DNA from: a virus
Strand: one strand, 5' to 3'
DNA: 64,000 bases
IMG/VR virus record: IMGVR_UViG_3300032235_000428
Location: 38,461-102,460 of that record
This document shows, piece by piece, positions 1 to 64,000 of the stretch. Each line of letters opens with the position of its first letter. Position 1 is the first letter of the stretch. The notes below the pieces were generated by a model. The model saw nothing but the letters and a program-made list of their open reading frames with translations, searched no databases and was not told the origin of the DNA. The translations under genes were made by a program, and so were the position numbers.

Positions 1-3000
1 AATTACCAATCTTAAAGTCACCCAATTCATTAGTTCCAGAACAATAAACTCGTCCACCAAGCTCCGAAAGTTGTTCGGTAGATGTAATAGTTTTTCCTCC
101 GTTTTCTGGTAACGCATTATAATCTATACCAGATCCAGAAAACTCCCATGTATGTGATGATGAGTTGATAATAGAAGGTCTGTGGAAGTGTAAATTATAT
201 GCTTCTGGTAAACCACCGACACCATTAATAACTGTATCTGGTATAGTTGCACCAACTTTACATTCAACTGTATAATAAGTATTAATACCAGCAACTCCAG
301 TAACGGCAATAGATACTGGACTTCCGCTATGATCATTAATTTTTAATGTAGATACATTATCTGTTACTCCAAATAATCTGGTAATACCACTAGATGATTC
401 TACGGAAACAACTAATTCTCTCTTGGTAGAATTGTAAGTATATGCATATCCAACTGCAGTTCCACCAGGAACTAATTGTGTAATTTGTCTACCAGAAACA
501 AAGTTTAATGTTGATGATGTACTTGCAAGAGAAACAACTTGATAATTATCGTGAGAATCTAAAATTTCTGAAGCAAAAAACTCTACGTTACCTTTTTGGA
601 ATGTGTTAATTCCTGTAGGTGTTGATCTAGTATCAACAACTCTTGTTAAAGCTTCGTCTTCGTATAATTGGAATGTATTTGAATCAATATATCCTAAGTA
701 ATATTGGTTTCCACTAACCATACCCTCAATAACTCTTTGAGGAGCAGAATTTTCATCTCCAATGTAAAGTACGGTATCTGCGTTTAAAAATGGGTGTGCA
801 GTTACCGTAAATCTATCAGTAGCAGTATTGAGACCTACTGTAGGTAAGAATGTTGCCTGCGTTACAACTGGTTTAAAATCTGCAGTATCATCATTTCCAG
901 CATTATCAAAAAATCTTAAAACATATAGATCTTGATCAGTTCTACCGAGACCAATCGTTCTTAATGTTTGAGAACCACTTGAAGTTCCTGTAGCAGCAAC
1001 TCTACCTCTATCAAATACGTAAGATCTTTGATTGAACCCAGATGATCTTAATGCATATAAACCAAAGTTAGTTGCTGAGTTTGTAATGGATAAGTATCCA
1101 CCAGACTGTGTTAAAGATCCATATTTGCAGAAAATTTGGAAGCACGAAACTACCTGTGCATATCCATCATTTATAGTTCTCCATCCAATACCACCAAAAG
1201 AAACCATGGTAAATGCTGCAGCAACCATGGACTTACCAAATTGTGGTTGAGGTCCTGATACAGGATTTTCTGCTTCTTCTGGTATAATTGTAGTATTTGG
1301 TGTTTGTATTTTAGAACCATCAACTAAAATACCATTTCCTGCTAAGAATGAAAGAATAGAGCAGTTTTGAATATACGGTGATCTACTAATTAAAGGCTTA
1401 TCTGTTTTAACAGCATATCCAATTCTACTTGTAAATGTATCTGCTGGATCGTCGAATGCAATTGCATAATCAAAAGTATATTGGGGAACACCTGCAAGAT
1501 CGACATAATCTTTCATTGCAAATCCAGTTACATAGCATCCATTTCTAACTCTGAAAAGATCTTTGCCAGCATTCTGTGGTCTAATAATGGTATTTCTTAA
1601 ATTATCACCAACAACAGCAACATCTTCGTATAACAGAATTGGATTGTCTTCTACATAATTTCCAGCTTCAACAAATATACAAATTGGTTTTGATTGTGTA
1701 GTTGGTAAGGATAGTGCTGGTGCTGCAGTAGTACCTATACCAATGATTGTTGTTACAATACCTACAGAGTTTACAATTGCAGATCTAACATTAGCACAAT
1801 CTGTTGTTGCTCCTATTCCAGTTGCTGGGACTGCAGAAAGATTACCGTTTGTAATTGCTGCTGTTAAAATTCCAACCAAACTATCAATATTTGATCTGAT
1901 ATTTGCACAAGAAGATGGACTAGTGTTGAATCCAGTAACAGGATCAGCAATTATGGTCCTATCTTGATAATTTAAATTGTTGGTGATTGCTAGTTTTGCA
2001 TAATCTCTCGCTGCCTGGAATGCTGTTACTGATTGGGATTGTTCACCCAATAAACCATTTGATATTGGGGCACCACCTCCATTAAAATATGCTTTTGTTG
2101 CATATACTATATGTTGATTAGAACCGTAAGAAACATCCTGAGCTATAGCATCAACAATATATCCAAGATCTCTAGCACATTTTCTGCCACCTATAATATT
2201 TGTTGATCCAATACCAATACTTCCACAAATAACATTACATGATGTTGTAATTCCAGCAAAATAACCACCATTATATGATGGTAAACCTGTTGTACTTCCA
2301 GCACCTATAACAGAGGTAACAATTCCTACAAGAGAAACAATATTAGTTTGTACATCAAAACATGAGTTGGCACTAGTATTTGGTGGTGATGTACCTATTC
2401 CACCATATATTGTTGCTCCTACAGAAACCGTTAAATCTTTAATTGGTAGACGATTTGTTATCGCCTCCCTCATTAAATCTCCAGCGTATCTAAATGCATA
2501 AATGGTTTGCTGTTCTTCTCCAGCAAGACTACCAATACCAACCCCAGTAAAATATTTTAATACAAATTCTCTTGCATAATTATTACCACCAGTAAATACG
2601 TCTGTGGAAACAGCATCAATAAAATATCCTAAATCTCTTTTGCATTTATTAGGATTTGGATTTACAAATGCTGGGTATGCTGTTGAAATTCCTGCATACG
2701 AATAATCAATGATTGTTTGTCTATTTTGTTGGATTAATCTATAAGAATCATAGTATCTAGATCTTGCGTTTGTGGAACTTTCATTAGGAAAATAAAAATC
2801 TGAATGTGCAATTGCCACAGCAGCAAGAGACTTGTCAATAATTTCTTGTCTATTATTAATAATTAAGTTTCTGGCATCCTTTGCTCTATGGAAACTATTT
2901 GCATTTACATTATTTGGATCTTGAGTTATAGTAAAGTCAAAAGTTTGAGTAATTACATTTTGATATAATGTTGGTGGAGTTTGATTATTAATTACATATT

Positions 3001-3784
3001 GGGCTAAGAATTTTATGTAATTATATGCAAACAGTGCTTCACTTTCTTCACCTTGAACATAAGATACTCCACCACTCCAATAGGCAAAACCCGCCTCTAA
3101 AGATTTACTGTTACCACCATAAGAAAGATCGTAAGTGATAGCATCTACAATATATCCAACATCCCTAATACAAATTGCCCTATCATAATCTGGTTTATCT
3201 GTATAGATGTTTGGGTAATTAAATTCTAAATATGAAACAACTTCTTCTTGAATAAATTGTCTATTGGCAGTTAATAAGTTTCCAGCATCTATGTATCTAC
3301 CACCTGGTAAAGAAAATGATCTAAATGATGCTGCTTGTGCTGCCTTTTTAAGAGTTTTAAATGGTTTTGATCTACCATCATTACTATCATCTCCATTTGC
3401 AGAAGATACATAATATCTATTTTCATACAGTCCATTAGTATTAAATCCTAAAACACCATCAGCACCATAAGTCAAAACCTGACCATCAGTTCCAGCTTTT
3501 GCAGGTAGAGTTAAAGTGTATGATGATACAAATCCTGATGTCTGACTTGGTGGTGTAATTGTTATTCTCTGTCCACCACTTTCGATGGCAATTTGAGATT
3601 GGAAAGTGACTATTCCCATACCACCAGCACCGTTGGTGGCGGAAATAATTCCTACTGTTGTAACTCCAGTTACTTTTGTATGTGTAAAAGTAGTAACACC
3701 AGCTACTATGTTCCTATTAACATCGACAAGTCTTTCGGTATCAATGTTAATACCGTGCTTTACCCTAAAATTTTTGTCAGCCAA
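1..3784 (-). CDS. Virion fibre/adhesin-like structural protein, 3' end beyond window
   Basis: I read an uninterrupted frame from a TTG at 3784-3782 to the left edge (about 1260 residues, stop outside). The N-terminus reads ADKNFRVKHGIN, a typical start of cyanophage fibre proteins, followed by GVTT-rich sequence. Near residue 120 is YYVSSANGDDSNDG, the entry of a pectate-lyase-like beta-helix also seen in the next gene. Three repeats of about 150-180 residues each carry a C-x-RD-[LV]-GY-[IF]-[VI]-DA motif, near residues 203, 378 and 531. No ATG precedes the frame. The TTG start is supported by AGGGG ten bases upstream and by a late promoter 38 bases further up. The likely role is a tail-associated fibre or adhesin in the virion. 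The exact position in the particle is not known. Confidence 0.85.
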   Translation of the reverse strand, partial: MADKNFRVKHGINIDTERLVDVNRNIVAGVTTFTHTKVTGVTTVGIISATNGAGGMGIVTFQSQIAIESGGQRITITPPSQTSGFVSSYTLTLPAKAGTDGQVLTYGADGVLGFNTNGLYENRYYVSSANGDDSNDGRSKPFKTLKKAAQAASFRSFSLPGGRYIDAGNLLTANRQFIQEEVVSYLEFNYPNIYTDKPDYDRAICIRDVGYIVDAITYDLSYGGNSKSLEAGFAYWSGGVSYVQGEESEALFAYNYIKFLAQYVINNQTPPTLYQNVITQTFDFTITQDPNNVNANSFHRAKDARNLIINNRQEIIDKSLAAVAIAHSDFYFPNESSTNARSRYYDSYRLIQQNRQTIIDYSYAGISTAYPAFVNPNPNKCKRDLGYFIDAVSTDVFTGGNNYAREFVLKYFTGVGIGSLAGEEQQTIYAFRYAGDLMREAITNRLPIKDLTVSVGATIYGGIGTSPPNTSANSCFDVQTNIVSLVGIVTSVIGAGSTTGLPSYNGGYFAGITTSCNVICGSIGIGSTNIIGGRKCARDLGYIVDAIAQDVSYGSNQHIVYATKAYFNGGGAPISNGLLGEQSQSVTAFQAARDYAKLAITNNLNYQDRTIIADPVTGFNTSPSSCANIRSNIDSLVGILTAAITNGNLSAVPATGIGATTDCANVRSAIVNSVGIVTTIIGIGTTAAPALSLPTTQSKPICIFVEAGNYVEDNPILLYEDVAVVGDNLRNTIIRPQNAGKDLFRVRNGCYVTGFAMKDYVDLAGVPQYTFDYAIAFDDPADTFTSRIGYAVKTDKPLISRSPYIQNCSILSFLAGNGILVDGSKIQTPNTTIIPEEAENPVSGPQPQFGKSMVAAAFTMVSFGGIGWRTINDGYAQVVSCFQIFCKYGSLTQSGGYLSITNSATNFGLYALRSSGFNQRSYVFDRGRVAATGTSSGSQTLRTIGLGRTDQDLYVLRFFDNAGNDDTADFKPVVTQATFLPTVGLNTATDRFTVTAHPFLNADTVLYIGDENSAPQRVIEGMVSGNQYYLGYIDSNTFQLYEDEALTRVVDTRSTPTGINTFQKGNVEFFASEILDSHDNYQVVSLASTSSTLNFVSGRQITQLVPGGTAVGYAYTYNSTKRELVVSVESSSGITRLFGVTDNVSTLKINDHSGSPVSIAVTGVAGINTYYTVECKVGATIPDTVINGVGGLPEAYNLHFHRPSIINSSSHTWEFSGSGIDYNALPENGGKTITSTEQLSELGGRVYCSGTNELGDFKIGN

Positions 3785-3822
3785 GGTTCAGTATCCCCTT
3801 TGCGTAATTTTTTATCTTAGTT

Positions 3823-3830
3823 TATTTATA
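3823..3830 (-). promoter_or_regulatory. T4-type late promoter, perfect TATAAATA
   Basis: The minus strand reads TATAAATA here, identical to the T4 late consensus. It overlaps the stop of the upstream 2960-aa gene and lies 39 bases before the TTG start at 3784, so it should give that gene its own late transcript. Confidence 0.75.
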
Positions 3831-6800
3831 TTCTATTAGCTATGAAGTTCACAACAACTGTAGTCACACCAACATTAGATACTGGAGTTACTCTTAGTGC
3901 AATATATCCAGGTGGTAATGAGTTATCTATCACTACATCATAAGATGCAACATCAACACCAGTAGAAATATTTGAATATTCTGAGTTATAGCATGTTACT
4001 CCATCATGAATGGACAATATTTTAGTTATTTGGTGAGTATTTCCAATAGAAGTTTGAACTGTATATTCAACGGATCTAAAATCAGATCTTGCCAAAGCAG
4101 TATGAACTTGTGCTGTTGCATTTGATGTTAAAGTTGTTGAAATAGTTCCAACTAATGTATTTCCTCTTATCTGAATGTCGCCATACACATGAAGTGCTGA
4201 ATTTGGTGAAGCGGTATTAATACCAACCGATCCAATTCCAGATGTTGCGTCTGCAAGTAATATTGTTCCACCAACGCCAACACGTAGACGGCCAGTTGTT
4301 GTTACTCCAGTATTATGAATGTCTTGAGATCTAATGATTGGGAACGTACCTACACCAGTTATGTTGATATTAGTGGCATTAAAGAAGTTGAAGTTAGAAA
4401 CATTTGGTGAATCTAATCTTTGTGTAAATGTTGCAATACCAGCATATAATAAGTTAGAACCGAAAATATCAAGATCATTAATTTCTAAACTAGTTCCCTT
4501 AATTGCATTAAATGTTGAAATTCCTGTAAATACACAATCAGAACCAATAATATCATTAACTGTAGCAATACCAGTGCTAACTAAATTAACATTTCTGAGT
4601 GTGTTAATAGTAGATACACCAGAATAATTTAAATTAGTACCGCTTACAAAAGTAATAATACCAACGTTTGCTCTTAATGTTGTTATTGACGCTATTCCAG
4701 AAGCATAAATGTCAGTATTTGTTATGCTTGTTAATGTTATATCAGTTGCTAATATCTTACCTAATGTACTTATACCAAGATAAGATAAGTTAGTTCCTAC
4801 TAAGTTTGGAATAGTTCCTAAACCAGAATAATTTAAATTAGTACCTGTAATAAAGGTTACAATACCAACATTAGTTCTGAAGTTATTAAAACTTCCTATA
4901 CCAGTACTATAAATGTTTACATTATCTATATCTTGATAAGTTGCTCTTGTACCAGAAATAGTAGTAACTACACCTGTTACTGCAAATAATGAATTAAGTT
5001 GTCCAATAGTATATGATACATTAGTTCCAGAAAGAGTAGTTACAAATCCAGAATTGGTGTATAAAGTATTAATAGTACCAATTCCACTGTATGCTACATT
5101 AGTACCAGTTAAATTAGTTACAACACCAACATTAGTGTATAAAGTTATAATTGTACCAATTCCACTATATGCTACATTAGTACCAGAAAGATAAGTTACA
5201 AATCCAACATTAGTGTATAATGTATTATTATTAGTAATGTTATCTAAAAATAATGTAGATGCATTTACTGTTACTAATGTAGTAACTCCAGATACTGATA
5301 GATTTTGATTGGATAGATATGTTACGAAACCAACGTTAGCATATAAAGTATTTACAGTACCAATTCCACTATATGATACATTAGTACCAGAAAGATAAGT
5401 TACAAGTCCAACATTAGATTTTAATGTAGAAATACTTGCAATACCTGCAAGATTGTCTCTTGAGAAGAATGCAGTTTCCGTTACAAACCCAACATTATTG
5501 GATGGTTGTGAAATTGTAATAGTATTTGTTCCTAAACCTACAATTCTTGTTCCAGAAGATATTCCACTTGGGGAATAAACAAAATCATTAATTTGTAGTG
5601 ATAATATAAAGGATGTGGGAAGACCAACTACGGTAGTATTAATTCCAATAGATGCTTCAGTACTTCCAGTACCAATGATATAATTTGTAGAAAGAATATA
5701 ATCTGATGTTAAAGTTGTTACTAATCCAACATTACTCTTCAATTGAGTAATGGTTCCAAGACCAGTTGTATAAATGTTGGTATTGTCTACTAATGGAATA
5801 GTTCCTATTCCAGCAAAGAAATTTGTAACATTTAGTGCAGTGACAAATCCAACGTTAGCAAAGAAATCTGATACACTAGTAATACCACTAGAATAAATCC
5901 TATCAGATTCTAAGTTTTCTGCTCCAATAGTGGTAGTTTGGAAGTTATCACCAACTGCGGATGTAATAGCAACATTTTGAACATTAAGATTTGCAATTGT
6001 TGAAGTTCCAACAATGTTCAAATCTACCGAATTTAGAGCGATAGTTCCTATTCTATTAGCAATAATTTCAAGAACATTTAAAACATTTGTTATTTCAGCA
6101 TCGGTTGCTGATAAAACACCAACAGTTGCAATCCCAACATTTATTAAATTAGATCTTATATCATTAATAGTTCCAATTCCACTATAAGATAAATTGGTTC
6201 CTGTTAAGAAAGTTACAATACCAACATTAGTCCTTAAATTAGTAAAACTTGCAATTCCAGTATTATAGAGATTTGTATTATCAATGTCTGGATATGTTGC
6301 TCTTGTACCAGAAATAGTAGTTACAAATCCAGTATTAACTCTTATTGCTGGTGTGGTTGTTACCCCAGTAACTTCTATATCTCTACCATAAAATGTAGTA
6401 ACATATCCAACATTGGTTCTTAAAACATCAATAGTACCAATACCACTATATACAATATTAGTACCAGTTAAATATGTAACTATACCAACGTTGGTATTTA
6501 AAATTGGTAATGTTGAGATTCCAGAATACCAAAGGTTTGTACCTATTAAATTAGTGACAAATCCAATATTAGTTCTTAAAGTATTGATAGTACCAACACC
6601 AGTATATTGAATATTAGTTCCACTTAAGAATGTAACAAGACCAACGCGAGCTGTTACTGTCTCAGCAGAAGAAATACCTGGAGTGTAGATATCGGTATTT
6701 ACGTATAAACGTTGTGCTGTGGTTATTCCTGTTATATTTGCATTAACAGTATCAAAATTAGTTAAAATACCAATATGTGCTTTTAATTTTGAAATACTAG

Positions 6801-9800
6801 CAACACCAGCACGAGGATCATCAACAACAGTTATAGTAGATGTTGTTGTCTGTGCTGCATTAATAGATGATGGTGTAATAGTAATGATACCTGGGGCATC
6901 TATAGAAAGAATCGTCGTATTTGGTAATAGTTCAGTTCCTGTAGAATAAACTGTCATTTCTGGGTTTAACCCAGCAGTACTGATGGCAATTTTATTCGTA
7001 CTTGGACCAATTATAGAATTATTTTGTGTTGCAATTAAAGTTTCATTATTGGTTAAAGTAAAATAATCTGCTTTTAAATTAGTAACAATTCCAACAGCAA
7101 TATAAGATTGATTAAAACTAGATATTCCAGTATAATAGATATTACTACCTAAAAGATTACCAACAGTTGCTATAAAAGTAGATGAGTTGTTAACATTGAG
7201 TATTGGTAATGTTGCAACACCAGTAATATTAATGTTACTAATACTGAGTTGAGCAGAACTTAATAATTCTTGTCCGCCAATTTTATATGATTTTGATGGA
7301 ACTAAGTTAAAGTCCTCAGTTGAGCTCCATGTATTTTGTTGTCTATCATAGAAAATACGTTTATCTGTAGTTCCTCTAAGTATAATTCCACCTTGATCTG
7401 CAGTATAATCTGTAGCACCCCCAACATCAAATGTAATATCACCAGTTGTAAGGTGTACAGCATCAACAGTAAATACTGAAGATGAAACTATTGATAAAAT
7501 TCTAACTGTACCAGCAGCTATAGAACCAGTACCACCAGTTTGTGTTATTGTCTGTCCTGGTATTAATCCAGTTGTAGTGTATATGTTTGGATCTAAAGTG
7601 ACTGCGTTTGCACCACTAACTATTGCTCCCTGTAATCCTGTAATAACAGATACAACACCAAGTTCAATATTTACATCATCTACCTGTAAAACTGAGGAAT
7701 TAAACGATGTAACAGTTCCATCAACAGTAAGATTTCCACCTACATTTAAATCTCCACGTATTGTTGAAACTCCAGTAACATTTAATGATGGGGTATTTAC
7801 AGTCCCAGAATTGTATATGTTTACTGAATTTATATCATTAGAGAAATTAGTAATACCATTTAAAGTTGATACACCAGCAACTACTAATTCATTTAAGTTG
7901 GTAGTTCCAAATGGTTGAATAATATCTGTAAAAAATGTAGATATACCAAGAACTTGTACATTATCAACATCTATTGCTGGTACAACTAAATTATGTCTAA
8001 TTGTAGTAACGCCTACAGAATTTCCAATAACTATATTCGTCGCATCACCAAATGCATTTACTGATGTAAGTGCTGTGTTGAATAGTGTTAATGTTCCAGT
8101 GCTTGTTCCAGAAATAGTTGGGTTAGCACCATTAATTGCAAAAGAAGTTGCATTAGGTAGTGAGAATGTAGTATTTCTTACAGTTGCTATTCCTGTAGTA
8201 GCACCCCAAACAATTGCTGTTGCTGCACCAAATGCATTTATTGATGTTAATGCTGTATTGAATAGTGTTAATGTTCCAGTACTTGTTCCAGAGATAGTTG
8301 GGTTAGCACCATTAATTGCAAAAGAAGTTGCATTGGGTAACGAAAATGTAAGATTTCTTACTGTTGCTATTCCTGTAGTGGCACCGATTAATAAATCAGT
8401 AGCAACACCAAATACATTTATTCTTGTTGCAACTGTATTATATAAGTTTTGAGATACTTGAGTACCAACAACTGTTGGATTACCAATTGTTAATGTGCCG
8501 CTGTTAGCACCAATATTAAATGTAGATGCAGCACCAAAGGCGTTTATAGTTGTATTAGTATTAAATACAGTAAAACTGGATTGAGTTGCACTAATAGAAG
8601 TTGCATTTGATAGATTTACTGAAGCATTTCTTATCGTAGTAACTCCAGTATTTGCTCCAATCAGTAAGTCTGCAGCAGCACCAAATGCATTTACTCTTGT
8701 TGCAACACTATTGAAAACATCTTGTGTTACTTGAGTACCAACAACTGTTGGATTACCAATTGTTAATGTGCCGCTGTTAGCACCAATATTAATAGATGAT
8801 GCCTGACCAAAAGCATTTACAGTATTTGCAATTGTATTGTAAACGTTCTGTGTTGCACTTTGACCAATTAAAGTTGATGGTCTTAATGTTAACGTAGCGT
8901 TAGTTGAACCAATACCGATCGCTGTTGCTTGCCCAAAAGCATTAACAGTAGTTGTTCCAGTATTATAAAGATTTTGTGTTGTATTACCACCAACAATTGT
9001 TATCGGTCTTAATGTTAATGTTGCATTAGTTGAACCAATACCAATAGTTGTTGCTTCTCCGAAAGCATTAACAGTAGTTAGATTTGTATTGAATAGAGTT
9101 AATGTTCCAGTTGAAGAACCAGATATAGTTGGATTATTTCCATTTATATCAACTGTGGATGCATTAGGTAAAGAAAATACAGTGTTTCTTACTGTAGCAA
9201 ATCCACTTATTGCACCTAATAGAAGATTATTTGCTGCCCCAAATGCATTTACCGATGTTGCAATTGTATTGTAAACATTCTGTGTTGCATTAGTACCAAC
9301 TATTGTTGATGGTCTAGCCGTTAGGGTTGCATTGGTTGAACCAATACCAATAGATGTTGCTTGTCCAAATGCGGTAACTGTAGTTGCTACAGTATCATAA
9401 AGATTTTGGGTTACTTGAGTGCCAACAACTGTTGGATTACCTACAGTTAAAGTGCCCGAGTTTGCACCAATATTTAATGTTGTTGCTGCACCAAAAGCAT
9501 TAACTGTAGTTGCTACTGTATTATAAACATTTTGTGTTGCATTAGTACCAACTATTGTTGATGGTCTAGCCGTTAGGGTTGCATTGGTTGAACCAATACC
9601 AATAGATGTTGCTTGCCCAAAAGCATTAACTGTAGTTGTTACTATATTATACAGATTTTGGGTTGCTTGAGTACCAACTACTGTAGGATTACCGATTGTT
9701 AAAGTACCACTATTAGCACCAATATTCAATGTTGATGCTGCACCAAAAGCATTAACGGTGGTTGTTCCTGTATTATATAAATTTTGTGTTGAATTTCCTC

Positions 9801-12708
9801 CAACAATAGTTGTTGGTCTGAGAGTTAAAGTTGCATTAGTTGAACCAATACCAATAGTGGTTGCGTCACCGAATGCAGTAACTGTTGTTGTAGTAGTATC
9901 AATAAATCTATATGTAGATTGATCGGTAATGAATAATGAAGATCTATGACTAATTGTATTTTGGAATGTGGAAACACCAGCAACTCTTAGATTATTTTCT
10001 AGTTCTACATCACCACTAAGAGTTGAAATTCCAGTAACTCTAAATGTTGCTGTAGTGGTAACTCCAGTTATTTGAAGATTTCCAGTAACTTTTGTCCCAC
10101 TAGAATCAACTTTAACTCTTTCAGTGTTATCATAATTAGTAATTCTAACATCTCTTCCAGAAAGACTTAGATATCCAGAAGTATTAAGATGTTGTAAAAT
10201 ACCATTACTTGTATTATCTGCAAATCCTATTCTAAGACCAGTTCCTGAACTATTACCAAGATTTATATATTGGTCGCTTGTTCCAGAAAGTGCTGGTAAA
10301 TTAATATTTGATACGCTTAAAGAAGGAACGTAACCATTGTTAGGTCCTGTTATAATACCAACAAATGTTGATACTCCAGCAACATTTAAATTATTATCAA
10401 GACGAACATCTCCACTCAGTGTTGAGATTCCAGTAACTCTAAATGTTGATGTTGTGGTAATTCCAGTAACATTTAAGTTACTGTTTATCATGAATGAATT
10501 ACTAAATGTGGTGACACCAGCAACTCTTAGATTATTTCCTAGCTCTACATCACCACTAAGAGTTGAAATTCCTGTAACTTTTAATGTAGTTAGTGTTGTA
10601 ATTCCAGATACAAAGACATCTTTTCCAAATTGAGCACTATCAGTTAAGGTTGAAAACCCAGTAACTCTTAGATTTCCAATTGTACCAATTCCAGATACGC
10701 GAATATTATTGGTAAACTCAGTGTCTCCAGTTAATGTTGAAATACCAGTAACTCTAAATGTTGATGTTGTGGTAATTCCACCAACATTTAAGTTGTTAGT
10801 TAAATTAGTATCTCCAGTTAAAGTCGATACACCAGTAACTCTAAAGTTACCTACAGTCGCTATTCCAGATGCTAACAAGTTAGCATTGAACATTGAATCT
10901 GAAACAAATGTAGATACTCCAGCAACTCTAATTGAAGAATCTAATCTAACTGGTGATACAAATGTAGAAACACCAGAGACTTTAAAATCTTTCCCTACAT
11001 TTAAATTGCTACTAATTCCAACTCCACCTTGAACGACTAGGGTTCCATTTGAGGATGTGAATGAATCTTGACCACCAGTTAAGTTGAATCTATAATTTCT
11101 TACCGTGGTTACCCCACTAGTAGAACCAATGACTATATTTGTTGCATCTCCAGCAAAATTTACTCTATTTGCTACAGTATTAATTAAATTATAATCTGTT
11201 TGATCTGTTATAAAATCAGAATTATAATGTCTTATTGGATCATAAAATGTAGATACACCAATAACTTCAAGATGACTTGCCGTTAGGGTTCCAGTTAGTG
11301 TAATGTCACTTGTACTTGCAATAGAAACTAGTCCAGTTTCTTGATCAATTCTAAAAATTGATCCAATTCTAAAATTGCCAGCTTGGTCTACAGATTGAAA
11401 ATATACCCTACCACCATTCAATTGAATTGCTTCATTTTCAGGTAAAGATAGAGTTGGATCTTGTGTAAATGTTTTCCCAGATCCAACGCAACCAAAATTA
11501 AATCCAAAAAGTCTTAATTGTACACCTTTACCATCACCACGTACACCTACTGTACCAAAGTTTGTTGCAGATCCAATGGATCTCATATCGGCACCAAACT
11601 TTTGGTAATCTGCCCAAAGAATAGTGCTTGCAGTACCTACTTGAGTAGTTCCATTAGACTGGAAAATTCTAACATCTTGAGTTGAACCAATTCCAACAGA
11701 ATTGAAGATGCCAGAACCTTTACCTAGGATAGTTATATAATCACCTTCAACAGATACTACAGTTCCGATAGCAACTGGAGTTCCACTTTGATAATACTTT
11801 ACAACATAATTAGATGTAATTGATGTTGTAATTCCAGAAAGCTTTAATTGAGCATTTGCAGTACTTGCTATACCAACACTTCCAGAAATACCTTCAATAC
11901 CAACACTGGAGAAATAAGTAAAACAGTTTACCCATTCAGTTCTTGCCCCGTTGGTCATCTTCAGGGCAGTTTGATTTGGTGTAATAAAAGTACACTCATT
12001 AAAGAGCATTGCAGGCTCTAGTGTTGTTGATTGAACGACACTAGCATCTATTAAAACACCTCTACCAGCAACTTTTGCCGTTGGATAATTATCTACAGTA
12101 TCAAATCCATAGGGATCAGTTGGAGTTTGTGTTGACCCCCTATTAAGTACGGTAATTCTCTGAACATAAGGGCTCCTAGTGGTTGTAACCATATTAGGAG
12201 CAAATTTAAATCCATATCCAGTATCAGTTGAAGAATTATAATAAAAATTTCCTAATGCCAAATCTTCAATTGTGCTTTCTCCGTTTAAGAGAAATGCGTC
12301 ATTTCTTTCTGTACCAGAAGTTGGTTGAATAAATGTGGATCTTAAACCATTTCCGCGTACAGTAACCCCTTGTGGTATAGTTAACGGGAAAATTTCAGTA
12401 AAAGTTCCAGAAGAAATTAGAATAGTATCCCCAGAAACTGCTACAGTTAATGCTTTTTTTAACGTAGCAAATGCTGCAGATATATTTTGACCATCATTAG
12501 TGTCAAGACCAGTTTTGGTAACGTAGTATGTTTGACCTGGGTATCCTCCACCTAGATTTACAACAGTTTCTACACCACCTACATCTTTTTTTAGGTACGC
12601 CTTACCATCATGTGTATTTACAGCTAATTCTCCCAACTGTAGGTCTGAAGTGAGAGGAATTTTGCCTGGTGTTGAAGACCTTTTTAGTCTAATGATTGGA
12701 TCTGCCAT
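3826..12708 (-). CDS. Very long repeat-rich fibre protein (2960 aa)
   Basis: This is a probable virion fibre or adhesin. The N-terminus (IIRLKRSSTPGK, then LGELAVNTHDGKAYLKKD) resembles the small N-terminal attachment domain of phage fibres and Mtd-type proteins. Residues about 55-400 (YYVTKTGLDTNDG onward) look like a pectate-lyase-type beta-helix. The rest is low-complexity beta-repeat sequence: VTGIST/VAGVST units (about 500-900), a TTVNAFG...IGSTNATL block (about 935-1560) and a GTN-x-x-YSGIGTI block (about 2030-2690). The C-terminal 150 residues begin with LHVYGDIQIRG, a pattern like the end of trimeric fibres. An ATG start with GAGG upstream and a near-consensus late promoter support the left boundary. 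Assignment to a particular fibre is inference. Confidence 0.85.
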   Translation of the reverse strand: MADPIIRLKRSSTPGKIPLTSDLQLGELAVNTHDGKAYLKKDVGGVETVVNLGGGYPGQTYYVTKTGLDTNDGQNISAAFATLKKALTVAVSGDTILISSGTFTEIFPLTIPQGVTVRGNGLRSTFIQPTSGTERNDAFLLNGESTIEDLALGNFYYNSSTDTGYGFKFAPNMVTTTRSPYVQRITVLNRGSTQTPTDPYGFDTVDNYPTAKVAGRGVLIDASVVQSTTLEPAMLFNECTFITPNQTALKMTNGARTEWVNCFTYFSSVGIEGISGSVGIASTANAQLKLSGITTSITSNYVVKYYQSGTPVAIGTVVSVEGDYITILGKGSGIFNSVGIGSTQDVRIFQSNGTTQVGTASTILWADYQKFGADMRSIGSATNFGTVGVRGDGKGVQLRLFGFNFGCVGSGKTFTQDPTLSLPENEAIQLNGGRVYFQSVDQAGNFRIGSIFRIDQETGLVSIASTSDITLTGTLTASHLEVIGVSTFYDPIRHYNSDFITDQTDYNLINTVANRVNFAGDATNIVIGSTSGVTTVRNYRFNLTGGQDSFTSSNGTLVVQGGVGISSNLNVGKDFKVSGVSTFVSPVRLDSSIRVAGVSTFVSDSMFNANLLASGIATVGNFRVTGVSTLTGDTNLTNNLNVGGITTTSTFRVTGISTLTGDTEFTNNIRVSGIGTIGNLRVTGFSTLTDSAQFGKDVFVSGITTLTTLKVTGISTLSGDVELGNNLRVAGVTTFSNSFMINSNLNVTGITTTSTFRVTGISTLSGDVRLDNNLNVAGVSTFVGIITGPNNGYVPSLSVSNINLPALSGTSDQYINLGNSSGTGLRIGFADNTSNGILQHLNTSGYLSLSGRDVRITNYDNTERVKVDSSGTKVTGNLQITGVTTTATFRVTGISTLSGDVELENNLRVAGVSTFQNTISHRSSLFITDQSTYRFIDTTTTTVTAFGDATTIGIGSTNATLTLRPTTIVGGNSTQNLYNTGTTTVNAFGAASTLNIGANSGTLTIGNPTVVGTQATQNLYNIVTTTVNAFGQATSIGIGSTNATLTARPSTIVGTNATQNVYNTVATTVNAFGAATTLNIGANSGTLTVGNPTVVGTQVTQNLYDTVATTVTAFGQATSIGIGSTNATLTARPSTIVGTNATQNVYNTIATSVNAFGAANNLLLGAISGFATVRNTVFSLPNASTVDINGNNPTISGSSTGTLTLFNTNLTTVNAFGEATTIGIGSTNATLTLRPITIVGGNTTQNLYNTGTTTVNAFGQATAIGIGSTNATLTLRPSTLIGQSATQNVYNTIANTVNAFGQASSINIGANSGTLTIGNPTVVGTQVTQDVFNSVATRVNAFGAAADLLIGANTGVTTIRNASVNLSNATSISATQSSFTVFNTNTTINAFGAASTFNIGANSGTLTIGNPTVVGTQVSQNLYNTVATRINVFGVATDLLIGATTGIATVRNLTFSLPNATSFAINGANPTISGTSTGTLTLFNTALTSINAFGAATAIVWGATTGIATVRNTTFSLPNATSFAINGANPTISGTSTGTLTLFNTALTSVNAFGDATNIVIGNSVGVTTIRHNLVVPAIDVDNVQVLGISTFFTDIIQPFGTTNLNELVVAGVSTLNGITNFSNDINSVNIYNSGTVNTPSLNVTGVSTIRGDLNVGGNLTVDGTVTSFNSSVLQVDDVNIELGVVSVITGLQGAIVSGANAVTLDPNIYTTTGLIPGQTITQTGGTGSIAAGTVRILSIVSSSVFTVDAVHLTTGDITFDVGGATDYTADQGGIILRGTTDKRIFYDRQQNTWSSTEDFNLVPSKSYKIGGQELLSSAQLSISNINITGVATLPILNVNNSSTFIATVGNLLGSNIYYTGISSFNQSYIAVGIVTNLKADYFTLTNNETLIATQNNSIIGPSTNKIAISTAGLNPEMTVYSTGTELLPNTTILSIDAPGIITITPSSINAAQTTTSTITVVDDPRAGVASISKLKAHIGILTNFDTVNANITGITTAQRLYVNTDIYTPGISSAETVTARVGLVTFLSGTNIQYTGVGTINTLRTNIGFVTNLIGTNLWYSGISTLPILNTNVGIVTYLTGTNIVYSGIGTIDVLRTNVGYVTTFYGRDIEVTGVTTTPAIRVNTGFVTTISGTRATYPDIDNTNLYNTGIASFTNLRTNVGIVTFLTGTNLSYSGIGTINDIRSNLINVGIATVGVLSATDAEITNVLNVLEIIANRIGTIALNSVDLNIVGTSTIANLNVQNVAITSAVGDNFQTTTIGAENLESDRIYSSGITSVSDFFANVGFVTALNVTNFFAGIGTIPLVDNTNIYTTGLGTITQLKSNVGLVTTLTSDYILSTNYIIGTGSTEASIGINTTVVGLPTSFILSLQINDFVYSPSGISSGTRIVGLGTNTITISQPSNNVGFVTETAFFSRDNLAGIASISTLKSNVGLVTYLSGTNVSYSGIGTVNTLYANVGFVTYLSNQNLSVSGVTTLVTVNASTLFLDNITNNNTLYTNVGFVTYLSGTNVAYSGIGTIITLYTNVGVVTNLTGTNVAYSGIGTINTLYTNSGFVTTLSGTNVSYTIGQLNSLFAVTGVVTTISGTRATYQDIDNVNIYSTGIGSFNNFRTNVGIVTFITGTNLNYSGLGTIPNLVGTNLSYLGISTLGKILATDITLTSITNTDIYASGIASITTLRANVGIITFVSGTNLNYSGVSTINTLRNVNLVSTGIATVNDIIGSDCVFTGISTFNAIKGTSLEINDLDIFGSNLLYAGIATFTQRLDSPNVSNFNFFNATNINITGVGTFPIIRSQDIHNTGVTTTGRLRVGVGGTILLADATSGIGSVGINTASPNSALHVYGDIQIRGNTLVGTISTTLTSNATAQVHTALARSDFRSVEYTVQTSIGNTHQITKILSIHDGVTCYNSEYSNISTGVDVASYDVVIDNSLPPGYIALRVTPVSNVGVTTVVVNFIANRI
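4640..6650. repeat. Degenerate in-gene repeats coding GTNxxYSGIGTI units
   Basis: Related segments recur within the 2960-aa gene, each encoding a unit around VGxVTxLxGTN followed by YSGIGTI. Plus-strand stretches such as ccaattccactatatgatac reappear with few changes. These are protein-level repeats of the fibre shaft, not a separate element. Confidence 0.8.
8040..9910. repeat. In-gene repeats coding TTVNAFG / IGSTNATL / NPTVVGTQ units
   Basis: The stretch alternates two unit types. One carries VNAFGxAT then IGSTNATLT; the other carries IGANSGTLTIGNPTVVG. Near-identical DNA blocks recur (for example at 8461-8510 and 8736-8790), which implies recent unit duplication or gene conversion. Confidence 0.85.
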
Positions 12709-12765
12709 CTAACCTCATATCTGTATTTACAGCGATACCCGTAGGGGCACTGGATCGGTTTTATC

Positions 12766-12773
12766 TATTTATT
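12766..12773 (-). promoter_or_regulatory. Late promoter, AATAAATA
   Basis: The minus strand reads AATAAATA, seven of eight matches to TATAAATA, 58 bases upstream of the 2960-aa gene and just after the stop of the previous one. Confidence 0.5.
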
Positions 12774-12784
12774 TAAGTAAAAAC

Positions 12785-15046
12785 TCAATAACTTCCACCA
12801 TCAATTGTGATATTCTCTAATCTTCTTTCACCACTAATACAAGTAACTGATTTTGATTGACCAGCACAATCATTAAACCATAATGCACCCATCTCAACTT
12901 CTGCCCAAGATACAGTAGATAAAATATTTACTGATTCGGTTACAACTGAAGCAATTCCAACTCTTTGAACGGAATGATCCCAGTAAAGTGCTGCTTTTTT
13001 AGCAGAAGTATCATAATAATGCATTATGAAACCAAGATCAATATTTGCATCTACTGATGGTGGAACTAAAATTCCAGATCCATCATCAACTAAACCAGCT
13101 TCAATTAAATTATCTTTTACTTTTAATGTTGTTGAATTTACTGAGGTTGTTTCACCATCAACATAAAGATCTCCTTTAATTCTAACTGATCCTGTATTTG
13201 TACCAATTCCTGCTGGGTCAATTACAATCGCAGATGGTCCTGTAATAATACCACTTCTAAATGTAAAATCTAAAATAGTTGTAACACCAACGACTTTAAG
13301 ATTTTGATTAAACTCTGCATCTAATTGGAAAGTCGATACTCCAGCAACTCTTAATTCATCTTCAATGCGAACACTATTGACTAAAGTTGATACACCAGCA
13401 ACATTAAGATTATTATTAAGTTGGACATCACCCATCAATGTTGAAATTCCAGTTACTCTAAATGTTGATGTTGTAGTGATTCCACCAACGTTTAAGTTGT
13501 TAGTTAAATTGGTATTACCAGTTAAAGTTGATACACCAGTAACTCTAAAGTTACCTGTAGTTGTAATGCCGAGAACATTTAAATTATTAGTTAAATTAGT
13601 ATCACCTGTTAAAGTTGATACACCAGTTACTCTAAAGTTTCCAGTTGTTGTTATTCCTAAAGTATTTAAATTATTAGTTAAATTTACATCACCAGTTAAA
13701 GTTGATACACCAGTTACTCTAAAGTTACCTGTAGTCGTAATGCCCGTGACATTTAAGTGGGCATTTATCATTGAGTCACTATTAAATGTGGATACCCCAG
13801 CAACTCTTAATTCATCTTCAATGCGAACACTATTGACTAAAGTTGATACACCAGCAACATTAAGATTATTGTTTAATTCTATGTCACCAACAAAAGTTGC
13901 TATACCAATAATATTAAAGTTGTTAACTGTTGTAATACCAGTAACATTCAAATTACCATTAATCATCATATGATCATTAAAAGTTGATACTCCAGCAACT
14001 CTTAATTCATCTTCAATTCTGACACTATTTACTAACGTTGATACACCAGCAACATTGAGGTTATTATCAAGACGTACATCACCCATTAAGGTAGAAATAC
14101 CAGTAACTCTAAATGTTGATGTCGTGGTAATTCCACCAACATTTAAGTTGTTAGTTAAATTAGTATCTCCAGTTAAAGTCGATACGCCAGTAACTCTAAA
14201 GTTACCTGTAGTTGTAATGCCAGTCACATTTAAGTGACCATTTACCATCATATTGTCATTAAAAGTTGATACTCCAACAACTCTTAATTCATCTTCAATG
14301 CGAACACTATTAATTAATGTAGAAACTCCAGCAACATTTAAGTTATTATTAATCTCAACATCACCCATTAAGGTCGAAATTCCTGTTACTCTCATTGTAG
14401 TGAGAGTTGTAATTCCAGAAACTCTTACATTTTTATTAAATTCACTATCTAATGTAAATGTTGATACACCAGCAACTCTTAATTGGGAGTTTAAACGTAC
14501 ATTATTAACAAATGTTGATAGTCCATTAACGTATAAATTTTCGGTGATTGAAACACCTAGTCCAACATTTATAGATTTTTCTACTCCAATTCCACCATCT
14601 ACTACAAGAGCACCAGTATCTTTACTCGTAGATTCGGTTGTACTTGTAAGACCAAGAGGGCCAGTTACTGTGGTAATACCACTCAATACTGCATTTAAAA
14701 ATCCACTATCCCAATATAAATTTCCAAATCCGTCGTTAGTTAATATTGATTGAACAATTCCTTGTGTTCCAGGAAGAGTGTATGTTACAACGCCTGCTAA
14801 AGTGTTGGGTGATTTTACTGAGATATAATTTGTACCATCTTTGTCAACCAGATTTAAACTGAGTGAAGCAGATCCATTTTCTCTGGTCCAATATCTATGA
14901 GATCCGAAAAATTTATTTCCGTTTGTTGTGCTGTTTAATCCAATAAAAAGATCATATTTATCGGTAGTAAATCCAGGCTCACCCGCTCTTAGTGCTGGTA
15001 GAGAATTGTATCCACCCCTTTTAAATTGTAGAATTGGTAATGGCAT
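12785..15046 (-). CDS. Repeat-rich tail fibre-like protein (753 aa)
   Basis: This is a second fibre-type structural protein. The N-terminus (PILQFKRGG, then AGEPGFTTDKYDLFIG) resembles the Mtd/phage-fibre N-terminal attachment domain. Residues about 190-590 are near-regular repeats of RVTGVSTLTGDTNLTN and LNVAGVST, as expected for a beta-structured shaft. The C-terminal 130 residues differ (VDGETTSVNSTTLKV, then a globular end) and finish in DGGSY. That ending is shared with the next two genes. It starts at ATG with AAGG five bases upstream and has its own late-type promoter. Role as fibre or adhesin is inferred from architecture. Confidence 0.85.
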   Translation of the reverse strand: MPLPILQFKRGGYNSLPALRAGEPGFTTDKYDLFIGLNSTTNGNKFFGSHRYWTRENGSASLSLNLVDKDGTNYISVKSPNTLAGVVTYTLPGTQGIVQSILTNDGFGNLYWDSGFLNAVLSGITTVTGPLGLTSTTESTSKDTGALVVDGGIGVEKSINVGLGVSITENLYVNGLSTFVNNVRLNSQLRVAGVSTFTLDSEFNKNVRVSGITTLTTMRVTGISTLMGDVEINNNLNVAGVSTLINSVRIEDELRVVGVSTFNDNMMVNGHLNVTGITTTGNFRVTGVSTLTGDTNLTNNLNVGGITTTSTFRVTGISTLMGDVRLDNNLNVAGVSTLVNSVRIEDELRVAGVSTFNDHMMINGNLNVTGITTVNNFNIIGIATFVGDIELNNNLNVAGVSTLVNSVRIEDELRVAGVSTFNSDSMINAHLNVTGITTTGNFRVTGVSTLTGDVNLTNNLNTLGITTTGNFRVTGVSTLTGDTNLTNNLNVLGITTTGNFRVTGVSTLTGNTNLTNNLNVGGITTTSTFRVTGISTLMGDVQLNNNLNVAGVSTLVNSVRIEDELRVAGVSTFQLDAEFNQNLKVVGVTTILDFTFRSGIITGPSAIVIDPAGIGTNTGSVRIKGDLYVDGETTSVNSTTLKVKDNLIEAGLVDDGSGILVPPSVDANIDLGFIMHYYDTSAKKAALYWDHSVQRVGIASVVTESVNILSTVSWAEVEMGALWFNDCAGQSKSVTCISGERRLENITIDGGSY
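13270..14480. repeat. Near-identical in-gene repeats coding VTGVST/NLNVAGVST
   Basis: Blocks such as plus-strand gttgatacaccagtaactct and aattcatcttcaatgcgaac recur several times, some almost unchanged. They code the shaft repeats of the 753-aa protein. Such blocks are natural substrates for unequal recombination. Confidence 0.85.
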
Positions 15047-15076
15047 GGACCTTACTTACACTTTTACTAGTACTAT

Positions 15077-15084
15077 TATTTATT
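15077..15084 (-). promoter_or_regulatory. Late promoter, AATAAATA
   Basis: The minus strand reads AATAAATA (seven of eight to the T4 late consensus), 30 bases before the start of the 753-aa fibre gene. Confidence 0.5.
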
Positions 15085-15093
15085 TTTATATAA

Positions 15094-15309
15094 TTACCAG
15101 CTTCCACCATCTAAACTTACTTTATTATCCAAATCAACTTCTAACAAAGATAGAAAATCTGCTGGAAGACCTGGTTGTTGTGGTTCTGTTGCTGCTTTTG
15201 ATAAAACATAATCTGGATTGACAAATTTATACTTTAAATTTTCATAATCAAAAATTAAAACATAACCATCATTTAAATTTGAAGTGTCTATTGGATACTG
15301 TAGATCCAT
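15094..15309 (-). CDS. Small structural protein, stand-alone copy of neighbour's C-terminal domain (71 aa)
   Basis: This protein is almost entirely a paralogue of the last 60-70 residues of the adjacent 206-aa protein. Both have DGYVLxFD, FVNPDxVLSKAATEPQQPG, then P-x-DF and a C-terminal D-[GA]-G-[ST]-W. The DNA is also close over the SKAATEPQQPG segment. Its place among fibre genes and its own late promoter suggest a virion accessory or assembly module. No biochemical role can be read from the sequence. Confidence 0.75.
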   Translation of the reverse strand: MDLQYPIDTSNLNDGYVLIFDYENLKYKFVNPDYVLSKAATEPQQPGLPADFLSLLEVDLDNKVSLDGGSW

Positions 15310-15330
15310 GTTAATAGAAATGTTATTAGT

Positions 15331-15338
15331 TATTTATC
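15331..15338 (-). promoter_or_regulatory. Late promoter, GATAAATA
   Basis: The minus strand reads GATAAATA, seven of eight to the late consensus, 22 bases before the 71-aa gene. It touches the stop codon of the 206-aa gene. Confidence 0.5.
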
Positions 15339-15958
15339 TACCAAGTACCAGCGTCAATATCAATCTTGTCATCAAGTTCTCTATCCAATTCATCCACAAA
15401 GTCTGAGGGAAATCCTGGTTGTTGTGGTTCTGTTGCTGCTTTAGATAAAACGTCATCAGGATTAACAAACCTGAATACTTGTGCATTACCATCAAACATT
15501 AATACGTATCCATCACCAGATCCAGCAGTGGTTCCAATTCCAGTTGTTGATCCTGCACCAATTGCTATATTTGAAGTATCTATTGTTCCTAGATCGGATA
15601 TTGATGAAGACCTCACAAATCCTACTGTAGAACTATCATTTACTAAAATACTTCCTTCTATTTTCTTTGTAGTAACTCCATCTGGATCTGTCAACATTAC
15701 ATCATAATAATTTCTACCAGATGCTAAAAGTAAAGTTTGATCTCTACTAATAAACAATCGTATTTGACCCTGTGACCTATCTGTAAAAATTACAGTAACT
15801 GTGTTGTAATATGGTGATGTTGGGTATTTTCTAATCTTTGCAGATCCACTATATCCAGTTAAATTTAATGGAGTTCGATCTGGATTTCTAAAAGTAATAT
15901 TTTGAATAAAATCTGCACCTTTTTCAAGTTCATAATTAGCAGAAATTACAACAGACAT
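15338..15958 (-). CDS. Virion structural protein with Ig-like N-terminal domain (206 aa)
   Basis: Residues 1-115 form a beta-rich domain (YELEKGADFIQNITFRNPD, then LTGYSGSAKIRK) of a type frequent in phage baseplate and tail accessory proteins. A glycine-rich linker (GAGSTTGIGTTAGSGDG) leads to a C-terminal module with VLSKAATEPQQPG that is duplicated as the separate 71-aa gene downstream. It sits between the small terminase gene and the fibre genes and has its own late promoter. Virion location is inferred from context. Confidence 0.75.
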   Translation of the reverse strand: MSVVISANYELEKGADFIQNITFRNPDRTPLNLTGYSGSAKIRKYPTSPYYNTVTVIFTDRSQGQIRLFISRDQTLLLASGRNYYDVMLTDPDGVTTKKIEGSILVNDSSTVGFVRSSSISDLGTIDTSNIAIGAGSTTGIGTTAGSGDGYVLMFDGNAQVFRFVNPDDVLSKAATEPQQPGFPSDFVDELDRELDDKIDIDAGTW

Positions 15959-15978
15959 TTTGCTAGTGAGTTTATTAG

Positions 15979-16407
15979 TTATTTATCCTGTAGTTGTTCT
16001 TTATTTGATTTTAAAAATTTCGATAGTTCTGCTGTAGATCCAATAAACAAAGCATTATTTGTAACACTTGTCGGTCCTTTTGATATTTTTTCAGTTTCTA
16101 TTTCTTTTAGTTTTTTTTGTAGATCTAATAATTTATCTGTAGCATCTGAAACATTCTTAATTAATTGTCCAACAACCTCATATGCTCTAGGTTGTCCACC
16201 ATCAACTGCTAACTCCAAAGCATTATCTAATGCCTCTTGTCCTTTTTCTATAATTGAATATAAATTACCTCTTGTATATTCATAATCTTTTTTTATATCA
16301 TCATCTGCACTTTTAACTTCAATCTTATTAGTTTCAATTTCTGTAGAAACTATTTCAGTATTTTCTAAATCAAAAGTACTATTTAAATTCTCATATTTAT
16401 TTTTCAT
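15979..16407 (-). CDS. 16: Small terminase subunit (gp16-like)
   Basis: This is the DNA-packaging regulator that works with the large terminase gp17, which is not in this window. The 142-aa protein matches the T4 gp16 pattern. It has an acidic variable N-terminus, then DYEYTRGNLYSIIEKGQEAL (compare the DYxxxRxN region of gp16), a central coiled coil (LDLQKKLKEIETEK) and a C-terminal NNALFIGSTAEL, equivalent to T4 NATVFMGSPTEL. Length is close to T4 gp16 (164 aa). The gene overlaps gp15 by ATGA and keeps the T4 order 13-14-15-16. Confidence 0.9.
   Translation of the reverse strand: MKNKYENLNSTFDLENTEIVSTEIETNKIEVKSADDDIKKDYEYTRGNLYSIIEKGQEALDNALELAVDGGQPRAYEVVGQLIKNVSDATDKLLDLQKKLKEIETEKISKGPTSVTNNALFIGSTAELSKFLKSNKEQLQDK
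15980..15987 (-). promoter_or_regulatory. Late promoter, GATAAATA
   Basis: The minus strand reads GATAAATA within the last codons of the small-terminase gene, 22 bases upstream of the 206-aa gene. The same sequence and spacing recur before the 71-aa gene. Confidence 0.5.
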
Positions 16408-17402
16408 AATGATCCACTAAATCCAAAATCATCTCCAGCTGGAATTAATTCATCATCTGCAGAAGTTATCTTTTTAACTGGAGCACCTAAAACATGATTT
16501 AAAACCTTGGTGTTATATGCACCTCTTTCTACTATGAGTGTATTATTATTCTTAGATTTAATGTACATAGTTTCTTCATTTATCATTATATAAGTTTTAA
16601 TTGGAATATCTGATGAATCATCTACTATAATTTCCATATCAGTAAGATTTACATCTCTAGATAAATTGGTTTCAATATCACCAGTATAATTTTTAGTTGC
16701 TTTTGCTTCTGATGAATATGTGACTTGTCTTGACCCACTACTATCTCCAGCAGTATATCCAATAGTAACTTTTTTGATAATATCTTTTGATGTTTCTGGA
16801 CCAGAAATTGGACCAAAAAGATATGTTTTTGCTGTGAAGTTTAAAGTGTATATTAAAGCTCTCCTAGTATTAAAATCACCCTCATAATCATCTTGCATAG
16901 TAAGATTTTCGAGTGTTAATGGAACATCTCTTTTTTCACCAATCGTATCTACTAAATTAACACTTAAAACAAAAGAGGGTTGAAAATATGGCAATATTTG
17001 TTCGACTATTTGTAACATATCATCATTTAACTGTGTCATAATAGATAATTGAAAATCCATATTGTATGGAACTGGCATGTACGCCTTTCTAATATCTGTT
17101 CCGTCAGTTGTAATTGTAGTTGCAAATGATTGAGTTGGTGCTAATTTCCTACTACTATCATAAGATAACCCAACAAACTCAAAAGACATCCTAGGTAGAG
17201 TAATCTGGACTGGTTTATTGAGATCTGGAGATTGCTCTAACCTTGCCAAAAACTTTTGTGTTGGACCATATGCCAATGGAACCTTTGTTATCTCTAAAAT
17301 ATTTCCATCAGAATCTCTTTTCTGTATAGAAATATCATTAAACAAAGTTCCAAAAGAAACAATGGTTTTCCTTAAAATTTCGTGATAAAAATATTCAAAC
17401 AT
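16404..17402 (-). CDS. 15: Tail completion / sheath stabiliser protein (gp15-like)
   Basis: gp15 caps the contractile tail and joins it to the neck. Identity is supported by MFEYFYHEILRKTIVSFGTLF at the N-terminus (T4 starts MFGYFYNSSFRR), LPRMSFEFVGLSYD (T4 LPRINLHLVDFSY) and the strongly conserved DDMLQIVEQILPYFQPSF near residues 128-145. At 332 aa it is longer than T4 gp15 (272 aa), with an extra C-terminal region rich in VDDSSDIP and similar short motifs. It lies three bases after gp14 and overlaps gp16. Confidence 0.93.
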   Translation of the reverse strand: MFEYFYHEILRKTIVSFGTLFNDISIQKRDSDGNILEITKVPLAYGPTQKFLARLEQSPDLNKPVQITLPRMSFEFVGLSYDSSRKLAPTQSFATTITTDGTDIRKAYMPVPYNMDFQLSIMTQLNDDMLQIVEQILPYFQPSFVLSVNLVDTIGEKRDVPLTLENLTMQDDYEGDFNTRRALIYTLNFTAKTYLFGPISGPETSKDIIKKVTIGYTAGDSSGSRQVTYSSEAKATKNYTGDIETNLSRDVNLTDMEIIVDDSSDIPIKTYIMINEETMYIKSKNNNTLIVERGAYNTKVLNHVLGAPVKKITSADDELIPAGDDFGFSGSL

Positions 17403-17405
17403 TTT

Positions 17406-19835
17406 TTAAACTGTTCCAAATGGATTTGTTTCTGAAAAATCTATTATCTCAGATGCTTCTTGTTGAATTGTATAATTTTGAGCAAAAGGATCTTGAAGAT
17501 TATCTGTATTTATAAGTTTTATTTTGTAACTAGCTCCAGAGGTTTCTCCAACCAAATATTCATTATTTGAAAATTCTCCATTTATATTTGATAAAACTAA
17601 AGTTCTAGTAATACCATCCCAACTTTTAACTTTTCCTCTAGTACTACTTATTGTACCAACAACAATTTCATTAAAACTGAAAGATCCTATTCCCGTAGTA
17701 GGTGGTGCAGAAAAACTTATTGTTGGTGATTGAGTATACCCTAATCCAGCATTTATTATACTAATAGATGTTACTGTTCCTGAAGAATCTATATTAGCTC
17801 TTGCTTCAGCTCTTACTTTTTGGAATGATGTTGTAGCAATACTCACTTGAGGTGAAGTTGAATATCCAAAACCTGGATTAGTTACAAGTATTGATGTGAT
17901 ATATCCAGAATTATTAACTACTGGTCTTCCTTTTGCTGTTATTAGTTTTGTTGGTGCGTTTACTGTTGCAATAGGATTTCCACTATATCCAGATCCATTG
18001 TATGTTATATTGAGTGAAGATAATTTTCCATTTGAAATTATTGGTAAGGCAGTAGCATGTTCAAATGTGTGTAAAAATAGTGTGTTTGCTGTAGTAGTAA
18101 ACCCAATTACTGGTATATTTACGTCATAATTTTGACAATCATTTTCAATCCTGAATTCGTCAATATAGCAACTAGTGTTTACACTATGTTTTATCAGTAT
18201 TCCTTCTGAAGAAACATATAGATTTGGTTCCCCAGAACTTAAGACGTACTGATTTCCATCAACAACTATAAATGTGTTATATCCACTATATGGATTTTGT
18301 GTTTTTTGGAATGATATAAAGTGCCACTCATCATCATTTAAATTAATTGGAACCTCTAGAGTTTCAAGACCGTTTAAAATAGATACCTCTAATCTTGAAT
18401 TACTCTTTAAATCTATTTTCCATTCGTATGATCCATATAGTCCTTTGGAATATATTATAGTTCCTGGTTGAAATGTATTTTTTAATTTTAAGAAAAAGTC
18501 TACTCTACCATTTCTAAAAATATCAGATCCAATATTATTGCAAACTATATCCAAAGTTGTTCCATCTAGGTATCCACTTGAAGATCCAAATTTATACGTT
18601 GATGTTGTTAATCCACCTCCAGTAAATTTAATTGTATTTACTACAGTTGTAGTATATCCAGCTCCTGGATTTGTAATTGGGATATTTAAAATTCTAGTAT
18701 CAACATCAATTACTGGAGATAATAATGCATTAGTTAAAATTGGATTTGGGAAGTTAAATTCTCTGGTATTATCAAAGAAACCTTGCTGATCATTTATAGA
18801 TATTGAAGTAACAAATCCAGATGAATTAATATTTCCTGTTAAAGATGCTGTGGATGTTGAAGATGTTCCTGGAGCAGAAATTGTGACTACTGGTGGATCT
18901 ACGTATCCATAACCACCACTTAAAATAGTAACAATACCAACAATTCCATTTCCTATTACTGCCTTTGCTGCTGCGCCAGATCCTCCACCGCCGATAAACG
19001 TTACTGAAGGTGTCGTAGTGTACCCATATCCAGTTTTTGTTAATTCTACACCTTGAATTCTTAATAAAGAAGAATTTGGTTCACATAAATCTGTCAATCC
19101 TCCTATCATTGTAGCAATTCCAGAAGCGGTTCCATTTGGATCTGGTGATGATGAAATTGCTACAACGGGTGTTGATTTATATCCTTTACCTCTGTTTGTT
19201 AAATTGATATATCTAACACCACCAAACACTAATCCAGACGTTGCAACTGGTAAAGAACCAATGCCAATCATCTTGAAAGTTTGTGTGTATCCTTCATTCT
19301 GCACATTATCGTCTATAAATTCTATTCCAGTATCTATATTTTCATTATTGTATCTGAATAATTCACACTTTAATTCGTAAGTATAACTTCCTTTTAAAGA
19401 ATAAAAAGGTTTTTCGTGTTCGACGTATTTAATTTCAAATAATCTATCGCCTAATGGAAAATATACTAAATCACCTTCTTTTGGTCTACTGTATAATTTT
19501 ACATTAGGTAAATTTTCCAATAAAGGTTTTAAATATACCTCATACCTTTCTCTAGAAATAGTTAATGTTAAATCATCAAGTTCTTGAATTCCAAACTTGG
19601 ACATTAACGTGCCAACATTTCCATATCCATCATATGTTTCTACATATGCTTCTATTGGATATGCATATTTAAAATCTGAATTTATTACTTCTTCAATAAT
19701 AGTTTTTTCATTGAAATATAGTCTTGGAATATAATATATGTCAACACCATAAATTTTCAAGTGCTCATTTACAAGATCTTGTACAAGACCTCTTTCTGTC
19801 TGTGATCCTTGAAGAAAAAATGGATTGAGTGCCAT
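17406..19835 (-). CDS. 14: Neck protein gp14 with a large internal insertion (809 aa)
   Basis: Residues 1-165 match T4 gp14: VYYIPR-type YGVDIYYIPRLY, SKFGIQELDDLTLTISRERY, and KEGDLVYFPLGDRLFEI followed by the F-Y pair. The C-terminal DPFAQNY...EASEIIDFSETNPFG is the usual cyanophage gp14 ending. T4 gp14 is 256 aa, so about 590 residues are inserted. They contain GYxxxPxVxI beta repeats (for example GYGYVDPPVVTIS) flanking residues about 410-565. Those residues look like a LamG/concanavalin-type domain (VDFFLKLKN, WHFISFQKT, CYIDEFRIEN). The likely site is the neck, with the insert displayed outside; the display is inference. Confidence 0.9.
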   Translation of the reverse strand: MALNPFFLQGSQTERGLVQDLVNEHLKIYGVDIYYIPRLYFNEKTIIEEVINSDFKYAYPIEAYVETYDGYGNVGTLMSKFGIQELDDLTLTISRERYEVYLKPLLENLPNVKLYSRPKEGDLVYFPLGDRLFEIKYVEHEKPFYSLKGSYTYELKCELFRYNNENIDTGIEFIDDNVQNEGYTQTFKMIGIGSLPVATSGLVFGGVRYINLTNRGKGYKSTPVVAISSSPDPNGTASGIATMIGGLTDLCEPNSSLLRIQGVELTKTGYGYTTTPSVTFIGGGGSGAAAKAVIGNGIVGIVTILSGGYGYVDPPVVTISAPGTSSTSTASLTGNINSSGFVTSISINDQQGFFDNTREFNFPNPILTNALLSPVIDVDTRILNIPITNPGAGYTTTVVNTIKFTGGGLTTSTYKFGSSSGYLDGTTLDIVCNNIGSDIFRNGRVDFFLKLKNTFQPGTIIYSKGLYGSYEWKIDLKSNSRLEVSILNGLETLEVPINLNDDEWHFISFQKTQNPYSGYNTFIVVDGNQYVLSSGEPNLYVSSEGILIKHSVNTSCYIDEFRIENDCQNYDVNIPVIGFTTTANTLFLHTFEHATALPIISNGKLSSLNITYNGSGYSGNPIATVNAPTKLITAKGRPVVNNSGYITSILVTNPGFGYSTSPQVSIATTSFQKVRAEARANIDSSGTVTSISIINAGLGYTQSPTISFSAPPTTGIGSFSFNEIVVGTISSTRGKVKSWDGITRTLVLSNINGEFSNNEYLVGETSGASYKIKLINTDNLQDPFAQNYTIQQEASEIIDFSETNPFGTV

Positions 19836-19843
19836 AGAATTTC

Positions 19844-20683
19844 TTACCCTATCATGTCTAGTGGTGGTAATTCATATGTCGAAGACATTTTATTCATAAT
19901 TTCATCTATTTCTCTTTGGGCATCATCATATAATTGTCTTCCATTCAGTTCAATTCCACCTGGAAGTTTTACTCCTTGGAATTTAATTAAGTTTTGTCCC
20001 CATTGTCTTTTAATTAATGAAGTCAAATAGGGCTTTAAAAATGAATCGTTCCAAACTCTACTATAATCGTTTGGATCTAATGCTCTATAACAATCAATTA
20101 CTAGATATTGTCCAACAGTAACACTAGACCAATCAATATCTAGATACAATCTATCCATTCTTTGATTAAATCTTATTTGTTTTTGAGTTGTCAATAAAAA
20201 GTCAATATCTTCAAGATATCTTTTAACCATAGAATATGTTAAGAGTTCCGTTGATCCCCAATAGTAAATATCATTCAAGAATAGTTGATATTTTATACTA
20301 AACATACCACTTGAGATACTATTAGATCCTTCAAAAAGAAAAATCTTATTAATACCAATGATGGAAGGTGGAACTTGCAAATAATTAGAATTTTCAAAAT
20401 AATTAAATGTTGTTGGAGTTCCAGCTATTGAAGTAGTCGCACTCGTAGACGCAATACCAACCCCACCAAACGTAGCTCTGCCTCTAGAAATATCATCCTG
20501 TGTAATTTGATGCTTTAAATACATCTGAGAAACACCATCAAAATGCCTTTCTTGGAAAAATTGAATGGCATCATCAACTAGATCTTCAATTTGTTCTTCG
20601 GCAATGTTTATTTCTAAAACTGGTGCTCCAAGTTTCCTTAAGCAGTAATCTATTAGTTCTTGTCGTGAGGATGGTTTTGCCAT
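19844..20683 (-). CDS. 13: Neck protein gp13-like
   Basis: gp13 with gp14 forms the head-tail connector ring after packaging. Matches to T4 gp13 are clear: ELIDYCLRKLGAPVLEINI (T4 ELKDVILRRLGAPIINVEL), IEDLVDDAIQFFQERHFDGV (T4 [20 protein letters not shown]), the C-terminal LIKRQWGQNLIKFQGVKLPGG and LNGRQLYDDA (T4 LPGGVTIDGQRLIEEA). Length 279 aa versus 309 in T4. It lies eight bases upstream of gp14, in conserved order. Confidence 0.94.
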   Translation of the reverse strand: MAKPSSRQELIDYCLRKLGAPVLEINIAEEQIEDLVDDAIQFFQERHFDGVSQMYLKHQITQDDISRGRATFGGVGIASTSATTSIAGTPTTFNYFENSNYLQVPPSIIGINKIFLFEGSNSISSGMFSIKYQLFLNDIYYWGSTELLTYSMVKRYLEDIDFLLTTQKQIRFNQRMDRLYLDIDWSSVTVGQYLVIDCYRALDPNDYSRVWNDSFLKPYLTSLIKRQWGQNLIKFQGVKLPGGIELNGRQLYDDAQREIDEIMNKMSSTYELPPLDMIG

Positions 20684-20686
20684 TTT

Positions 20687-20860
20687 TTATAACTGTCCTA
20701 AGTTAGAAATAACCTCTTGTTGCTGAAAATATAACTTAATGTAAGATTTAGTTAAATTTCTCAAAGCATTAATATCATCTATATTATCTATATCTCTAGA
20801 TAATTTCTCATATTCAAATGACTTTGAAATACTAGTTAATTCAATATCAGTGTGATCCAT
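20687..20860 (-). CDS. Small helical protein between structural genes (57 aa)
   Basis: I place the start at the ATG giving MDHTDIELTS, preceded by GAAAG, rather than at an in-frame TTG five codons earlier. The protein is two predicted helices: FEYEKLSRDIDNIDDINAL, a short turn, then NLTKSYIKLYFQQQEVISNL. Its size and helix-turn-helix hairpin pattern resemble NblA-type phycobilisome-degradation adaptors, but the resemblance is weak and mostly structural. It overlaps the preceding small gene by 14 bases and ends three bases before gp13. Function unknown. Confidence 0.7.
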   Translation of the reverse strand: MDHTDIELTSISKSFEYEKLSRDIDNIDDINALRNLTKSYIKLYFQQQEVISNLGQL

Positions 20861-21101
20861 TGATAATCTTTCCAAGTAAATTTTTAATTTCGTTTAAATC
20901 TGACTTTAATTCATTAATATCAGATTTTAACTGATCGACTTCATTTTCAATGTTATAAATGGTACTATGTTCTCTTTTTTTAGCATTTTTTAAAGACAAG
21001 TATGCCTTATGTGATTGATCATCAGTATTGATGATTGCATTTGTTAGGACATCCCTAACCAAATGGGGATGTCCTTCAACGTTTAAATAACGCATTTCCA
21101 T
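20847..21101 (-). CDS. Small coiled-coil protein with conserved N-terminal motif (84 aa)
   Basis: The N-terminus MRYLNVEGHPHLVRDVLTN, followed by NAIINTD, is a motif I associate with a small protein widespread in T4-like cyanophages. The second half is a heptad-rich coiled coil (IENEVDQLKSDINELKSDLN). A coiled-coil protein lying between a baseplate-type giant gene and the neck genes may be a whisker or assembly factor. No homologous T4 gene can be assigned with confidence. It follows the 2558-aa gene by two bases and overlaps the next small gene. Confidence 0.75.
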   Translation of the reverse strand: MEMRYLNVEGHPHLVRDVLTNAIINTDDQSHKAYLSLKNAKKREHSTIYNIENEVDQLKSDINELKSDLNEIKNLLGKIINGSH

Positions 21102-21103
21102 AA

Positions 21104-24100
21104 TTATGCTAATGCTATTGCTCTAAGGTCCCTTATTCTTGGTGGGAATGCCTGATTTGTAGACGTTCCTACCAATTTTATACTGAAATATTTAAATTCA
21201 GGTAAATTGTCTATAGAGAACTCATAATCAGCAAAGGTTAACTCTTTACTTTCAAACCCTAAAGTTGTATTTTTTGATACAAATTTATTTGATAGACCAT
21301 TGTTTCTAGAGATATCAATAATGTTTCCATTTACATCCAAATTAGAATATCCTGGGAATGGATAATAAATCATTTCACTCTCTAATGTATTAGAGATTGC
21401 ATAGAAAGCTCTTATTTCGCTAGTGTTATTAACATACGCTGCAAGAAGAACTTTAATGGAAGTTGCAGAATTTTCTAACCCAATCACATTGGTTGCATAA
21501 GAAAATGCCGTTGGATCTGTAAGAATTGATGAAGTTCTACCATCGTTGGCATAGTCTTCAATTATATCGTTAACTCTATTGGTAATAAGAATAAGACCCA
21601 CTCTATCTAAATCTATTACTGGAGAAACAAAGGAATCTTCAGTAGTTAGATTAAATGTTACTGACAACGACTTATTTCCAGGAGAAGTTAATAAATTGTT
21701 AGTTTCATTTACTCTAGATGCAATTAATCTAGGTGTGTTAAAATACGTATGAGTATTGAGATTTAATGGTGCAGAATCTGTCTCAATGAATGAGATTTCA
21801 TTACCACTTATACTAGTTGCCGTTGTCGTTTTAATAGTAGCAGTTATATTTGTTGATGGTAATATCATTGTTTGAACAATTGGTCTAACTGCCTCAAATT
21901 GTATATTTTGTGTTGCATTAATTAAATTACCACCACATGATTTAGTTTCTGGGATATACAATTTGGGGAATGATGTTCCAACAGATCTATTGACACCATT
22001 AGAAGACATATCAAGTTTAATATAATAGTAATCTAAACCAATTGGGTTCTCGACATTTGCATCTTGTAAGTAATGTGTCTTATTAATTCTCCTTAGAGAA
22101 ATACCATTTACTTCATATTTACTGACAACAGTACCACTTGGATATGTGAAAGATCTTGTACCATCTATACCCCTTACAATGCCAGTTAACTGACCATTTG
22201 TTACACCAGTGTACGAAATAATTTCATCTTCTATTATTACATATCCAGGATTAGTTGAAGCAACAGATACATTTTCAAATGTATTGAAATTAGCAGTGCT
22301 TGCAATGCTAATCGCTCCAGAATCTGAATTTGAATAATTTAGTGTTAATCTGGTAGGAATTTTATCACCTTTGATATTTGATAGTACTGCACGGTTTAAA
22401 TTGGAATGCATACCATGGTTTTTATGATTTACCTTGATATGTAAACCATCATTAACCAATGAATAAGTTTCAATTTGATTTATTAATGAATTAGATCCTG
22501 AAGTTGTAACTATGGTTGTTATTCCAGTTGTTGGACTTATATATTGTACAACTTTACTGCCACTAACTTCAAAATCACCTTGAACTTGATCTAGGATTAA
22601 TTCATTTACACCAGAAAGAGTAGATAATGAGAATTTCAAATTCCTACCTAATGACTGTGTACCAACTTGTTGTGCTGTTAATACATCACCAACTTGATAT
22701 CCAGATCCACCATTAACTATTGTAGCTGCAATAGCAACACCACCATTTATAGTAATATTTGCTGTAGCATTCTTACCATCTCCAGTTAGGGATGTTAAAG
22801 ATACATTATTAAATGTATAACCTGAAGCATTGGATGGAGTGTATCCAATTCCAGCATTTATTATGCCTAATGTTCCAGATGCAGAACCACCAGCACCAAC
22901 ATAATCAGCAGATGCATTTGTCCCAGATTGAATTATCGTGTTACCGAGAACTAATCCAGTTGTGTTAATAGTATTTGGGAAAGTGATTTTTATTTTTTTA
23001 GCATTAAAATCTAGAGAATCATTTAACAATTGTGCTACTTGGTTATTTCCAGTACTTAATTCTGGATTGTAGAAAGTAACAGAACCATTATTTTCCAAAA
23101 ATACTGCCGCATAAAGATTATATTTCAAGTCTTCATATTGGCTTGGTGTCCATGTAGAAGCATTTTGAGATTTAAATAGTGATCCTAATGTTGTTTGATT
23201 TGAAACCAATATCTGTCTTGATTCTGGTAGGCTGGCAGTAGAAATGTCAACTTCACCTAATCTAGAAATCCATAAAGTATATTCATTTGAATCTGTAAGT
23301 ATTACTACAGCATGTTCTTTAGAACCTTCTAAGTAAACTGGAGATGGGAAGTGTATCTGTGTTGCTTGAGATCCATCAAAGGTTTCAAAAATTTCGTCAG
23401 GTGTTAAAACTACACGACCAAATGGGTACACTTCTTCAGTAGGAACACCATTTCTCATTGAACGAAGTTCAACTACAACTGGAGCTACTGGATCTTTAGT
23501 CCTAAAAAATAACTCAACTGTAGTAACAAATCTTCCTGTAGGATTAGGTACAAAGAAAGACTGCGCCAGAGGGTCCTTCCCGCCTCTTGGTGGTGGTGGA
23601 TCGGGTCTCCTTGGTGGTGGAGGGTCTGGCCTTGGTGTAGGTGGCGGTGGCGCAGGTTGAGGCTGTGGTGCTGGTTGTGGTGGTGGAGGAGGGGGAGATG
23701 GTGGATTCCCTGGTCTTGGTGGTGAAGGTGGTGGACTTGGATTTGGTCTTGGTGGTGGGTTTGGTGCTGGTGGTGGTGGAGGTGGTGGTGGTGGTAGAGG
23801 TTGAGTACTAACAGTCTGACTATTGCTAACAACTTGTGTAGTTGATACGTCGGTTACATCTCTTGTCTCACTAGTTGATACATTAGTAAATCTAGGACTT
23901 CTTGTTGATCTTATTGTTTCTTGTAAGTTATTAATAGATCCTTGAGCAAAATATTGCTCTTCACCAGAAGTAGAAACTAATCCACCGATAGTCGTATTTA
24001 CAGAACTACTGGTCAACCTAAAAACTTTTATTCCAACTTCAAATCTTGGATTTGTTATTATATTTGGATTTGGAATAAAGAAAGAACCTATAATAGATCC

Positions 24101-27100
24101 AATTTGGTCAGTTACCAATCTAACACTTGTAATTATAGCTTCTCCTTGAGAACCTCTAATTCTCATCCCAGGTTGAATGAAACCACTGTATAATCCTTGA
24201 GTATTATCTGCTAATGAAGCCGTATCAACGTTTAATAAAATAGAAGAACTTGAGTAATCTGAAGGAATAGTGTAATTCTTATTATAAGGACTTACAGTAA
24301 AAACATCAGTTGGGTTGGAAATTGGTCCAAATTTATGATTGGATTTGGCAACTCTAAATGATATTGATGCTGTAGAAGAATTTGTTTCAGTTTCATTTCC
24401 CGTGGTCATTCTACCAACAACACGCTCACCAACCACAAATTGCCCACTTATCATATTAATTTCGATAAGTTTTGGAATAACAAATCTAGTAACCTCCACA
24501 CTATCGAAGAATCCATAAACTGTGGTGAATGGTCTAAATTTCTTTCCAGTAAATTCTATATTTCTAGACCTCATGAAAGGTATAACCGAGGTGCTTACTA
24601 CACGATCACCTTCACTCAGAATATTAATCTGCTCAGACAATCTTAATTGATTACCTTGTCTAGTTTGAGTACCAGTTCTGTTTACAGTAGTAGTTTCAGT
24701 ATTTTGGAAAGTGTTTGTGGTTACAATCGCATTACCAGTATTTTGAACTGATGAACCAGTTTGAACCGATTGATTTGTTACCGTTACAGTTCTACCAGTC
24801 CAAGTTGTTTCCCAAGCACCCCAAGTAACTGGACTTAATCCTGTTTGTGGATCATATCCACTAAAGACTAATTGATTTCTTGTTTCGGTATAATTATCAA
24901 CCTCAATGGTTTGTGCTGCCATACGCACTTGATCAATCCATATATCAGATGATGGGAAAAGATCAATTGTTCCTGTATATGAAGTTACTAGATATGGAGT
25001 TACATTCTCAACTCTTGTTGCAAACTGCTGTTGAAGTTCTAAACTTTCAAAATAATCTAGTGTTAATAGTTGTCCTGTTCTTCTTACATTAGTCCCAATC
25101 AAATCATTGGAGAACTTTACATCAGATAAAGGTGATGCTGATGTTCCTATTCCAATTAATGATTGAGATCCTAGTAATAAATCAACTTGAGTTACGAAAG
25201 GAGAAGGTCTCAGTTCTAAGTTAGATGGGTCAATACTATTAGTTACTGGTCCAATTTTTAGTTGATTTTTTGTATCTGAAAAATTATCTACAAAAATACC
25301 AGATTTAAATCTGTTTAATCCAGAACTATCTGGTATGTGTAAATTCTCAGTTTTTGTTTCTAATAGTGATAGTGCAGTATAATACTCTAGATTTTCTATT
25401 CTATTTTCTAATAAAGCAATATCAGACATTCTATAACGCTTATGCTCTTTCAGTCTGATACTCGAATTAACAGTATTGCACAAGTAAGGTGGATGACTGA
25501 TAGTAGCAACTTCTAGAGCATCATCAATATTGTTTGGTGTAGGTGGATTTTCATCAGGAGTACCTTTTACTAATTGGAATATTCCTGTTTTGGATAAAAA
25601 TAGTTTATCTATTCTTGGTAGATAGAATGAGTAATTTAATACAATTGATTCATCTGATGCTAGAATATTTTTCGATGAATTATCTAGCGAATTAAATGAT
25701 CTTGCATAAAATTCAAATGGAGAATATGAAGTTGTGTTTGCATCAAATTTAGAAACTCTTGGACGAATATCAATAACATCAGTCAATTTAATGTTATTCT
25801 TAATTTGTGGAAGAATACAATAGTCAAATTGATTGTACGACGATGCTGTAGTTATATCCCCATCATCAGTAGAGGAATAACTTCCACTTTCAAAAATAAT
25901 TTTTAATTTTCTTTTTGGTTCACCAGAATTATTATTTCTAATAATTCTTGCATAGTCACATATAGTTTCTCTTTGTCCACTATCAAGTGTATATCTGTTT
26001 GTAATATTGGATGAACCATCCGCAAATCCTTGGATTATACCGTTTATATTACTATCTGAAAACTTTATTCTTTCTCCAATTTTAAATCTAAGGTCATTCA
26101 AATATACAAATCCTAGATTTAAACTATCTACAAATTCTGAATAAATTCCTATGGCACCACTTTCTTCCCCTATAAACTCTTCACCTAATAACAAGTCATC
26201 AACTCTTCCAGTAGGACCATTCAGACCAATCATTGTTAATTCTGGTAACAATGGGTCTGAAATATCATTCGATTCGAAGATGCCATATATTTTAGTAACA
26301 TCTGGATATAATAGACATAGATCTCTATCCTGAACTCTTAGTCCATAACCATAGTTACCATATGATAATCCATCATTTAGAGTAGTTGATCCTATACCAG
26401 ATTGAGTGTATTGGGATTTATTTACAATAATTGAATTTACTCTAACTTTATTTTTAATTTTATTTTTTAAGTTTATTTTTTGTAATGTTGCAATTAATCT
26501 CCCAGTTCCAGAAGAAGTTTGTAAACCTTGTATTATTATTTCCTTATTTCCAGCAGAATACGTAAATTTATCACTAGATAAAGGTTCTACAATTCCAGTA
26601 GAAGTTATCAATACATATCTTTCTTCATCAAAAGGTAAAAATGTTTCCCCAGTATCTGCTTGTAAAGTATTTGTTGAATTTGCTGTGATGGTTATATTAT
26701 ATTCTTTTCTAATTGTTAGAGAAGAACCAGTTAGATCTACTTCAGATATCCATTCTTTAGGTAGAGGAGTATATAATGTATTATCAGTTGATGATTGATA
26801 TTTTGATCCAATAACTGAAAAGTCTACAGGATTAATTGAAGACGTTGGTAATCCACCATCATTTATAGAATTGACGGTATTAATTCCTACTATTACTATA
26901 GTATAATCTCCAGTTATAGACTGTACTTTAGCATAAGTTTTAACTTGAGAATTGCTTGATGTTGTATTAGTGAAAGAAACTAAATCACCAACTCTTACTC
27001 TATTTGTAAATTCTAAAGAATTTGAGGTGACAGTAGATACTCCTGGTGCTGTCCCAGACTTCCCTGTAATATTTACTTGACCTATTGTTAGTTTTGGATA

Positions 27101-28780
27101 TAGTTTAGTATCACCATTAAACGTAACACCAGTGCCAACTAAACTGTAAAGTGATTTAACATCACTAATACTATAAGAAGTTACTGCTGTTGATATTCTG
27201 TTATTTTCAACACCGTTGAAAATTAATTTTTCTCCAGATAAAAATGTTCCTTTTGTATTATAAGCTGTTAATATTCCAGTGGTTGTATTATATCTTAAAT
27301 GTCCAATTGCACCACTAGATCTTCCTTCAATATACGTGGGAACTGTTAATGATACTGTTTCATTTAGCGATATTTCCGTATATGTTTGAATATCATATAA
27401 AGAGATATCCCACTCGTTCAAATCATTATTAGATGCATATGATCCAGTTTCTAATGCATAATCGTATACTCTAGCGACACCTATTTCTTTACCAGATGCT
27501 ATGTGAGAATTTATACCAATTCTAGTGTCTCTTAAACTAATTGTAGATGTTGTAAATCCAATTTTAGGAGCACCTAAAACTCTATTTAAAGTGAGAGTTG
27601 GTCCAGTTATATAATTTACGCTTTGATTACTTAAAGTTTTTACTGTTCTTGTTTTTTCAAAATCTAAATATGAAGTTCCTGCGTACTCAACCTCATAACC
27701 TTTTACGTATGCCTTTCCTGGTGAAATTTTATAAACTCCAAGATTATCACTTGGAACTTTTCCACCATAAGTTAATTGATTACTCTCAAAAATACCTTGA
27801 TTTCCTTTTTTATTATTTAAAGATTCGTAAGCACTAATTGTAAATGGTCTTACGTAAAAATCACCTGATTGCTCATATGTTCTTCTGGCCAGTTCATCAC
27901 CAATAACATTATAAGTTGGATTTTGTTGTAATTTTGATACACTACCACTTCTAATTATTAATAACTCAATGAAATTTTCGTTTTTATCACTTTCTAGAGG
28001 ACGCTTTGCTAAAATTGCAGTAATTTTTAATCTATCTGCACCTGGAGCTGCATAGTTATTAAATCCTTTTGCATTATCAGATAAAGAAGCATCTTGTGAT
28101 GCTGTTATAATTTCTTCTTTTATTTCAAGACCTATTCTACAAGAAGGTGTTGTACTATAAGAATCTATAATTAATGTTTGTGATTCTACTCTAACGAATG
28201 TACCTCTAATAAAATATACACCTTCAGATAAAAATACACCAGACCCAACAGAAGAAGCATTACTTACCGAAGTTGTTAATACTGCTTGTCCTTTTTGGAA
28301 ATTTAATGCTGGATCTAATATATCATCATCTAAAATTAAATTTTCTTGGTTATCAAATTGTTTCTTTTGGTCGGAACCTTCTGAGATATAATTTATAAAA
28401 ATAGTAAAATAATCTCTAGAATTTTCCCAAGATGGGTTTGCAAAAAATATCTTTCCTCTTACATTTGATCTTTCACCACGAACTATTCTATTAGTTAGAT
28501 TTGGAAGATACGAAGTTATTGGAGATCCTAAAAAATTATTCTCTACACTAACGTTGAACAGTTCGTTAGTGTAATTTAATCTACCTGGAATTACTTGAGA
28601 TCCTTCTTTAAACAGATGATGCCCAAACGTCTCTAATTGATTTTGCAGTGTTGATTGTAAAGTTGTTAGTTCCCTAGCTTGAATTGGGAATCCTGGTTTA
28701 AACAGAACCCTATAGTAATTCTTTTTGGGATCAAAATCATCAAAATATGGGGAGACATTTAAATTTAGTTCCTGTGGCAT
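21104..28780 (-). CDS. Giant virion structural protein, DUF4815-type (2558 aa)
   Basis: The N-terminus (LNLNVSPYFDDFDPKKNYYRVLF, then GFPIQARELTTLQS and FKEGSQVIPG) is the hallmark of the DUF4815 family of cyanophage structural proteins. It occupies the position of T4 genes 9-12 between gp8 and gp13. Residues about 1660-1735 form an almost pure proline run with S, P, N, R and Q, ending in DPLAQSFFVPN. After it comes a beta-rich region (FFRTKDPVAPVVVELR) and GSGYQVGDVL-type repeats. A virion role near the baseplate or tail fibres is likely. The proline segment probably acts as an extended hinge. It begins six bases after gp8. Confidence 0.85.
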   Translation of the reverse strand: MPQELNLNVSPYFDDFDPKKNYYRVLFKPGFPIQARELTTLQSTLQNQLETFGHHLFKEGSQVIPGRLNYTNELFNVSVENNFLGSPITSYLPNLTNRIVRGERSNVRGKIFFANPSWENSRDYFTIFINYISEGSDQKKQFDNQENLILDDDILDPALNFQKGQAVLTTSVSNASSVGSGVFLSEGVYFIRGTFVRVESQTLIIDSYSTTPSCRIGLEIKEEIITASQDASLSDNAKGFNNYAAPGADRLKITAILAKRPLESDKNENFIELLIIRSGSVSKLQQNPTYNVIGDELARRTYEQSGDFYVRPFTISAYESLNNKKGNQGIFESNQLTYGGKVPSDNLGVYKISPGKAYVKGYEVEYAGTSYLDFEKTRTVKTLSNQSVNYITGPTLTLNRVLGAPKIGFTTSTISLRDTRIGINSHIASGKEIGVARVYDYALETGSYASNNDLNEWDISLYDIQTYTEISLNETVSLTVPTYIEGRSSGAIGHLRYNTTTGILTAYNTKGTFLSGEKLIFNGVENNRISTAVTSYSISDVKSLYSLVGTGVTFNGDTKLYPKLTIGQVNITGKSGTAPGVSTVTSNSLEFTNRVRVGDLVSFTNTTSSNSQVKTYAKVQSITGDYTIVIVGINTVNSINDGGLPTSSINPVDFSVIGSKYQSSTDNTLYTPLPKEWISEVDLTGSSLTIRKEYNITITANSTNTLQADTGETFLPFDEERYVLITSTGIVEPLSSDKFTYSAGNKEIIIQGLQTSSGTGRLIATLQKINLKNKIKNKVRVNSIIVNKSQYTQSGIGSTTLNDGLSYGNYGYGLRVQDRDLCLLYPDVTKIYGIFESNDISDPLLPELTMIGLNGPTGRVDDLLLGEEFIGEESGAIGIYSEFVDSLNLGFVYLNDLRFKIGERIKFSDSNINGIIQGFADGSSNITNRYTLDSGQRETICDYARIIRNNNSGEPKRKLKIIFESGSYSSTDDGDITTASSYNQFDYCILPQIKNNIKLTDVIDIRPRVSKFDANTTSYSPFEFYARSFNSLDNSSKNILASDESIVLNYSFYLPRIDKLFLSKTGIFQLVKGTPDENPPTPNNIDDALEVATISHPPYLCNTVNSSIRLKEHKRYRMSDIALLENRIENLEYYTALSLLETKTENLHIPDSSGLNRFKSGIFVDNFSDTKNQLKIGPVTNSIDPSNLELRPSPFVTQVDLLLGSQSLIGIGTSASPLSDVKFSNDLIGTNVRRTGQLLTLDYFESLELQQQFATRVENVTPYLVTSYTGTIDLFPSSDIWIDQVRMAAQTIEVDNYTETRNQLVFSGYDPQTGLSPVTWGAWETTWTGRTVTVTNQSVQTGSSVQNTGNAIVTTNTFQNTETTTVNRTGTQTRQGNQLRLSEQINILSEGDRVVSTSVIPFMRSRNIEFTGKKFRPFTTVYGFFDSVEVTRFVIPKLIEINMISGQFVVGERVVGRMTTGNETETNSSTASISFRVAKSNHKFGPISNPTDVFTVSPYNKNYTIPSDYSSSSILLNVDTASLADNTQGLYSGFIQPGMRIRGSQGEAIITSVRLVTDQIGSIIGSFFIPNPNIITNPRFEVGIKVFRLTSSSVNTTIGGLVSTSGEEQYFAQGSINNLQETIRSTRSPRFTNVSTSETRDVTDVSTTQVVSNSQTVSTQPLPPPPPPPPPAPNPPPRPNPSPPPSPPRPGNPPSPPPPPPQPAPQPQPAPPPPTPRPDPPPPRRPDPPPPRGGKDPLAQSFFVPNPTGRFVTTVELFFRTKDPVAPVVVELRSMRNGVPTEEVYPFGRVVLTPDEIFETFDGSQATQIHFPSPVYLEGSKEHAVVILTDSNEYTLWISRLGEVDISTASLPESRQILVSNQTTLGSLFKSQNASTWTPSQYEDLKYNLYAAVFLENNGSVTFYNPELSTGNNQVAQLLNDSLDFNAKKIKITFPNTINTTGLVLGNTIIQSGTNASADYVGAGGSASGTLGIINAGIGYTPSNASGYTFNNVSLTSLTGDGKNATANITINGGVAIAATIVNGGSGYQVGDVLTAQQVGTQSLGRNLKFSLSTLSGVNELILDQVQGDFEVSGSKVVQYISPTTGITTIVTTSGSNSLINQIETYSLVNDGLHIKVNHKNHGMHSNLNRAVLSNIKGDKIPTRLTLNYSNSDSGAISIASTANFNTFENVSVASTNPGYVIIEDEIISYTGVTNGQLTGIVRGIDGTRSFTYPSGTVVSKYEVNGISLRRINKTHYLQDANVENPIGLDYYYIKLDMSSNGVNRSVGTSFPKLYIPETKSCGGNLINATQNIQFEAVRPIVQTMILPSTNITATIKTTTATSISGNEISFIETDSAPLNLNTHTYFNTPRLIASRVNETNNLLTSPGNKSLSVTFNLTTEDSFVSPVIDLDRVGLILITNRVNDIIEDYANDGRTSSILTDPTAFSYATNVIGLENSATSIKVLLAAYVNNTSEIRAFYAISNTLESEMIYYPFPGYSNLDVNGNIIDISRNNGLSNKFVSKNTTLGFESKELTFADYEFSIDNLPEFKYFSIKLVGTSTNQAFPPRIRDLRAIALA

Positions 28781-28786
28781 AATTCT

Positions 28787-30370
28787 TTAAAATTGCAAAA
28801 TAACTTTGATGTCTTCTTTTTGGTTTACCGATCTTGTTATAGATGGTCTGTTATCAACGTATATTATATTTCCAGAATATTTTCTTACTTCTGGATTAGA
28901 TACCCCTTTTATAAAAGATTGTCCAAGGTAGTAAGTTCTATTATTTATGACAGTACTTATCCCAGGATTGTTTTGATTACCAAATCCACTATCAATATAT
29001 AAATCTTTTGTTCCACCAACAATTTTTAAAGATCCAGATCCAGTAACATCTGCAGTAAATCTATTTAATTTATATCCATATAAAGGAGAACTATTTTTTG
29101 TTCCATCAGTATTAAATCCAACTAATGATCTATCTTGCCAATATTTTAAAACACCAGTAGTAGGATCATATGAAACTACCTTACCTATAGCAGTTACTCC
29201 TGCACCAATTGTCTGAGAAATTATTGTATTGTAAGTGAATGATGTTGTTTTATAATCATTTTGATTGGGTGTTAATCCTTTCAATAGTAATGCATATACA
29301 CCACTTGCTCTACTATCATTTAATATTGCACTTGATTCGTATGATTGTGGGTTTTCAATTATTCCTATTCTTGATATTTTTGTTCCAGTTATAAAATCTG
29401 GGTTTTGGTCATCATTTTCAATTCTGCTGTAAATTAATACATTAGTTGCACCAAGTTCCCTGTAAATATCAAAACCATGACCATTTGGAGGTGGTATAAT
29501 TACATCAAATTGTGGTGTGACTGTACCTAAAGGAACATTTCCTAGTTGTAAATCTACTGTTCCATAAGTATATCCACTCCCACCATTAGTTATGGTTATA
29601 GATTCTACTTTAGAATCGTTATTAATAACAATAGTTGCTTCTGCCCCAATACCATCACCATTAATAGGAACTTTTGTATATGTGGTATCCGCTGGACCAA
29701 CTTCAAATCCACGATCTGTAATTGTTGCAACTTTTAATTGACCACTAGAAGTTGCATTATTTTTAATAGATTGGTATTCTAAATTTGTATCCCAGTCTAT
29801 GGGTACAGGAATGAAATCTACAGATTCAAATTTAATAACATCCGATGGGGAAATTGTGTAAAGATATTTCCAAATGTATCCATCACCACTAGTACCAGCT
29901 GATCTAGGTTCTAGGTCGGTAAATTTTGGTTCATCCAAAGATGGTTTTCCATCTGGATTTTCTGGGTCAACACCATTATTTAAACAAATATAAACTCTAT
30001 ATTCACTGTTTAAGATATAAAAATTTGCATTATATAAACTTGTTTTATTTGATGGTTTTGATAAATTAGTTCTTGTTACGTCATGACGATACATGTCATA
30101 AATTGTTGATGAAGACCATGTGATTTTTCTAATCACTGGTTTTATATCATTAGAAGATATTTTTTTTAGTGCAATTATAGTATCCCAGTAATTATTTTCT
30201 TCGTTTAAACTGTCTTTAGGTGATGGTGGATTTGTATCCCAAGTAGATGAAACATCTGTTGGATTTGGTAACCCTAAAAATGCATAGTAAGAATTATCCG
30301 AAGAAGTTATCTCGGATATGAAATTTTTTACATTTCTTATTCTTAATTGATCCGTTATAATAGCAGACAT
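28787..30370 (-). CDS. 8: Baseplate wedge subunit gp8-like
   Basis: gp8 is a baseplate wedge protein. Diagnostic similarity to T4 gp8 is GDGYIWKYLYTISPSD (T4 GDGYVWEYLFEIPPDV) and the C-terminus SGNIIYVDNRPSITRS (T4 SGEMIYMENRPPIIMA), followed by QKEDIKVILQF (T4 QTEEINILFTF). At 527 aa it exceeds T4 gp8 (334 aa). The extra sequence holds a TNGGSGYTYGTVDLQLG element like those in the giant neighbours. It lies directly downstream of the 3707-aa gene with its own late-type promoter. Confidence 0.92.
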   Translation of the reverse strand: MSAIITDQLRIRNVKNFISEITSSDNSYYAFLGLPNPTDVSSTWDTNPPSPKDSLNEENNYWDTIIALKKISSNDIKPVIRKITWSSSTIYDMYRHDVTRTNLSKPSNKTSLYNANFYILNSEYRVYICLNNGVDPENPDGKPSLDEPKFTDLEPRSAGTSGDGYIWKYLYTISPSDVIKFESVDFIPVPIDWDTNLEYQSIKNNATSSGQLKVATITDRGFEVGPADTTYTKVPINGDGIGAEATIVINNDSKVESITITNGGSGYTYGTVDLQLGNVPLGTVTPQFDVIIPPPNGHGFDIYRELGATNVLIYSRIENDDQNPDFITGTKISRIGIIENPQSYESSAILNDSRASGVYALLLKGLTPNQNDYKTTSFTYNTIISQTIGAGVTAIGKVVSYDPTTGVLKYWQDRSLVGFNTDGTKNSSPLYGYKLNRFTADVTGSGSLKIVGGTKDLYIDSGFGNQNNPGISTVINNRTYYLGQSFIKGVSNPEVRKYSGNIIYVDNRPSITRSVNQKEDIKVILQF

Positions 30371-30387
30371 TTTAAAAAATTTTTAGT

Positions 30388-30395
30388 TATTTATT
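30388..30395 (-). promoter_or_regulatory. Late promoter, AATAAATA, before gp8
   Basis: The minus strand reads AATAAATA, seven of eight to the T4 late consensus, in the gap between the 3707-aa gene and gp8. Confidence 0.45.
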
Positions 30396-30400
30396 ATAGA

Positions 30401-33400
30401 TTACAAGTAATTATCAAATGCCAGTGGATTTTTTCTACGTACAATTGGATTTGTAGATATACCAGAGAAACGATTTGTTTTAACTGTAAATTGTTTTGGT
30501 GTAGATCTATTGCTGAAAAGAATTTTACCCCAACTGTATGCCCCATAATAAGCAGTAGAAGCTATTCCAACAACAGTATTCAATCCATTATATCTAGAAA
30601 CACTGGTAACAACTCTAATTACTGTCGAAATTCCAACAGAAGGTATTGACCTATTAATTTGAGATGTGCTGTAAACTTCATACACATTATCTAAGTTTTC
30701 TGTACTTATTCCTAGAATAGATCCACTTCTTGTTAATGTTGTTATTCCGAATCCAACTGAAGAACTTGTGACAACAAAATAATCACCAGTTCTTATACCA
30801 CTCTTAGTAATTCCATGCCCATCGGTCATCAAAGGAGATCCTTGTGGGATATAAAAATCAAATATAATACCAGTTGTAACACCAACATTAGTAGTTCCAA
30901 TACCAACAATTAATCCATAATCACCCTCATAAGAAACATCTGAAATTTCCTCTATCTGCATTATGGGTGGAGATATTAAAACATTTGGACCTTTAATACC
31001 AGTAACTGAAAATACCAATGGGGATGCTAATGTAGTTCTTCTATAAGTTGTTGCAAGACCAACACTGTCATAAGAATCTATGAATAATAAGTCTCCAATT
31101 TTATAATTTGTACCACCTTCAGTTATTGTTGTTGAGAAAACTGTGTTATTTAAAATATTAATCTCAATAGTGGCTGTTGCACCTCTACCAAATCCTGTTA
31201 AAGTTTTTAATCTAGCATTTGTAAATATGTTAGATGATGATGATAATGGTGGATATCCAATTCCTTGTTGGTTAACTACTAGTCCTGTAAGTGGTCCTGT
31301 AGTGTATCCAAATCCAGGATTAGTTATAGTAAATGAAGTTATAACTCCACTTGTTACATTTGCAGTTGCTGAAGCAATACCAGTTATTCCTATTCCTGGG
31401 CGTTGGATTGATACTGTTGGATTTGATGTATAACCAGAACCAGGATTTACTATATTCAACGATGTAATTGTACTTGATATAGAAACTGTTGCTGTAACAA
31501 TACCAGATGACAGAGAATCATTTGATATAATTTCTACAATTTTTGCTTTACTAACTTGAATACCTTCTTTTGGATTATCAAATAGTGATTTAACAGTTGT
31601 TACATAAACAACTGTTGATCCAATACCAACATTGCTAAGAATTATAGATTGACTATGAATATTTGGTTCATAGTACTTTCTATCTTTACCAACTTCTATT
31701 TCATCAATAATTTTATCTGATGTTTGTTTTATCCAATTGATAGGTCTTTCTAATAATTCAGTATCACTAACTCCTTGACCAGCATAAGTATTAGTTACAA
31801 CAGTATCTGCCGAATTTATGTCTACAACTATTCTCTTATCTTGATTTAATGTTATATCCAAGTCACTAAAGAATTGGACATCATCCCCAATTTTTAAAGT
31901 CTCTATGACATCAACTTCATTAACGTCAATTGATTCAGTTCCTGTATAAATTAATAATTTGCAAGTGTCTCCAGGAGTTGTATATCCAGCAAGTCTTGGT
32001 TTAGGTGGTTCATTAAACCTAACCGTGCTTCCTCCATTAAATGTATAAGATTCTCCTGGAACTTGTAAAATATCATTAATAAAAACAAGTAGGTTATATT
32101 GTAAATCAATTCCAGAGGATCTTCTTGGGAAGAATGATATTCTTTCACCATTTCTAGATAATGGGAATATTCTTCTTCTACCATTAAAATATTGTTCAAT
32201 ATTATCCAATACCAATATGTCACCGACGCTCCATCCAGAGAATTTGGAATTAAATGTTTTATCAATAGTTAATTGGAATTCTTCAAATGCATATAAAGTA
32301 AATGTGGATGAATCTGTAGGTATCCCAGTGGTCCCACCCATTGGTACAGTTAATATATCACCTTGTCCATATCCGTATCCAAGATTTTTAAGTTCAAAAT
32401 TAATAACACTTGATCCTTGACCAACTGTTATATCTACTGTTGCGCCAGTACCAATACCTGATGGTGACTTTGATGAATATATTAGGGGTATATCCGAATA
32501 ATTTAATGGTGGATCTATAACAACTTTAGGTGGATTGGATCTAGTATACCCTATTCCTGCATTTGTAATGACAACATTAGTTATTTTTCCATTAGCAGCA
32601 TTTGCATATCCTACATATGTGATCTTAGGAGTTCCAGAACTATAGGTTTGTACACCAACTCTAATATATGTCTGCACACCAACTCTATATCCAGATCCAG
32701 AGTTTCCAACAGATACTGATTGAATTGTTCCAGCGGCGGATACTATTGCAGTTCCACCCGCACCAATTAAAGGTTGATATCTCAATCCATTGGTAGATCC
32801 AACAGAAACTATTATTCCACCTCTTGGAACTGTAGATGTGTTTATATCATTAGTTACTTGGAAATTTGCTGGATTACCTGTAAATGATATATTTGTTTGT
32901 CCAGAAATTTCGGATAATTTGTAGTCACCGTTTATATTTGTTAATGGTGAACCCAATCTTTGTGGTCCTTGGAATACATCATCTATTAAAATTATAGCAT
33001 TTGATGTACTAAATCCAGTAACATTTGATTTATTTTGTTTTAATGTATAACTTGTAGTTATACCGTTAAAAGATTGTGATATGTCATCAAAAATATAATT
33101 TGTATTATAAGCTTTATCGTAAGTACTTGTAAATCCTTGTTTTAATGCTGATCTAATGAAAACTCTACCATCAAACCTAGTAGAAGTACTTATACCAAGG
33201 TAATCAACATCATTTGGGCCATTAGATGTTGTACCTATAGGTGTCAATCCTCTAATTGGTTCCGAAAAATGTATTTTATTTCCAACTATATTATAAGATC
33301 CAGATATTTTTGTCACTAAAGAACTACTTGAATGTGAACTTTCTGTTGTTCCCACCCAACTTCTGAAAACTGTAATTGAATTTGTGCTTGCCACCCCAAC

Positions 33401-36400
33401 AGATGTGACAAACATAATTTCATTGTTAATTTTAATCAGATCTCCACTAAAAATAGAAGATATTCCACTTAGCGGGAATATAGTACTCCCAATCCCAACT
33501 GTAGAAACAATTGTTGAAGTTACTGCAGTAGAAACAACTGGGGATTGTATAATACCATTTATACTAACCAACGCTCTGGTAGTTACATTTTTCGATCTCA
33601 ATGTATGAGTACTTCCAATTCCAACAGAAGTTAAAGATAATGGTATAGGATTAAACAGTAAAGCATTTTGTGCAGATGATGCTAATTGTATTCTTCTAGA
33701 ATCTATTCTAATAACATAAACTGATGATGGTAATTTTGATGTAGTTCCAACACCAACAAAAAATGTTGTCCCTATACCAATAGCATTTGATGTAATACTA
33801 TTAAATGGAATATATTCAATTTCTTCACCACTAACAAAAAAGTGATTTGGTAGATATATTGTATTATCAGTTAGACCAACTACAGAACCAACAGAAGCAT
33901 TAAAATCAATGCTAAAAATTGGTTCTCCTTTATGATTAAGTTCAAAAGATCTAGTAGAACTATCAAATTGTGAGCTAATATCATCTATTTTTAAAACCCT
34001 ATTCCCAATAAATTCTAGATAACTCTGTAAAAATGGAGTGTTAAACAATATTTCATTAGAAACATATCTATCATCGACTATTATTGGCTTTTCTCTGGAA
34101 ATATCAAAATCTTTATATAAATTAATATCAACATTACTATCAAGAGTTGCTAATGAAGTTAAAGTTGTTAGTTGCTGTGCTGCAGTAACTAATCCCACTC
34201 TATCCTCAGCATCAAAAGCGTAAGATTCTATAGAAAGATCACTAAACTTTTTAAATCCTAAAGTATGATTTAAGTCACTAACTAATGAATTCCAATTTTC
34301 AATAGAAATATTAGATTTAATAGAATATGAAAAATATTGGTAATAATCATTATCATGTAATCTTTGTAAATTATCACCCAAAACTCCTATATTATTTTTC
34401 CAACCCTTCGATAAGATAGCACTACCATCTATATTGTGTTTTGTTTCGAAAAGTATAATTTGTGATATTAATCCCCTATTCTTTGTAGATTCTCCAGTTA
34501 CTAAATCACCAACTTTAAAGTTTTCTGTAGTATTAATTTTTAAATATTCATTTTTAAAATCATATGACTGGGCAATACCTTCAACTCCACTTTCAGAGAT
34601 TATTTTTTCACCAGAAATAAATCTATCTTTAACTAAAGTTATTTCAAAAATTGGAAAATATTTTTTAGGAGTAACAGTTCCTATAGATTCAAATGTATCA
34701 AATGTTCCAGGATTTGGATTTGGTAAGTCACCAATATTGTATGTTATAGTTGGATTTTCTCCCCCAACATCTGGATTAATATTTGTTAATGTGAATAATT
34801 TGTACCCATAATTTGCAGAATTATAGCCATTTCCACCTTCAACAATGTCAATATTGGTATTTTCTACAATAACTTCATCACCAACTTCAAAAGGAAAATC
34901 ATTTATACTACTATAGCTTATTGCAAGACCAACAGTAACATCGTATGTTCCTGAATTATATGAAATAGAACTAATTCTAGTTCCATTTGGATTATTTGTT
35001 GGTAAAATTACAGGACTAATGTTATAAACACCAGTAGTGTTTCTTACAATGTTTACTTCATAATCTCCAATTTCATATCTTAAATCAACCTCATCATTTA
35101 CTCTTCCAGTTAAACCATCCAATACCACTAACTGAGGAGATACAAAATAATTAACACCTGGAGATAGTATTTTAATTCTTTCAAATTTTGATAATGGTTC
35201 AATTTTAAATATTTTTGGTAAAAGTGTGGAAGGACTTAAAGTTTTATCAGTTGGATAATCAAATCCAATATCGTTTAGTTTATATTTGTAAACTTTTCCT
35301 ATGTTATCGCTAAATGGTAATAATAAAGCATCAGTTCCTAAACCACTTCTAACTTTTGCTATATTTGGTAATTTTTTATACCCAAAACCACCAGATTGGA
35401 TTGTTATTTTACTAATTTCACCTAAAGCTGAAAGTGATTTTGTAAAATATTTAATCTCAGATTCATTTAAATTGTAACTATTTCTTTCTGGAGGATTTGT
35501 TAAAATATATGTGAAAGATGTTGAACCAATTCCAGATACTGGATATAGTCCATTATACAAACTTTCTAAGATATTTAATAAATTATTATTTGTTATATTG
35601 TAATTATCATCTATAAGTTCTTCTTTTGCTAGTCCAAGACCGTCAAAAAGTATTGGTGTTAACTTATAGAATAATTTTTCGGGAGTATTTTCATCTATAA
35701 TCAACGACACTGAAGCATTATTATCTACACCAATAGATCCAAACTTCCTTACCGAGAAAGATTTTGTATTATCGGTGTAGAATTTATTTTTAAATTCAGA
35801 ATCTAGATAAAAATCGAAAGAGAACGCTGGTCTTCCACCAGAAGATAGTGAAAGATCTGATAAATTAAAAATAACTGTAGAATTTTTATATACGTTTAAC
35901 TCTGGATTTATTAATGATAATGCTCCTGTTGCCGCAGGAGAAACTAAATCAATATAATCTACATTAAGTATATTGTTGAGAGATTTGTAATAATTATTTG
36001 ATAGTCTTATTCTATTTTCATCTAAAACAATGACGTAATAAATTTCATCATTTAAAAGTCCACCCGTAGGTGATTGTGATGTATGTAAAACTTTTTGACC
36101 AGTTTTATAACCATGATTTTGAATGGTAATTATATCATTAGTTGTATCTACATCTAATATACCAAAACTAGATGGATTTATAACCATTCTTCTAATAGTA
36201 TCATTATACTTAACTATAAAAGTTGTTTGTATTCCAGATCTAACATCAATATCCACAACATCATTAACTGTTAAATTATGATTTGTAAGTGTTGTGACTG
36301 TAGAGGTTAATTTTAATATATCACCAACTATAGTATTACTATTATTAGTTGTAAATTTATGATTAAAACCACTACCATGATCAATAAATGATAATAAAAC

Positions 36401-39400
36401 ATTTTTATTTGTAGATCCCAATTGTACAAATCCGCCAGTACTACCAACACCTATAGGGAAAGTTGAAATTCCTATAAGATCATTAGAAATTTTTCCAACA
36501 TAAAATTTAGAATAGTCTTGGACAGGATATGATGTTGATCCAGTAGAAACTTTTATAGGAGTATTACCAGAGCTTGTATATGTAATCAGATCTCCAGTTT
36601 GTAATCCATGATCTCTTAAATATATGGACTGATATGGAATTATTTTTGAAGTTACTCCATAAGCAACATGAGAGAAAAATATTGTTGTCCCTATACCAAC
36701 TCCACTACCCTTACCTAAACTTTCAAGAGGATTGAAATAAATATCACTATTAATTTTATATTGAATTGAAGATGTATACCCAACATTAATAGTAAATTTC
36801 CTAGGAACTTCATACATGACAGATCCTTCACTGTGAGCAACTCCAGATGTTCCCCCATATGATCTTAATATTTTTATCTTAGATAATTCCTTATCTATTT
36901 CTAAAATCTGTATCTTTTCATTGTCTACTTTGTAAATATCATTTACTTGTACATTTGGATAATTTAAATTACCATAAACATCAATAAAAGTAGTAACTCC
37001 AGTAAATGTTTGGGCATTTAAATTTTTAGTTAGAATTAATTTACTTGTAAGTATACCAACAGAAAAACTATTGGATATATTTAACTCATAATTGTTTAAA
37101 TTATTAATGGTAATTACATCATTAGCAGACAAGTATGAAGGCACACTACATATTCCAAGTATTACTCCAGTGTTTGAATATGGTATGAATTGAACATTAC
37201 TTATTTTATAAGATGTACATGCTATAGATACAATATTTTTTCCAACTATTTCTGATACATTTGCAAATGCATTAGATCCCCCAGCATCACTATTATCAAA
37301 TACAACTTCATCATTTACTTTATAATTTTTTCCAGGTGAAACTATGGAAATATTTGTAATAGATCCTGGGAAAGTTGTATCAATTCTATTGTATTCTTTT
37401 GTATACTTATTTGGTTCTAATATAACATCATATCCACTATTTTTATTCAGTAATCCATAGTAATAAGTATTTCTTAACCATCCTGTTGAATTTATATTAA
37501 TTTTATCTTGATTTGAGTTTTGATCATAGTTAAAATCTATTATTTTAGAATTAAATTTATCACCTATGATATATGGGAACACTGGTTTTAAGAATGATCT
37601 GAAAGGACCATCAGATTCTTCTGTATTATTAATTGTTGAAAAATACGCATAAATTCCTTCTGGAAAATCTGGAGTTTTACAGTATCTTCCATTATATTCA
37701 TCCAAATCACCAGTTCCGTCATAAAAATAATCTTCAATAAAAAATCCAACTGGATATAGTGAAGGTCTTATTGGAGAATTGATGATTCTATATCCAGATT
37801 TCATTCTGGTTACAACTCCACCTTCTGGATCTGCATATCCATAAGGGCCATAAATTGGATTTCCATCATAGGCCCAACCTATTAATGGTGAATGGTATTT
37901 AATTGATGATGTATCATTTAAGGAATCTTCTCTGTAAATAGTTGTTCCATCAACACCAATTGAAGTTGAAAGTAAAGATTGTCTTAACTTTCTTGGTGCA
38001 TATGCATGACAATACTCTAATTCATATTTTTTATTGATCGCATTATAAATTATCCCATCATCATCTGTTATTTGATCTGTTGTTATAAGCCTCTCCACCA
38101 AGTTTATATTCCATGATTTTATATAAGTTTCAAATTTAACACCAAATCCAGATGATGAAACTCGTATTCTTGTGTTACTTTGAGTATAATTTGAACCAGA
38201 TTTACTAATAATTACATCAATAATTTTTCCATCACTAAGAATAGGTAGTAATTCTGCTCCAGAACCATCTCCTTCAACTATTAAATCTGGAATTGAATTA
38301 TATTCTAGTCCAACATTATTAATTAAAATACCAACTATTTTACCATTAGAAATAATTGGTGATATACTTGCATCCTTTCCACTTGAAACATACACTGATG
38401 GTTGTTTTCTATAATTAATAATTTCTTGGTCACCATACTGTTGTCCATAATTGCTTAAAGAAACTGATTCTATTCTTCCCCTAAAAATAGGTCTTATTTT
38501 AACTGAAGAATCTTGCCCAGAAAAAGTTATTATTCCTACTGGATTTTCAATTTTTACTGAAATTGGTAGATAATTTAACTCATGTACTCCAGATCCAATA
38601 GATATTAAATTACTGAAAATATTATTATCATAGTAATAATTTTCAGAAATGGATCCAACTCCTACTGGAGATAATTTAATAGTATCAACATCAATGACTT
38701 TTACATAATAATTTGTAGATGAAGAAAGACCTGATATTAAAGTCTCATTAGAATCATATGTAACTACTTCCTTTCCTTTATAACCATGGTCTTTTATTCT
38801 AATAATATCGGAATAAATGTTAACATGTTCTGGTAAGAAGAACACTCTTTTATTCTCATATCCAGATCCACTTTCTACGACATCGATAGAAGATATTATA
38901 TTTTTGGGGTCAAAAGTTGTAAATTTATGTACTCCAGATCCAAAAGATGTAATATTTACGGTATTTAATCCTGCAACAGCATTTTCATATGTTGAATATA
39001 GTTTTATATTTGATGCATCAGTTGGTATTGCATAATATACTGAATTATCAAATAATCCACCTACAGGAGTTTGATTATTTGAACTGTAAATTATTTTTTC
39101 AAATTTATTAAATCTATGGTAAGTTGTAAATCCTATGGTATTATTAGTTAAATCAATCAATCCAGATGTTGAGTATGCACCAAATTCAACTGAAGTGTAT
39201 ATTTTAGATACTTTACATTCTGCTATTGCACCAGACCCATTTCCACCAGAAATAGTTACTTTTGGTATACCATTAGTAAAGGAATAATTATTTTCTAGTA
39301 TTTCAATTCTTTTTAATGATCCATTAACATGACAAACACCAGTAGCACCTATCCCAGTAGTGTCTTCAATAGTTAAAATTGGTGGATTAATAACATCATA

Positions 39401-41524
39401 ATTTTCATCACCAAAAGAAGAAACTATTATTTTATCTATTGGGCCATAATTAATAAAATCTCCAGTTTTGTAACTTAAAAGTTCAACACCATTAAGTAAC
39501 ATTCCAATTTGTCCAGGAACAACTTTAGTTTTTACACTAGAATTTATTGTTGGGACGAAATTTCTAATTAAAGGTTGAGGTTGAATACTTTGATTTGCAA
39601 ATTTAGTTATTTGGAATATGTTATCAACAACTTCTCCACTCACAAAAGTATAATTTTCTGTGTAAATATTTGATCTACTTGTACAAATGCGTATTACATT
39701 ATCGTTTATTTTTTTAACATAATATGTTCCTTCTGGGATATTTAATTTATTATTAACACCACCATTGGTATATGATATAGAATCTCCAGTAAAGAATGGA
39801 TGTTTTCCAATATTTAATTCATATCCATCATAAAATCCACTAAATTTAACTGAAAAATCTTTAAATTTGAGAGGAACATTTAAATAATTTGGTAATGATG
39901 GTGATGTGACATATACCCCATCATTTTTATCGATATAAACATTACTAACATTAGATGATATTATTTTTATACTTTCATTTTCATCAGTATTAACTTTGTT
40001 AATATTTTTAATAGCAATATAGGTCAGATTAACATTTATTGAATCATTTAACTGAATATCAAAAGAATTTTTGTTGGCAATTTTTATAACAAGAGATGTA
40101 TAACTATTTCCATTATTACTCTTTAATGTAACAGTATCACCCAAGGTAATTGTATTTTGATCTTTAGTAATTACTCTATATCTAAATCCAGAAAGTTGTT
40201 GAACTGTTAATACAGTAAAATATGGAGAACAATTTACTAACCAATTAGAACTTAAAGTATTATTACGATTGATACCTAGAGAAACTATATCAAGCCTGTC
40301 GTTGTCCTCATAGAAATAACTTTCATCTAAACTATCAATATCAGATAAAACACCACTTATTCTTACTTTAATTATTTCATCATTATAATAAGAATATGCA
40401 TAAAATGGAGAATAAATTTCAAATGATCTATCAAGTTCTATTACACCACTACAACCAAGAAACTGAGTTAATGTTTTAGATGTGTATTCAATGGTAAAAA
40501 TATTAAATTCATCAAATCTTACCTGTAAAGTTCCAGAATCTGGAAATCCTAATGTTGAATCCACATCAAGATATGTTTGACCTTCTAATGTATTAGAAGT
40601 TAAATATGTTTTGGGGTGGTATTGAAAAACATCTGTATTAATTCCTTCAGAAAAATCTAAACTTACTTTATAATATGATCTATTATTTCTAATTATTTTC
40701 TCTACATTAGTTACTGTTCCAGATGCATAATTAATTAAACCTGGAACTTCATCTTGGAATAAAGTTAAGTTTATTAACTTTTCAACTTCACCTGTTAACT
40801 TTTCTACTACCAAATCTCTTGTTATGCGATAATCTGTATCTGATGCCTGTATTACATAATCTCTTGGTTTGATAACTTTTGCACCTATTCCAAAAATAGA
40901 TTTAAATAGTAAATCAAAAGAAACATCAGACCCTTTTGAGGAATAAAAATCTTTAAGTTTGTATAAAAGATTTTTTTCATTTATAGATTCGTATAAATCA
41001 ACACCTTCAAATCCTGGAGCAAATTGGTACTTATATTTTTTAAAGAATTCCTTTAAAAATAATACACTAAGATTATATACTATAGAACCACTTTTATGTT
41101 CTGAAGATACTGAGGTTTCAAACAATAATTGATCTTTTATTTCTGTTCTATATGATGTTATTCCACTAAAAGACCTTGTACACTCTCGGAAAGAGTTTTC
41201 TGTGGAATATTTGTATGATATTATCTCATCATTTATTTTTACTAATCCATTTTCTTTTGGGAAATCTTTGGTTGAAGATATGAAGATTTCTGTATCAGTA
41301 AAAGATATATCTTCTAATAATTCTGTGGTAAAAAATAGTTCAGATATATTATCTAGTTTTACATATTGATCTATATTATTTAAAATATCTAGTGGACCAC
41401 CCTGATATTCTGCTGAGTTATAATATTCCTGTAAAAATTCTAAAATACGTGGAGATTCCTCAAACAAAAATTCGGGAATTTGAGACTTGATTAAATTTTT
41501 TGTTTTTATTCTAGAATTTAACAT
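30401..41524 (-). CDS. Giant virion protein with YHYH domain, in the gp7 position (3707 aa)
   Basis: This is the largest gene here, lying between gp6 and gp8 where T4 encodes the 1032-aa wedge protein gp7. The N-terminus (IKSQIPEFLFEESPRILEFL, EYYNSAEYQGGPLD) is a conserved cyanophage opening. Residues about 1165-1290 carry a YHYH domain: CHAYAPRKLRQ, GWAYDGNPIYGPYGY, DEYNGRYCKTPDFPEGIYAYF and FPYIIGDKF. Most of the remainder is beta-repeat sequence with GSGYxxxPxVxI or similar units (for example NPGSGYTSNPTVSIQ). It may replace gp7 as the wedge core, or decorate the baseplate; the sequence does not decide. It starts four bases after gp6. Confidence 0.85.
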   Translation of the reverse strand: MLNSRIKTKNLIKSQIPEFLFEESPRILEFLQEYYNSAEYQGGPLDILNNIDQYVKLDNISELFFTTELLEDISFTDTEIFISSTKDFPKENGLVKINDEIISYKYSTENSFRECTRSFSGITSYRTEIKDQLLFETSVSSEHKSGSIVYNLSVLFLKEFFKKYKYQFAPGFEGVDLYESINEKNLLYKLKDFYSSKGSDVSFDLLFKSIFGIGAKVIKPRDYVIQASDTDYRITRDLVVEKLTGEVEKLINLTLFQDEVPGLINYASGTVTNVEKIIRNNRSYYKVSLDFSEGINTDVFQYHPKTYLTSNTLEGQTYLDVDSTLGFPDSGTLQVRFDEFNIFTIEYTSKTLTQFLGCSGVIELDRSFEIYSPFYAYSYYNDEIIKVRISGVLSDIDSLDESYFYEDNDRLDIVSLGINRNNTLSSNWLVNCSPYFTVLTVQQLSGFRYRVITKDQNTITLGDTVTLKSNNGNSYTSLVIKIANKNSFDIQLNDSINVNLTYIAIKNINKVNTDENESIKIISSNVSNVYIDKNDGVYVTSPSLPNYLNVPLKFKDFSVKFSGFYDGYELNIGKHPFFTGDSISYTNGGVNNKLNIPEGTYYVKKINDNVIRICTSRSNIYTENYTFVSGEVVDNIFQITKFANQSIQPQPLIRNFVPTINSSVKTKVVPGQIGMLLNGVELLSYKTGDFINYGPIDKIIVSSFGDENYDVINPPILTIEDTTGIGATGVCHVNGSLKRIEILENNYSFTNGIPKVTISGGNGSGAIAECKVSKIYTSVEFGAYSTSGLIDLTNNTIGFTTYHRFNKFEKIIYSSNNQTPVGGLFDNSVYYAIPTDASNIKLYSTYENAVAGLNTVNITSFGSGVHKFTTFDPKNIISSIDVVESGSGYENKRVFFLPEHVNIYSDIIRIKDHGYKGKEVVTYDSNETLISGLSSSTNYYVKVIDVDTIKLSPVGVGSISENYYYDNNIFSNLISIGSGVHELNYLPISVKIENPVGIITFSGQDSSVKIRPIFRGRIESVSLSNYGQQYGDQEIINYRKQPSVYVSSGKDASISPIISNGKIVGILINNVGLEYNSIPDLIVEGDGSGAELLPILSDGKIIDVIISKSGSNYTQSNTRIRVSSSGFGVKFETYIKSWNINLVERLITTDQITDDDGIIYNAINKKYELEYCHAYAPRKLRQSLLSTSIGVDGTTIYREDSLNDTSSIKYHSPLIGWAYDGNPIYGPYGYADPEGGVVTRMKSGYRIINSPIRPSLYPVGFFIEDYFYDGTGDLDEYNGRYCKTPDFPEGIYAYFSTINNTEESDGPFRSFLKPVFPYIIGDKFNSKIIDFNYDQNSNQDKININSTGWLRNTYYYGLLNKNSGYDVILEPNKYTKEYNRIDTTFPGSITNISIVSPGKNYKVNDEVVFDNSDAGGSNAFANVSEIVGKNIVSIACTSYKISNVQFIPYSNTGVILGICSVPSYLSANDVITINNLNNYELNISNSFSVGILTSKLILTKNLNAQTFTGVTTFIDVYGNLNYPNVQVNDIYKVDNEKIQILEIDKELSKIKILRSYGGTSGVAHSEGSVMYEVPRKFTINVGYTSSIQYKINSDIYFNPLESLGKGSGVGIGTTIFFSHVAYGVTSKIIPYQSIYLRDHGLQTGDLITYTSSGNTPIKVSTGSTSYPVQDYSKFYVGKISNDLIGISTFPIGVGSTGGFVQLGSTNKNVLLSFIDHGSGFNHKFTTNNSNTIVGDILKLTSTVTTLTNHNLTVNDVVDIDVRSGIQTTFIVKYNDTIRRMVINPSSFGILDVDTTNDIITIQNHGYKTGQKVLHTSQSPTGGLLNDEIYYVIVLDENRIRLSNNYYKSLNNILNVDYIDLVSPAATGALSLINPELNVYKNSTVIFNLSDLSLSSGGRPAFSFDFYLDSEFKNKFYTDNTKSFSVRKFGSIGVDNNASVSLIIDENTPEKLFYKLTPILFDGLGLAKEELIDDNYNITNNNLLNILESLYNGLYPVSGIGSTSFTYILTNPPERNSYNLNESEIKYFTKSLSALGEISKITIQSGGFGYKKLPNIAKVRSGLGTDALLLPFSDNIGKVYKYKLNDIGFDYPTDKTLSPSTLLPKIFKIEPLSKFERIKILSPGVNYFVSPQLVVLDGLTGRVNDEVDLRYEIGDYEVNIVRNTTGVYNISPVILPTNNPNGTRISSISYNSGTYDVTVGLAISYSSINDFPFEVGDEVIVENTNIDIVEGGNGYNSANYGYKLFTLTNINPDVGGENPTITYNIGDLPNPNPGTFDTFESIGTVTPKKYFPIFEITLVKDRFISGEKIISESGVEGIAQSYDFKNEYLKINTTENFKVGDLVTGESTKNRGLISQIILFETKHNIDGSAILSKGWKNNIGVLGDNLQRLHDNDYYQYFSYSIKSNISIENWNSLVSDLNHTLGFKKFSDLSIESYAFDAEDRVGLVTAAQQLTTLTSLATLDSNVDINLYKDFDISREKPIIVDDRYVSNEILFNTPFLQSYLEFIGNRVLKIDDISSQFDSSTRSFELNHKGEPIFSIDFNASVGSVVGLTDNTIYLPNHFFVSGEEIEYIPFNSITSNAIGIGTTFFVGVGTTSKLPSSVYVIRIDSRRIQLASSAQNALLFNPIPLSLTSVGIGSTHTLRSKNVTTRALVSINGIIQSPVVSTAVTSTIVSTVGIGSTIFPLSGISSIFSGDLIKINNEIMFVTSVGVASTNSITVFRSWVGTTESSHSSSSLVTKISGSYNIVGNKIHFSEPIRGLTPIGTTSNGPNDVDYLGISTSTRFDGRVFIRSALKQGFTSTYDKAYNTNYIFDDISQSFNGITTSYTLKQNKSNVTGFSTSNAIILIDDVFQGPQRLGSPLTNINGDYKLSEISGQTNISFTGNPANFQVTNDINTSTVPRGGIIVSVGSTNGLRYQPLIGAGGTAIVSAAGTIQSVSVGNSGSGYRVGVQTYIRVGVQTYSSGTPKITYVGYANAANGKITNVVITNAGIGYTRSNPPKVVIDPPLNYSDIPLIYSSKSPSGIGTGATVDITVGQGSSVINFELKNLGYGYGQGDILTVPMGGTTGIPTDSSTFTLYAFEEFQLTIDKTFNSKFSGWSVGDILVLDNIEQYFNGRRRIFPLSRNGERISFFPRRSSGIDLQYNLLVFINDILQVPGESYTFNGGSTVRFNEPPKPRLAGYTTPGDTCKLLIYTGTESIDVNEVDVIETLKIGDDVQFFSDLDITLNQDKRIVVDINSADTVVTNTYAGQGVSDTELLERPINWIKQTSDKIIDEIEVGKDRKYYEPNIHSQSIILSNVGIGSTVVYVTTVKSLFDNPKEGIQVSKAKIVEIISNDSLSSGIVTATVSISSTITSLNIVNPGSGYTSNPTVSIQRPGIGITGIASATANVTSGVITSFTITNPGFGYTTGPLTGLVVNQQGIGYPPLSSSSNIFTNARLKTLTGFGRGATATIEINILNNTVFSTTITEGGTNYKIGDLLFIDSYDSVGLATTYRRTTLASPLVFSVTGIKGPNVLISPPIMQIEEISDVSYEGDYGLIVGIGTTNVGVTTGIIFDFYIPQGSPLMTDGHGITKSGIRTGDYFVVTSSSVGFGITTLTRSGSILGISTENLDNVYEVYSTSQINRSIPSVGISTVIRVVTSVSRYNGLNTVVGIASTAYYGAYSWGKILFSNRSTPKQFTVKTNRFSGISTNPIVRRKNPLAFDNYL

Positions 41525-41528
41525 ACAA

Positions 41529-43436
41529 TTAATTTCTTATTAGATTTCCATTTAAGTAACTTGATGATACTATATATTGAGATCCCGATACGTCTCTCCC
41601 AGACGATATTGAATCTTCAATTAAATCAATATTAGACTTTGAATTGTCTAATTGCAAATACAAATCTTGTTTTCCAATAATATCATTTGACTTTGGGATC
41701 ACCGAAAATTCTATGATATTAATACCATCAACTTTTTTTGAATTTATTATGTTAATAGTTGATATTTTTATCTCACCTTTAACATAATCTATGACACCAA
41801 CATCAGATCTAACTAAAACTGGTTCTGAAGAAGACCCCAATTTAAATAAAAATAATCTTCCAGTCAAAAGATCTGGATTTGGTACATCTGAAAAGTACAC
41901 TGTATCACTAACACCAGGTATATTTAATCCAGAAGATTTTATGTTATAACCTTTTTGACTTTTAACATAAAATTCATTACCGAAACATACTTCATATTCT
42001 GCAAATTTTGAAATTTCAACCCGTAAATCTCTTCGCATAGAGATTTTAGTGATGTTTGATGTTATAGAATCATCTGAATCATCTATTAATTTTAGAAATT
42101 TACTATATTTAAATCTTGAAGAGTATCTATTTAATTCAGTAGATTTTGCATATTTTGTAAGATTATCTAAAACTCTATTTTTAACAACACTCACAGACCT
42201 AGTTAAATTTGTATTAAAGTAGACTTGAGAATCGTATTCAATATAAACATATTTTAAGTCAACAAATTCTGGAACTATTCCCGCAACTGCGTATTTTCTA
42301 AGTTTAAATTTTAAGTTATCTTTAACATTATTAGGAATGTATGCACCATTTTTAGGCTTTACAGCAATAAAAACTTTTCCAAATTTTGGAGGATCCAATT
42401 CTTCACCACCAAATACTGATATTGATTCTACTTCTGGGTATATTGATGGTATTAATGCTTCATAATCGGCAGAAGTTACTGCTCTATTTTGTGATGCATA
42501 TACTCTTGGAGCAAACTTTTTTATTGATGCTACTTCTTCTATTGGTTTACCACCAGTTGATGCCTGAATAGTTGTTATAAATGGTGTTGGTATTTGTAAT
42601 TCGTCACCATTATTATCTACAAATGATCCAGAAAAAGTAAATTCGGATATTCCATTAGAACTTGGACCCGATGTAACGATATACGATGCTTCTATATAAT
42701 TTTTATCGTCCAAAGGTGTTCCAAAAGTACCATCACCGAATATTAATTCATACCTCTGATCTGCTATTTCACTTAAGAAGAAAATTTTATCAGTGGACTT
42801 TACTTCACTTATATTATTAACAAAATTAAATATTCTGGAAATAGAACTTTGAATGGAATCTCTTACTACAACTCTTAATGTTGAAGTGTCTATATTGATA
42901 TTATCTAGGACAAAATTTTGGTTTTTGTTTAATGAATCTACTATAAAATTACTTGATAATAATGTTCCTTCAAGAACTTCTATATCATCGAAGGATGCTA
43001 TTCCATTTATAACTGGAACAGTAATATCATCAGCAATAGAAAATACGTAGCTTTGTGCCCCGAAAGAACGTGTTGTTGTACAAACTGGGCCTTTCTTTAA
43101 TGTAACTGTAATTGCATTATCTGCAATTCCAATAACATCTACGAAAAAAGATATTTTTGCTTTAGAGCATGTGGTAGATCTTGGTAAATATCCAACATGC
43201 TTCGCTAATGAAACTACATTTTCCCTTAGAGTAGCAGAATCTAAAAATACTTCATTACTCAACATATTAGCATTATATGAAGAGATATAAGTATTATATG
43301 CTAGTATGTCTATTAAAATAGATAAATTGGAACCTTCAAAATCATAATCCGTGAAGGTTGAATTTGATCTTAAATAATCTTTTATTGAAGTCTTTATCTG
43401 CTCAAAATCTAAGTTTGAGAAATTTACTAATGCCAT
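41529..43436 (-). CDS. 6: Baseplate wedge subunit gp6-like
   Basis: gp6 forms the inner ring of the contractile baseplate. The N-terminal IKTSIKDYLRSNSTFTDYDF, then EGSNLSILIDILAYNTY, matches T4 IKQNLIEWLNGQNEFLDYDF...EGSRLNVLCDLLAYNT. LRENVVSLAKHVGYLPRS matches T4 LRSSVVQAAQDNGYLPTS. The mid region KFAPRVYASQNRAVTSADYEAL is the usual gp6/J-like core. Length 635 aa is close to T4 (660). Its ATG at 43436 directly follows the gp25 stop. Confidence 0.95.
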   Translation of the reverse strand: MALVNFSNLDFEQIKTSIKDYLRSNSTFTDYDFEGSNLSILIDILAYNTYISSYNANMLSNEVFLDSATLRENVVSLAKHVGYLPRSTTCSKAKISFFVDVIGIADNAITVTLKKGPVCTTTRSFGAQSYVFSIADDITVPVINGIASFDDIEVLEGTLLSSNFIVDSLNKNQNFVLDNINIDTSTLRVVVRDSIQSSISRIFNFVNNISEVKSTDKIFFLSEIADQRYELIFGDGTFGTPLDDKNYIEASYIVTSGPSSNGISEFTFSGSFVDNNGDELQIPTPFITTIQASTGGKPIEEVASIKKFAPRVYASQNRAVTSADYEALIPSIYPEVESISVFGGEELDPPKFGKVFIAVKPKNGAYIPNNVKDNLKFKLRKYAVAGIVPEFVDLKYVYIEYDSQVYFNTNLTRSVSVVKNRVLDNLTKYAKSTELNRYSSRFKYSKFLKLIDDSDDSITSNITKISMRRDLRVEISKFAEYEVCFGNEFYVKSQKGYNIKSSGLNIPGVSDTVYFSDVPNPDLLTGRLFLFKLGSSSEPVLVRSDVGVIDYVKGEIKISTINIINSKKVDGINIIEFSVIPKSNDIIGKQDLYLQLDNSKSNIDLIEDSISSGRDVSGSQYIVSSSYLNGNLIRN

Positions 43437-43838
43437 TTATCTAGTTGGTAGTAATACAAATGATAGTTGTTGAGGTAAAGCATCAATGCCAACTATATTA
43501 TAGAATATCGATATATTAAAAGCATTATTTGAATAATCTGGATTAACAATCACATCTGTTAAAATTACTCTTGGTTCGTAATTTTCGATAGTATCACGTA
43601 TTTCAGATCTTATAAGATCTGCTGTAGATTCATCCATATTTTCAAATAAAAGTCTTGAAACTTTAGATCCAAGATTTCTTTGAAAAAATCTTTCCCCTCT
43701 ATTAGTCAAAACTAAATTTCTTATGGAACGTGCTATGGCAGTTTCATTAGTAATTATTGCAATATCTTTAGATAAAGGATTGAGTAATAAAGAATTACTA
43801 ATGTCTTTAAAACCTATACTAACACGTTCTAAAGGCAT
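43437..43838 (-). CDS. 25: Baseplate wedge subunit gp25-like
   Basis: This is the lysozyme-like-named wedge component conserved in contractile systems (GPW/gp25 family). The 133-aa length equals T4 gp25 (132). Key features are RSIRNLVLTNRGERFFQRNLG, then LLFE at 63-66, and the family EPR motif at residues 88-90 (NYEPRVILTDVIV). It is immediately followed by gp6 with no gap and preceded by a late promoter. Confidence 0.95.
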   Translation of the reverse strand: MPLERVSIGFKDISNSLLLNPLSKDIAIITNETAIARSIRNLVLTNRGERFFQRNLGSKVSRLLFENMDESTADLIRSEIRDTIENYEPRVILTDVIVNPDYSNNAFNISIFYNIVGIDALPQQLSFVLLPTR

Positions 43839-43871
43839 AATTTTTTAATGTAATTAAAATAATTTATACAT

Positions 43872-43879
43872 TATTTATT
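43872..43879 (-). promoter_or_regulatory. Late promoter, AATAAATA, before gp25
   Basis: The minus strand reads AATAAATA about 35 bases before gp25. A further TATAAAT follows close by, so the true element could be either. It would start the wedge operon gp25-gp6. Confidence 0.55.
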
Positions 43880-43882
43880 ACA

Positions 43883-44140
43883 TTAAATCCATTTCTTTGA
43901 TGGGATTGGTTCTGTACCATAACCCCAGTCATCATAGTCTTCATCATTCCTTATTTTTTCATGAATTTCATTTTGTAATTCAAAGTTGTGCTTCTTTGGT
44001 GTAATGTCATCATTATTAATTTCTCTCAGCATTTTTGGTTGTTGATCTAAATTATCTAATGATCCATAATCAGTCACTAATTTATCAGTACCCCACATAG
44101 AATGCATGTAGTTTGGATCTCTGTCTGGTTGCTTGTTCAT
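43883..44140 (-). CDS. Small acidic protein of unknown function (85 aa)
   Basis: I do not recognise a family. The protein is rich in D, E, N and Q with aromatic residues (DPNYMHSMWGTDKLVTDYG, then DYDDWGYGTEPIP). It has no membrane segment or signal peptide. It lies between the gp25 late promoter and a hairpin, so it is probably co-transcribed with the SGNH hydrolase upstream or from a readthrough transcript. Confidence 0.65.
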   Translation of the reverse strand: MNKQPDRDPNYMHSMWGTDKLVTDYGSLDNLDQQPKMLREINNDDITPKKHNFELQNEIHEKIRNDEDYDDWGYGTEPIPSKKWI

Positions 44141-44172
44141 TGTTTACTATTTGATAAGTTAACACAGAACTT

Positions 44173-44196
44173 TTTAAGGGGTTTCTATCCCTTAAA
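44173..44196 (-). other. Perfect 8-bp inverted repeat downstream of SGNH gene
   Basis: TTTAAGGG and CCCTTAAA are separated by 8 bases just after the stop of the 259-aa gene. It could act as an RNA 3' hairpin. There is no U-run on the minus strand, so a standard terminator is not supported. Confidence 0.4.
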
Positions 44197-44211
44197 TTAA
44201 AATTTTATGAA

Positions 44212-44991
44212 CTAATATATAAACTTCACAACTTTATCCACAAAAAGTTCTGATGTTTGTATCCCATAATGATGGCCATCTCTAGCATAATCAACTTTAT
44301 CAATAAAAGGTATATAATGTTTAGCGATACTTTCTACTGAATTGTGGATTGTTTTTCTTGTTGGAAATGGATAAGAATTAATTTCATCATTAATTATTGA
44401 ATGAATAACTTTATGATGATTTAAAGATTCTACTTTTTTTATACATCTCAAAGTATTTTTTAAATTTTCAGATAACACTTTGATATTTTTATTAGATTGA
44501 TAATCTTTATTACTTAACAAAGAAATCCTTCTGTCTTCATCTATTAATGATGTATCTGGATCTTCTCTTCTATCAAAATAACTCCAATGAATTACTACAA
44601 ATTTTGGGGATATTTGTTTAATAATACTTATAACTTTTCTTGATATCCATTCATTACTTGCACCATCCATACTTATATTAATTGTTCTTATCCCAGTAAG
44701 TTTTTCTAATTTTTTTGTCCATATAGAATCGTATGGGCATCCCATACCAACAGTAAAACTATCACCAAAACACCAAATACAATTTCTTAGTTCTTCAACT
44801 GTTTCTGGCCATTCTTCATCACGAAATCCTCTACTATTAAATTTATAAGATACTTCATAAGGATAATGATTAAAAAATGATTTAGATACACATTCTTCTA
44901 AGGAATCTAGTCCACTAGTACTCCATACTTGATTTTGTCTTGTTGTGAGAACAAAATTAGGTAAAATCATACTTGGGTCAACCGAAACCAT
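44212..44991 (-). CDS. SGNH/GDSL-type hydrolase A (259 aa)
   Basis: This is a predicted serine esterase/lipase-like hydrolase. Block I is CFGDSFTVGMGC with nucleophile candidate S78. Block II/III glycine and asparagine lie in DGASNEW (G110, N113). Block V is ARDGHHYG with a D238-x-x-H241 dyad. It is a close paralogue of the 272-aa protein two genes upstream, sharing SYFDRREDPDTSLIDEDRR almost unchanged. I keep the first ATG. Met8 would give MILPNFVLTT, exactly where the paralogue begins, and may be the true start. The substrate is unknown; glycan or ester deacylation on a fibre, or on host polysaccharide, is possible. Confidence 0.8.
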   Translation of the reverse strand: MVSVDPSMILPNFVLTTRQNQVWSTSGLDSLEECVSKSFFNHYPYEVSYKFNSRGFRDEEWPETVEELRNCIWCFGDSFTVGMGCPYDSIWTKKLEKLTGIRTINISMDGASNEWISRKVISIIKQISPKFVVIHWSYFDRREDPDTSLIDEDRRISLLSNKDYQSNKNIKVLSENLKNTLRCIKKVESLNHHKVIHSIINDEINSYPFPTRKTIHNSVESIAKHYIPFIDKVDYARDGHHYGIQTSELFVDKVVKFIY

Positions 44992-45014
44992 ATTTAAATT
45001 ATCATCATTAAAAA

Positions 45015-45022
45015 TATTTATT
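45015..45022 (-). promoter_or_regulatory. Late-type promoter, AATAAATA
   Basis: The minus strand reads AATAAATA over the stop codon of the amidinotransferase gene, 24 bases before the 259-aa SGNH gene. Confidence 0.4.
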
Positions 45023-46274
45023 TGATAACTGGTTTATCTGTTTTCTTCTCGTAAATATAAATCTGGTTTTTTCTATCTGGGAAAAAGTCTTTTTGTTCTC
45101 CTTCTCTATCTAAGTCACTTGTGATGCAATGTAATCCACCATCCCAAAAATATCTATGTCTAAAATTAACAATGTGTGGAGTTATATTGTGTCTTTCAAA
45201 GGCATCAAAAACATCCTTATTATAGTTATTACAAACTACATTATGCTCATCAATGACTAATATATTTACATCAAAAACTGTTTCTTCAACATAATAAACC
45301 CATTTATTCAACCAAGATTCCACAAAATCTGTGAAATCATCATTATACTCTTCACCAGGAACCCACCATTTACCTTTGTTTTTTTCTTTTAAATCTAAAA
45401 ATGGTTTAACTCTGTTCCAACTTTGATCTGGTAATGATACTACCTCCCAACCAGGAAAAGTCTTATTATGACTATAAGGTTTATTTAAACTTATAATTAA
45501 ACCTGGTTTTACTGGACAAAAAGATGAATCGGTGTGACCAGAAATCTCTTTAATAATGTGACATCTATAATCAGTAAAATGTTTTTTTATTGTGTAATTA
45601 TAAATGATAGATAAATTACTTTGTGAATGAACACTACCAAAAATTAAATCTTTACCTATTCTTGTTATAACCGCAGTATTTTCACCATCACTAGATATTA
45701 CTTCGTTTCCACAACTTGTAACATATTCTTTTGCAGTTTTAAAAGAATCAAAATTACTATTTGCTGAGAAATGAGACAATGAATTAACTTTTAGTGTGCT
45801 ATAATAATCTAATAAAAATATTTCTATCTCTTCTTTTGTTTTGAATCTTTTAATTTTACCTTGAAGTTTAAAGGTGTGTAATAGTTCCAAAAAATCTTCA
45901 CTATCAAATTCTTTATTTTCTAATACTTGTTCATATAATTTCATTAATTGTCCAAACTTTTTGTCTGGTGCAAAAAATCTATTACCAAACATGCCAGTAT
46001 AGTCTCTAGGACACATTGGTGGGGGATAATATTTCTTGGTTTTCTTATCGAGATATATTTCAAAATCATCAGATACATCAGTTCTTATTACCTTTACTTT
46101 AAATTTTTCTAATAAAGTAATTAATTTCTGATAATCTTCTTCAGTCTCTATAGCAATTCTCTCCATTACGGAGCGAACTTTTGGATTTTCTATGAAACTA
46201 TAGAATTCTGGTGGATAACTTTTTCCTACTAGGCATACTTTTAATGGATCCCAATGTTGATGAACAGATAGCAT
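45018..46274 (-). CDS. Amidinotransferase-family (guanidino-modifying) enzyme (418 aa)
   Basis: Order and spacing of motifs match glycine/inosamine amidinotransferases of the pentein fold. They are CPRDYTGMFGNRFF (PRD at 89-91), SSDGENTAVITRIGKDLIFG (D196, N199), GHTDSSFCPVKPGLIIS (H247, D249) and DGGLHCITSDLDREG (C383). In this superfamily Cys is the nucleophile and His/Asp complete the site. C383 and H247 are present. The acidic residue equivalent to AGAT Asp254 is not certain. Length agrees with family members (about 350-420 aa). Likely substrates are arginine and an amine acceptor. It starts one base after the upstream SGNH gene and is bracketed by SGNH paralogues, so a joint function is plausible but unproven. 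Confidence 0.85.
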   Translation of the reverse strand: MLSVHQHWDPLKVCLVGKSYPPEFYSFIENPKVRSVMERIAIETEEDYQKLITLLEKFKVKVIRTDVSDDFEIYLDKKTKKYYPPPMCPRDYTGMFGNRFFAPDKKFGQLMKLYEQVLENKEFDSEDFLELLHTFKLQGKIKRFKTKEEIEIFLLDYYSTLKVNSLSHFSANSNFDSFKTAKEYVTSCGNEVISSDGENTAVITRIGKDLIFGSVHSQSNLSIIYNYTIKKHFTDYRCHIIKEISGHTDSSFCPVKPGLIISLNKPYSHNKTFPGWEVVSLPDQSWNRVKPFLDLKEKNKGKWWVPGEEYNDDFTDFVESWLNKWVYYVEETVFDVNILVIDEHNVVCNNYNKDVFDAFERHNITPHIVNFRHRYFWDGGLHCITSDLDREGEQKDFFPDRKNQIYIYEKKTDKPVIK

Positions 46275-46275
46275 A

Positions 46276-47094
46276 TTATTTGTTAACCCATTTTACATGA
46301 ATAATTTTCTCTAAAATTTTACTAGCAAGAAGAAAATTTGTATTAATTCCATAGTGATTACCATCTCTTGCCAGATCAACTTTTTCTTGAAATATAATAT
46401 AATTTTTACATATGGATTTAATACTATTATGTATTGATCTAGATGTTGCATATGGATAAAAATTAATTTCATCACAAATCACGGAATGAATTATCGTACC
46501 TGAATGATTTGAATTTTCAACTTTTTTGATACATTTTAAGGTATTCTTTAAATTAACGTGTAGATCTTGGTGATGTTTATTATCTTGATAATCTCCATCA
46601 CTTAATAAAGAAATCCTTCTGTCTTCATCTATTAATGATGTATCTGGATCTTCTCTTCTATCAAAATAACTCCAATGTATAATCATGAGTTTTGGATCTA
46701 TTTCTTCAATGACACGTAAGACTTTTCTTGATATCCATTCATTACTTGCACCATCCATACTTATATTAATTGTTCTGACATTAACATCTTTATTCAATGT
46801 AACTGATATTGCTTTTGTGTATTGTTGCTCTAAAGATTTTACCCATATAGAATCATATGGACATCCCATACCAGTAGTAAAACTATCACCAAAACACCAA
46901 ATACATTTTTTTAATTTTTCTATATCTTCTAACCACTCTTCATCACGAAATCCTCTAGAATTGTATTTGTAAGATACTTCATGTGGATAATTTTCAAAGT
47001 ATGATTTAGATAGGCAGAATTCTTCCGTATCTAAACCATGATAATCCCACAATTGATTTGCTCTAGTAGTAAGCACAAAATCTGGTAAAATCAT
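46276..47094 (-). CDS. SGNH/GDSL-type hydrolase B (272 aa)
   Basis: This is a paralogue of the 259-aa hydrolase. Block I is CFGDSFTTGMGC (S71), the central glycine/asparagine lie in DGASNEW, and block V is ARDGNHYG (D244-x-x-H247). It differs from its paralogue mainly by an insertion near residues 92-106 (YTKAISVTLNKDV). There is no signal peptide, so it acts in the cytoplasm or is carried in the virion. A late-type promoter lies 25 bases upstream, and it leads a three-gene late cassette with the amidinotransferase. Confidence 0.8.
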   Translation of the reverse strand: MILPDFVLTTRANQLWDYHGLDTEEFCLSKSYFENYPHEVSYKYNSRGFRDEEWLEDIEKLKKCIWCFGDSFTTGMGCPYDSIWVKSLEQQYTKAISVTLNKDVNVRTINISMDGASNEWISRKVLRVIEEIDPKLMIIHWSYFDRREDPDTSLIDEDRRISLLSDGDYQDNKHHQDLHVNLKNTLKCIKKVENSNHSGTIIHSVICDEINFYPYATSRSIHNSIKSICKNYIIFQEKVDLARDGNHYGINTNFLLASKILEKIIHVKWVNK

Positions 47095-47118
47095 ATCCTA
47101 CATTACTTTCAATGAAGA

Positions 47119-47126
47119 TATTTATC
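47119..47126 (-). promoter_or_regulatory. Late promoter, GATAAATA, before SGNH cassette
   Basis: The minus strand reads GATAAATA 25 bases before the 272-aa gene, in the short gap after the 152-aa gene. It is the same variant used before the 71-aa and 206-aa structural genes. Confidence 0.5.
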
Positions 47127-47134
47127 CTACACCT

Positions 47135-47593
47135 TTAAGAATTTTTTATAAGTAAATTGTAATCTTCTTCTAGTATTTCTTTTAAATATTCATCATCCCA
47201 GTATTTGTAGTAGTCAGTTTCTAATAATTTTTTTCTAAATTTTGCCAACTTCTCTTTTGGTTGAGATAAAATTAAATTATATCTACCATTATTAGTCTGA
47301 ACACCATTGATATAAGTATTTCTCCCTGCAGTATCCTCAAAAAACTTATAGTCTTGATGTTGATTGTTATAAAAAGAAACCCATTCTAGTATTCTTTCTA
47401 ATGTTATATCTTCTTCTAATATAAAAATAGCGACATCATACCCAGGAACAGGTACAATATCGCTACATGAACATTCTTTTATGTAAGTTTTTGATTTGGA
47501 AGCAAAAGGACAGATTGAAAAGTTACCCAATTCGGGTCTTTGTTTTGAAACTTTCTTTATCCATTCTTTGATGTATGCTTCCTTATCACTCAT
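47135..47593 (-). CDS. Unknown protein with NFSICPFA motif (152 aa)
   Basis: I cannot assign a family firmly. The N-terminal half has EWIKKVSKQRPELGNFSICP and then CSCSDIV. A WI-K-V ... CPFA arrangement recalls the DUF1415-like proteins, but the rest differs. The C-terminal half is charged and helical (KLAKFRKKLLETDYYKYWDDE). It is the last gene of the GC-richer block, three bases downstream of the 51-aa gene, and lies just before the late SGNH cassette. Confidence 0.7.
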   Translation of the reverse strand: MSDKEAYIKEWIKKVSKQRPELGNFSICPFASKSKTYIKECSCSDIVPVPGYDVAIFILEEDITLERILEWVSFYNNQHQDYKFFEDTAGRNTYINGVQTNNGRYNLILSQPKEKLAKFRKKLLETDYYKYWDDEYLKEILEEDYNLLIKNS

Positions 47594-47596
47594 ATA

Positions 47597-47752
47597 TTAC
47601 TTTCCTTGTCCCCTGTAAGGCTTACGAGCACCATTGCGAGACGAAGCGGCATATTTGGTCCCATTACCTTGTCCTTGTCGAGACTTTTTCGGTGGTCCAG
47701 GGCTATAAGTCTTTGCTTTATAAGAACCAGTAGATTTTGCTTTAGCAGCCAT
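47597..47752 (-). CDS. Small very basic protein (51 aa)
   Basis: It reads MAAKAKSTGSYKAKTYSPGP, then KKSRQGQGNGTKYAASSRN and a basic tail ending in RGQGK. The composition (K, R, G, S, P) suggests a disordered nucleic-acid-binding or capsid-associated peptide, and similar peptides are common in cyanomyoviruses. Its start overlaps the stop of the 50-aa gene by ATGA, which supports coding. Confidence 0.75.
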   Translation of the reverse strand: MAAKAKSTGSYKAKTYSPGPPKKSRQGQGNGTKYAASSRNGARKPYRGQGK

Positions 47753-47904
47753 CAGTCAATTTCCTCCATTTGTATATCGTCTGGGTTAATCTTTTCGTTA
47801 TTGTAATACTTTAATGCCAGTTCATGAAGGGCATCAGCGGTTTCGTCATAATTTAAATTATCACGAAAAACTTCACCCTTATAAGTAACTCTAAACCTTT
47901 TCAT
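47752..47904 (-). CDS. Small protein of unknown function (50 aa)
   Basis: It reads MKRFRVTYKGEVFRDNLNYD, then ADALHELALKYYN and an acidic end (DIQMEEID). The ATG overlaps the stop of the glycosyltransferase gene (ATGA) and its own stop overlaps the next start the same way, so the three genes are translationally coupled. A longer frame from 48009 exists but lies inside the glycosyltransferase gene and is rejected. Confidence 0.75.
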   Translation of the reverse strand: MKRFRVTYKGEVFRDNLNYDETADALHELALKYYNNEKINPDDIQMEEID

Positions 47905-48671
47905 CAGATAACGCGAGTTTTTTCGTGACCAACTCTGATACGAGGATCGCACCAGGTTTCCATACCTGCCTCTTTTGCATCGAGACAGAACGAAACGTCT
48001 TCTCCGCACATATCTTGAACGTTACCAGATTCGAAGACTTGCATCTTAGGAGCAAACCATGGGTACTCTAGACGCTCAAAGACACCTTTGCGGATCATTA
48101 CCCAACCAAATCCAGTGTAATCCACTGTGAAGGGTTTACGACGCTTAGAGATGCTATCTACGGTCTCGTGGTTCATTACACCACCGTTTCTGCGGAAATC
48201 TTCTTCATCTAACCAGTGTGCAACGGAAGTGGTGTGACCATCTTCTGTAGCATACCATCCACAAGCGATTTCTTTTTCATCACCCTCTTCTGGAACTGCA
48301 AGATCGCACAGTTGCCAGAACTTTTCAGAGTTAAACACAATATCATTATCAATCCAGAGTTGATAATCATACTGAAGTTTTCCATCCCAAGGTACTTGAT
48401 TTGGACCACGAAGAACATTTGCACCTAAACACTTGCAACGTGCAAAGTTAACCATAGACGAGTAATCTTGAGAGATCTGAATGCTCATCTGGTTTTGTAC
48501 CATGTCAAAGCAAAGTTGTACAAAACTCTTGAGGAACGCATAAGAGCATCCACGACCAGGTAAGCAGAATACAATCGACTTACCTTTCATTCTTTCTTTA
48601 ATTGCATCATAGTCCCACTCTTCCTTCGGTTTCGTTGGAGCAGTGGCTTTAACAGTAAATCCTTTTGCCAT
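47904..48671 (-). CDS. GT-A-fold glycosyltransferase-like protein (255 aa)
   Basis: This is a predicted sugar transferase. After a short N-terminal extension come a GT-A opening (GKSIVFCLPGRGCSYAFLKS), a DND metal-binding triad at 108-110 (YQLWIDNDIVF), an acceptor-side motif DYTGFGWVMIRKGVFE, a GED at 223-225 and H249 near the end, as in DxD-dependent enzymes. It could glycosylate a virion protein or modified DNA; neither is shown. Base composition is higher in GC than the structural genes. It has its own TTGACA-17-TAAAAT promoter and is coupled to two small genes downstream. Confidence 0.75.
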   Translation of the reverse strand: MAKGFTVKATAPTKPKEEWDYDAIKERMKGKSIVFCLPGRGCSYAFLKSFVQLCFDMVQNQMSIQISQDYSSMVNFARCKCLGANVLRGPNQVPWDGKLQYDYQLWIDNDIVFNSEKFWQLCDLAVPEEGDEKEIACGWYATEDGHTTSVAHWLDEEDFRRNGGVMNHETVDSISKRRKPFTVDYTGFGWVMIRKGVFERLEYPWFAPKMQVFESGNVQDMCGEDVSFCLDAKEAGMETWCDPRIRVGHEKTRVI

Positions 48672-48695
48672 AAGTTGAAATAACCTTCAATGTCA

Positions 48696-48724
48696 ATTTT
48701 ATCGTTCTATTTAGCGTTTGTCAA
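48696..48724 (-). promoter_or_regulatory. Sigma70-type promoter of the glycosyltransferase gene
   Basis: On the minus strand TTGACA (48724-48719) and TAAAAT (48701-48696) are separated by exactly 17 bases, and the start codon is 25 bases further. The -35 box overlaps the stop of the 64-aa gene upstream. Confidence 0.75.
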
Positions 48725-48915
48725 TAGGAAGCATTCTGAGAAATTTCGGGATTTTGCTCTAATTCTTCATACTCATATTCTTCTTTTTCCCCTGTGAGAT
48801 GATTCCACTTCACTCTGAATTCTTCCTCAGATAAGCATGGAGACACACACTGATTTGTTTTATCATAAATGTGATAAATTTTATCCATAAACGTATCATC
48901 TACTACTAACAACAT
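48721..48915 (-). CDS. Unknown small protein (64 aa)
   Basis: It starts with ATG (LLVVDDTFMDKIYHIYDKTN). The middle has CVSPCLSEEEFRVKW and the tail is acidic (KEEYEYEELEQNPE). No family recognised. It overlaps the end of the 60-aa membrane protein gene by 20 bases. Confidence 0.65.
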   Translation of the reverse strand: MLLVVDDTFMDKIYHIYDKTNQCVSPCLSEEEFRVKWNHLTGEKEEYEYEELEQNPEISQNASY

Positions 48916-49078
48916 TATATATCATCGCTAGTAAAAATCCAAGGGGTAGAAAAACGATCTTTGGATATCGGATAACCCACCCTGCTAAAACTACTCTCCA
49001 AAAATTCCAATAAGGTCTTGGACGACCCTTATAACCATAAGCAGAGACGTTCATAGAGGAACTCGAAAAATTTTTCAT
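48896..49078 (-). CDS. Small membrane protein (60 aa)
   Basis: A basic N-terminus (YGYKGRPRPYWNFWRVV) precedes one hydrophobic helix, roughly residues 28-57, containing IRYPKIVFLPLGFLLAMIYN. The positive-inside rule places the N-terminus in the cytoplasm. It probably acts at the host inner or thylakoid membrane. No catalytic motif is seen. Confidence 0.7.
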   Translation of the reverse strand: MKNFSSSSMNVSAYGYKGRPRPYWNFWRVVLAGWVIRYPKIVFLPLGFLLAMIYNVVSSR

Positions 49079-49141
49079 AAACGTTTAAAAACAAAATCCT
49101 AGTAGTTTCTCGGAGACATATCCAAATGTAGTATACCTCAT

Positions 49142-49167
49142 CTATGGGAGTTATGGTAGTCCCATAG
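49142..49167 (-). promoter_or_regulatory. Inverted repeat overlapping a promoter start region (candidate operator)
   Basis: CTATGGGA and TCCCATAG are perfect 8-bp arms with a 10-base centre, beginning 3 bases downstream of a TATAAT -10 box. A further TATGGGAG half-site lies between the -10 and -35 boxes (49188-49195). The geometry fits a repressor operator or a 5' mRNA hairpin. Confidence 0.5.
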
Positions 49168-49169
49168 CG

Positions 49170-49198
49170 ATTATAGTACAGAAACCTTATGGGAGCAA
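49170..49198 (-). promoter_or_regulatory. Sigma70-type promoter upstream of the small membrane protein genes
   Basis: The minus strand has TTGCTC (49198-49193), 17 bases, then a perfect TATAAT (49175-49170). It could drive the 60-aa and 64-aa genes with a leader of about 90 bases. Confidence 0.55.
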
Positions 49199-49400
49199 AA
49201 ATTTTCTGGGGAAATTTTTTTATGAACATGGAATCACTCACTCGAATTGTCACCTCTGTAGGTTAGGGTAGTTAGGCATTTTAGCTAAGGGGGGCATCAC
49301 GCCCGCCGCCATCACGATACCGTTATACCGTATAACTGCTGTTCGCCACGCACGAATAGGGGTGCTAAGTATAAAGAACTCAGCACCCGCTAAGTGTTAA

Positions 49401-49571
49401 TCAGGGCAGACAACCGCTGGCGTCAAGCATACCAATGCTGAGAACATTGTTATACAAACCAACGTAAAACCTGCCGATTGATAACCCAAACTGTTCATCA
49501 TCTTTGCCCGCCTTAGTATCAACACCAAGGTAGAAGAATTCGATGAATTTGTGAGAAGTTGCGAATTTCAT
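49401..49571 (-). CDS. Small protein of unknown function (56 aa)
   Basis: It reads MKFATSHKFIEFFYLGVDT, then KDDEQFGLSIGRFYVGLY and ends LDASGCLP. No family recognised. Codon use matches the GC-richer block. The leader has an 8-bp hairpin and then a C/A-rich stretch without a Shine-Dalgarno sequence. The 147 bases downstream, to 49254, hold a GGGTGCT/AGCACCC hairpin (49360-49388) and no gene. Confidence 0.65.
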   Translation of the reverse strand: MKFATSHKFIEFFYLGVDTKAGKDDEQFGLSIGRFYVGLYNNVLSIGMLDASGCLP

Positions 49572-49596
49572 TGTTGTGGTGATGATGTTAACGAAG

Positions 49597-49615
49597 GGGG
49601 GAGATTGTCTCCCCC
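49597..49615 (-). other. Leader hairpin GGGGGAGA/TCTCCCCC
   Basis: This is a perfect 8-bp stem with a 3-base loop, 25 bases upstream of the 56-aa gene. It is one of a family of G-tract/C-tract hairpins in front of the small genes of this block. Confidence 0.6.
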
Positions 49616-49622
49616 GTTGTGA

Positions 49623-49862
49623 TCACATAGCGTCGTTGAATGCCCTCTCTTTAATGTACTCTAGAAGTGTATCCCATCGGCGGAGATCTGCCGATTGTAG
49701 TTTACCTTCCTGACACATGTAGCGATCGGATTCAATCAACGCATCACACATTAACTTAAGTTCGCGGGGGGAAACTTTCAGGTTAACGGTGCCATCATTG
49801 ATGAAATCATAGTGGGGGATTTCATCAATCTGCTGGCGGTCGGTGAAAGCGTAGGCGGTCAT
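49623..49862 (-). CDS. Unknown small protein (79 aa)
   Basis: It has a helical second half (KVSPRELKLMCDALIESDRY, then RRWDTLLEYIKERAF). No family recognised. It is preceded by a duplicated promoter/leader module that recurs before the 64-aa gene at 50651-50845. Confidence 0.7.
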   Translation of the reverse strand: MTAYAFTDRQQIDEIPHYDFINDGTVNLKVSPRELKLMCDALIESDRYMCQEGKLQSADLRRWDTLLEYIKERAFNDAM

Positions 49863-49863
49863 T

Positions 49864-49938
49864 TGGGGTGTCCCGTGTTGACTTTTAAATTCTACAGGGT
49901 GGGGGCACCCTATCGCGCCCCCGTTAACAATTGTTCAC
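49864..49938 (-). repeat. Intergenic promoter/leader module, copy 1
   Basis: Reading the minus strand, it runs GTGTGAAC, a GGGGGC/GCCCCC-type hairpin, CACCCTGTAGAATTTAAAAG, then TCAACACGGGACACCCC before the start codon. The second half is nearly identical to the copy at 50848-50925. TAGAAT may be a -10 box. Confidence 0.7.
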
Positions 49939-50198
49939 ACTCCAGAGAGGGCAGCGATGATACGATCCCGCTTGCGAATCTGATTAGTACGAATGAACCA
50001 CACGTCCCGCTTGCCTGTGGCATCGTTGCGGGTTGCGTCTAGAACGCCTGCAGTCTCAAGATCAACCATGAGGGCGTGAATCGTGCCCTTATGGCGGCGA
50101 GGATCCAAACCCATAGCCCGCACCAAGTCGCTGCAGGTCTGGGGGCCGTTCTGAATCAGGTGGGAGCGGACGGAAGCGCGGATGATGGATGCGAGCAT
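49935..50198 (-). CDS. Winged-helix-like DNA-binding protein (87 aa)
   Basis: The order of helices and the terminal hairpin fit a small winged helix-turn-helix. The parts are RASVRSHLIQNGPQTCSDLV (helix 1-2), RAMGLDPRRHKGTIHALMVD (turn and recognition helix), LETAGVLDATRND and KRDVWFIR (wing). A transcriptional regulator acting on phage or host promoters is the likely role; the palindromic repeats in this window are possible targets. The gene is notably GC-rich relative to the rest. Confidence 0.7.
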   Translation of the reverse strand: MLASIIRASVRSHLIQNGPQTCSDLVRAMGLDPRRHKGTIHALMVDLETAGVLDATRNDATGKRDVWFIRTNQIRKRDRIIAALSGV

Positions 50199-50215
50199 GA
50201 TCTTAGAAAGGTGAG

Positions 50216-50233
50216 GCGGGATCTCTGTCCCGC
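50216..50233 (-). other. Leader hairpin GCGGGA/TCCCGC
   Basis: A 6-bp stem with a 6-base loop lies 17 bases upstream of the winged-helix gene. A possible -10 (TAGGAT at about 50244-50249) precedes it. Confidence 0.5.
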
Positions 50234-50260
50234 TTGAATGTATCCTAGACGGTCGGGGGG

Positions 50261-50428
50261 TCAGACCGTGATCAGATCGGGCGTTTCGTTACAATCCGAA
50301 ATAGTATAAACATCTAGCAGCAATTGCATCATTTCATCAGTAGTTAGAATTGTGCAATTCTTTTCAACCAACTCAGCGATTCTTTCAGCGGGAAGTTTAA
50401 ACCGAAGGCGGGAAGGATAGTGAGTCAT
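50261..50428 (-). CDS. Unknown small protein (55 aa)
   Basis: It reads MTHYPSRLRFKLPAERIAEL, then TDEMMQLLLDVYTISDC. A short helical protein with no recognised family. Its ATG overlaps the stop of the preceding 55-aa gene (ATGA), so the pair is translationally coupled. Confidence 0.7.
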   Translation of the reverse strand: MTHYPSRLRFKLPAERIAELVEKNCTILTTDEMMQLLLDVYTISDCNETPDLITV

Positions 50429-50592
50429 TTGTTGGAATTGTTGGTGTTGAAAGTAACAACCTCAGCAGGAGATCCACAGGATTTGTAGAATTCCACCATA
50501 CGGTTTGCCTCATCAATTGTGGGGAAAGTTTGCGTCCGCCACTCACACTGATTGTAGGGAGTTTGGAAGCGGATAGTGATTCCGAGTGCCAT
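50425..50592 (-). CDS. Unknown small protein (55 aa), coupled pair
   Basis: It reads MALGITIRFQTPYNQCEWRT, then IDEANRMVEFYKSCGS. The beta-then-helix pattern recalls small phage accessory proteins; no function is visible. The leader has a GGGGGAG/CTCCCCC hairpin and a C/A-rich stretch lacking a Shine-Dalgarno sequence. Confidence 0.7.
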   Translation of the reverse strand: MALGITIRFQTPYNQCEWRTQTFPTIDEANRMVEFYKSCGSPAEVVTFNTNNSNK

Positions 50593-50620
50593 GATGTTAG
50601 GGTGTTGGTGGTGAAGAATT

Positions 50621-50639
50621 GGGGGAGTTTTTCTCCCCC
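50621..50639 (-). other. Leader hairpin GGGGGAG/CTCCCCC
   Basis: A 7-bp perfect stem with a 5-base loop, 28 bases upstream of the coupled pair and downstream of the 64-aa gene stop. Confidence 0.6.
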
Positions 50640-50650
50640 TTAAGTGTTAA

Positions 50651-50845
50651 TCAGAACAGCAGATCTGCGATCCCTTGAATCACATCACCATACTCTCCCA
50701 CAATGTTACCCGCACCGTCGCGGATGTAAGCGTAGGAGTCACTTTCCTGATGCATCGAAAAACAGAGATCAGTGGCACGATCATAGTCGGTCACAGTCTC
50801 ACCCTCACCAAGGGCAGGGCAGGCAACGTAGAAGGTGTTGATCAT
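50651..50845 (-). CDS. Unknown small acidic protein (64 aa)
   Basis: It reads MINTFYVACPALGEGETVTD, then YAYIRDGAGNIVGEYGDVIQ. The DGAGNIVGEY segment looks like a beta-hairpin. No family recognised. It is preceded by copy 2 of the promoter/leader module. Confidence 0.7.
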   Translation of the reverse strand: MINTFYVACPALGEGETVTDYDRATDLCFSMHQESDSYAYIRDGAGNIVGEYGDVIQGIADLLF

Positions 50846-50847
50846 GG

Positions 50848-50925
50848 GGGTGTCCCGTGTTGACTTTTAAATTCTACAGGGTGGAAGGGCAGCACCCGCT
50901 GCCCCTGTTACAAAGGTTCACACTA
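50848..50925 (-). repeat. Intergenic promoter/leader module, copy 2
   Basis: The minus strand carries GTGTGAAC, TTTGTAACA, a GGGCAGC/GCTGCCC hairpin, CCACCCTGTAGAATTTAAAA and then GTCAACACGGGACACCCC. The start-proximal 37 bases are essentially identical to copy 1 at 49864-49938. Confidence 0.7.
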
Positions 50926-51532
50926 GACCTTTGTGTATCCTACGATACGCGACCCATGTGATCGCTTGCACTTGTGCCGCTGAATGATAAGATCCCGACA
51001 CCTTTGAGATAATTTTAGCGGCGTCACGGTAGGAGTCTTGAATGTGCTGGAAAGTTTTAATACTTAAAGTGGGCACCTCTTTAAGATTAGAAACTGTGCC
51101 GTTCCAGATGTTGTAAGCATGTCCATCAATGCAGGGGGTGTCGCTATCACCATCCGATGCAATGCAAAGGAAGAATGCAATAGTTTTGTTGCCACGCAAA
51201 ACTTTAACAATCTGATCGCGATTCAGTTGGCAATCGAGAATAGTTGCCGCTTTGTCTTTGTTGTTAGAATAGGTGGAGACTTTCACCTGAGAATAATCAA
51301 TCTCCGCTGCCCATGCTCTCAGCATTGTTTCAGCATCGATGATGTTAGATTCCCATTTGTTGTTAGGTGAAAGTGCAGCGATGATGCCTGCCACGATGTC
51401 AGAATGCACACCGTACTTTTCACCTAAAGTATAACAAACCTGGAAGGCATTGTTGTACCATTGCAGACCTACCTGCCGATCGTAGGCATTGCTCTGGAAG
51501 TAGGTTGCCAGGATGGAATCGGTGTGTGCCAT
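50918..51532 (-). CDS. Phage protein with HhH DNA-glycosylase-like pattern (204 aa)
   Basis: It belongs to a phage family I know by ALSPNNKWESN (53-63) followed by a KA pair and C(I/V)D-x-HA. The segment GNKTIAFFLCI then CIDGHAYNIW (K116, D136) parallels GRKTA...VDTH of endonuclease III, where Lys and Asp are catalytic. The spacing is 20 here and 18 there. This suggests a helix-hairpin-helix glycosylase-like fold, possibly acting on DNA base damage or host DNA. No iron-sulfur cysteines are present. The leader ends in ACCAACCCC and lacks a Shine-Dalgarno sequence. Confidence 0.65.
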   Translation of the reverse strand: MAHTDSILATYFQSNAYDRQVGLQWYNNAFQVCYTLGEKYGVHSDIVAGIIAALSPNNKWESNIIDAETMLRAWAAEIDYSQVKVSTYSNNKDKAATILDCQLNRDQIVKVLRGNKTIAFFLCIASDGDSDTPCIDGHAYNIWNGTVSNLKEVPTLSIKTFQHIQDSYRDAAKIISKVSGSYHSAAQVQAITWVAYRRIHKGLV

Positions 51533-51709
51533 GGGGTTGGTTGGCGATGTGCAAATCCTACAGCATCGTGGGCACCCTGCAACGGGTTTTATGATCAGTC
51601 TCGCTTATGGGTCTCATCAAAAATACTTATGAGCCAGGTCTTGACTTTTAGGGGCACTGCCCCTAACCTAGAGGGCGGGAGGGGAGGGAAGCATAGATTA
51701 CTTAAGTAT

Positions 51710-51733
51710 AAAAAAACCCCGCTAGTTGCGGGG
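51710..51733 (-). terminator. Rho-independent terminator after the 62-aa gene
   Basis: On the minus strand CCCCGC/GCGGGG forms a 6-bp GC stem with a 5-base loop, followed by seven T. It sits 13 bases after the stop of the gene ending at 51746. Confidence 0.85.
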
Positions 51734-51745
51734 TGTGGTATAATC

Positions 51746-51934
51746 TTAGAACTCTACGATCCAGTCTGGATCTTTGTTAAGATTTACCCAGAAATGGTTT
51801 TTACCATTTACACTGGTGAGAAAAACTTTATCACCTTTGTGTTGCTCTATGATACATTCATCAATTCCATCCATCATGTTAGCAAATCGGTTCTTTGCTT
51901 TCTTAGATACAGGCGTGACGAATGCGGTTTCCAT
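51746..51934 (-). CDS. Small conserved-looking phage protein (62 aa)
   Basis: I choose the ATG giving METAFVTPVSKKAKNRFANM rather than a TTG five codons earlier. The body has ECIIEQHKGDKVFLTSVNG and ends WVNLNKDPDWIVEF, a mixed basic/beta pattern seen in cyanophage small genes. Function unknown. It is the last gene before a strong terminator. Confidence 0.7.
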   Translation of the reverse strand: METAFVTPVSKKAKNRFANMMDGIDECIIEQHKGDKVFLTSVNGKNHFWVNLNKDPDWIVEF

Positions 51935-51938
51935 AGTA

Positions 51939-52070
51939 TCAGAAATCAATGAGTTCTAGAGTAGGTTCACCAGCATCATCGCTGCTAGTGATAGTTTCAA
52001 GAATTTGCAGGATTTCTTCGCCAGTTTGACCTTTGCGAAGCATCGAAAGCATGAGCGAACGGTTTTCCAT
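51939..52070 (-). CDS. Small helical protein (43 aa)
   Basis: The reading frame extends upstream into palindromic repeat DNA, but the natural start is the ATG giving MENRSLMLSMLRKGQTGEEI. It ends SSDDAGEPTLELIDF. It resembles a short helical accessory peptide common in these phages; no function is known. It lies four bases upstream of the 62-aa gene, and both end at the terminator. Confidence 0.65.
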   Translation of the reverse strand: MENRSLMLSMLRKGQTGEEILQILETITSSDDAGEPTLELIDF

Positions 52071-52108
52071 GATAAAGAAAAGAATTTCACGTAATGGTTT
52101 GTGTGTGT

Positions 52109-52166
52109 ATCTCGTCGAGATTTTATGTATATCTCGACTAGATTTAATTGATACTCTAGTCGAGAT
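52109..52166. repeat. Three copies of the ATCTCGTCGAGAT-type quasi-palindrome
   Basis: Copies are at 52109-52121 (ATCTCGTCGAGAT), 52131-52143 (ATCTCGACTAGAT) and 52154-52166 (CTCTAGTCGAGAT), with centre spacings of 22-23 bases (about two helical turns). They lie upstream of the 43-aa gene. Confidence 0.8.
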
Positions 52167-52321
52167 CAATCATAATCGAAATCAGTTGAACTTTCTGAAT
52201 AATCATCATACTGTTCAACTTGGTTTAGCATTTGCCTTGCCTCAGGGGAAAGTTCCTCATAAGGTTGGCATTCATCAACTAGATCAAAGGGGGAAAAGTC
52301 TTCGGTTTCGAAAAATTCCAT
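52166..52321 (-). CDS. Small acidic protein (51 aa)
   Basis: It reads MEFFETEDFSPFDLVDECQP, then EELSPEARQMLNQVEQYDDY, and is strongly acidic throughout. Acidic mini-proteins in phages often mimic DNA or bind host proteins, but nothing specific can be assigned. A leader hairpin and a C/A-rich stretch precede it. Its stop touches the palindrome cluster. Confidence 0.65.
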   Translation of the reverse strand: MEFFETEDFSPFDLVDECQPYEELSPEARQMLNQVEQYDDYSESSTDFDYD

Positions 52322-52343
52322 GGTTCTTTGTGTTGATTGTGAA

Positions 52344-52365
52344 GGGGAGGGGTTGCCTCCTCCCC
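52344..52365 (-). other. Leader hairpin GGGGAGG/CCTCCCC
   Basis: A 7-bp stem with an 8-base loop, 22 bases before the 51-aa gene. Same family as the hairpins at 49597 and 50621. Confidence 0.55.
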
Positions 52366-52377
52366 CGTATTGTACTA

Positions 52378-52605
52378 TCAGGCGGCAGTCACTGCAAGCA
52401 GTTGCTCAGTCTTGATAGCATTGTTTACAAAACGACCCACGGATTGTTGCTGAGAGATGACGCTGCTCAGTTGAGTCACAAACTGCTCAACATCTTGCAC
52501 ACCGTAGGTATAATCACGACCACCGTTGAAGGTGATGGTCACTTTACCATCTTGCACATCAGAGATGTTTTCGATGGCGCTGGAAGTAAAAGTGAACTGA
52601 GACAT
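52378..52605 (-). CDS. KTSC-domain-like protein (75 aa)
   Basis: The sequence SSAIENISDVQDGKVTITF, then GGRDYTYGVQDVEQF, S-x-G-x-F (SVGRFVN) and NAIKT fits the KTSC domain (PF13619) found at the C-terminus of some lysyl-tRNA synthetases and alone in phages. Its function is unknown. I choose the ATG at 52605 (MSQFTFTSSA), not the longer upstream frame. The promoter is TTGACA-17-TAATCT with a GCGGG-type leader hairpin. Confidence 0.75.
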   Translation of the reverse strand: MSQFTFTSSAIENISDVQDGKVTITFNGGRDYTYGVQDVEQFVTQLSSVISQQQSVGRFVNNAIKTEQLLAVTAA

Positions 52606-52646
52606 AATGAATTCAAAAATGAATAAGTGGAAAGTGAAGTGTTTTG

Positions 52647-52668
52647 AGCGGGATGCTTCACCCCCGCT
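52647..52668 (-). other. Leader hairpin AGCGGG/CCCGCT
   Basis: A 6-bp stem with a 10-base loop, located between the promoter at 52679 and the KTSC-like gene. Confidence 0.5.
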
Positions 52669-52678
52669 TGTTGTTCTT

Positions 52679-52723
52679 AGATTAAGCGATCTCTGGCAGC
52701 ATGTCAAGTGGTATGTGCCAGTT
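52679..52723 (-). promoter_or_regulatory. Sigma70-type promoter with AACTGGCACA upstream box (KTSC-like gene)
   Basis: The minus strand has AACTGGCACA (52723-52714), 6 bases, TTGACA (52707-52702), 17 bases and TAATCT (52684-52679). Confidence 0.7.
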
Positions 52724-52812
52724 GTAAAAGTGGTTAGGATGGGAAGCACTCAGTAGAGTTTTATGGTATCAATGACAATCAAGATACCAACCATCCTGTA
52801 ATAATTTATACT

Positions 52813-52995
52813 TTAGGCATTTTCTAGAAGTTCAGGGTTATACTCCTTCACTTCGTTAATCAATTCCTCATCAGTATAAGATGCAAGATTGTCCTGCAAA
52901 GTTTCATAAACAAAGCATTCCATTGTCTTCATGTCCATTGAATCTAGGATCTGCTGAGCATAATCAGCAATCAGAGAATCACGATCAATTTGCAT
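52813..52995 (-). CDS. Unknown small acidic helical protein (60 aa)
   Basis: It reads MQIDRDSLIADYAQQILDSM, then ECFVYETLQDNLASYTDEEL, a predicted all-helical acidic protein. Similar proteins recur in cyanophage accessory regions, and no function is known. Its start overlaps the end of the 46-aa gene by 11 bases. Confidence 0.7.
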   Translation of the reverse strand: MQIDRDSLIADYAQQILDSMDMKTMECFVYETLQDNLASYTDEELINEVKEYNPELLENA

Positions 52996-53125
52996 TAGGA
53001 ACCTCTTGGATTACTTCAGTTACAGTGATGATTTGTTTGTCTTCGTTGATGTAATTAGTTTGGATCATGTTAGGTCCAACTTGAACCTGACCGATCATGT
53101 AAGCAGCAGCAAGAAGTTCAAACAT
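52985..53125 (-). CDS. Unknown small protein (46 aa)
   Basis: It reads MFELLAAAYMIGQVQVGPNM, then NYINEDKQIITVTEVIQEVP. A short hydrophobic start followed by beta-type sequence; a membrane peptide is possible but the segment is short. It overlaps the following gene, which supports translation. Confidence 0.65.
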   Translation of the reverse strand: MFELLAAAYMIGQVQVGPNMIQTNYINEDKQIITVTEVIQEVPNAN

Positions 53126-53128
53126 GAT

Positions 53129-53269
53129 TCAATAATGATGACGGGACATTACAGAGTTGGGATCATTGTACCAATCAGAATCCTCATAATCTTTGTATTC
53201 AGATTCTTTATAATCTTCCTCTGCCATGTTGGGCATAGGAACATCATCGATCCAGATCATTTCAGGCAT
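53129..53269 (-). CDS. Small acidic protein (46 aa)
   Basis: A longer frame runs to 53434, but the natural start is the ATG giving MPEMIWIDDVPMPNMAEEDY. The rest is D/E/Y-rich (YKESEYKDYEDSDWY) with a basic end (MSRHHY). No family recognised. The leader TTCACCACTGAACCACC is shared with the 59-aa gene upstream. Confidence 0.65.
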   Translation of the reverse strand: MPEMIWIDDVPMPNMAEEDYKESEYKDYEDSDWYNDPNSVMSRHHY

Positions 53270-53339
53270 TGGTGGTTCAGTGGTGAACGAAGTAATCTTA
53301 GAGGATGGTGGGGAGCATTGCTGCCCCCCTTGTGCCAGT

Positions 53340-53519
53340 TTAGATGGCGGATTTTTGATTGCGTGACCACAGAGCAAGTCGCATGGTGCTAGCTTTGCGG
53401 GCAGCAGTTTCTTTGCGACCGTTTGCAATTGCAATATTGATCAATACTTTGCGATCAATACGCTTCACCTTTGCACTCAGAATGTCGCGGGAAAGTTGCA
53501 AAATTTCTTGGTGTTTCAT
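53340..53519 (-). CDS. Small basic protein (59 aa)
   Basis: It reads MKHQEILQLSRDILSAKVKR, then ANGRKETAARKASTMRLALW. Basic and helical, possibly nucleic-acid binding; no motif decides. Its leader carries TTCACCACTGAACCACC directly before the ATG region. An AACTGGCACAAGG box overlaps its stop and serves the next promoter. Confidence 0.65.
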   Translation of the reverse strand: MKHQEILQLSRDILSAKVKRIDRKVLINIAIANGRKETAARKASTMRLALWSRNQKSAI

Positions 53520-53543
53520 GATGGGTGGTTCAGTGGTGAACTA

Positions 53544-53675
53544 TCAAATCATACCACGGCGACCGAGATCTGCCCATACATGGGACGGTGCTGCAGCTGG
53601 CACACCAGTGGCGGTGTTGTTCTTCACCCACACCAGTTGGCGGGTGGCGATGTCAGAGGCGCAAACCAAAGTCAT
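53544..53675 (-). CDS. Small protein of unknown function (43 aa)
   Basis: It reads MTLVCASDIATRQLVWVKNN, then TGVPAAAPSHVWADLGRRGM. No family recognised. The last codons (GTGGTATGATTTGA) double as a -10-like sequence for the next gene, and the same string appears in the promoter of this gene itself. Confidence 0.6.
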   Translation of the reverse strand: MTLVCASDIATRQLVWVKNNTATGVPAAAPSHVWADLGRRGMI

Positions 53676-53712
53676 GGGGATCTCCCGTGTTGACCCTCAA
53701 ATCATACCACAC
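53676..53712 (-). promoter_or_regulatory. Promoter/leader with GGTATGATTT and GTCAACACGGGA elements
   Basis: The minus strand reads GTGTGGTATGATTTGAGG, then GTCAACACGGGAGATCCCC before the ATG. The leader matches the modules at 49864 and 50848. TATGAT is a likely -10 box; no clear -35 is seen. Confidence 0.5.
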
Positions 53713-53744
53713 CCTCAGCGGCATCTGTGGCATGTTACAAAACA

Positions 53745-53775
53745 TAAAAAAAGACCTGGGCACCACCCCAGGTCT
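53745..53775 (-). terminator. Rho-independent terminator
   Basis: AGACCTGGG/CCCAGGTCT forms a 9-bp stem with a 6-base loop, followed by a run of T on the minus strand. It ends the transcript carrying tRNA-Leu and the 46-aa gene. Confidence 0.9.
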
Positions 53776-53858
53776 GTTAACCCTATTCTCTATCTCACTA
53801 TGAACCAAGGAATATGAACGCAAACAGTGTAACTTTTAGGGCAAACACCTTCCCCTTA

Positions 53859-53999
53859 TCACATAAACTCTGCCATATAATAGTCTACTGTGATCTCAAG
53901 TTTAGATGCTTCTTCCTCCATTGCAAGCATAAATGCATTGTCAATATCCAAATCGTCGTTATCATGAGAGCAGAACATATCAAGCGTGGATTCGTGCAT
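53859..53999 (-). CDS. Small acidic protein downstream of tRNA-Leu (46 aa)
   Basis: It reads MHESTLDMFCSHDNDDLDID, then FMLAMEEEASKLEITVDYYM. Acidic, with a helix of LAMEEEASKLEITV type; function unknown. It is the only protein gene between the tRNA and the terminator. Confidence 0.65.
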   Translation of the reverse strand: MHESTLDMFCSHDNDDLDIDNAFMLAMEEEASKLEITVDYYMAEFM

Positions 54000-54059
54000 G
54001 AGTGCCTCTAGAAGGAGAGTTTGGACCTCTTATGGTACATTATACCATTGAAGAGGTAA

Positions 54060-54143
54060 TAGGGCGAGGGAGACTTGAACTCCCACGGGCATAAGCCCAA
54101 CAGATTTTAAGTCTGGTGTGTCTACCGATTCCACCACCGCCCC
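54060..54143 (-). tRNA. tRNA-Leu (anticodon UAA)
   Basis: The minus strand gives a type II tRNA. It begins GGGGCGGTGG with the typical tRNA-Leu D arm (GGAATCGGTAGACAC). The anticodon stem CAGA/TCTG holds loop CTTAAAA (anticodon TAA). There is a variable arm, then T arm GGGAG TTCAAGT CTCCC and acceptor end TCGCCCT. The acceptor has two G-U pairs. CCA is not encoded. It reads UUA codons, which are frequent in the AT-rich structural genes. Confidence 0.93.
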
Positions 54144-54156
54144 GTGGTATGATCAT

Positions 54157-54185
54157 ATTATAGCATATGATCGAGATGATGTCAC
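54157..54185 (-). promoter_or_regulatory. tRNA-Leu promoter (GTGACA-17-TATAAT, extended -10)
   Basis: The minus strand has GTGACA (54185-54180), 17 bases and TGCTATAAT with the -10 at 54162-54157, 14 bases upstream of the tRNA. A palindrome copy begins 2 bases upstream of the -35 box. Confidence 0.8.
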
Positions 54186-54187
54186 GT

Positions 54188-54233
54188 ATCTAGTCGAGAT
54201 TGATTTGATACGTGACGCGCATCTAGTCGAGAT
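54188..54233. repeat. Two copies of the ATCTAGTCGAGAT quasi-palindrome
   Basis: Identical copies at 54188-54200 and 54221-54233 have start spacing of 33 bases (about three helical turns). They lie directly upstream of the tRNA-Leu promoter; the second overlaps the stop of the 73-aa gene. Confidence 0.85.
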
Positions 54234-54444
54234 CTGTGTATGGTTTCATACCAATTCGATCTGCGACACACATAATCAGTTCTCCTAGAACTTCATCATC
54301 AACTTCACCAAGTTTATCGGTGATAATTCCACCAATGTTAGTATGGAGGAAATCTAACCATGCACCAGTCTCAACAAGTTCTTCAGCAACTTCTTCAACG
54401 AGTGCAGCAGCAATTCTGTTGATTGAATTGTTTGAGAGTGCCAT
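54223..54444 (-). CDS. Unknown small acidic helical protein (73 aa)
   Basis: It reads MALSNNSINRIAAALVEEVA, then NIGGIITDKLGEVDDEVLGE and CVADRIGMKPYTDLD. All-helical and acidic; no family recognised. The leader (CAGTTCAAACAAACAC before the ATG) lacks a Shine-Dalgarno sequence, and TATACT about 30 bases upstream may be a -10 box. Confidence 0.7.
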   Translation of the reverse strand: MALSNNSINRIAAALVEEVAEELVETGAWLDFLHTNIGGIITDKLGEVDDEVLGELIMCVADRIGMKPYTDLD

Positions 54445-54508
54445 GTGTTTGTTTGAACTGAATGAAGTATAAGGCAGTTTAGCGTCTTGCCTAGGACCAG
54501 TGTGACAG

Positions 54509-54970
54509 TTATGCTGCTGTCACATAGTTGGGAATTTCAATACGCTCTACAGGACCCCAACCGATCTTGTATGCTTTCCAGTTACCATTGAGATCATACA
54601 GGTAAGAATACTCTTCAGCAGAGTTACCTGATACAAACTCATCGAAACTGGTGTGCTGGACAGAGACTTCTTCACCACGTTCAGTGTGATAAAGTGGTTG
54701 AGCATCACGGGTTGGGGACATAACCCAACTACCATCAGGGTTCTCTACAATGTTACCATCTGCATCACGTACTGCTGCAGTCTCCCACAGATAAGTTGTA
54801 CGCAGAGATGACATTGAACCACCATCGATGAGTTCCATAACATCATCGCGGTTCTGATAATGCTCTACCAGAGTGCGACCATTGTTCTCTACATAACCAT
54901 CATAGTGGCAATAAACACTGACCACGGTGTGATCAGGGAGTTCATAACCGATGCGTGAGCGAGTTCCCAT
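54509..54970 (-). CDS. Phage protein of the TRSRIG...YCHYDGY type (153 aa)
   Basis: I start it at the ATG giving MGTRSRIGYELPDHTVVSVY, not the longer frame. The pattern TRSRIG ... V-S-V-Y-CHYDGYVENNG and ELIDGGSMSSL recurs in many phage proteins annotated as unknown. Its TRSRIG start and the H-x-DGY motif are the family marks. The function is not established. The promoter is TTGACA-17-TAAATT with an AACTGGCACA box, and a GGGGGT/ACCCCC hairpin overlaps the -35. Confidence 0.75.
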   Translation of the reverse strand: MGTRSRIGYELPDHTVVSVYCHYDGYVENNGRTLVEHYQNRDDVMELIDGGSMSSLRTTYLWETAAVRDADGNIVENPDGSWVMSPTRDAQPLYHTERGEEVSVQHTSFDEFVSGNSAEEYSYLYDLNGNWKAYKIGWGPVERIEIPNYVTAA

Positions 54971-54995
54971 GGTGTTGTGAGTGGTGAACGAAAGT

Positions 54996-55041
54996 AATTT
55001 AACCGATTGTGGGGGTCTTGTCAACCCCCTTGTGCCAGTTC
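54996..55041 (-). promoter_or_regulatory. Sigma70-type promoter with AACTGGCACA box (153-aa gene)
   Basis: The minus strand has GAACTGGCACA (55041-55031), 6 bases, TTGACA (55024-55019), 17 bases and TAAATT (55001-54996), 25 bases before the ATG. Confidence 0.8.
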
Positions 55042-55243
55042 AAATATTGGACATGGCAACCAAGCGGTTACGGATATCGTACACCTCCATGTCGTCCATG
55101 TCAAGGGCATCCATATCCACAGGAGCGAACTCCTCCAGATTAATAGTTCCATTTGCATAGATGGGTGCAAAATACAACTCATCACCATCCTCTTGAGAAA
55201 GAGTGTATACACAACCGTGATTGGTGGAAGTAACAAAAATCAT
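55040..55243 (-). CDS. Unknown acidic protein (67 aa)
   Basis: It reads MIFVTSTNHGCVYTLSQEDG, then ELYFAPIYANGTINLEEFAP and a D/M-rich helix (DMDALDMDDMEVYDIRNRL). The beta-hairpin plus acidic helix plan is common among cyanophage small genes. Its promoter carries the AACTGGCACA box. Confidence 0.7.
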   Translation of the reverse strand: MIFVTSTNHGCVYTLSQEDGDELYFAPIYANGTINLEEFAPVDMDALDMDDMEVYDIRNRLVAMSNI

Positions 55244-55267
55244 TGGTCGAATTGCGTTTGCCCCACA

Positions 55268-55312
55268 AATATAACCGTTGGGATCTCTCCTGTCAACTGG
55301 TCCTTGTGCCAG
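55268..55312 (-). promoter_or_regulatory. Sigma70-type promoter with AACTGGCACA box (67-aa gene)
   Basis: The minus strand has AACTGGCACA (ending near 55305), 8 bases, TTGACA (55296-55291), 17 bases and TATATT (55273-55268), 24 bases before the ATG. Confidence 0.8.
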
Positions 55313-55362
55313 TTCTCTTAGTGTCCTTATAGTTGATTATAAGAGGTTCTTATGGTATAATG

Positions 55363-55533
55363 CTACCAATTGTAATCCAAGTCTTCCACATAAGATTTGA
55401 CAGTCTCTGAGGGATTAAGATCAAACAACTTCTCCCAGTTGATGTTACGAGGATCAAAATCTCCGAGAACGTCGAGTTCCAGAGTGACCCTATACTTGTG
55501 CTTCTGTGCTTCGTGATAGACGGTGTTACCCAT
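55363..55533 (-). CDS. Unknown small protein (56 aa)
   Basis: It reads MGNTVYHEAQKHKYRVTLEL, then DVLGDFDPRNINWEKLF and ends VEDLDYNW. No family recognised. It is the first gene of the GC-richer block and has a perfect-spacing sigma70 promoter facing left, with palindrome copies upstream. Confidence 0.7.
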   Translation of the reverse strand: MGNTVYHEAQKHKYRVTLELDVLGDFDPRNINWEKLFDLNPSETVKSYVEDLDYNW

Positions 55534-55559
55534 GAGAACTTTATGTGTGAACTGTGTTT

Positions 55560-55588
55560 ATTCTACATGACAGTGCATAAGATGTCAA
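55560..55588 (-). promoter_or_regulatory. Leftward sigma70-type promoter (TTGACA-17-TAGAAT)
   Basis: TTGACA at 55588-55583 and TAGAAT at 55565-55560 are separated by 17 bases, 27 bases before the 56-aa gene. The first palindrome of the array begins 10 bases upstream of the -35. Confidence 0.85.
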
Positions 55589-55598
55589 GGGATGCACG

Positions 55599-55786
55599 AT
55601 CTTGTCGAGATCACATCATGTATCTAGTCGAGATGTGTATTATAATGATACTGTTATATTATGATATCATGACATGCACATCTCGTCGAGATCTTATGAT
55701 AGTATCGTCGAGATCTTATGATATAATGATATCGTTATATGATTGTGTAATCTCGTCGAGATATAACCGTGCAGTCTCGTCGAGAT
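55599..55786. repeat. Array of six ATCTCGTCGAGAT-type quasi-palindromes
   Basis: Copies at 55599, 55622, 55680, 55704 (11 of 13 bases), 55750 and 55774 share the TCGAGAT half, and most have the mirrored ATCTC half. The pairs have starts 23-24 bases apart (55599/55622, 55680/55704 and 55750/55774). The AT-rich spacers also repeat (ATCTTATGATA; AATGATATCGTTATAT). No reading frame crosses the array plausibly. Confidence 0.85.
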
Positions 55787-55794
55787 CCTGGGAG

Positions 55795-55823
55795 TTGACA
55801 AACGGGGGCGTGTGTGGTAAAAT
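55795..55823 (+). promoter_or_regulatory. Rightward sigma70-type promoter P1 (TTGACA-17-TAAAAT)
   Basis: TTGACA at 55795-55800, a 17-base spacer and TAAAAT at 55818-55823 on the plus strand. It begins 8 bases after the last palindrome. No rightward gene follows. Confidence 0.8.
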
Positions 55824-55854
55824 GCCGCGTCCTTATATTTTTATGGCGGGGGTC

Positions 55855-55883
55855 TTGACATTTTTTCGCGGTTGTGCTATAAT
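55855..55883 (+). promoter_or_regulatory. Rightward consensus sigma70 promoter P2 (TTGACA-17-TATAAT)
   Basis: A perfect -35, a 17-base spacer and a perfect -10 preceded by TGC (extended -10). It is the strongest promoter-like sequence I see in the window, and it faces away from the 56-aa gene into gene-free DNA. Confidence 0.88.
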
Positions 55884-56067
55884 ACGCAGTCTAAGATCAC
55901 AAGGATCTGGCACGATTATAAGGAATTATAAGAGATATAAGAGAGATTATAAGAGAGATATAAACTCTACAATACTATCATATAACACTACTGTAATACA
56001 ATACTATAAGAGAAACAAAACACACATATATGTTTTTTAATACATTTTTTAATATAAAAAACAATAA
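55884..56067 (+). ncRNA. Candidate noncoding transcript downstream of P1/P2
   Basis: No plus-strand gene is present. The sequence starts with AGATC-ACAAG-GATCT, then has tandem ATTATAAGAGA-type repeats, and ends with the palindrome ACATATATGT followed by six T (56024-56039). That could be a weak terminator. A short RNA of about 140-150 bases, or antisense reading into the convergent genes beyond 56068, is inferred purely from the promoters. Confidence 0.4.
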
Positions 56068-56616
56068 TTAAACACTATATTGGTTATTTTCCTCATAACT
56101 ATCATAACCACAGTGACCTCTTACTTGCTCACTATCAACACTATCATCAATCATTAGATCATTCATTGTAAGAGTATTAGGATCATAGTCTTTTACTGAA
56201 TTAAAAGTAAAAACACTTTGTTCATCATTAACATCATACTCTTCATATGCTTTCTTTACATAATCAAGATATTGATCAAATAACTCTTTATCAGTCATAG
56301 ATGTAAATTGATGATTATGATCAATAACCTTTTTAATTAACTTACATCTTGTTTCCCATGAGATCTTTTCAGTTTTTAGTGTATTGAACTTATCTCTATC
56401 AGTTAGACTATTATCCTCTACAACACTTTTAATATAAGCAATATCTTTCTTTACCATCATATCACATTGATGGCAATATGATATTTTAATCTCATCTAAT
56501 TGATTTTGCATATGAATTAGATACTCACGAATTAGAACTGATTCTCTTTCTTTTGAGAGATCAAACATAATATCATTAGTTAAATCATCAACAATTTTAA
56601 GTCTATCTAATTTCAT
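56068..56616 (-). CDS. Unknown helical protein (182 aa)
   Basis: Largely alpha-helical and charged. Notable parts are SYCHQCDMMVKKDIAYIKSV (C-x-x-C, a possible single zinc half-site) and an acidic C-terminal third (DVNDEQSVFTF, then NDLMIDDSVDSEQV). No family recognised. It is the last gene of the AT-rich accessory block and runs convergently toward the rightward promoters. Confidence 0.7.
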   Translation of the reverse strand: MKLDRLKIVDDLTNDIMFDLSKERESVLIREYLIHMQNQLDEIKISYCHQCDMMVKKDIAYIKSVVEDNSLTDRDKFNTLKTEKISWETRCKLIKKVIDHNHQFTSMTDKELFDQYLDYVKKAYEEYDVNDEQSVFTFNSVKDYDPNTLTMNDLMIDDSVDSEQVRGHCGYDSYEENNQYSV

Positions 56617-56647
56617 AATTGAATGAATGTACTACTGATTACTTATA

Positions 56648-57130
56648 CTATTTCTCCAATTCAATTGTATAATGCGTTGTTGATCCACCTAGATCATGAC
56701 TAATTGTTTCACTATAAGATTTAATTCTAACCTCACCTTTTTTAACCTTTTCTAATACATTAATAACTGATTTTGTTTGACTATCAGTAATCTCACGATA
56801 CTCTTTTATTTGTCTTTCTACTTCCTCTTTGATTACATCCTTAATATCCTTACCATCGATCATAAGAGATGATTTAATTGATGGATTAGATGTAACGTAA
56901 ATATGATCATCATCACCACCTTCACCATAACAATATCCAGAAGGAAATGGTGTTCCTAATGAGATAGTATCATTACTTGCACTACCATAGATATAAGATG
57001 CTGTTGATGATGCACCAATGATTGTATCATTATTATAAAACTCAAGATATTCTGCTTTAATATCTTTCTCTTCTTTTGGTTCTATTTTAGGACCATAGAG
57101 TTCATCATACTTTTCTAATAATGGATTCAT
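56648..57130 (-). CDS. Unknown protein with glycine/serine-rich centre (160 aa)
   Basis: The N-terminus is charged (PLLEKYDELYGPKIEPKEEK). The centre has SYIYGSASNDTISLGTPFPS, a loop-rich region, followed by MIDGKDIKDVIKEEVERQIK and a beta-type C-terminus (HDLGGSTTHYTIELEK). No known family. It is separated by a gap of one base from the 55-aa gene. Confidence 0.65.
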   Translation of the reverse strand: MNPLLEKYDELYGPKIEPKEEKDIKAEYLEFYNNDTIIGASSTASYIYGSASNDTISLGTPFPSGYCYGEGGDDDHIYVTSNPSIKSSLMIDGKDIKDVIKEEVERQIKEYREITDSQTKSVINVLEKVKKGEVRIKSYSETISHDLGGSTTHYTIELEK

Positions 57131-57131
57131 A

Positions 57132-57299
57132 TCAATCAGGAGTTAGATGTTTGTACTGTAGTTTATCCATATAATCATAAAGAGTTTGATCATTATAAAA
57201 CTCATAAAACCTTTGTGGATTATATGCTTTTAATTTAAGAAGTAGATTAACCCATTGATAATCACAATCTACTTCATAACCATAATGTCTTTCATTCAT
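57132..57299 (-). CDS. Unknown small protein (55 aa)
   Basis: It reads MNERHYGYEVDCDYQWVNLL, then YNPQRFYEFYNDQTLYDYMD, and is rich in Y, N and D. No family recognised. A short codon-biased frame between two coding neighbours supports it. Confidence 0.6.
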   Translation of the reverse strand: MNERHYGYEVDCDYQWVNLLLKLKAYNPQRFYEFYNDQTLYDYMDKLQYKHLTPD

Positions 57300-57330
57300 A
57301 TGAGTTAATATTTTCGATCATTATAACAGA

Positions 57331-58116
57331 CTAAGTTCTTCTTGGCAAATTAAACTTGTCAATGATTTTATTTGCTGTAACATTATAAGTCTCTCTTCCT
57401 GGATGAGCAATGTAAACCCCATCATCACATTCTCTCATATCTCTACCATTATCAATTTGTGCAATGAAATCACACTTTAAAATATCTTTAACATCTTTAA
57501 AAAAAGTAAATTCATAATATTGTGTTCTTTCCTTCCACAACTCATTTGTGATCTTTACTGTAAATTTGAAATGAGTAAGGTTATTATATGGATTGTCATT
57601 CCATTCCTTAACTAAGGTCTCATATTTTCCAGTTGTCCAATCTCCCAAATTAAAAACATAATCTCTATTATAATATGCAAATCTTGATGGTGTACTCCAC
57701 ATTGATACAATATACTTCGGTGCAGGGAATGACTGTATTAATAACATTGAATTATGTAATGTTAATATTGGTGATGCTCCACTTATACCAAGATTAATTG
57801 TTGGAATTCCAGTCATTCTTTCTATTTGAGAGGATATAGTCTCTTCTTCACTTACACCAACACCAAATACCATTGAATCACCAAAGATAACGATTGAATT
57901 TTCCCAATCAATCTCATTCAATTCTTTAGTTCGATATCCTAAACTATTCAGATCATATTTAACATGATGAGTTCGATAATGCCAATCTCTTGGTTGTTTC
58001 ATGATGTTCTTTTTATACAAATCATGACTATCTGGTTCATACCACAAACCAGATGTAATGTTCGCAGGAAGTAACGTATTATAAGTATCAATTGTTTCAA
58101 ATATACTTCTTTTCAT
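57331..58116 (-). CDS. SGNH/GDSL-type hydrolase C (261 aa)
   Basis: This is a third SGNH-type hydrolase, distant from the two in the late cassette. Block I is IVIFGDSMVFGVGVSE (S81), block II is NLGISGAS (G110, G113), and a candidate catalytic His is in IAHPGRETY (H238). The companion Asp is in the acidic stretch just before (RECDDGVY). The N-terminal WHYRTHHVKYDLNSLGYR parallels the SYKYNSRGFR opening of the paralogues, so they probably share ancestry and acceptor binding. It overlaps the pentapeptide gene by 20 bases. Substrate unknown. Confidence 0.75.
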   Translation of the reverse strand: MKRSIFETIDTYNTLLPANITSGLWYEPDSHDLYKKNIMKQPRDWHYRTHHVKYDLNSLGYRTKELNEIDWENSIVIFGDSMVFGVGVSEEETISSQIERMTGIPTINLGISGASPILTLHNSMLLIQSFPAPKYIVSMWSTPSRFAYYNRDYVFNLGDWTTGKYETLVKEWNDNPYNNLTHFKFTVKITNELWKERTQYYEFTFFKDVKDILKCDFIAQIDNGRDMRECDDGVYIAHPGRETYNVTANKIIDKFNLPRRT

Positions 58117-58924
58117 TCGTTATAACTCCATATGCTCTGATATTTGTCATATTTGCATTTGTAAGATTAGAACCTGTTAAATCTGTGACATACAGTTTTG
58201 CACTCATTAGATTTGCACCACTTAGATTAGCATTTGTTAAATTAGTATTTGTAAGATTTGTATACTCCAAATTCACATTATTTAACTCAGCATTCATTAG
58301 ATTGACATCTTCTAACACTGCTCCATTTAAATTAACACCAGTAAGATTTGCACCATTTAGATCTGCATTTGTTAGATTGACACTAAACAAATATGCATTA
58401 CATAACTTCGCATTCTCTAAATTGGCATTCTTTAATATGGCATCATCTAAATGTGCATACTGTAAATCAACATTTGGTAATTGTGCATTTTCTAAATTAG
58501 CACCATCTAAATTAGTACCCTTTAGAATAGCATCAATAAAATAGCAATTCTTAAACACAGTATACTGTAACCTGGCACCATATAAATTAGCATCCGATAA
58601 ATTGGAATTGGATACATCAGCAAATGTAAGATCAATACCAACCATATTAGCACCACGCAAATCTACGCCACGCATCACTGCATCACGACTATCACATGCA
58701 CTTAGATTAATATCCTTTAAATTTGCACCATCAAAGATTGTATAACGAAGGCGAGCACCATATAAATTTGCATGGCACAAATTTGCAGATGATAGATCTG
58801 TGTTTCTCAGATCAGCACCCACAAGATTTGCACCTTTTAAATTAATTCCTTTTAAATCTAAACCAGATAGATCAGCATTGACTAAATTAGCATCTGGTTT
58901 TAATTCATATCCATTGATATTCAT
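58097..58924 (-). CDS. Pentapeptide-repeat protein (275 aa)
   Basis: From residue 10 to about 260 the protein is built of A(D/N)LxX pentapeptides (for example ANLVNADLSGLDLKGINLKG), giving a right-handed quadrilateral beta-helix. Such proteins may mimic DNA and bind gyrase, as in MfpA and Qnr; others have no known role. No additional domain is present. The stop overlaps the SGNH gene, and the start forms TAATG with the previous stop, so translation is coupled. Confidence 0.88.
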   Translation of the reverse strand: MNINGYELKPDANLVNADLSGLDLKGINLKGANLVGADLRNTDLSSANLCHANLYGARLRYTIFDGANLKDINLSACDSRDAVMRGVDLRGANMVGIDLTFADVSNSNLSDANLYGARLQYTVFKNCYFIDAILKGTNLDGANLENAQLPNVDLQYAHLDDAILKNANLENAKLCNAYLFSVNLTNADLNGANLTGVNLNGAVLEDVNLMNAELNNVNLEYTNLTNTNLTNANLSGANLMSAKLYVTDLTGSNLTNANMTNIRAYGVITNEKKYI

Positions 58925-59106
58925 TAGTTTAAAAATCTTCTCTTTTCCGTATCAAATTGTGCCCATCTAGCATCTTTCATATTCAGACACATTAAGATTG
59001 TTTCATGTTCTCTGTGCTCTCGTGGCGTGTTACGATACATATGTCTTCGCTGATAAGCACAACACCATACATTACGATAAATCTTTGCCTTCTCCGTCAG
59101 TTCCAT
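58924..59106 (-). CDS. Unknown basic protein (60 aa)
   Basis: It reads MELTEKAKIYRNVWCCAYQR, then RNTPREHREHETILMCLNMK and ends TEKRRFLN. Basic, with Cys and His but no clear zinc motif. The start lies inside the end of the 59-aa gene (35-base overlap), and the stop overlaps the pentapeptide start. Confidence 0.65.
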   Translation of the reverse strand: MELTEKAKIYRNVWCCAYQRRHMYRNTPREHREHETILMCLNMKDARWAQFDTEKRRFLN

Positions 59107-59251
59107 TCTCTTTCAGTTCTTTTAAATAATCACTAATTAAATTTTGAAAATCACTCTCTGTCCAGTCATTAAAAACGCTTTCTGTTGGATCATTCTCATC
59201 CCATGAAATATCAAATGATCCGTCATCTCTTTGTGTTACTTCAATAGTCAT
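59072..59251 (-). CDS. Unknown acidic protein (59 aa)
   Basis: It reads MTIEVTQRDDGSFDISWDEN, then WTESDFQNLISDYLKELKEN. A beta start followed by an acidic helix, a plan common in small accessory phage proteins. It is separated from the next gene upstream by one base and overlaps the downstream one, which fits an operon. Confidence 0.65.
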   Translation of the reverse strand: MTIEVTQRDDGSFDISWDENDPTESVFNDWTESDFQNLISDYLKELKENGTDGEGKDLS

Positions 59252-59252
59252 T

Positions 59253-59444
59253 TTATTCTAATACCTCAAAATCTTCAAATTGATCAGATGATACTTCGTG
59301 CTTACCATCAATAAGATACCAATGAGTTCCATCACGTTCACCAAGATATTTCATTTGATCTTTACTGAAAGTATTTTCTCTCATTGCTGCTTGAATTTTA
59401 TAATGAATTAATTCTGATTTATTTGGTACATTCATAATCATCAT
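59253..59444 (-). CDS. Unknown small protein (up to 63 aa)
   Basis: The start is uncertain: ATG at 59444 or Met4 (MNVPNKSEL), 9 bases later. The body has HYKIQAAMRENTFSKDQMKY, then GTHWYLIDGKHEVSSDQFED. The HWYLIDGKH part looks like a beta-hairpin. No family recognised. It overlaps the end of the 116-aa gene. Confidence 0.65.
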   Translation of the reverse strand: MMIMNVPNKSELIHYKIQAAMRENTFSKDQMKYLGERDGTHWYLIDGKHEVSSDQFEDFEVLE

Positions 59445-59769
59445 CCCATGGTGCTTTTTTGTTTAATATCTCACGAAATCTTTCTTGTACTTTTGGATCT
59501 GGTGGTTCGTTCAAGCGTTCTACAAGTGCATCAAAGTTTTCTTTTGGTAATACAATACGCTCAGGTGGATAAGAACCCTTGCCCCAATACTCTTCAAAGT
59601 TATACACATATTCCATGTGTTGCCATCCATGATTCAGAGAATGCCAGAACTCTCCCCATACATGATAATCATCAAAGCGAAATCCTTCATGAGAGATTAA
59701 TCGATACCACCACCAGAATGGTGTATACTTAATCGGTTTAAATCCGATTATCCACTTGTTTAAGACCAT
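59419..59769 (-). CDS. Trp/Tyr-rich protein with DUF1778/TacA-like C-terminus (116 aa)
   Basis: Residues 1-65 are rich in W, Y, H and F (FWWWYRLISHEGF, FWHSLNHGWQHMEYVY) and resemble the adjacent 76-aa protein. Residues 70-109 (ERIVLPKENFDALVERLNEP, then PDPKVQERFREIL) fit the toxin-neutralising C-terminus of DUF1778/TacA antitoxins: R-[IV]-x-L-x-x-E-x-[FW], then L-x-x-PP-x-P. The usual ribbon-helix-helix DNA-binding N-terminus is absent. A phage anti-toxin acting on a host GNAT toxin is a hypothesis. No toxin gene is adjacent. Confidence 0.7.
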   Translation of the reverse strand: MVLNKWIIGFKPIKYTPFWWWYRLISHEGFRFDDYHVWGEFWHSLNHGWQHMEYVYNFEEYWGKGSYPPERIVLPKENFDALVERLNEPPDPKVQERFREILNKKAPWDDDYECTK

Positions 59770-59990
59770 CTACCTAACCTCAATTTACGTTCAGGTGAAA
59801 TCCATGGATTATAAGGATCATCATAAGGATAGATATACTCACACATCCAACCCCACGATAATGCCTCCCAGAAGTCATCATAACCATAAGGTTCTGGAGT
59901 ATTATAACATGACATGATATATGAGATGTTACAAAAACCTTCAATAAACCATTCCCATTTGGTCATCTGCCAGTATTCTTTCCAGGTCAT
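59760..59990 (-). CDS. Trp/Tyr-rich protein, paralogue of neighbour's N-terminal half (76 aa)
   Basis: It reads MTWKEYWQMTKWEWFIEGFC, then YGYDDFWEALSWGWMCEYIY and PWISPERKLRLGRW. The DDFWEALSWGW / EYIYPYDD / SPERKLRL order mirrors GEFWHSLNHGW / EYVYNFEE / PPERIVL in the 116-aa protein, but it stops where the antitoxin-like tail would begin. The overlap with the next gene is 10 bases. Confidence 0.7.
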   Translation of the reverse strand: MTWKEYWQMTKWEWFIEGFCNISYIMSCYNTPEPYGYDDFWEALSWGWMCEYIYPYDDPYNPWISPERKLRLGRWS

Positions 59991-60175
59991 GGCGTTTCAT
60001 CACTCCAATAGTATCTCAATTGATCACCAGTGATATTTAAATGATAAATCTTACCATCTTGTCCATAAACACCAATCCACAGTGCTCGTTCATTCATACT
60101 TTCCAGGTGAAACAACTTCACCTCTTCCAGTACAATTTCATCTGGGTTTTCAGTCCAATTTACTAATTTAGTCAT
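59987..60175 (-). CDS. Unknown small protein (62 aa)
   Basis: It reads MTKLVNWTENPDEIVLEEVK, then MNERALWIGVYGQDGKIYHL. The pattern ALWIGVYGxDGKIYHLNITG is a beta-hairpin core; no family recognised. It overlaps the endonuclease VII-like gene by 8 bases. Confidence 0.65.
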   Translation of the reverse strand: MTKLVNWTENPDEIVLEEVKLFHLESMNERALWIGVYGQDGKIYHLNITGDQLRYYWSDETP

Positions 60176-60614
60176 TTTCTTTTTGTAAATAATTTACTAA
60201 TTTCATTACACCATCTAAATTATCTCCCAACCTTGCTAGAGCACTATTACAACCAGAACATAACCAACCACGAAACTTTCCAGTTTCATGGTCATGATCA
60301 CAAAATAGTTTTTGATCTTTTCTGTCACATAGTTCACATGCAGTTCCTATAGGAGGTCTTTTCAAACCTTCCTTTTTCATCAACATTCCAGCAGCAGAAG
60401 AGTTTGCAGGACCATCTTTAGATCTACACTTGGCACATTCACTTCTATACCCATCAACATATCTCGGGTGTCTCTTTCCTTTCCATCCAGGTTTTTCACC
60501 AGATTTATGAAACTCTACAATAGGTTTTGTTTTTCCACACAATCTACATGTTTTTGTTGGTACATTATTTACTGAATTATTAGTTTCAATATCCAATAAT
60601 GTAAAAATGTTCAT
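60168..60614 (-). CDS. Endonuclease VII-like HNH nuclease (148 aa)
   Basis: The C-terminal half has the endonuclease VII/HNH signature: CELCDRKDQKLFCDHDHETG (C93, C96, H107, H109), then KFRGWLCSGCNSALARLGDN (C119, C122). It binds zinc with four cysteines around a DHDH catalytic loop. The N-terminal half has a second CxxC pair set (C23/C26, C60/C63), likely another zinc finger. T4 gp49 (endonuclease VII) resolves branched DNA before packaging. Here it could do the same or be a homing-type nuclease. Length is close to T4 (157 aa). Confidence 0.85.
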   Translation of the reverse strand: MNIFTLLDIETNNSVNNVPTKTCRLCGKTKPIVEFHKSGEKPGWKGKRHPRYVDGYRSECAKCRSKDGPANSSAAGMLMKKEGLKRPPIGTACELCDRKDQKLFCDHDHETGKFRGWLCSGCNSALARLGDNLDGVMKLVNYLQKEND

Positions 60615-60781
60615 AACAATTCGTGTTTCATTCCCATCAGTTTACCATAGATTTTAGCATAGAACAAATGAATAAACTTATCGTTGTCATCCCGTAACAT
60701 TTGACCTTTGACCAGTGCCATCAATGCTTCAATCTCATGATGGTTCCAATCACCATCTACATTATGTTCAGTGACTTCCAT
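60611..60781 (-). CDS. Unknown small helical protein (56 aa)
   Basis: I choose the ATG giving MEVTEHNVDGDWNHHEIEAL because it overlaps the upstream stop as TAATG. An in-frame start 11 codons earlier lies inside the previous gene. The rest is helical (LMALVKGQMLRDDNDKFIHL). No family recognised. Confidence 0.65.
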   Translation of the reverse strand: MEVTEHNVDGDWNHHEIEALMALVKGQMLRDDNDKFIHLFYAKIYGKLMGMKHELL

Positions 60782-61083
60782 TATGAGTAATTGAAATGTA
60801 AATGTGTTTCCCAAGTAAATGCTGGTTGGTCTCTATGAGAAATCATTTCTGCAACAAAATATGGAATGAACCTTGTATATTTGTCTAGAAACTCTCTCTC
60901 TGTAAGTTCATCAAATCCGTGCATATAATGATCACAATCAACAAACTTTGCAAACTTTTCATATTCACGGTCTCTATCATCAACTCTTTGATAGTTGCGA
61001 CAGATCTTCAACCAGAATGAACGACCTTCACCAGTCGCACAATAATCAATCGCAAAGAAACGATAGAATGGTTTGTCACTCAT
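60781..61083 (-). CDS. Unknown protein (100 aa)
   Basis: It reads MSDKPFYRFFAIDYCATGEG, then YQRVDDRDREYEKFAKFVDC and ends ETHLHFNYS. Aromatic and charged; no known family. It overlaps the next gene by 8 bases and the following one by TAATG. Confidence 0.65.
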   Translation of the reverse strand: MSDKPFYRFFAIDYCATGEGRSFWLKICRNYQRVDDRDREYEKFAKFVDCDHYMHGFDELTEREFLDKYTRFIPYFVAEMISHRDQPAFTWETHLHFNYS

Positions 61084-61597
61084 TGTTCTTCCTCACTCTT
61101 GCAAGAAACTCATTACTCTGTTGATACAATCCTGCAATCAAATCCTTGATGTCATCAATTGCAATCACAGTATACTCCACATTCATATTTTCACAGATGA
61201 GTGCGTCAACCATACATTCCAATGCCATTGCTTGCATATGCTCTGGTGTGATTGGTGTGCCATGTGGCATCCCAGAGCATTCATCATTGTAAAATGCATT
61301 ATATCGTCGAAGAACAGTTTCACTTCGTTCTTTGCGTTCCCATTCTTCTTTTTCAATTGCTGCAAGTTGTTGAAGTGCATCACCATTTTCATCATAAAGT
61401 TTATCAAGAGCATCAAGTGCCTTGCGTTCTTTCTCACGACGCTCTGCTTCTTCAAACATAGCATCAGGATAGGGTTCTTGGTTTCTCATAAGTTCTTTTA
61501 ACCTTTGTTTACCATACTCTGTAAGTTCATGTTTCTTGGTGCGAAGTTCATCAACTTCCTCTTGTGTGAGATTTACCCATGGCATGTCTTCATTCAT
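61076..61597 (-). CDS. Coiled-coil protein (173 aa)
   Basis: The N-terminal half is a long highly charged coiled coil (VNLTQEEVDELRTKKHELTE, then ERREKERKALDALDKLYDEN). The C-terminal part (GTPITPEHMQAMALECMVDA) is helical. No domain recognised; a scaffold or an adaptor is possible. The overlap with the next gene is ATGA. Confidence 0.65.
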   Translation of the reverse strand: MNEDMPWVNLTQEEVDELRTKKHELTEYGKQRLKELMRNQEPYPDAMFEEAERREKERKALDALDKLYDENGDALQQLAAIEKEEWERKERSETVLRRYNAFYNDECSGMPHGTPITPEHMQAMALECMVDALICENMNVEYTVIAIDDIKDLIAGLYQQSNEFLARVRKNNE

Positions 61598-61836
61598 TTG
61601 TTCTTCTCACAATACAGGAAATACTTGTACTCTGCAACTTGATGTGGTGCATATCTTACGACATCACACTCTTTATACTTATCAACCACTTCAAATGATG
61701 CAGAGTTGATTGGGTTATCCCCAGAGGCAAAGTAAGCAAGTGCAATCAGAATAATGATGAATACAGCAGAGGCACCAAGAAATACACCAACACCACGCAG
61801 AAACTCTTTGAGAGCATACTTATCTTCTTCAGTCAT
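61594..61836 (-). CDS. Small membrane protein (80 aa)
   Basis: The preferred start is MTEEDKYALKEFLRGVG, with GGAG upstream; an ATG five codons earlier is possible. One hydrophobic helix (VFLGASAVFIIILIALAYFA) follows a charged N-terminus. The C-terminal 40 residues contain two cysteines (DKYKECDVVRYA, YFLYCEK). It is likely a single-span protein of the host membrane; an export signal is not excluded. Function unknown. Confidence 0.7.
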   Translation of the reverse strand: MTEEDKYALKEFLRGVGVFLGASAVFIIILIALAYFASGDNPINSASFEVVDKYKECDVVRYAPHQVAEYKYFLYCEKNK

Positions 61837-62017
61837 TTTGCTCCACAGCATACTCTTCCTGCTGTTCTAACTTTCTTTCAAGTTTCTCAATTCTATCACA
61901 CAACTCGGTGATAATACAAATCAAAGAAGGATAGCAAATAGTTTCAGTATCATTCCCATCCTCCATATCAATATATCGGTGATGGCAAAGTTCTTTGGCA
62001 AAGTTGCGTTCAGTCAT
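61829..62017 (-). CDS. Unknown small coiled-coil protein (62 aa)
   Basis: It has a short Cys/His start (MTERNFAKELCHHRYIDMED) and a terminal coiled coil (ITELCDRIEKLERKLEQQEE). No family. The start overlaps the end of the 236-aa gene, and the end overlaps the membrane protein gene. Confidence 0.65.
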   Translation of the reverse strand: MTERNFAKELCHHRYIDMEDGNDTETICYPSLICIITELCDRIEKLERKLEQQEEYAVEQND

Positions 62018-62724
62018 CGTAGCATCCCCTTAATTTTTTCAAGACAATGATTAAATCCATCCACAAGTAATTCAGTATCTACATTCTGACTTCCTGCTGC
62101 TGATTGTTCTTTCGGCAACCATTCTTCTACTGCGGATACAATATCATCACAAGTTGCTGAAATATAATCATATTTGTTTGACAAAATATTCCAGAGTTTT
62201 TGAGATTTATGTTTCTCAATTAACCTATTCACAACCTCATCCATAGGTTTTAGATTGTCTTTCTCATCCCAATATGCTCTCACATTCTTATAAGGTTCAT
62301 CAACTACATCATCATACTTACCTTTTTTTACATCATTAAACCACACACCTTCAAGCAAACGACTAGTTTCACCATCAGTAATCTGCACCAACATTATACC
62401 ATCACCAGTATGCTTTCTCTTATACCAAGTATGACTTTCATCATTAAATTCAAGACGATAATAATTCTCATTATTATAAAAGACAATCTCAAACTTTCCA
62501 CCAAGTTCAAAGTTCATTCTTGGTTGAGATTTATGTGTCTCAATCTCTTTGAGGAGTTCCAGTTTCTTTTGAAGCACTTTGATTTCTGCTTCTGTTTTTT
62601 CAATATCAGTCATTTCACGAATGTGTAGTTGTGTTTTAGGTGCTACTGTTCCCAATCTACCACTTGCTTCAAGTTTTATGGTAGTTTCTCCACTTGGTGA
62701 TGTGATTTTAAGGTCAGTCATCAT
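62014..62724 (-). CDS. Unknown protein (236 aa)
   Basis: The N-terminal 35 residues are beta-type (LKITSPSGETTIKLEASGRL), then comes a coiled coil (EIKVLQKKLELLKEIETHKS). A middle segment reads NFELGGKFEIVFYNNENYYR, and the C-terminal half is helical. Met2 is an equally good start. No family recognised. Confidence 0.65.
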   Translation of the reverse strand: MMTDLKITSPSGETTIKLEASGRLGTVAPKTQLHIREMTDIEKTEAEIKVLQKKLELLKEIETHKSQPRMNFELGGKFEIVFYNNENYYRLEFNDESHTWYKRKHTGDGIMLVQITDGETSRLLEGVWFNDVKKGKYDDVVDEPYKNVRAYWDEKDNLKPMDEVVNRLIEKHKSQKLWNILSNKYDYISATCDDIVSAVEEWLPKEQSAAGSQNVDTELLVDGFNHCLEKIKGMLR

Positions 62725-62786
62725 CAGAACTCCAAGTATTCATTTTGGTGCTTACATTACTACTTTCCCAACCTTCATCAAGTGTC

Positions 62787-63113
62787 CTACATACCCAAGA
62801 GTTTTTTGTCGGCATCACTCAAAGAAGCAAGGTCTTTCTTGAGTTTTTCAAGTTTTAGTTCCTTTGCCTTTGCTTTTACTGCCTTTTCTTTCTCCAGTTG
62901 TTTCATTCTCTTATTGTATTCTTTGTCGTTTTCTTCACGATGCTTGTAAAGATAATACTCTACAGCACCATCATAACCATAATGTTCTACTTCTATACCT
63001 TCCCAACCAGCATCCAAATCTTTTTGGAGTGAAGCAATAATACTCTCAAGAGAACCTTCAAAGTCCCCCCAATACCTTTGAGTTTCTTTGACTTTGATGC
63101 GTTTGATAGTCAT
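62787..63113 (-). CDS. Unknown protein with charged C-terminal coiled coil (108 aa)
   Basis: Residues 1-60 are mixed (KRIKVKETQRYWGDFEGSLE, then YGYDGAVEYYLYKHREEN). The remainder is a Lys/Glu-rich helix (KRMKQLEKEKAVKAKAKELK) ending LSDADKKLLGM. Function unknown. The promoter is a TATAAT box preceded by a terminator, with a leader lacking a Shine-Dalgarno sequence. Confidence 0.7.
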   Translation of the reverse strand: MTIKRIKVKETQRYWGDFEGSLESIIASLQKDLDAGWEGIEVEHYGYDGAVEYYLYKHREENDKEYNKRMKQLEKEKAVKAKAKELKLEKLKKDLASLSDADKKLLGM

Positions 63114-63138
63114 AAGAAGTTTCTGTGTGTATGAAAGT

Positions 63139-63166
63139 ATTATAAGGCAAAAAGGGCACCTGTGAA
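63139..63166 (-). promoter_or_regulatory. Promoter with TATAAT, overlapping the upstream terminator
   Basis: The minus strand has TTCACA, 16 bases and TATAAT (63144-63139), 25 bases before the 108-aa gene. GCCTTATAATACTTTCAT recurs unchanged at 63467-63484. Confidence 0.6.
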
Positions 63167-63174
63167 GTGCCCTT
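63147..63174 (-). terminator. Rho-independent terminator
   Basis: AAGGGCAC/GTGCCCTT forms an 8-bp stem with a 7-base loop followed by T residues on the minus strand, 12 bases after the stop of the 88-aa gene. Confidence 0.85.
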
Positions 63175-63185
63175 GTGACGGTTTC

Positions 63186-63452
63186 TCAAGTGTCCTCAAT
63201 AATCAAACAATAACGACACTGAAAAATAAAAGTTTCTTTTTGCCAGGTTTTCTTCACACCATTTTCTTCCCAAGAATACACAACTTCGTGCCAAGGGTCT
63301 GTTTCTCCATAAGAATTAAAACCCTCAACGGTCACATAACCCTTGGAACCATCTGCCCGTGCCCAACGAGAACCAACTTGGATTTCGTGTGGTTCAAAGA
63401 AATGACGGACAACTGCTTTGTGCCCATCTATGATTTCAGTTTCGTAGTTCAT
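63186..63452 (-). CDS. Unknown protein (88 aa)
   Basis: It reads MNYETEIIDGHKAVVRHFFE, then EIQVGSRWARADGSKGYVTV, and ends with a CRYC pair (FQCRYCLIIED). The GSRWARADGSKGYVTV segment looks like an SH3-like beta barrel core. No family assigned. It is a single-gene unit between a TATAAT promoter and a terminator. Confidence 0.7.
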   Translation of the reverse strand: MNYETEIIDGHKAVVRHFFEPHEIQVGSRWARADGSKGYVTVEGFNSYGETDPWHEVVYSWEENGVKKTWQKETFIFQCRYCLIIEDT

Positions 63453-63474
63453 CGGTTTGGTTGCTTATGAAAGT

Positions 63475-63480
63475 ATTATA
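63475..63480 (-). promoter_or_regulatory. -10 box TATAAT before the 88-aa gene
   Basis: TATAAT 22 bases before the ATG, within the conserved string GCCTTATAATACTTTCAT. The region where a -35 should lie is occupied by tandem GGATGCCTCT decamers. Confidence 0.6.
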
Positions 63481-63507
63481 AGGCATCCAGAGGCATCCAG
63501 AGCATCC
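63481..63507. repeat. Tandem decamer repeat AGGCATCCAG
   Basis: Two perfect copies and a partial third (AGCATCC) on the plus strand. It separates an AACTGGCACA box from the -10. Confidence 0.8.
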
Positions 63508-63521
63508 CCTGTGCCAGTTCG

Positions 63522-63629
63522 TCAAGTGTCCTTACACCGATGTAATGGAATACGAAGAAACTGAAAGAACCTTCCAATATATCCTATCTGTGCTCCACAT
63601 TTTTGACAACGATAAGATGCATAAGTCAT
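63522..63629 (-). CDS. Mini zinc-ribbon-like protein (35 aa)
   Basis: It reads MTYASYRCQKCGAQIGYIGR, then FFQFLRIPLHRCKDT. CxxCG with a later H-x-C suggests one zinc site. Small proteins with this YRC-x-x-CG ... IGY pattern are familiar from cyanophages, though unnamed. The ATG overlaps the stop of the upstream gene (ATGA), which strongly supports it. Confidence 0.7.
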   Translation of the reverse strand: MTYASYRCQKCGAQIGYIGRFFQFLRIPLHRCKDT

Positions 63630-64000
63630 TTCTCATCCACCCATCTAAAAGAAAGACATTTATCCATAAACCAACGAGTAATAGCATTCGGTTTAGTTGT
63701 CATATAAAACCTCAAATAACCATTTCCAATCGTATAATAACCTTCGTGTTTATTTCCTTGTTTGATTACAAAACTGGAAGTAATATTACTACCAGTCGCA
63801 ATAAGGTTAGAATATGTAAGTTTAGGTGGAAATTGTCCGTGTTCCTTCGCATACTTAAAGTCCTCAATAATTCTATTGAACCTTTGATTGTAAAGATACT
63901 CTTGATGACATTTGAGTTCAGCAAACTTATGCTTGATACTCTCAATTCGTTTATCAATCTTCTCATCAAACTCTTGTGAGATTTCTTCCAGAGTTTTAGG
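63626..64000 (-). CDS. Unknown protein, 5' part beyond the window
   Basis: An open frame enters from the right edge and gives 124 residues to the stop. It reads PKTLEEISQEFDEKIDKRIE, continues helical with HQEYLYNQRFNRIIED, then a beta-rich end (FVIKQGNKHEGYYTIGNGYL) and TRWFMDKCLSFRWVDEK. Its stop is coupled to the zinc-ribbon-like gene by ATGA. No family recognised. Confidence 0.75.
   Translation of the reverse strand, partial: PKTLEEISQEFDEKIDKRIESIKHKFAELKCHQEYLYNQRFNRIIEDFKYAKEHGQFPPKLTYSNLIATGSNITSSFVIKQGNKHEGYYTIGNGYLRFYMTTKPNAITRWFMDKCLSFRWVDEK

Follow-up and report, generated by a model that had tools for sequence, protein, structure and literature searches.

Genomic setting and layout of the locus

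The window analysed here, a stretch of 64,000 nt, comprises bases 38461–102460 of a 102,460-bp IMG/VR virus record. It holds a locus at which two sigma70-type promoters, P1 and P2, face right while the plausible protein genes on either side all lie on the minus strand. A conserved 255-aa ORF (47904–48671) matches more than 100 records, nearly all of them Synechococcus or Prochlorococcus phages, and in isolates lies near the baseplate genes gp25, gp6 and gp7; by these matches and neighbours the window is identified as that of a T4-like cyanophage (Kyanoviridae). Beside a gp6-like ORF, a single ORF of 3,707 aa (30401–41524) occupies the place held elsewhere in cyanophages by a very long baseplate-wedge-initiator gene. 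The region 49000–55900 has a G+C content of ∼0.41–0.51 and a slightly positive GC skew within a genome of 27–38% G+C, and carries many small ORFs, several with their own TTGACA-17-TATAAT-like promoter upstream; in more distant relatives this block is absent between the 56-aa ORF that lies left of the promoters (55363–55533) and the 255-aa ORF. The block also contains a tRNA-Leu gene (anticodon TAA, 54060–54143, minus strand), for which a separate strong promoter-like site lies at 54185–54157, and a third right-facing promoter-like site (55333–55361, TTGATT-17-TATAAT with TG) whose transcript would be antisense to the 56-aa ORF. The sole long plus-strand ORF (55498–56040, 180 aa) overlaps both promoters and is rejected as a gene, as its reading frame is not open in relatives, the closest included. 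After P2 no conserved plus-strand ORF is found, the ORFs there being short and not common to relatives. The 182-aa ORF on the right has no relative in the IMG/VR scan, and relatives carry other genes at this position while the intergenic module stays. No photosystem protein is matched by Pfam among the neighbouring ORFs, and the annotated neighbours of the module in isolates are hypothetical proteins. The module consists of the following features:

55599–55786, no strand: upstream array of six 13-bp palindromes, ATCTCGTCGAGAT or close variants (55599–55611, 55622–55634, 55680–55692, 55702–55714, 55750–55762, 55774–55786), from direct repeat finding and from phased arrays elsewhere
55795–55823, plus strand: P1, sigma70-type promoter TTGACAAACGGGGGCGTGTGTGGTAAAAT, 11/12 consensus positions, 17-bp spacer
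55855–55883, plus strand: P2, consensus sigma70 promoter TTGACATTTTTTCGCGGTTGTGCTATAAT, 12/12 positions, 17-bp spacer, extended −10 (TG)
55892–55935, plus strand: conserved initial transcribed sequence TAAGATCACAAGGATCTGG.., with TAAGATCACAAG at 55892–55903 (1–5 repeats in relatives)
55915–55960, plus strand: tandem (AT)TATAAGAGA leader repeats, a repeat family
55981–55998, no strand: imperfect inverted repeat TATAACACTACTGTAATA, by direct reading, in the slot that holds DnaA or other boxes in relatives
56017–56060, no strand: A+T-rich block CACACATATATGTTTTTTAATACATTTTTTAATATAAAAAA, a candidate DNA unwinding element conserved in distant relatives

The initial annotation had described P2 as perfect with an extended −10, P1 as close to perfect, and both as pointing right, against the direction of the protein genes, into gene-free DNA, all of which is borne out here, as are its tandem TATAAGAG repeats (55927–55959); the six upstream palindromes are absent from it. 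The palindrome plus T-run ACATATATGTTTTTT that it placed near 56030 is real (∼56023–56036), lacks a G-C stem and lies within the conserved A+T-rich block. An intrinsic terminator at 56030 is rejected, given the missing G-C stem and the absence of a call by terminator prediction.

Conservation of the module in T4-like cyanophages

An exact TTGACA-N15..18-TATAAT match is expected 0.30 times per window and is present in 28 of 100 shuffles, so a perfect promoter is weak evidence by itself; the promoter is counted as real on the conservation of the module and not on its consensus match alone. An IMG/VR search with the 56-aa ORF gave 30 loci, 21 of them distinct, and in 20 of these 21 a right-facing, 17-bp-spaced promoter equivalent to P2 is followed at the same place by (T)AAGATCACAAG or a close variant. 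The one locus without it (L027) lies on a short contig that breaks off ahead of the module, and because the loci were picked by protein and not by motif, the count is not circular. Blast of the window against the loci reveals two conserved islands in an otherwise variable gap, one covering P2 and the transcript start (55830–55927) and the other the A+T-rich block (56011–56060). The latter is 83–95% identical over 36–47 bp in distant relatives (e.g. L015, L016, L021, L032 and L033). P1 is kept in the closest relatives only (L005/L006 and L007) and is absent from L009–L012. In four relatives (L016, L021, L027 and L033), belonging to another cyanophage clade, the same gap carries up to 3–4 copies of TCTAATCACGAATGAACTTT or variants 0.2–0.5 kb upstream of the 56-aa ORF; this repeat differs from ATCTCGTCGAGAT and from the leader and slot repeats.

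A pattern scan with TTGACA-N25..33-TAAGATCACAAG gave at least 119 viral stretches; apart from a few chance matches in coding sequence, each of the 99 distinct ones among those listed carries the module. Its order is constant: the promoter, a leader unit TAAGATCACAAGRYCTSAGCACATTTAWAAG that is sometimes repeated and varies across relatives (e.g. TAAACTTGCATAAG, TTAGCTCACAAG), the box slot, and an A+T-rich block of the type CATATATGTTTTTTAATACATTTTTTAAT. In 25 of 77 relatives the right end of the module carries a hairpin that resembles a terminator and has the orientation needed for the convergent gene. Among cultured isolates the module lies in unannotated gaps of S-SM2, S-SRM01, Syn30, Syn9, P-SSM2, S-CAM9, Bellamy, SynMITS9220M01, S-SCSM1, P-TIM68 and DSL-LC03; in Syn9, Syn30, S-SRM01 and P-SSM2 the leader is different and the match rests on layout. 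Its position is ∼58.1 kb in S-SM2, ∼13.1 kb in Syn30, ∼52.6 kb in Syn9, ∼57.9 kb in P-TIM68 and ∼65.9 kb in P-SSM2. It was not found in the inspected gaps of S-SSM7 and ACG-2014f. The full promoter-plus-leader match occurs once in the window and once in a 246-kb relative (G001). In S-CAM9 (∼45.0–45.5 kb, L159) a long GCGCAGG/GCACGC-rich repeat run lies just upstream of the module.

DnaA boxes and palindrome arrays at the module

Most cyanobacteria have TTTTCCACA as their DnaA box (PMC4674748). In the 82 pattern-found loci, each taken over 780 nt, 86 copies are present compared with 0.75 in base shuffles, and the boxes occur in 31 of these 82 relatives as well as in several isolates, with none in the window's own module. 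They form the largest class of slot boxes and follow a preferred order, two forward and one reversed (> > <), at 21/42 bp and then ∼13 bp, such that the direct pair is spaced at whole helical turns. The share of all genomic copies that falls at the module is 2/3 in S-SM2, 3/6 in Syn30, 2/4 in Syn9, 7/10 in DSL-LC03, 2/4 in P-TIM68 and 1/1 in S-SCSM1; no copy is present at the module in Bellamy, SynMITS9220M01, S-CAM9, P-SSM2, S-SRM01 or G001. In DSL-LC03 (L242, 80123–80579) seven boxes within 460 bp flank the module on both sides; five of these precede the promoter, at the position of the palindrome array in other phages. In nine genomes no C-terminal domain of DnaA encoded by the phage was found, a control search being positive in 10 of 14 named genomes, and thus host DnaA would be used. 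Other lineages fill the same slot with TTCTCAA boxes ∼23 and 20 bp apart, or with a GATACGAATTC palindrome plus AATAATTATCA, and an imperfect repeat TATAACA-N4-TGTAATA is common to the window, L005, L007 and L012. In every class the slot boxes stand ahead of the A+T-rich block.

The upstream palindromes were followed by an independent scan for ATCTCGTCGAGAT pairs, which gave at least 119 viral stretches; spacings within the viral arrays listed peak at 22–24, 31–33 and 42 bp, as in helical phasing. Beside these arrays a test for the leader motif was positive in 5 of 124, a test too strict since leaders vary. When the promoter and A+T-rich block were sought instead, 41 of the 97 arrays with enough flank proved to lie upstream of a 17-bp-spaced promoter facing an A+T-rich block, compared with 2.5% of random places. 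In P-SSM2 every genome-wide copy of the palindrome lies just upstream of the module. Across 84,980 prokaryote genomes 34 palindrome pairs were found, none of them in a record titled cyanobacterial, and a host operator is on this count unlikely; the distribution points to recognition of ATCTCGTCGAGAT by a phage-linked and probably phage-encoded protein. Further clusters lie in the accessory region at 52109–52166 and 54188–54233, the second directly upstream of a GTGACA-17-TATAAT promoter facing the tRNA-Leu gene.

These boxes might instead be operators that tune the promoter, or sites that titrate host DnaA or other factors, with the transcript incidental or serving to shield the early region. 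The presence of the same palindromes upstream of other promoters of the window, at the two clusters just named, and the closeness of boxes to the promoter in all classes fit such a role. In three classes, however, more than 35 bp separate the start from the boxes downstream of it, which always precede the A+T-rich block, and the exchange of boxes (DnaA, TTCTCAA or GATACGAATTC) within the same slot would be odd for a single regulatory circuit; we consider a purely regulatory function improbable.

The predicted transcript

The conserved P2, its 17-bp spacing and the conserved initial transcribed sequence imply that a short plus-strand non-coding transcript is probably made from P2, and this much of the initial annotation, which had proposed orphan promoters for a non-coding RNA, stands. 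Conservation in related phages, the check suggested there, holds for P2, extends for P1 to the closest relatives, and fails for RNA structure: an AGATC/GATCT hairpin at the RNA 5′ end is discarded as a conserved feature, being found in 4 of 77 relatives. The predicted RNA folds slightly better than shuffled sequence, with a mean z of −1.5 over 60 loci, to which the inverted boxes contribute, and a z of −1.65 in the window, and Rfam yields no match for the element beyond sub-threshold microRNA models. With folding this weak, the hairpin so rare and Rfam silent, a structured regulatory RNA is unlikely.

An abundant RNA that acts in trans through repeated TAAGATCACAAG..CACATTTATAAG units, with the downstream boxes regulating or ending it, would account for the strong conserved promoter, the conserved transcript start, the repetition of the unit 1–5 times in the predicted RNA and the lack of an ORF. 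The uneven folding adds to the structural evidence against it, most of the sequence past the first unit varies, and the DnaA boxes and A+T-rich block are left unexplained, which makes this an unlikely function. Far less likely still is antisense control of the convergent right-hand genes, as put forward in the initial annotation. A rightward transcript would indeed enter 56068–56616, which is encoded on the opposite strand, with no strong plus-strand terminator predicted before it, but the right-hand genes are not conserved between relatives while the module is, and many relatives have the terminator-like hairpin described above between the A+T-rich block and the right-hand gene.

A candidate transcript-primed replication origin

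The elements observed directly are the promoters, the conservation and synteny of the module, the DnaA boxes of relatives, the helical phasing and the A+T-rich block, together with the lack of any conserved ORF or RNA fold. The block has the lowest duplex stability of the window's module. Its stability falls in the lowest 0.13–0.35% of positions in P-SSM2, S-SRM01 and the window (0.35% in the window itself), and in S-SM2 it is among the two least stable 60-mers of the genome; in Syn30, S-CAM9 and Syn9 it is not exceptional. Box arrays, those of DnaA above all, beside a conserved A+T-rich block argue for a replication origin in which the transcript serves as primer, and we favour, with some reservation, the reading of the locus as a cis-acting, transcript-primed (R-loop) early origin that works like oriF and oriG of T4. 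From this arrangement we infer transcription, R-loop formation, priming, DnaA binding and origin activity as follows. Unmodified host RNA polymerase with sigma70 would start at P2 (and P1) early in infection and make a short non-coding RNA rightward, crossing the leader repeats and then the box slot before entering the A+T-rich block, the segment 55892–55935 being the presumed start of this primer RNA, with its start site placed by distance from the −10. As at oriF/oriG of T4, the RNA would stay annealed at the A+T-rich block as an R-loop and prime the leading strand, with the helicase-primase loading on the displaced strand. Proteins that help to open the origin or regulate it would bind the box arrays; for TTTTCCACA boxes this would be host DnaA, and for the ATCTCGTCGAGAT palindromes that the window carries it would probably be a protein encoded by the phage.

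One prediction of the origin reading failed. In none of seven genomes does GC3 skew reach an origin-type minimum at the element, raw cumulative skew likewise shows no turn of a bidirectional origin, and in coding orientation the skew is lower, not higher, over the next ∼45–60 kb downstream in most of these genomes. GC skew is thus not supportive and is rejected as proof of an origin; a late-gene block or recombination replication may explain the result. T4-like phages carry out much of their replication via recombination. A review cites the prediction of a single theta origin for Syn9 (PMC2984593), and in the passages searched the RNA-seq paper on P-HM2 (PMC5082946) contains no detail on intergenic transcription. 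In the literature searched we found no description of the element, no defined cis-acting origin for T4-like cyanophages and no precedent for DnaA boxes at a T4-type origin.

A broader and more tentative proposal, which we regard as possible but fall short of favouring, is that T4-like cyanophages share one modular early origin in which the sigma70 primer promoter and melting block are constant and the cassette that binds the initiator has repeatedly been exchanged, among host DnaA boxes, phase-spaced ATCTCGTCGAGAT palindromes, TTCTCAATAA arrays and GATACGAATTC palindromes. If true, a T4-type R-loop origin would have captured host DnaA, with different initiators in other lineages. Use of DnaA would tie the onset of phage replication to the host replication machinery, and would be a case of a T4-type origin that relies on the initiator of its host. 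As the conserved candidate spans ∼250–450 bp and is present in cultured isolates, the origin question is directly testable.

Comparison with known systems

The CfrI antisense RNA of cyanophage S-PM2, which is antisense to psbA and to a homing endonuclease gene (PMC2984593), resembles the module in being a non-coding transcript of a T4-like cyanophage, here a predicted one. The module is intergenic, has other neighbours with no psbA beside it, and falls outside the CfrI type. Among DnaA-dependent origins, of which plasmid P1 oriR is an example, the likeness is in the boxes of many relatives, and iteron plasmids share the phased repeat arrays. Cyanobacterial oriC (PMC4674748) is matched in relatives by about three ordered TTTTCCACA boxes beside an A+T-rich region. 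Unlike these origins, the module has no adjacent dnaA/dnaN or rep gene and has a strong promoter and a conserved leader, the window's own copy has no DnaA boxes, and no GC skew minimum marks the element in the seven genomes compared. The primary origin of phage T7 consists of the tandem promoters phi1.1A and phi1.1B and an A+T-rich region, an arrangement similar to that of P1 and P2 ahead of the A+T-rich stretch; the module differs in its use of host rather than phage RNA polymerase, in its box arrays and in an unrelated replisome.

The closest likeness in working is to T4 oriF (ori(uvsY)) and oriG (ori(34)), with which the module shares a promoter transcribing into a candidate origin, as judged from sequence and conservation, and a phage superfamily with T4 replisome and recombination genes. 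Leader repeats, DnaA or phased boxes before the A+T-rich block, and an insulated intergenic position are found in the module only. The T4 origins have a MotA-dependent middle-mode promoter, whereas the cyanophage module has a host sigma70 −35/−10 promoter with TTGACA at −35, and for this reason we describe it as working like oriF/oriG and not as a member of their class. The genes of the T4 replisome and of T4 recombination are retained in cyanomyoviruses but motA is missing, and their early transcription is believed to rely on host sigma70 promoters (PMC2984593). In these phages such an origin would thus be expected to consist of a sigma70 promoter that reads into an A+T-rich block.
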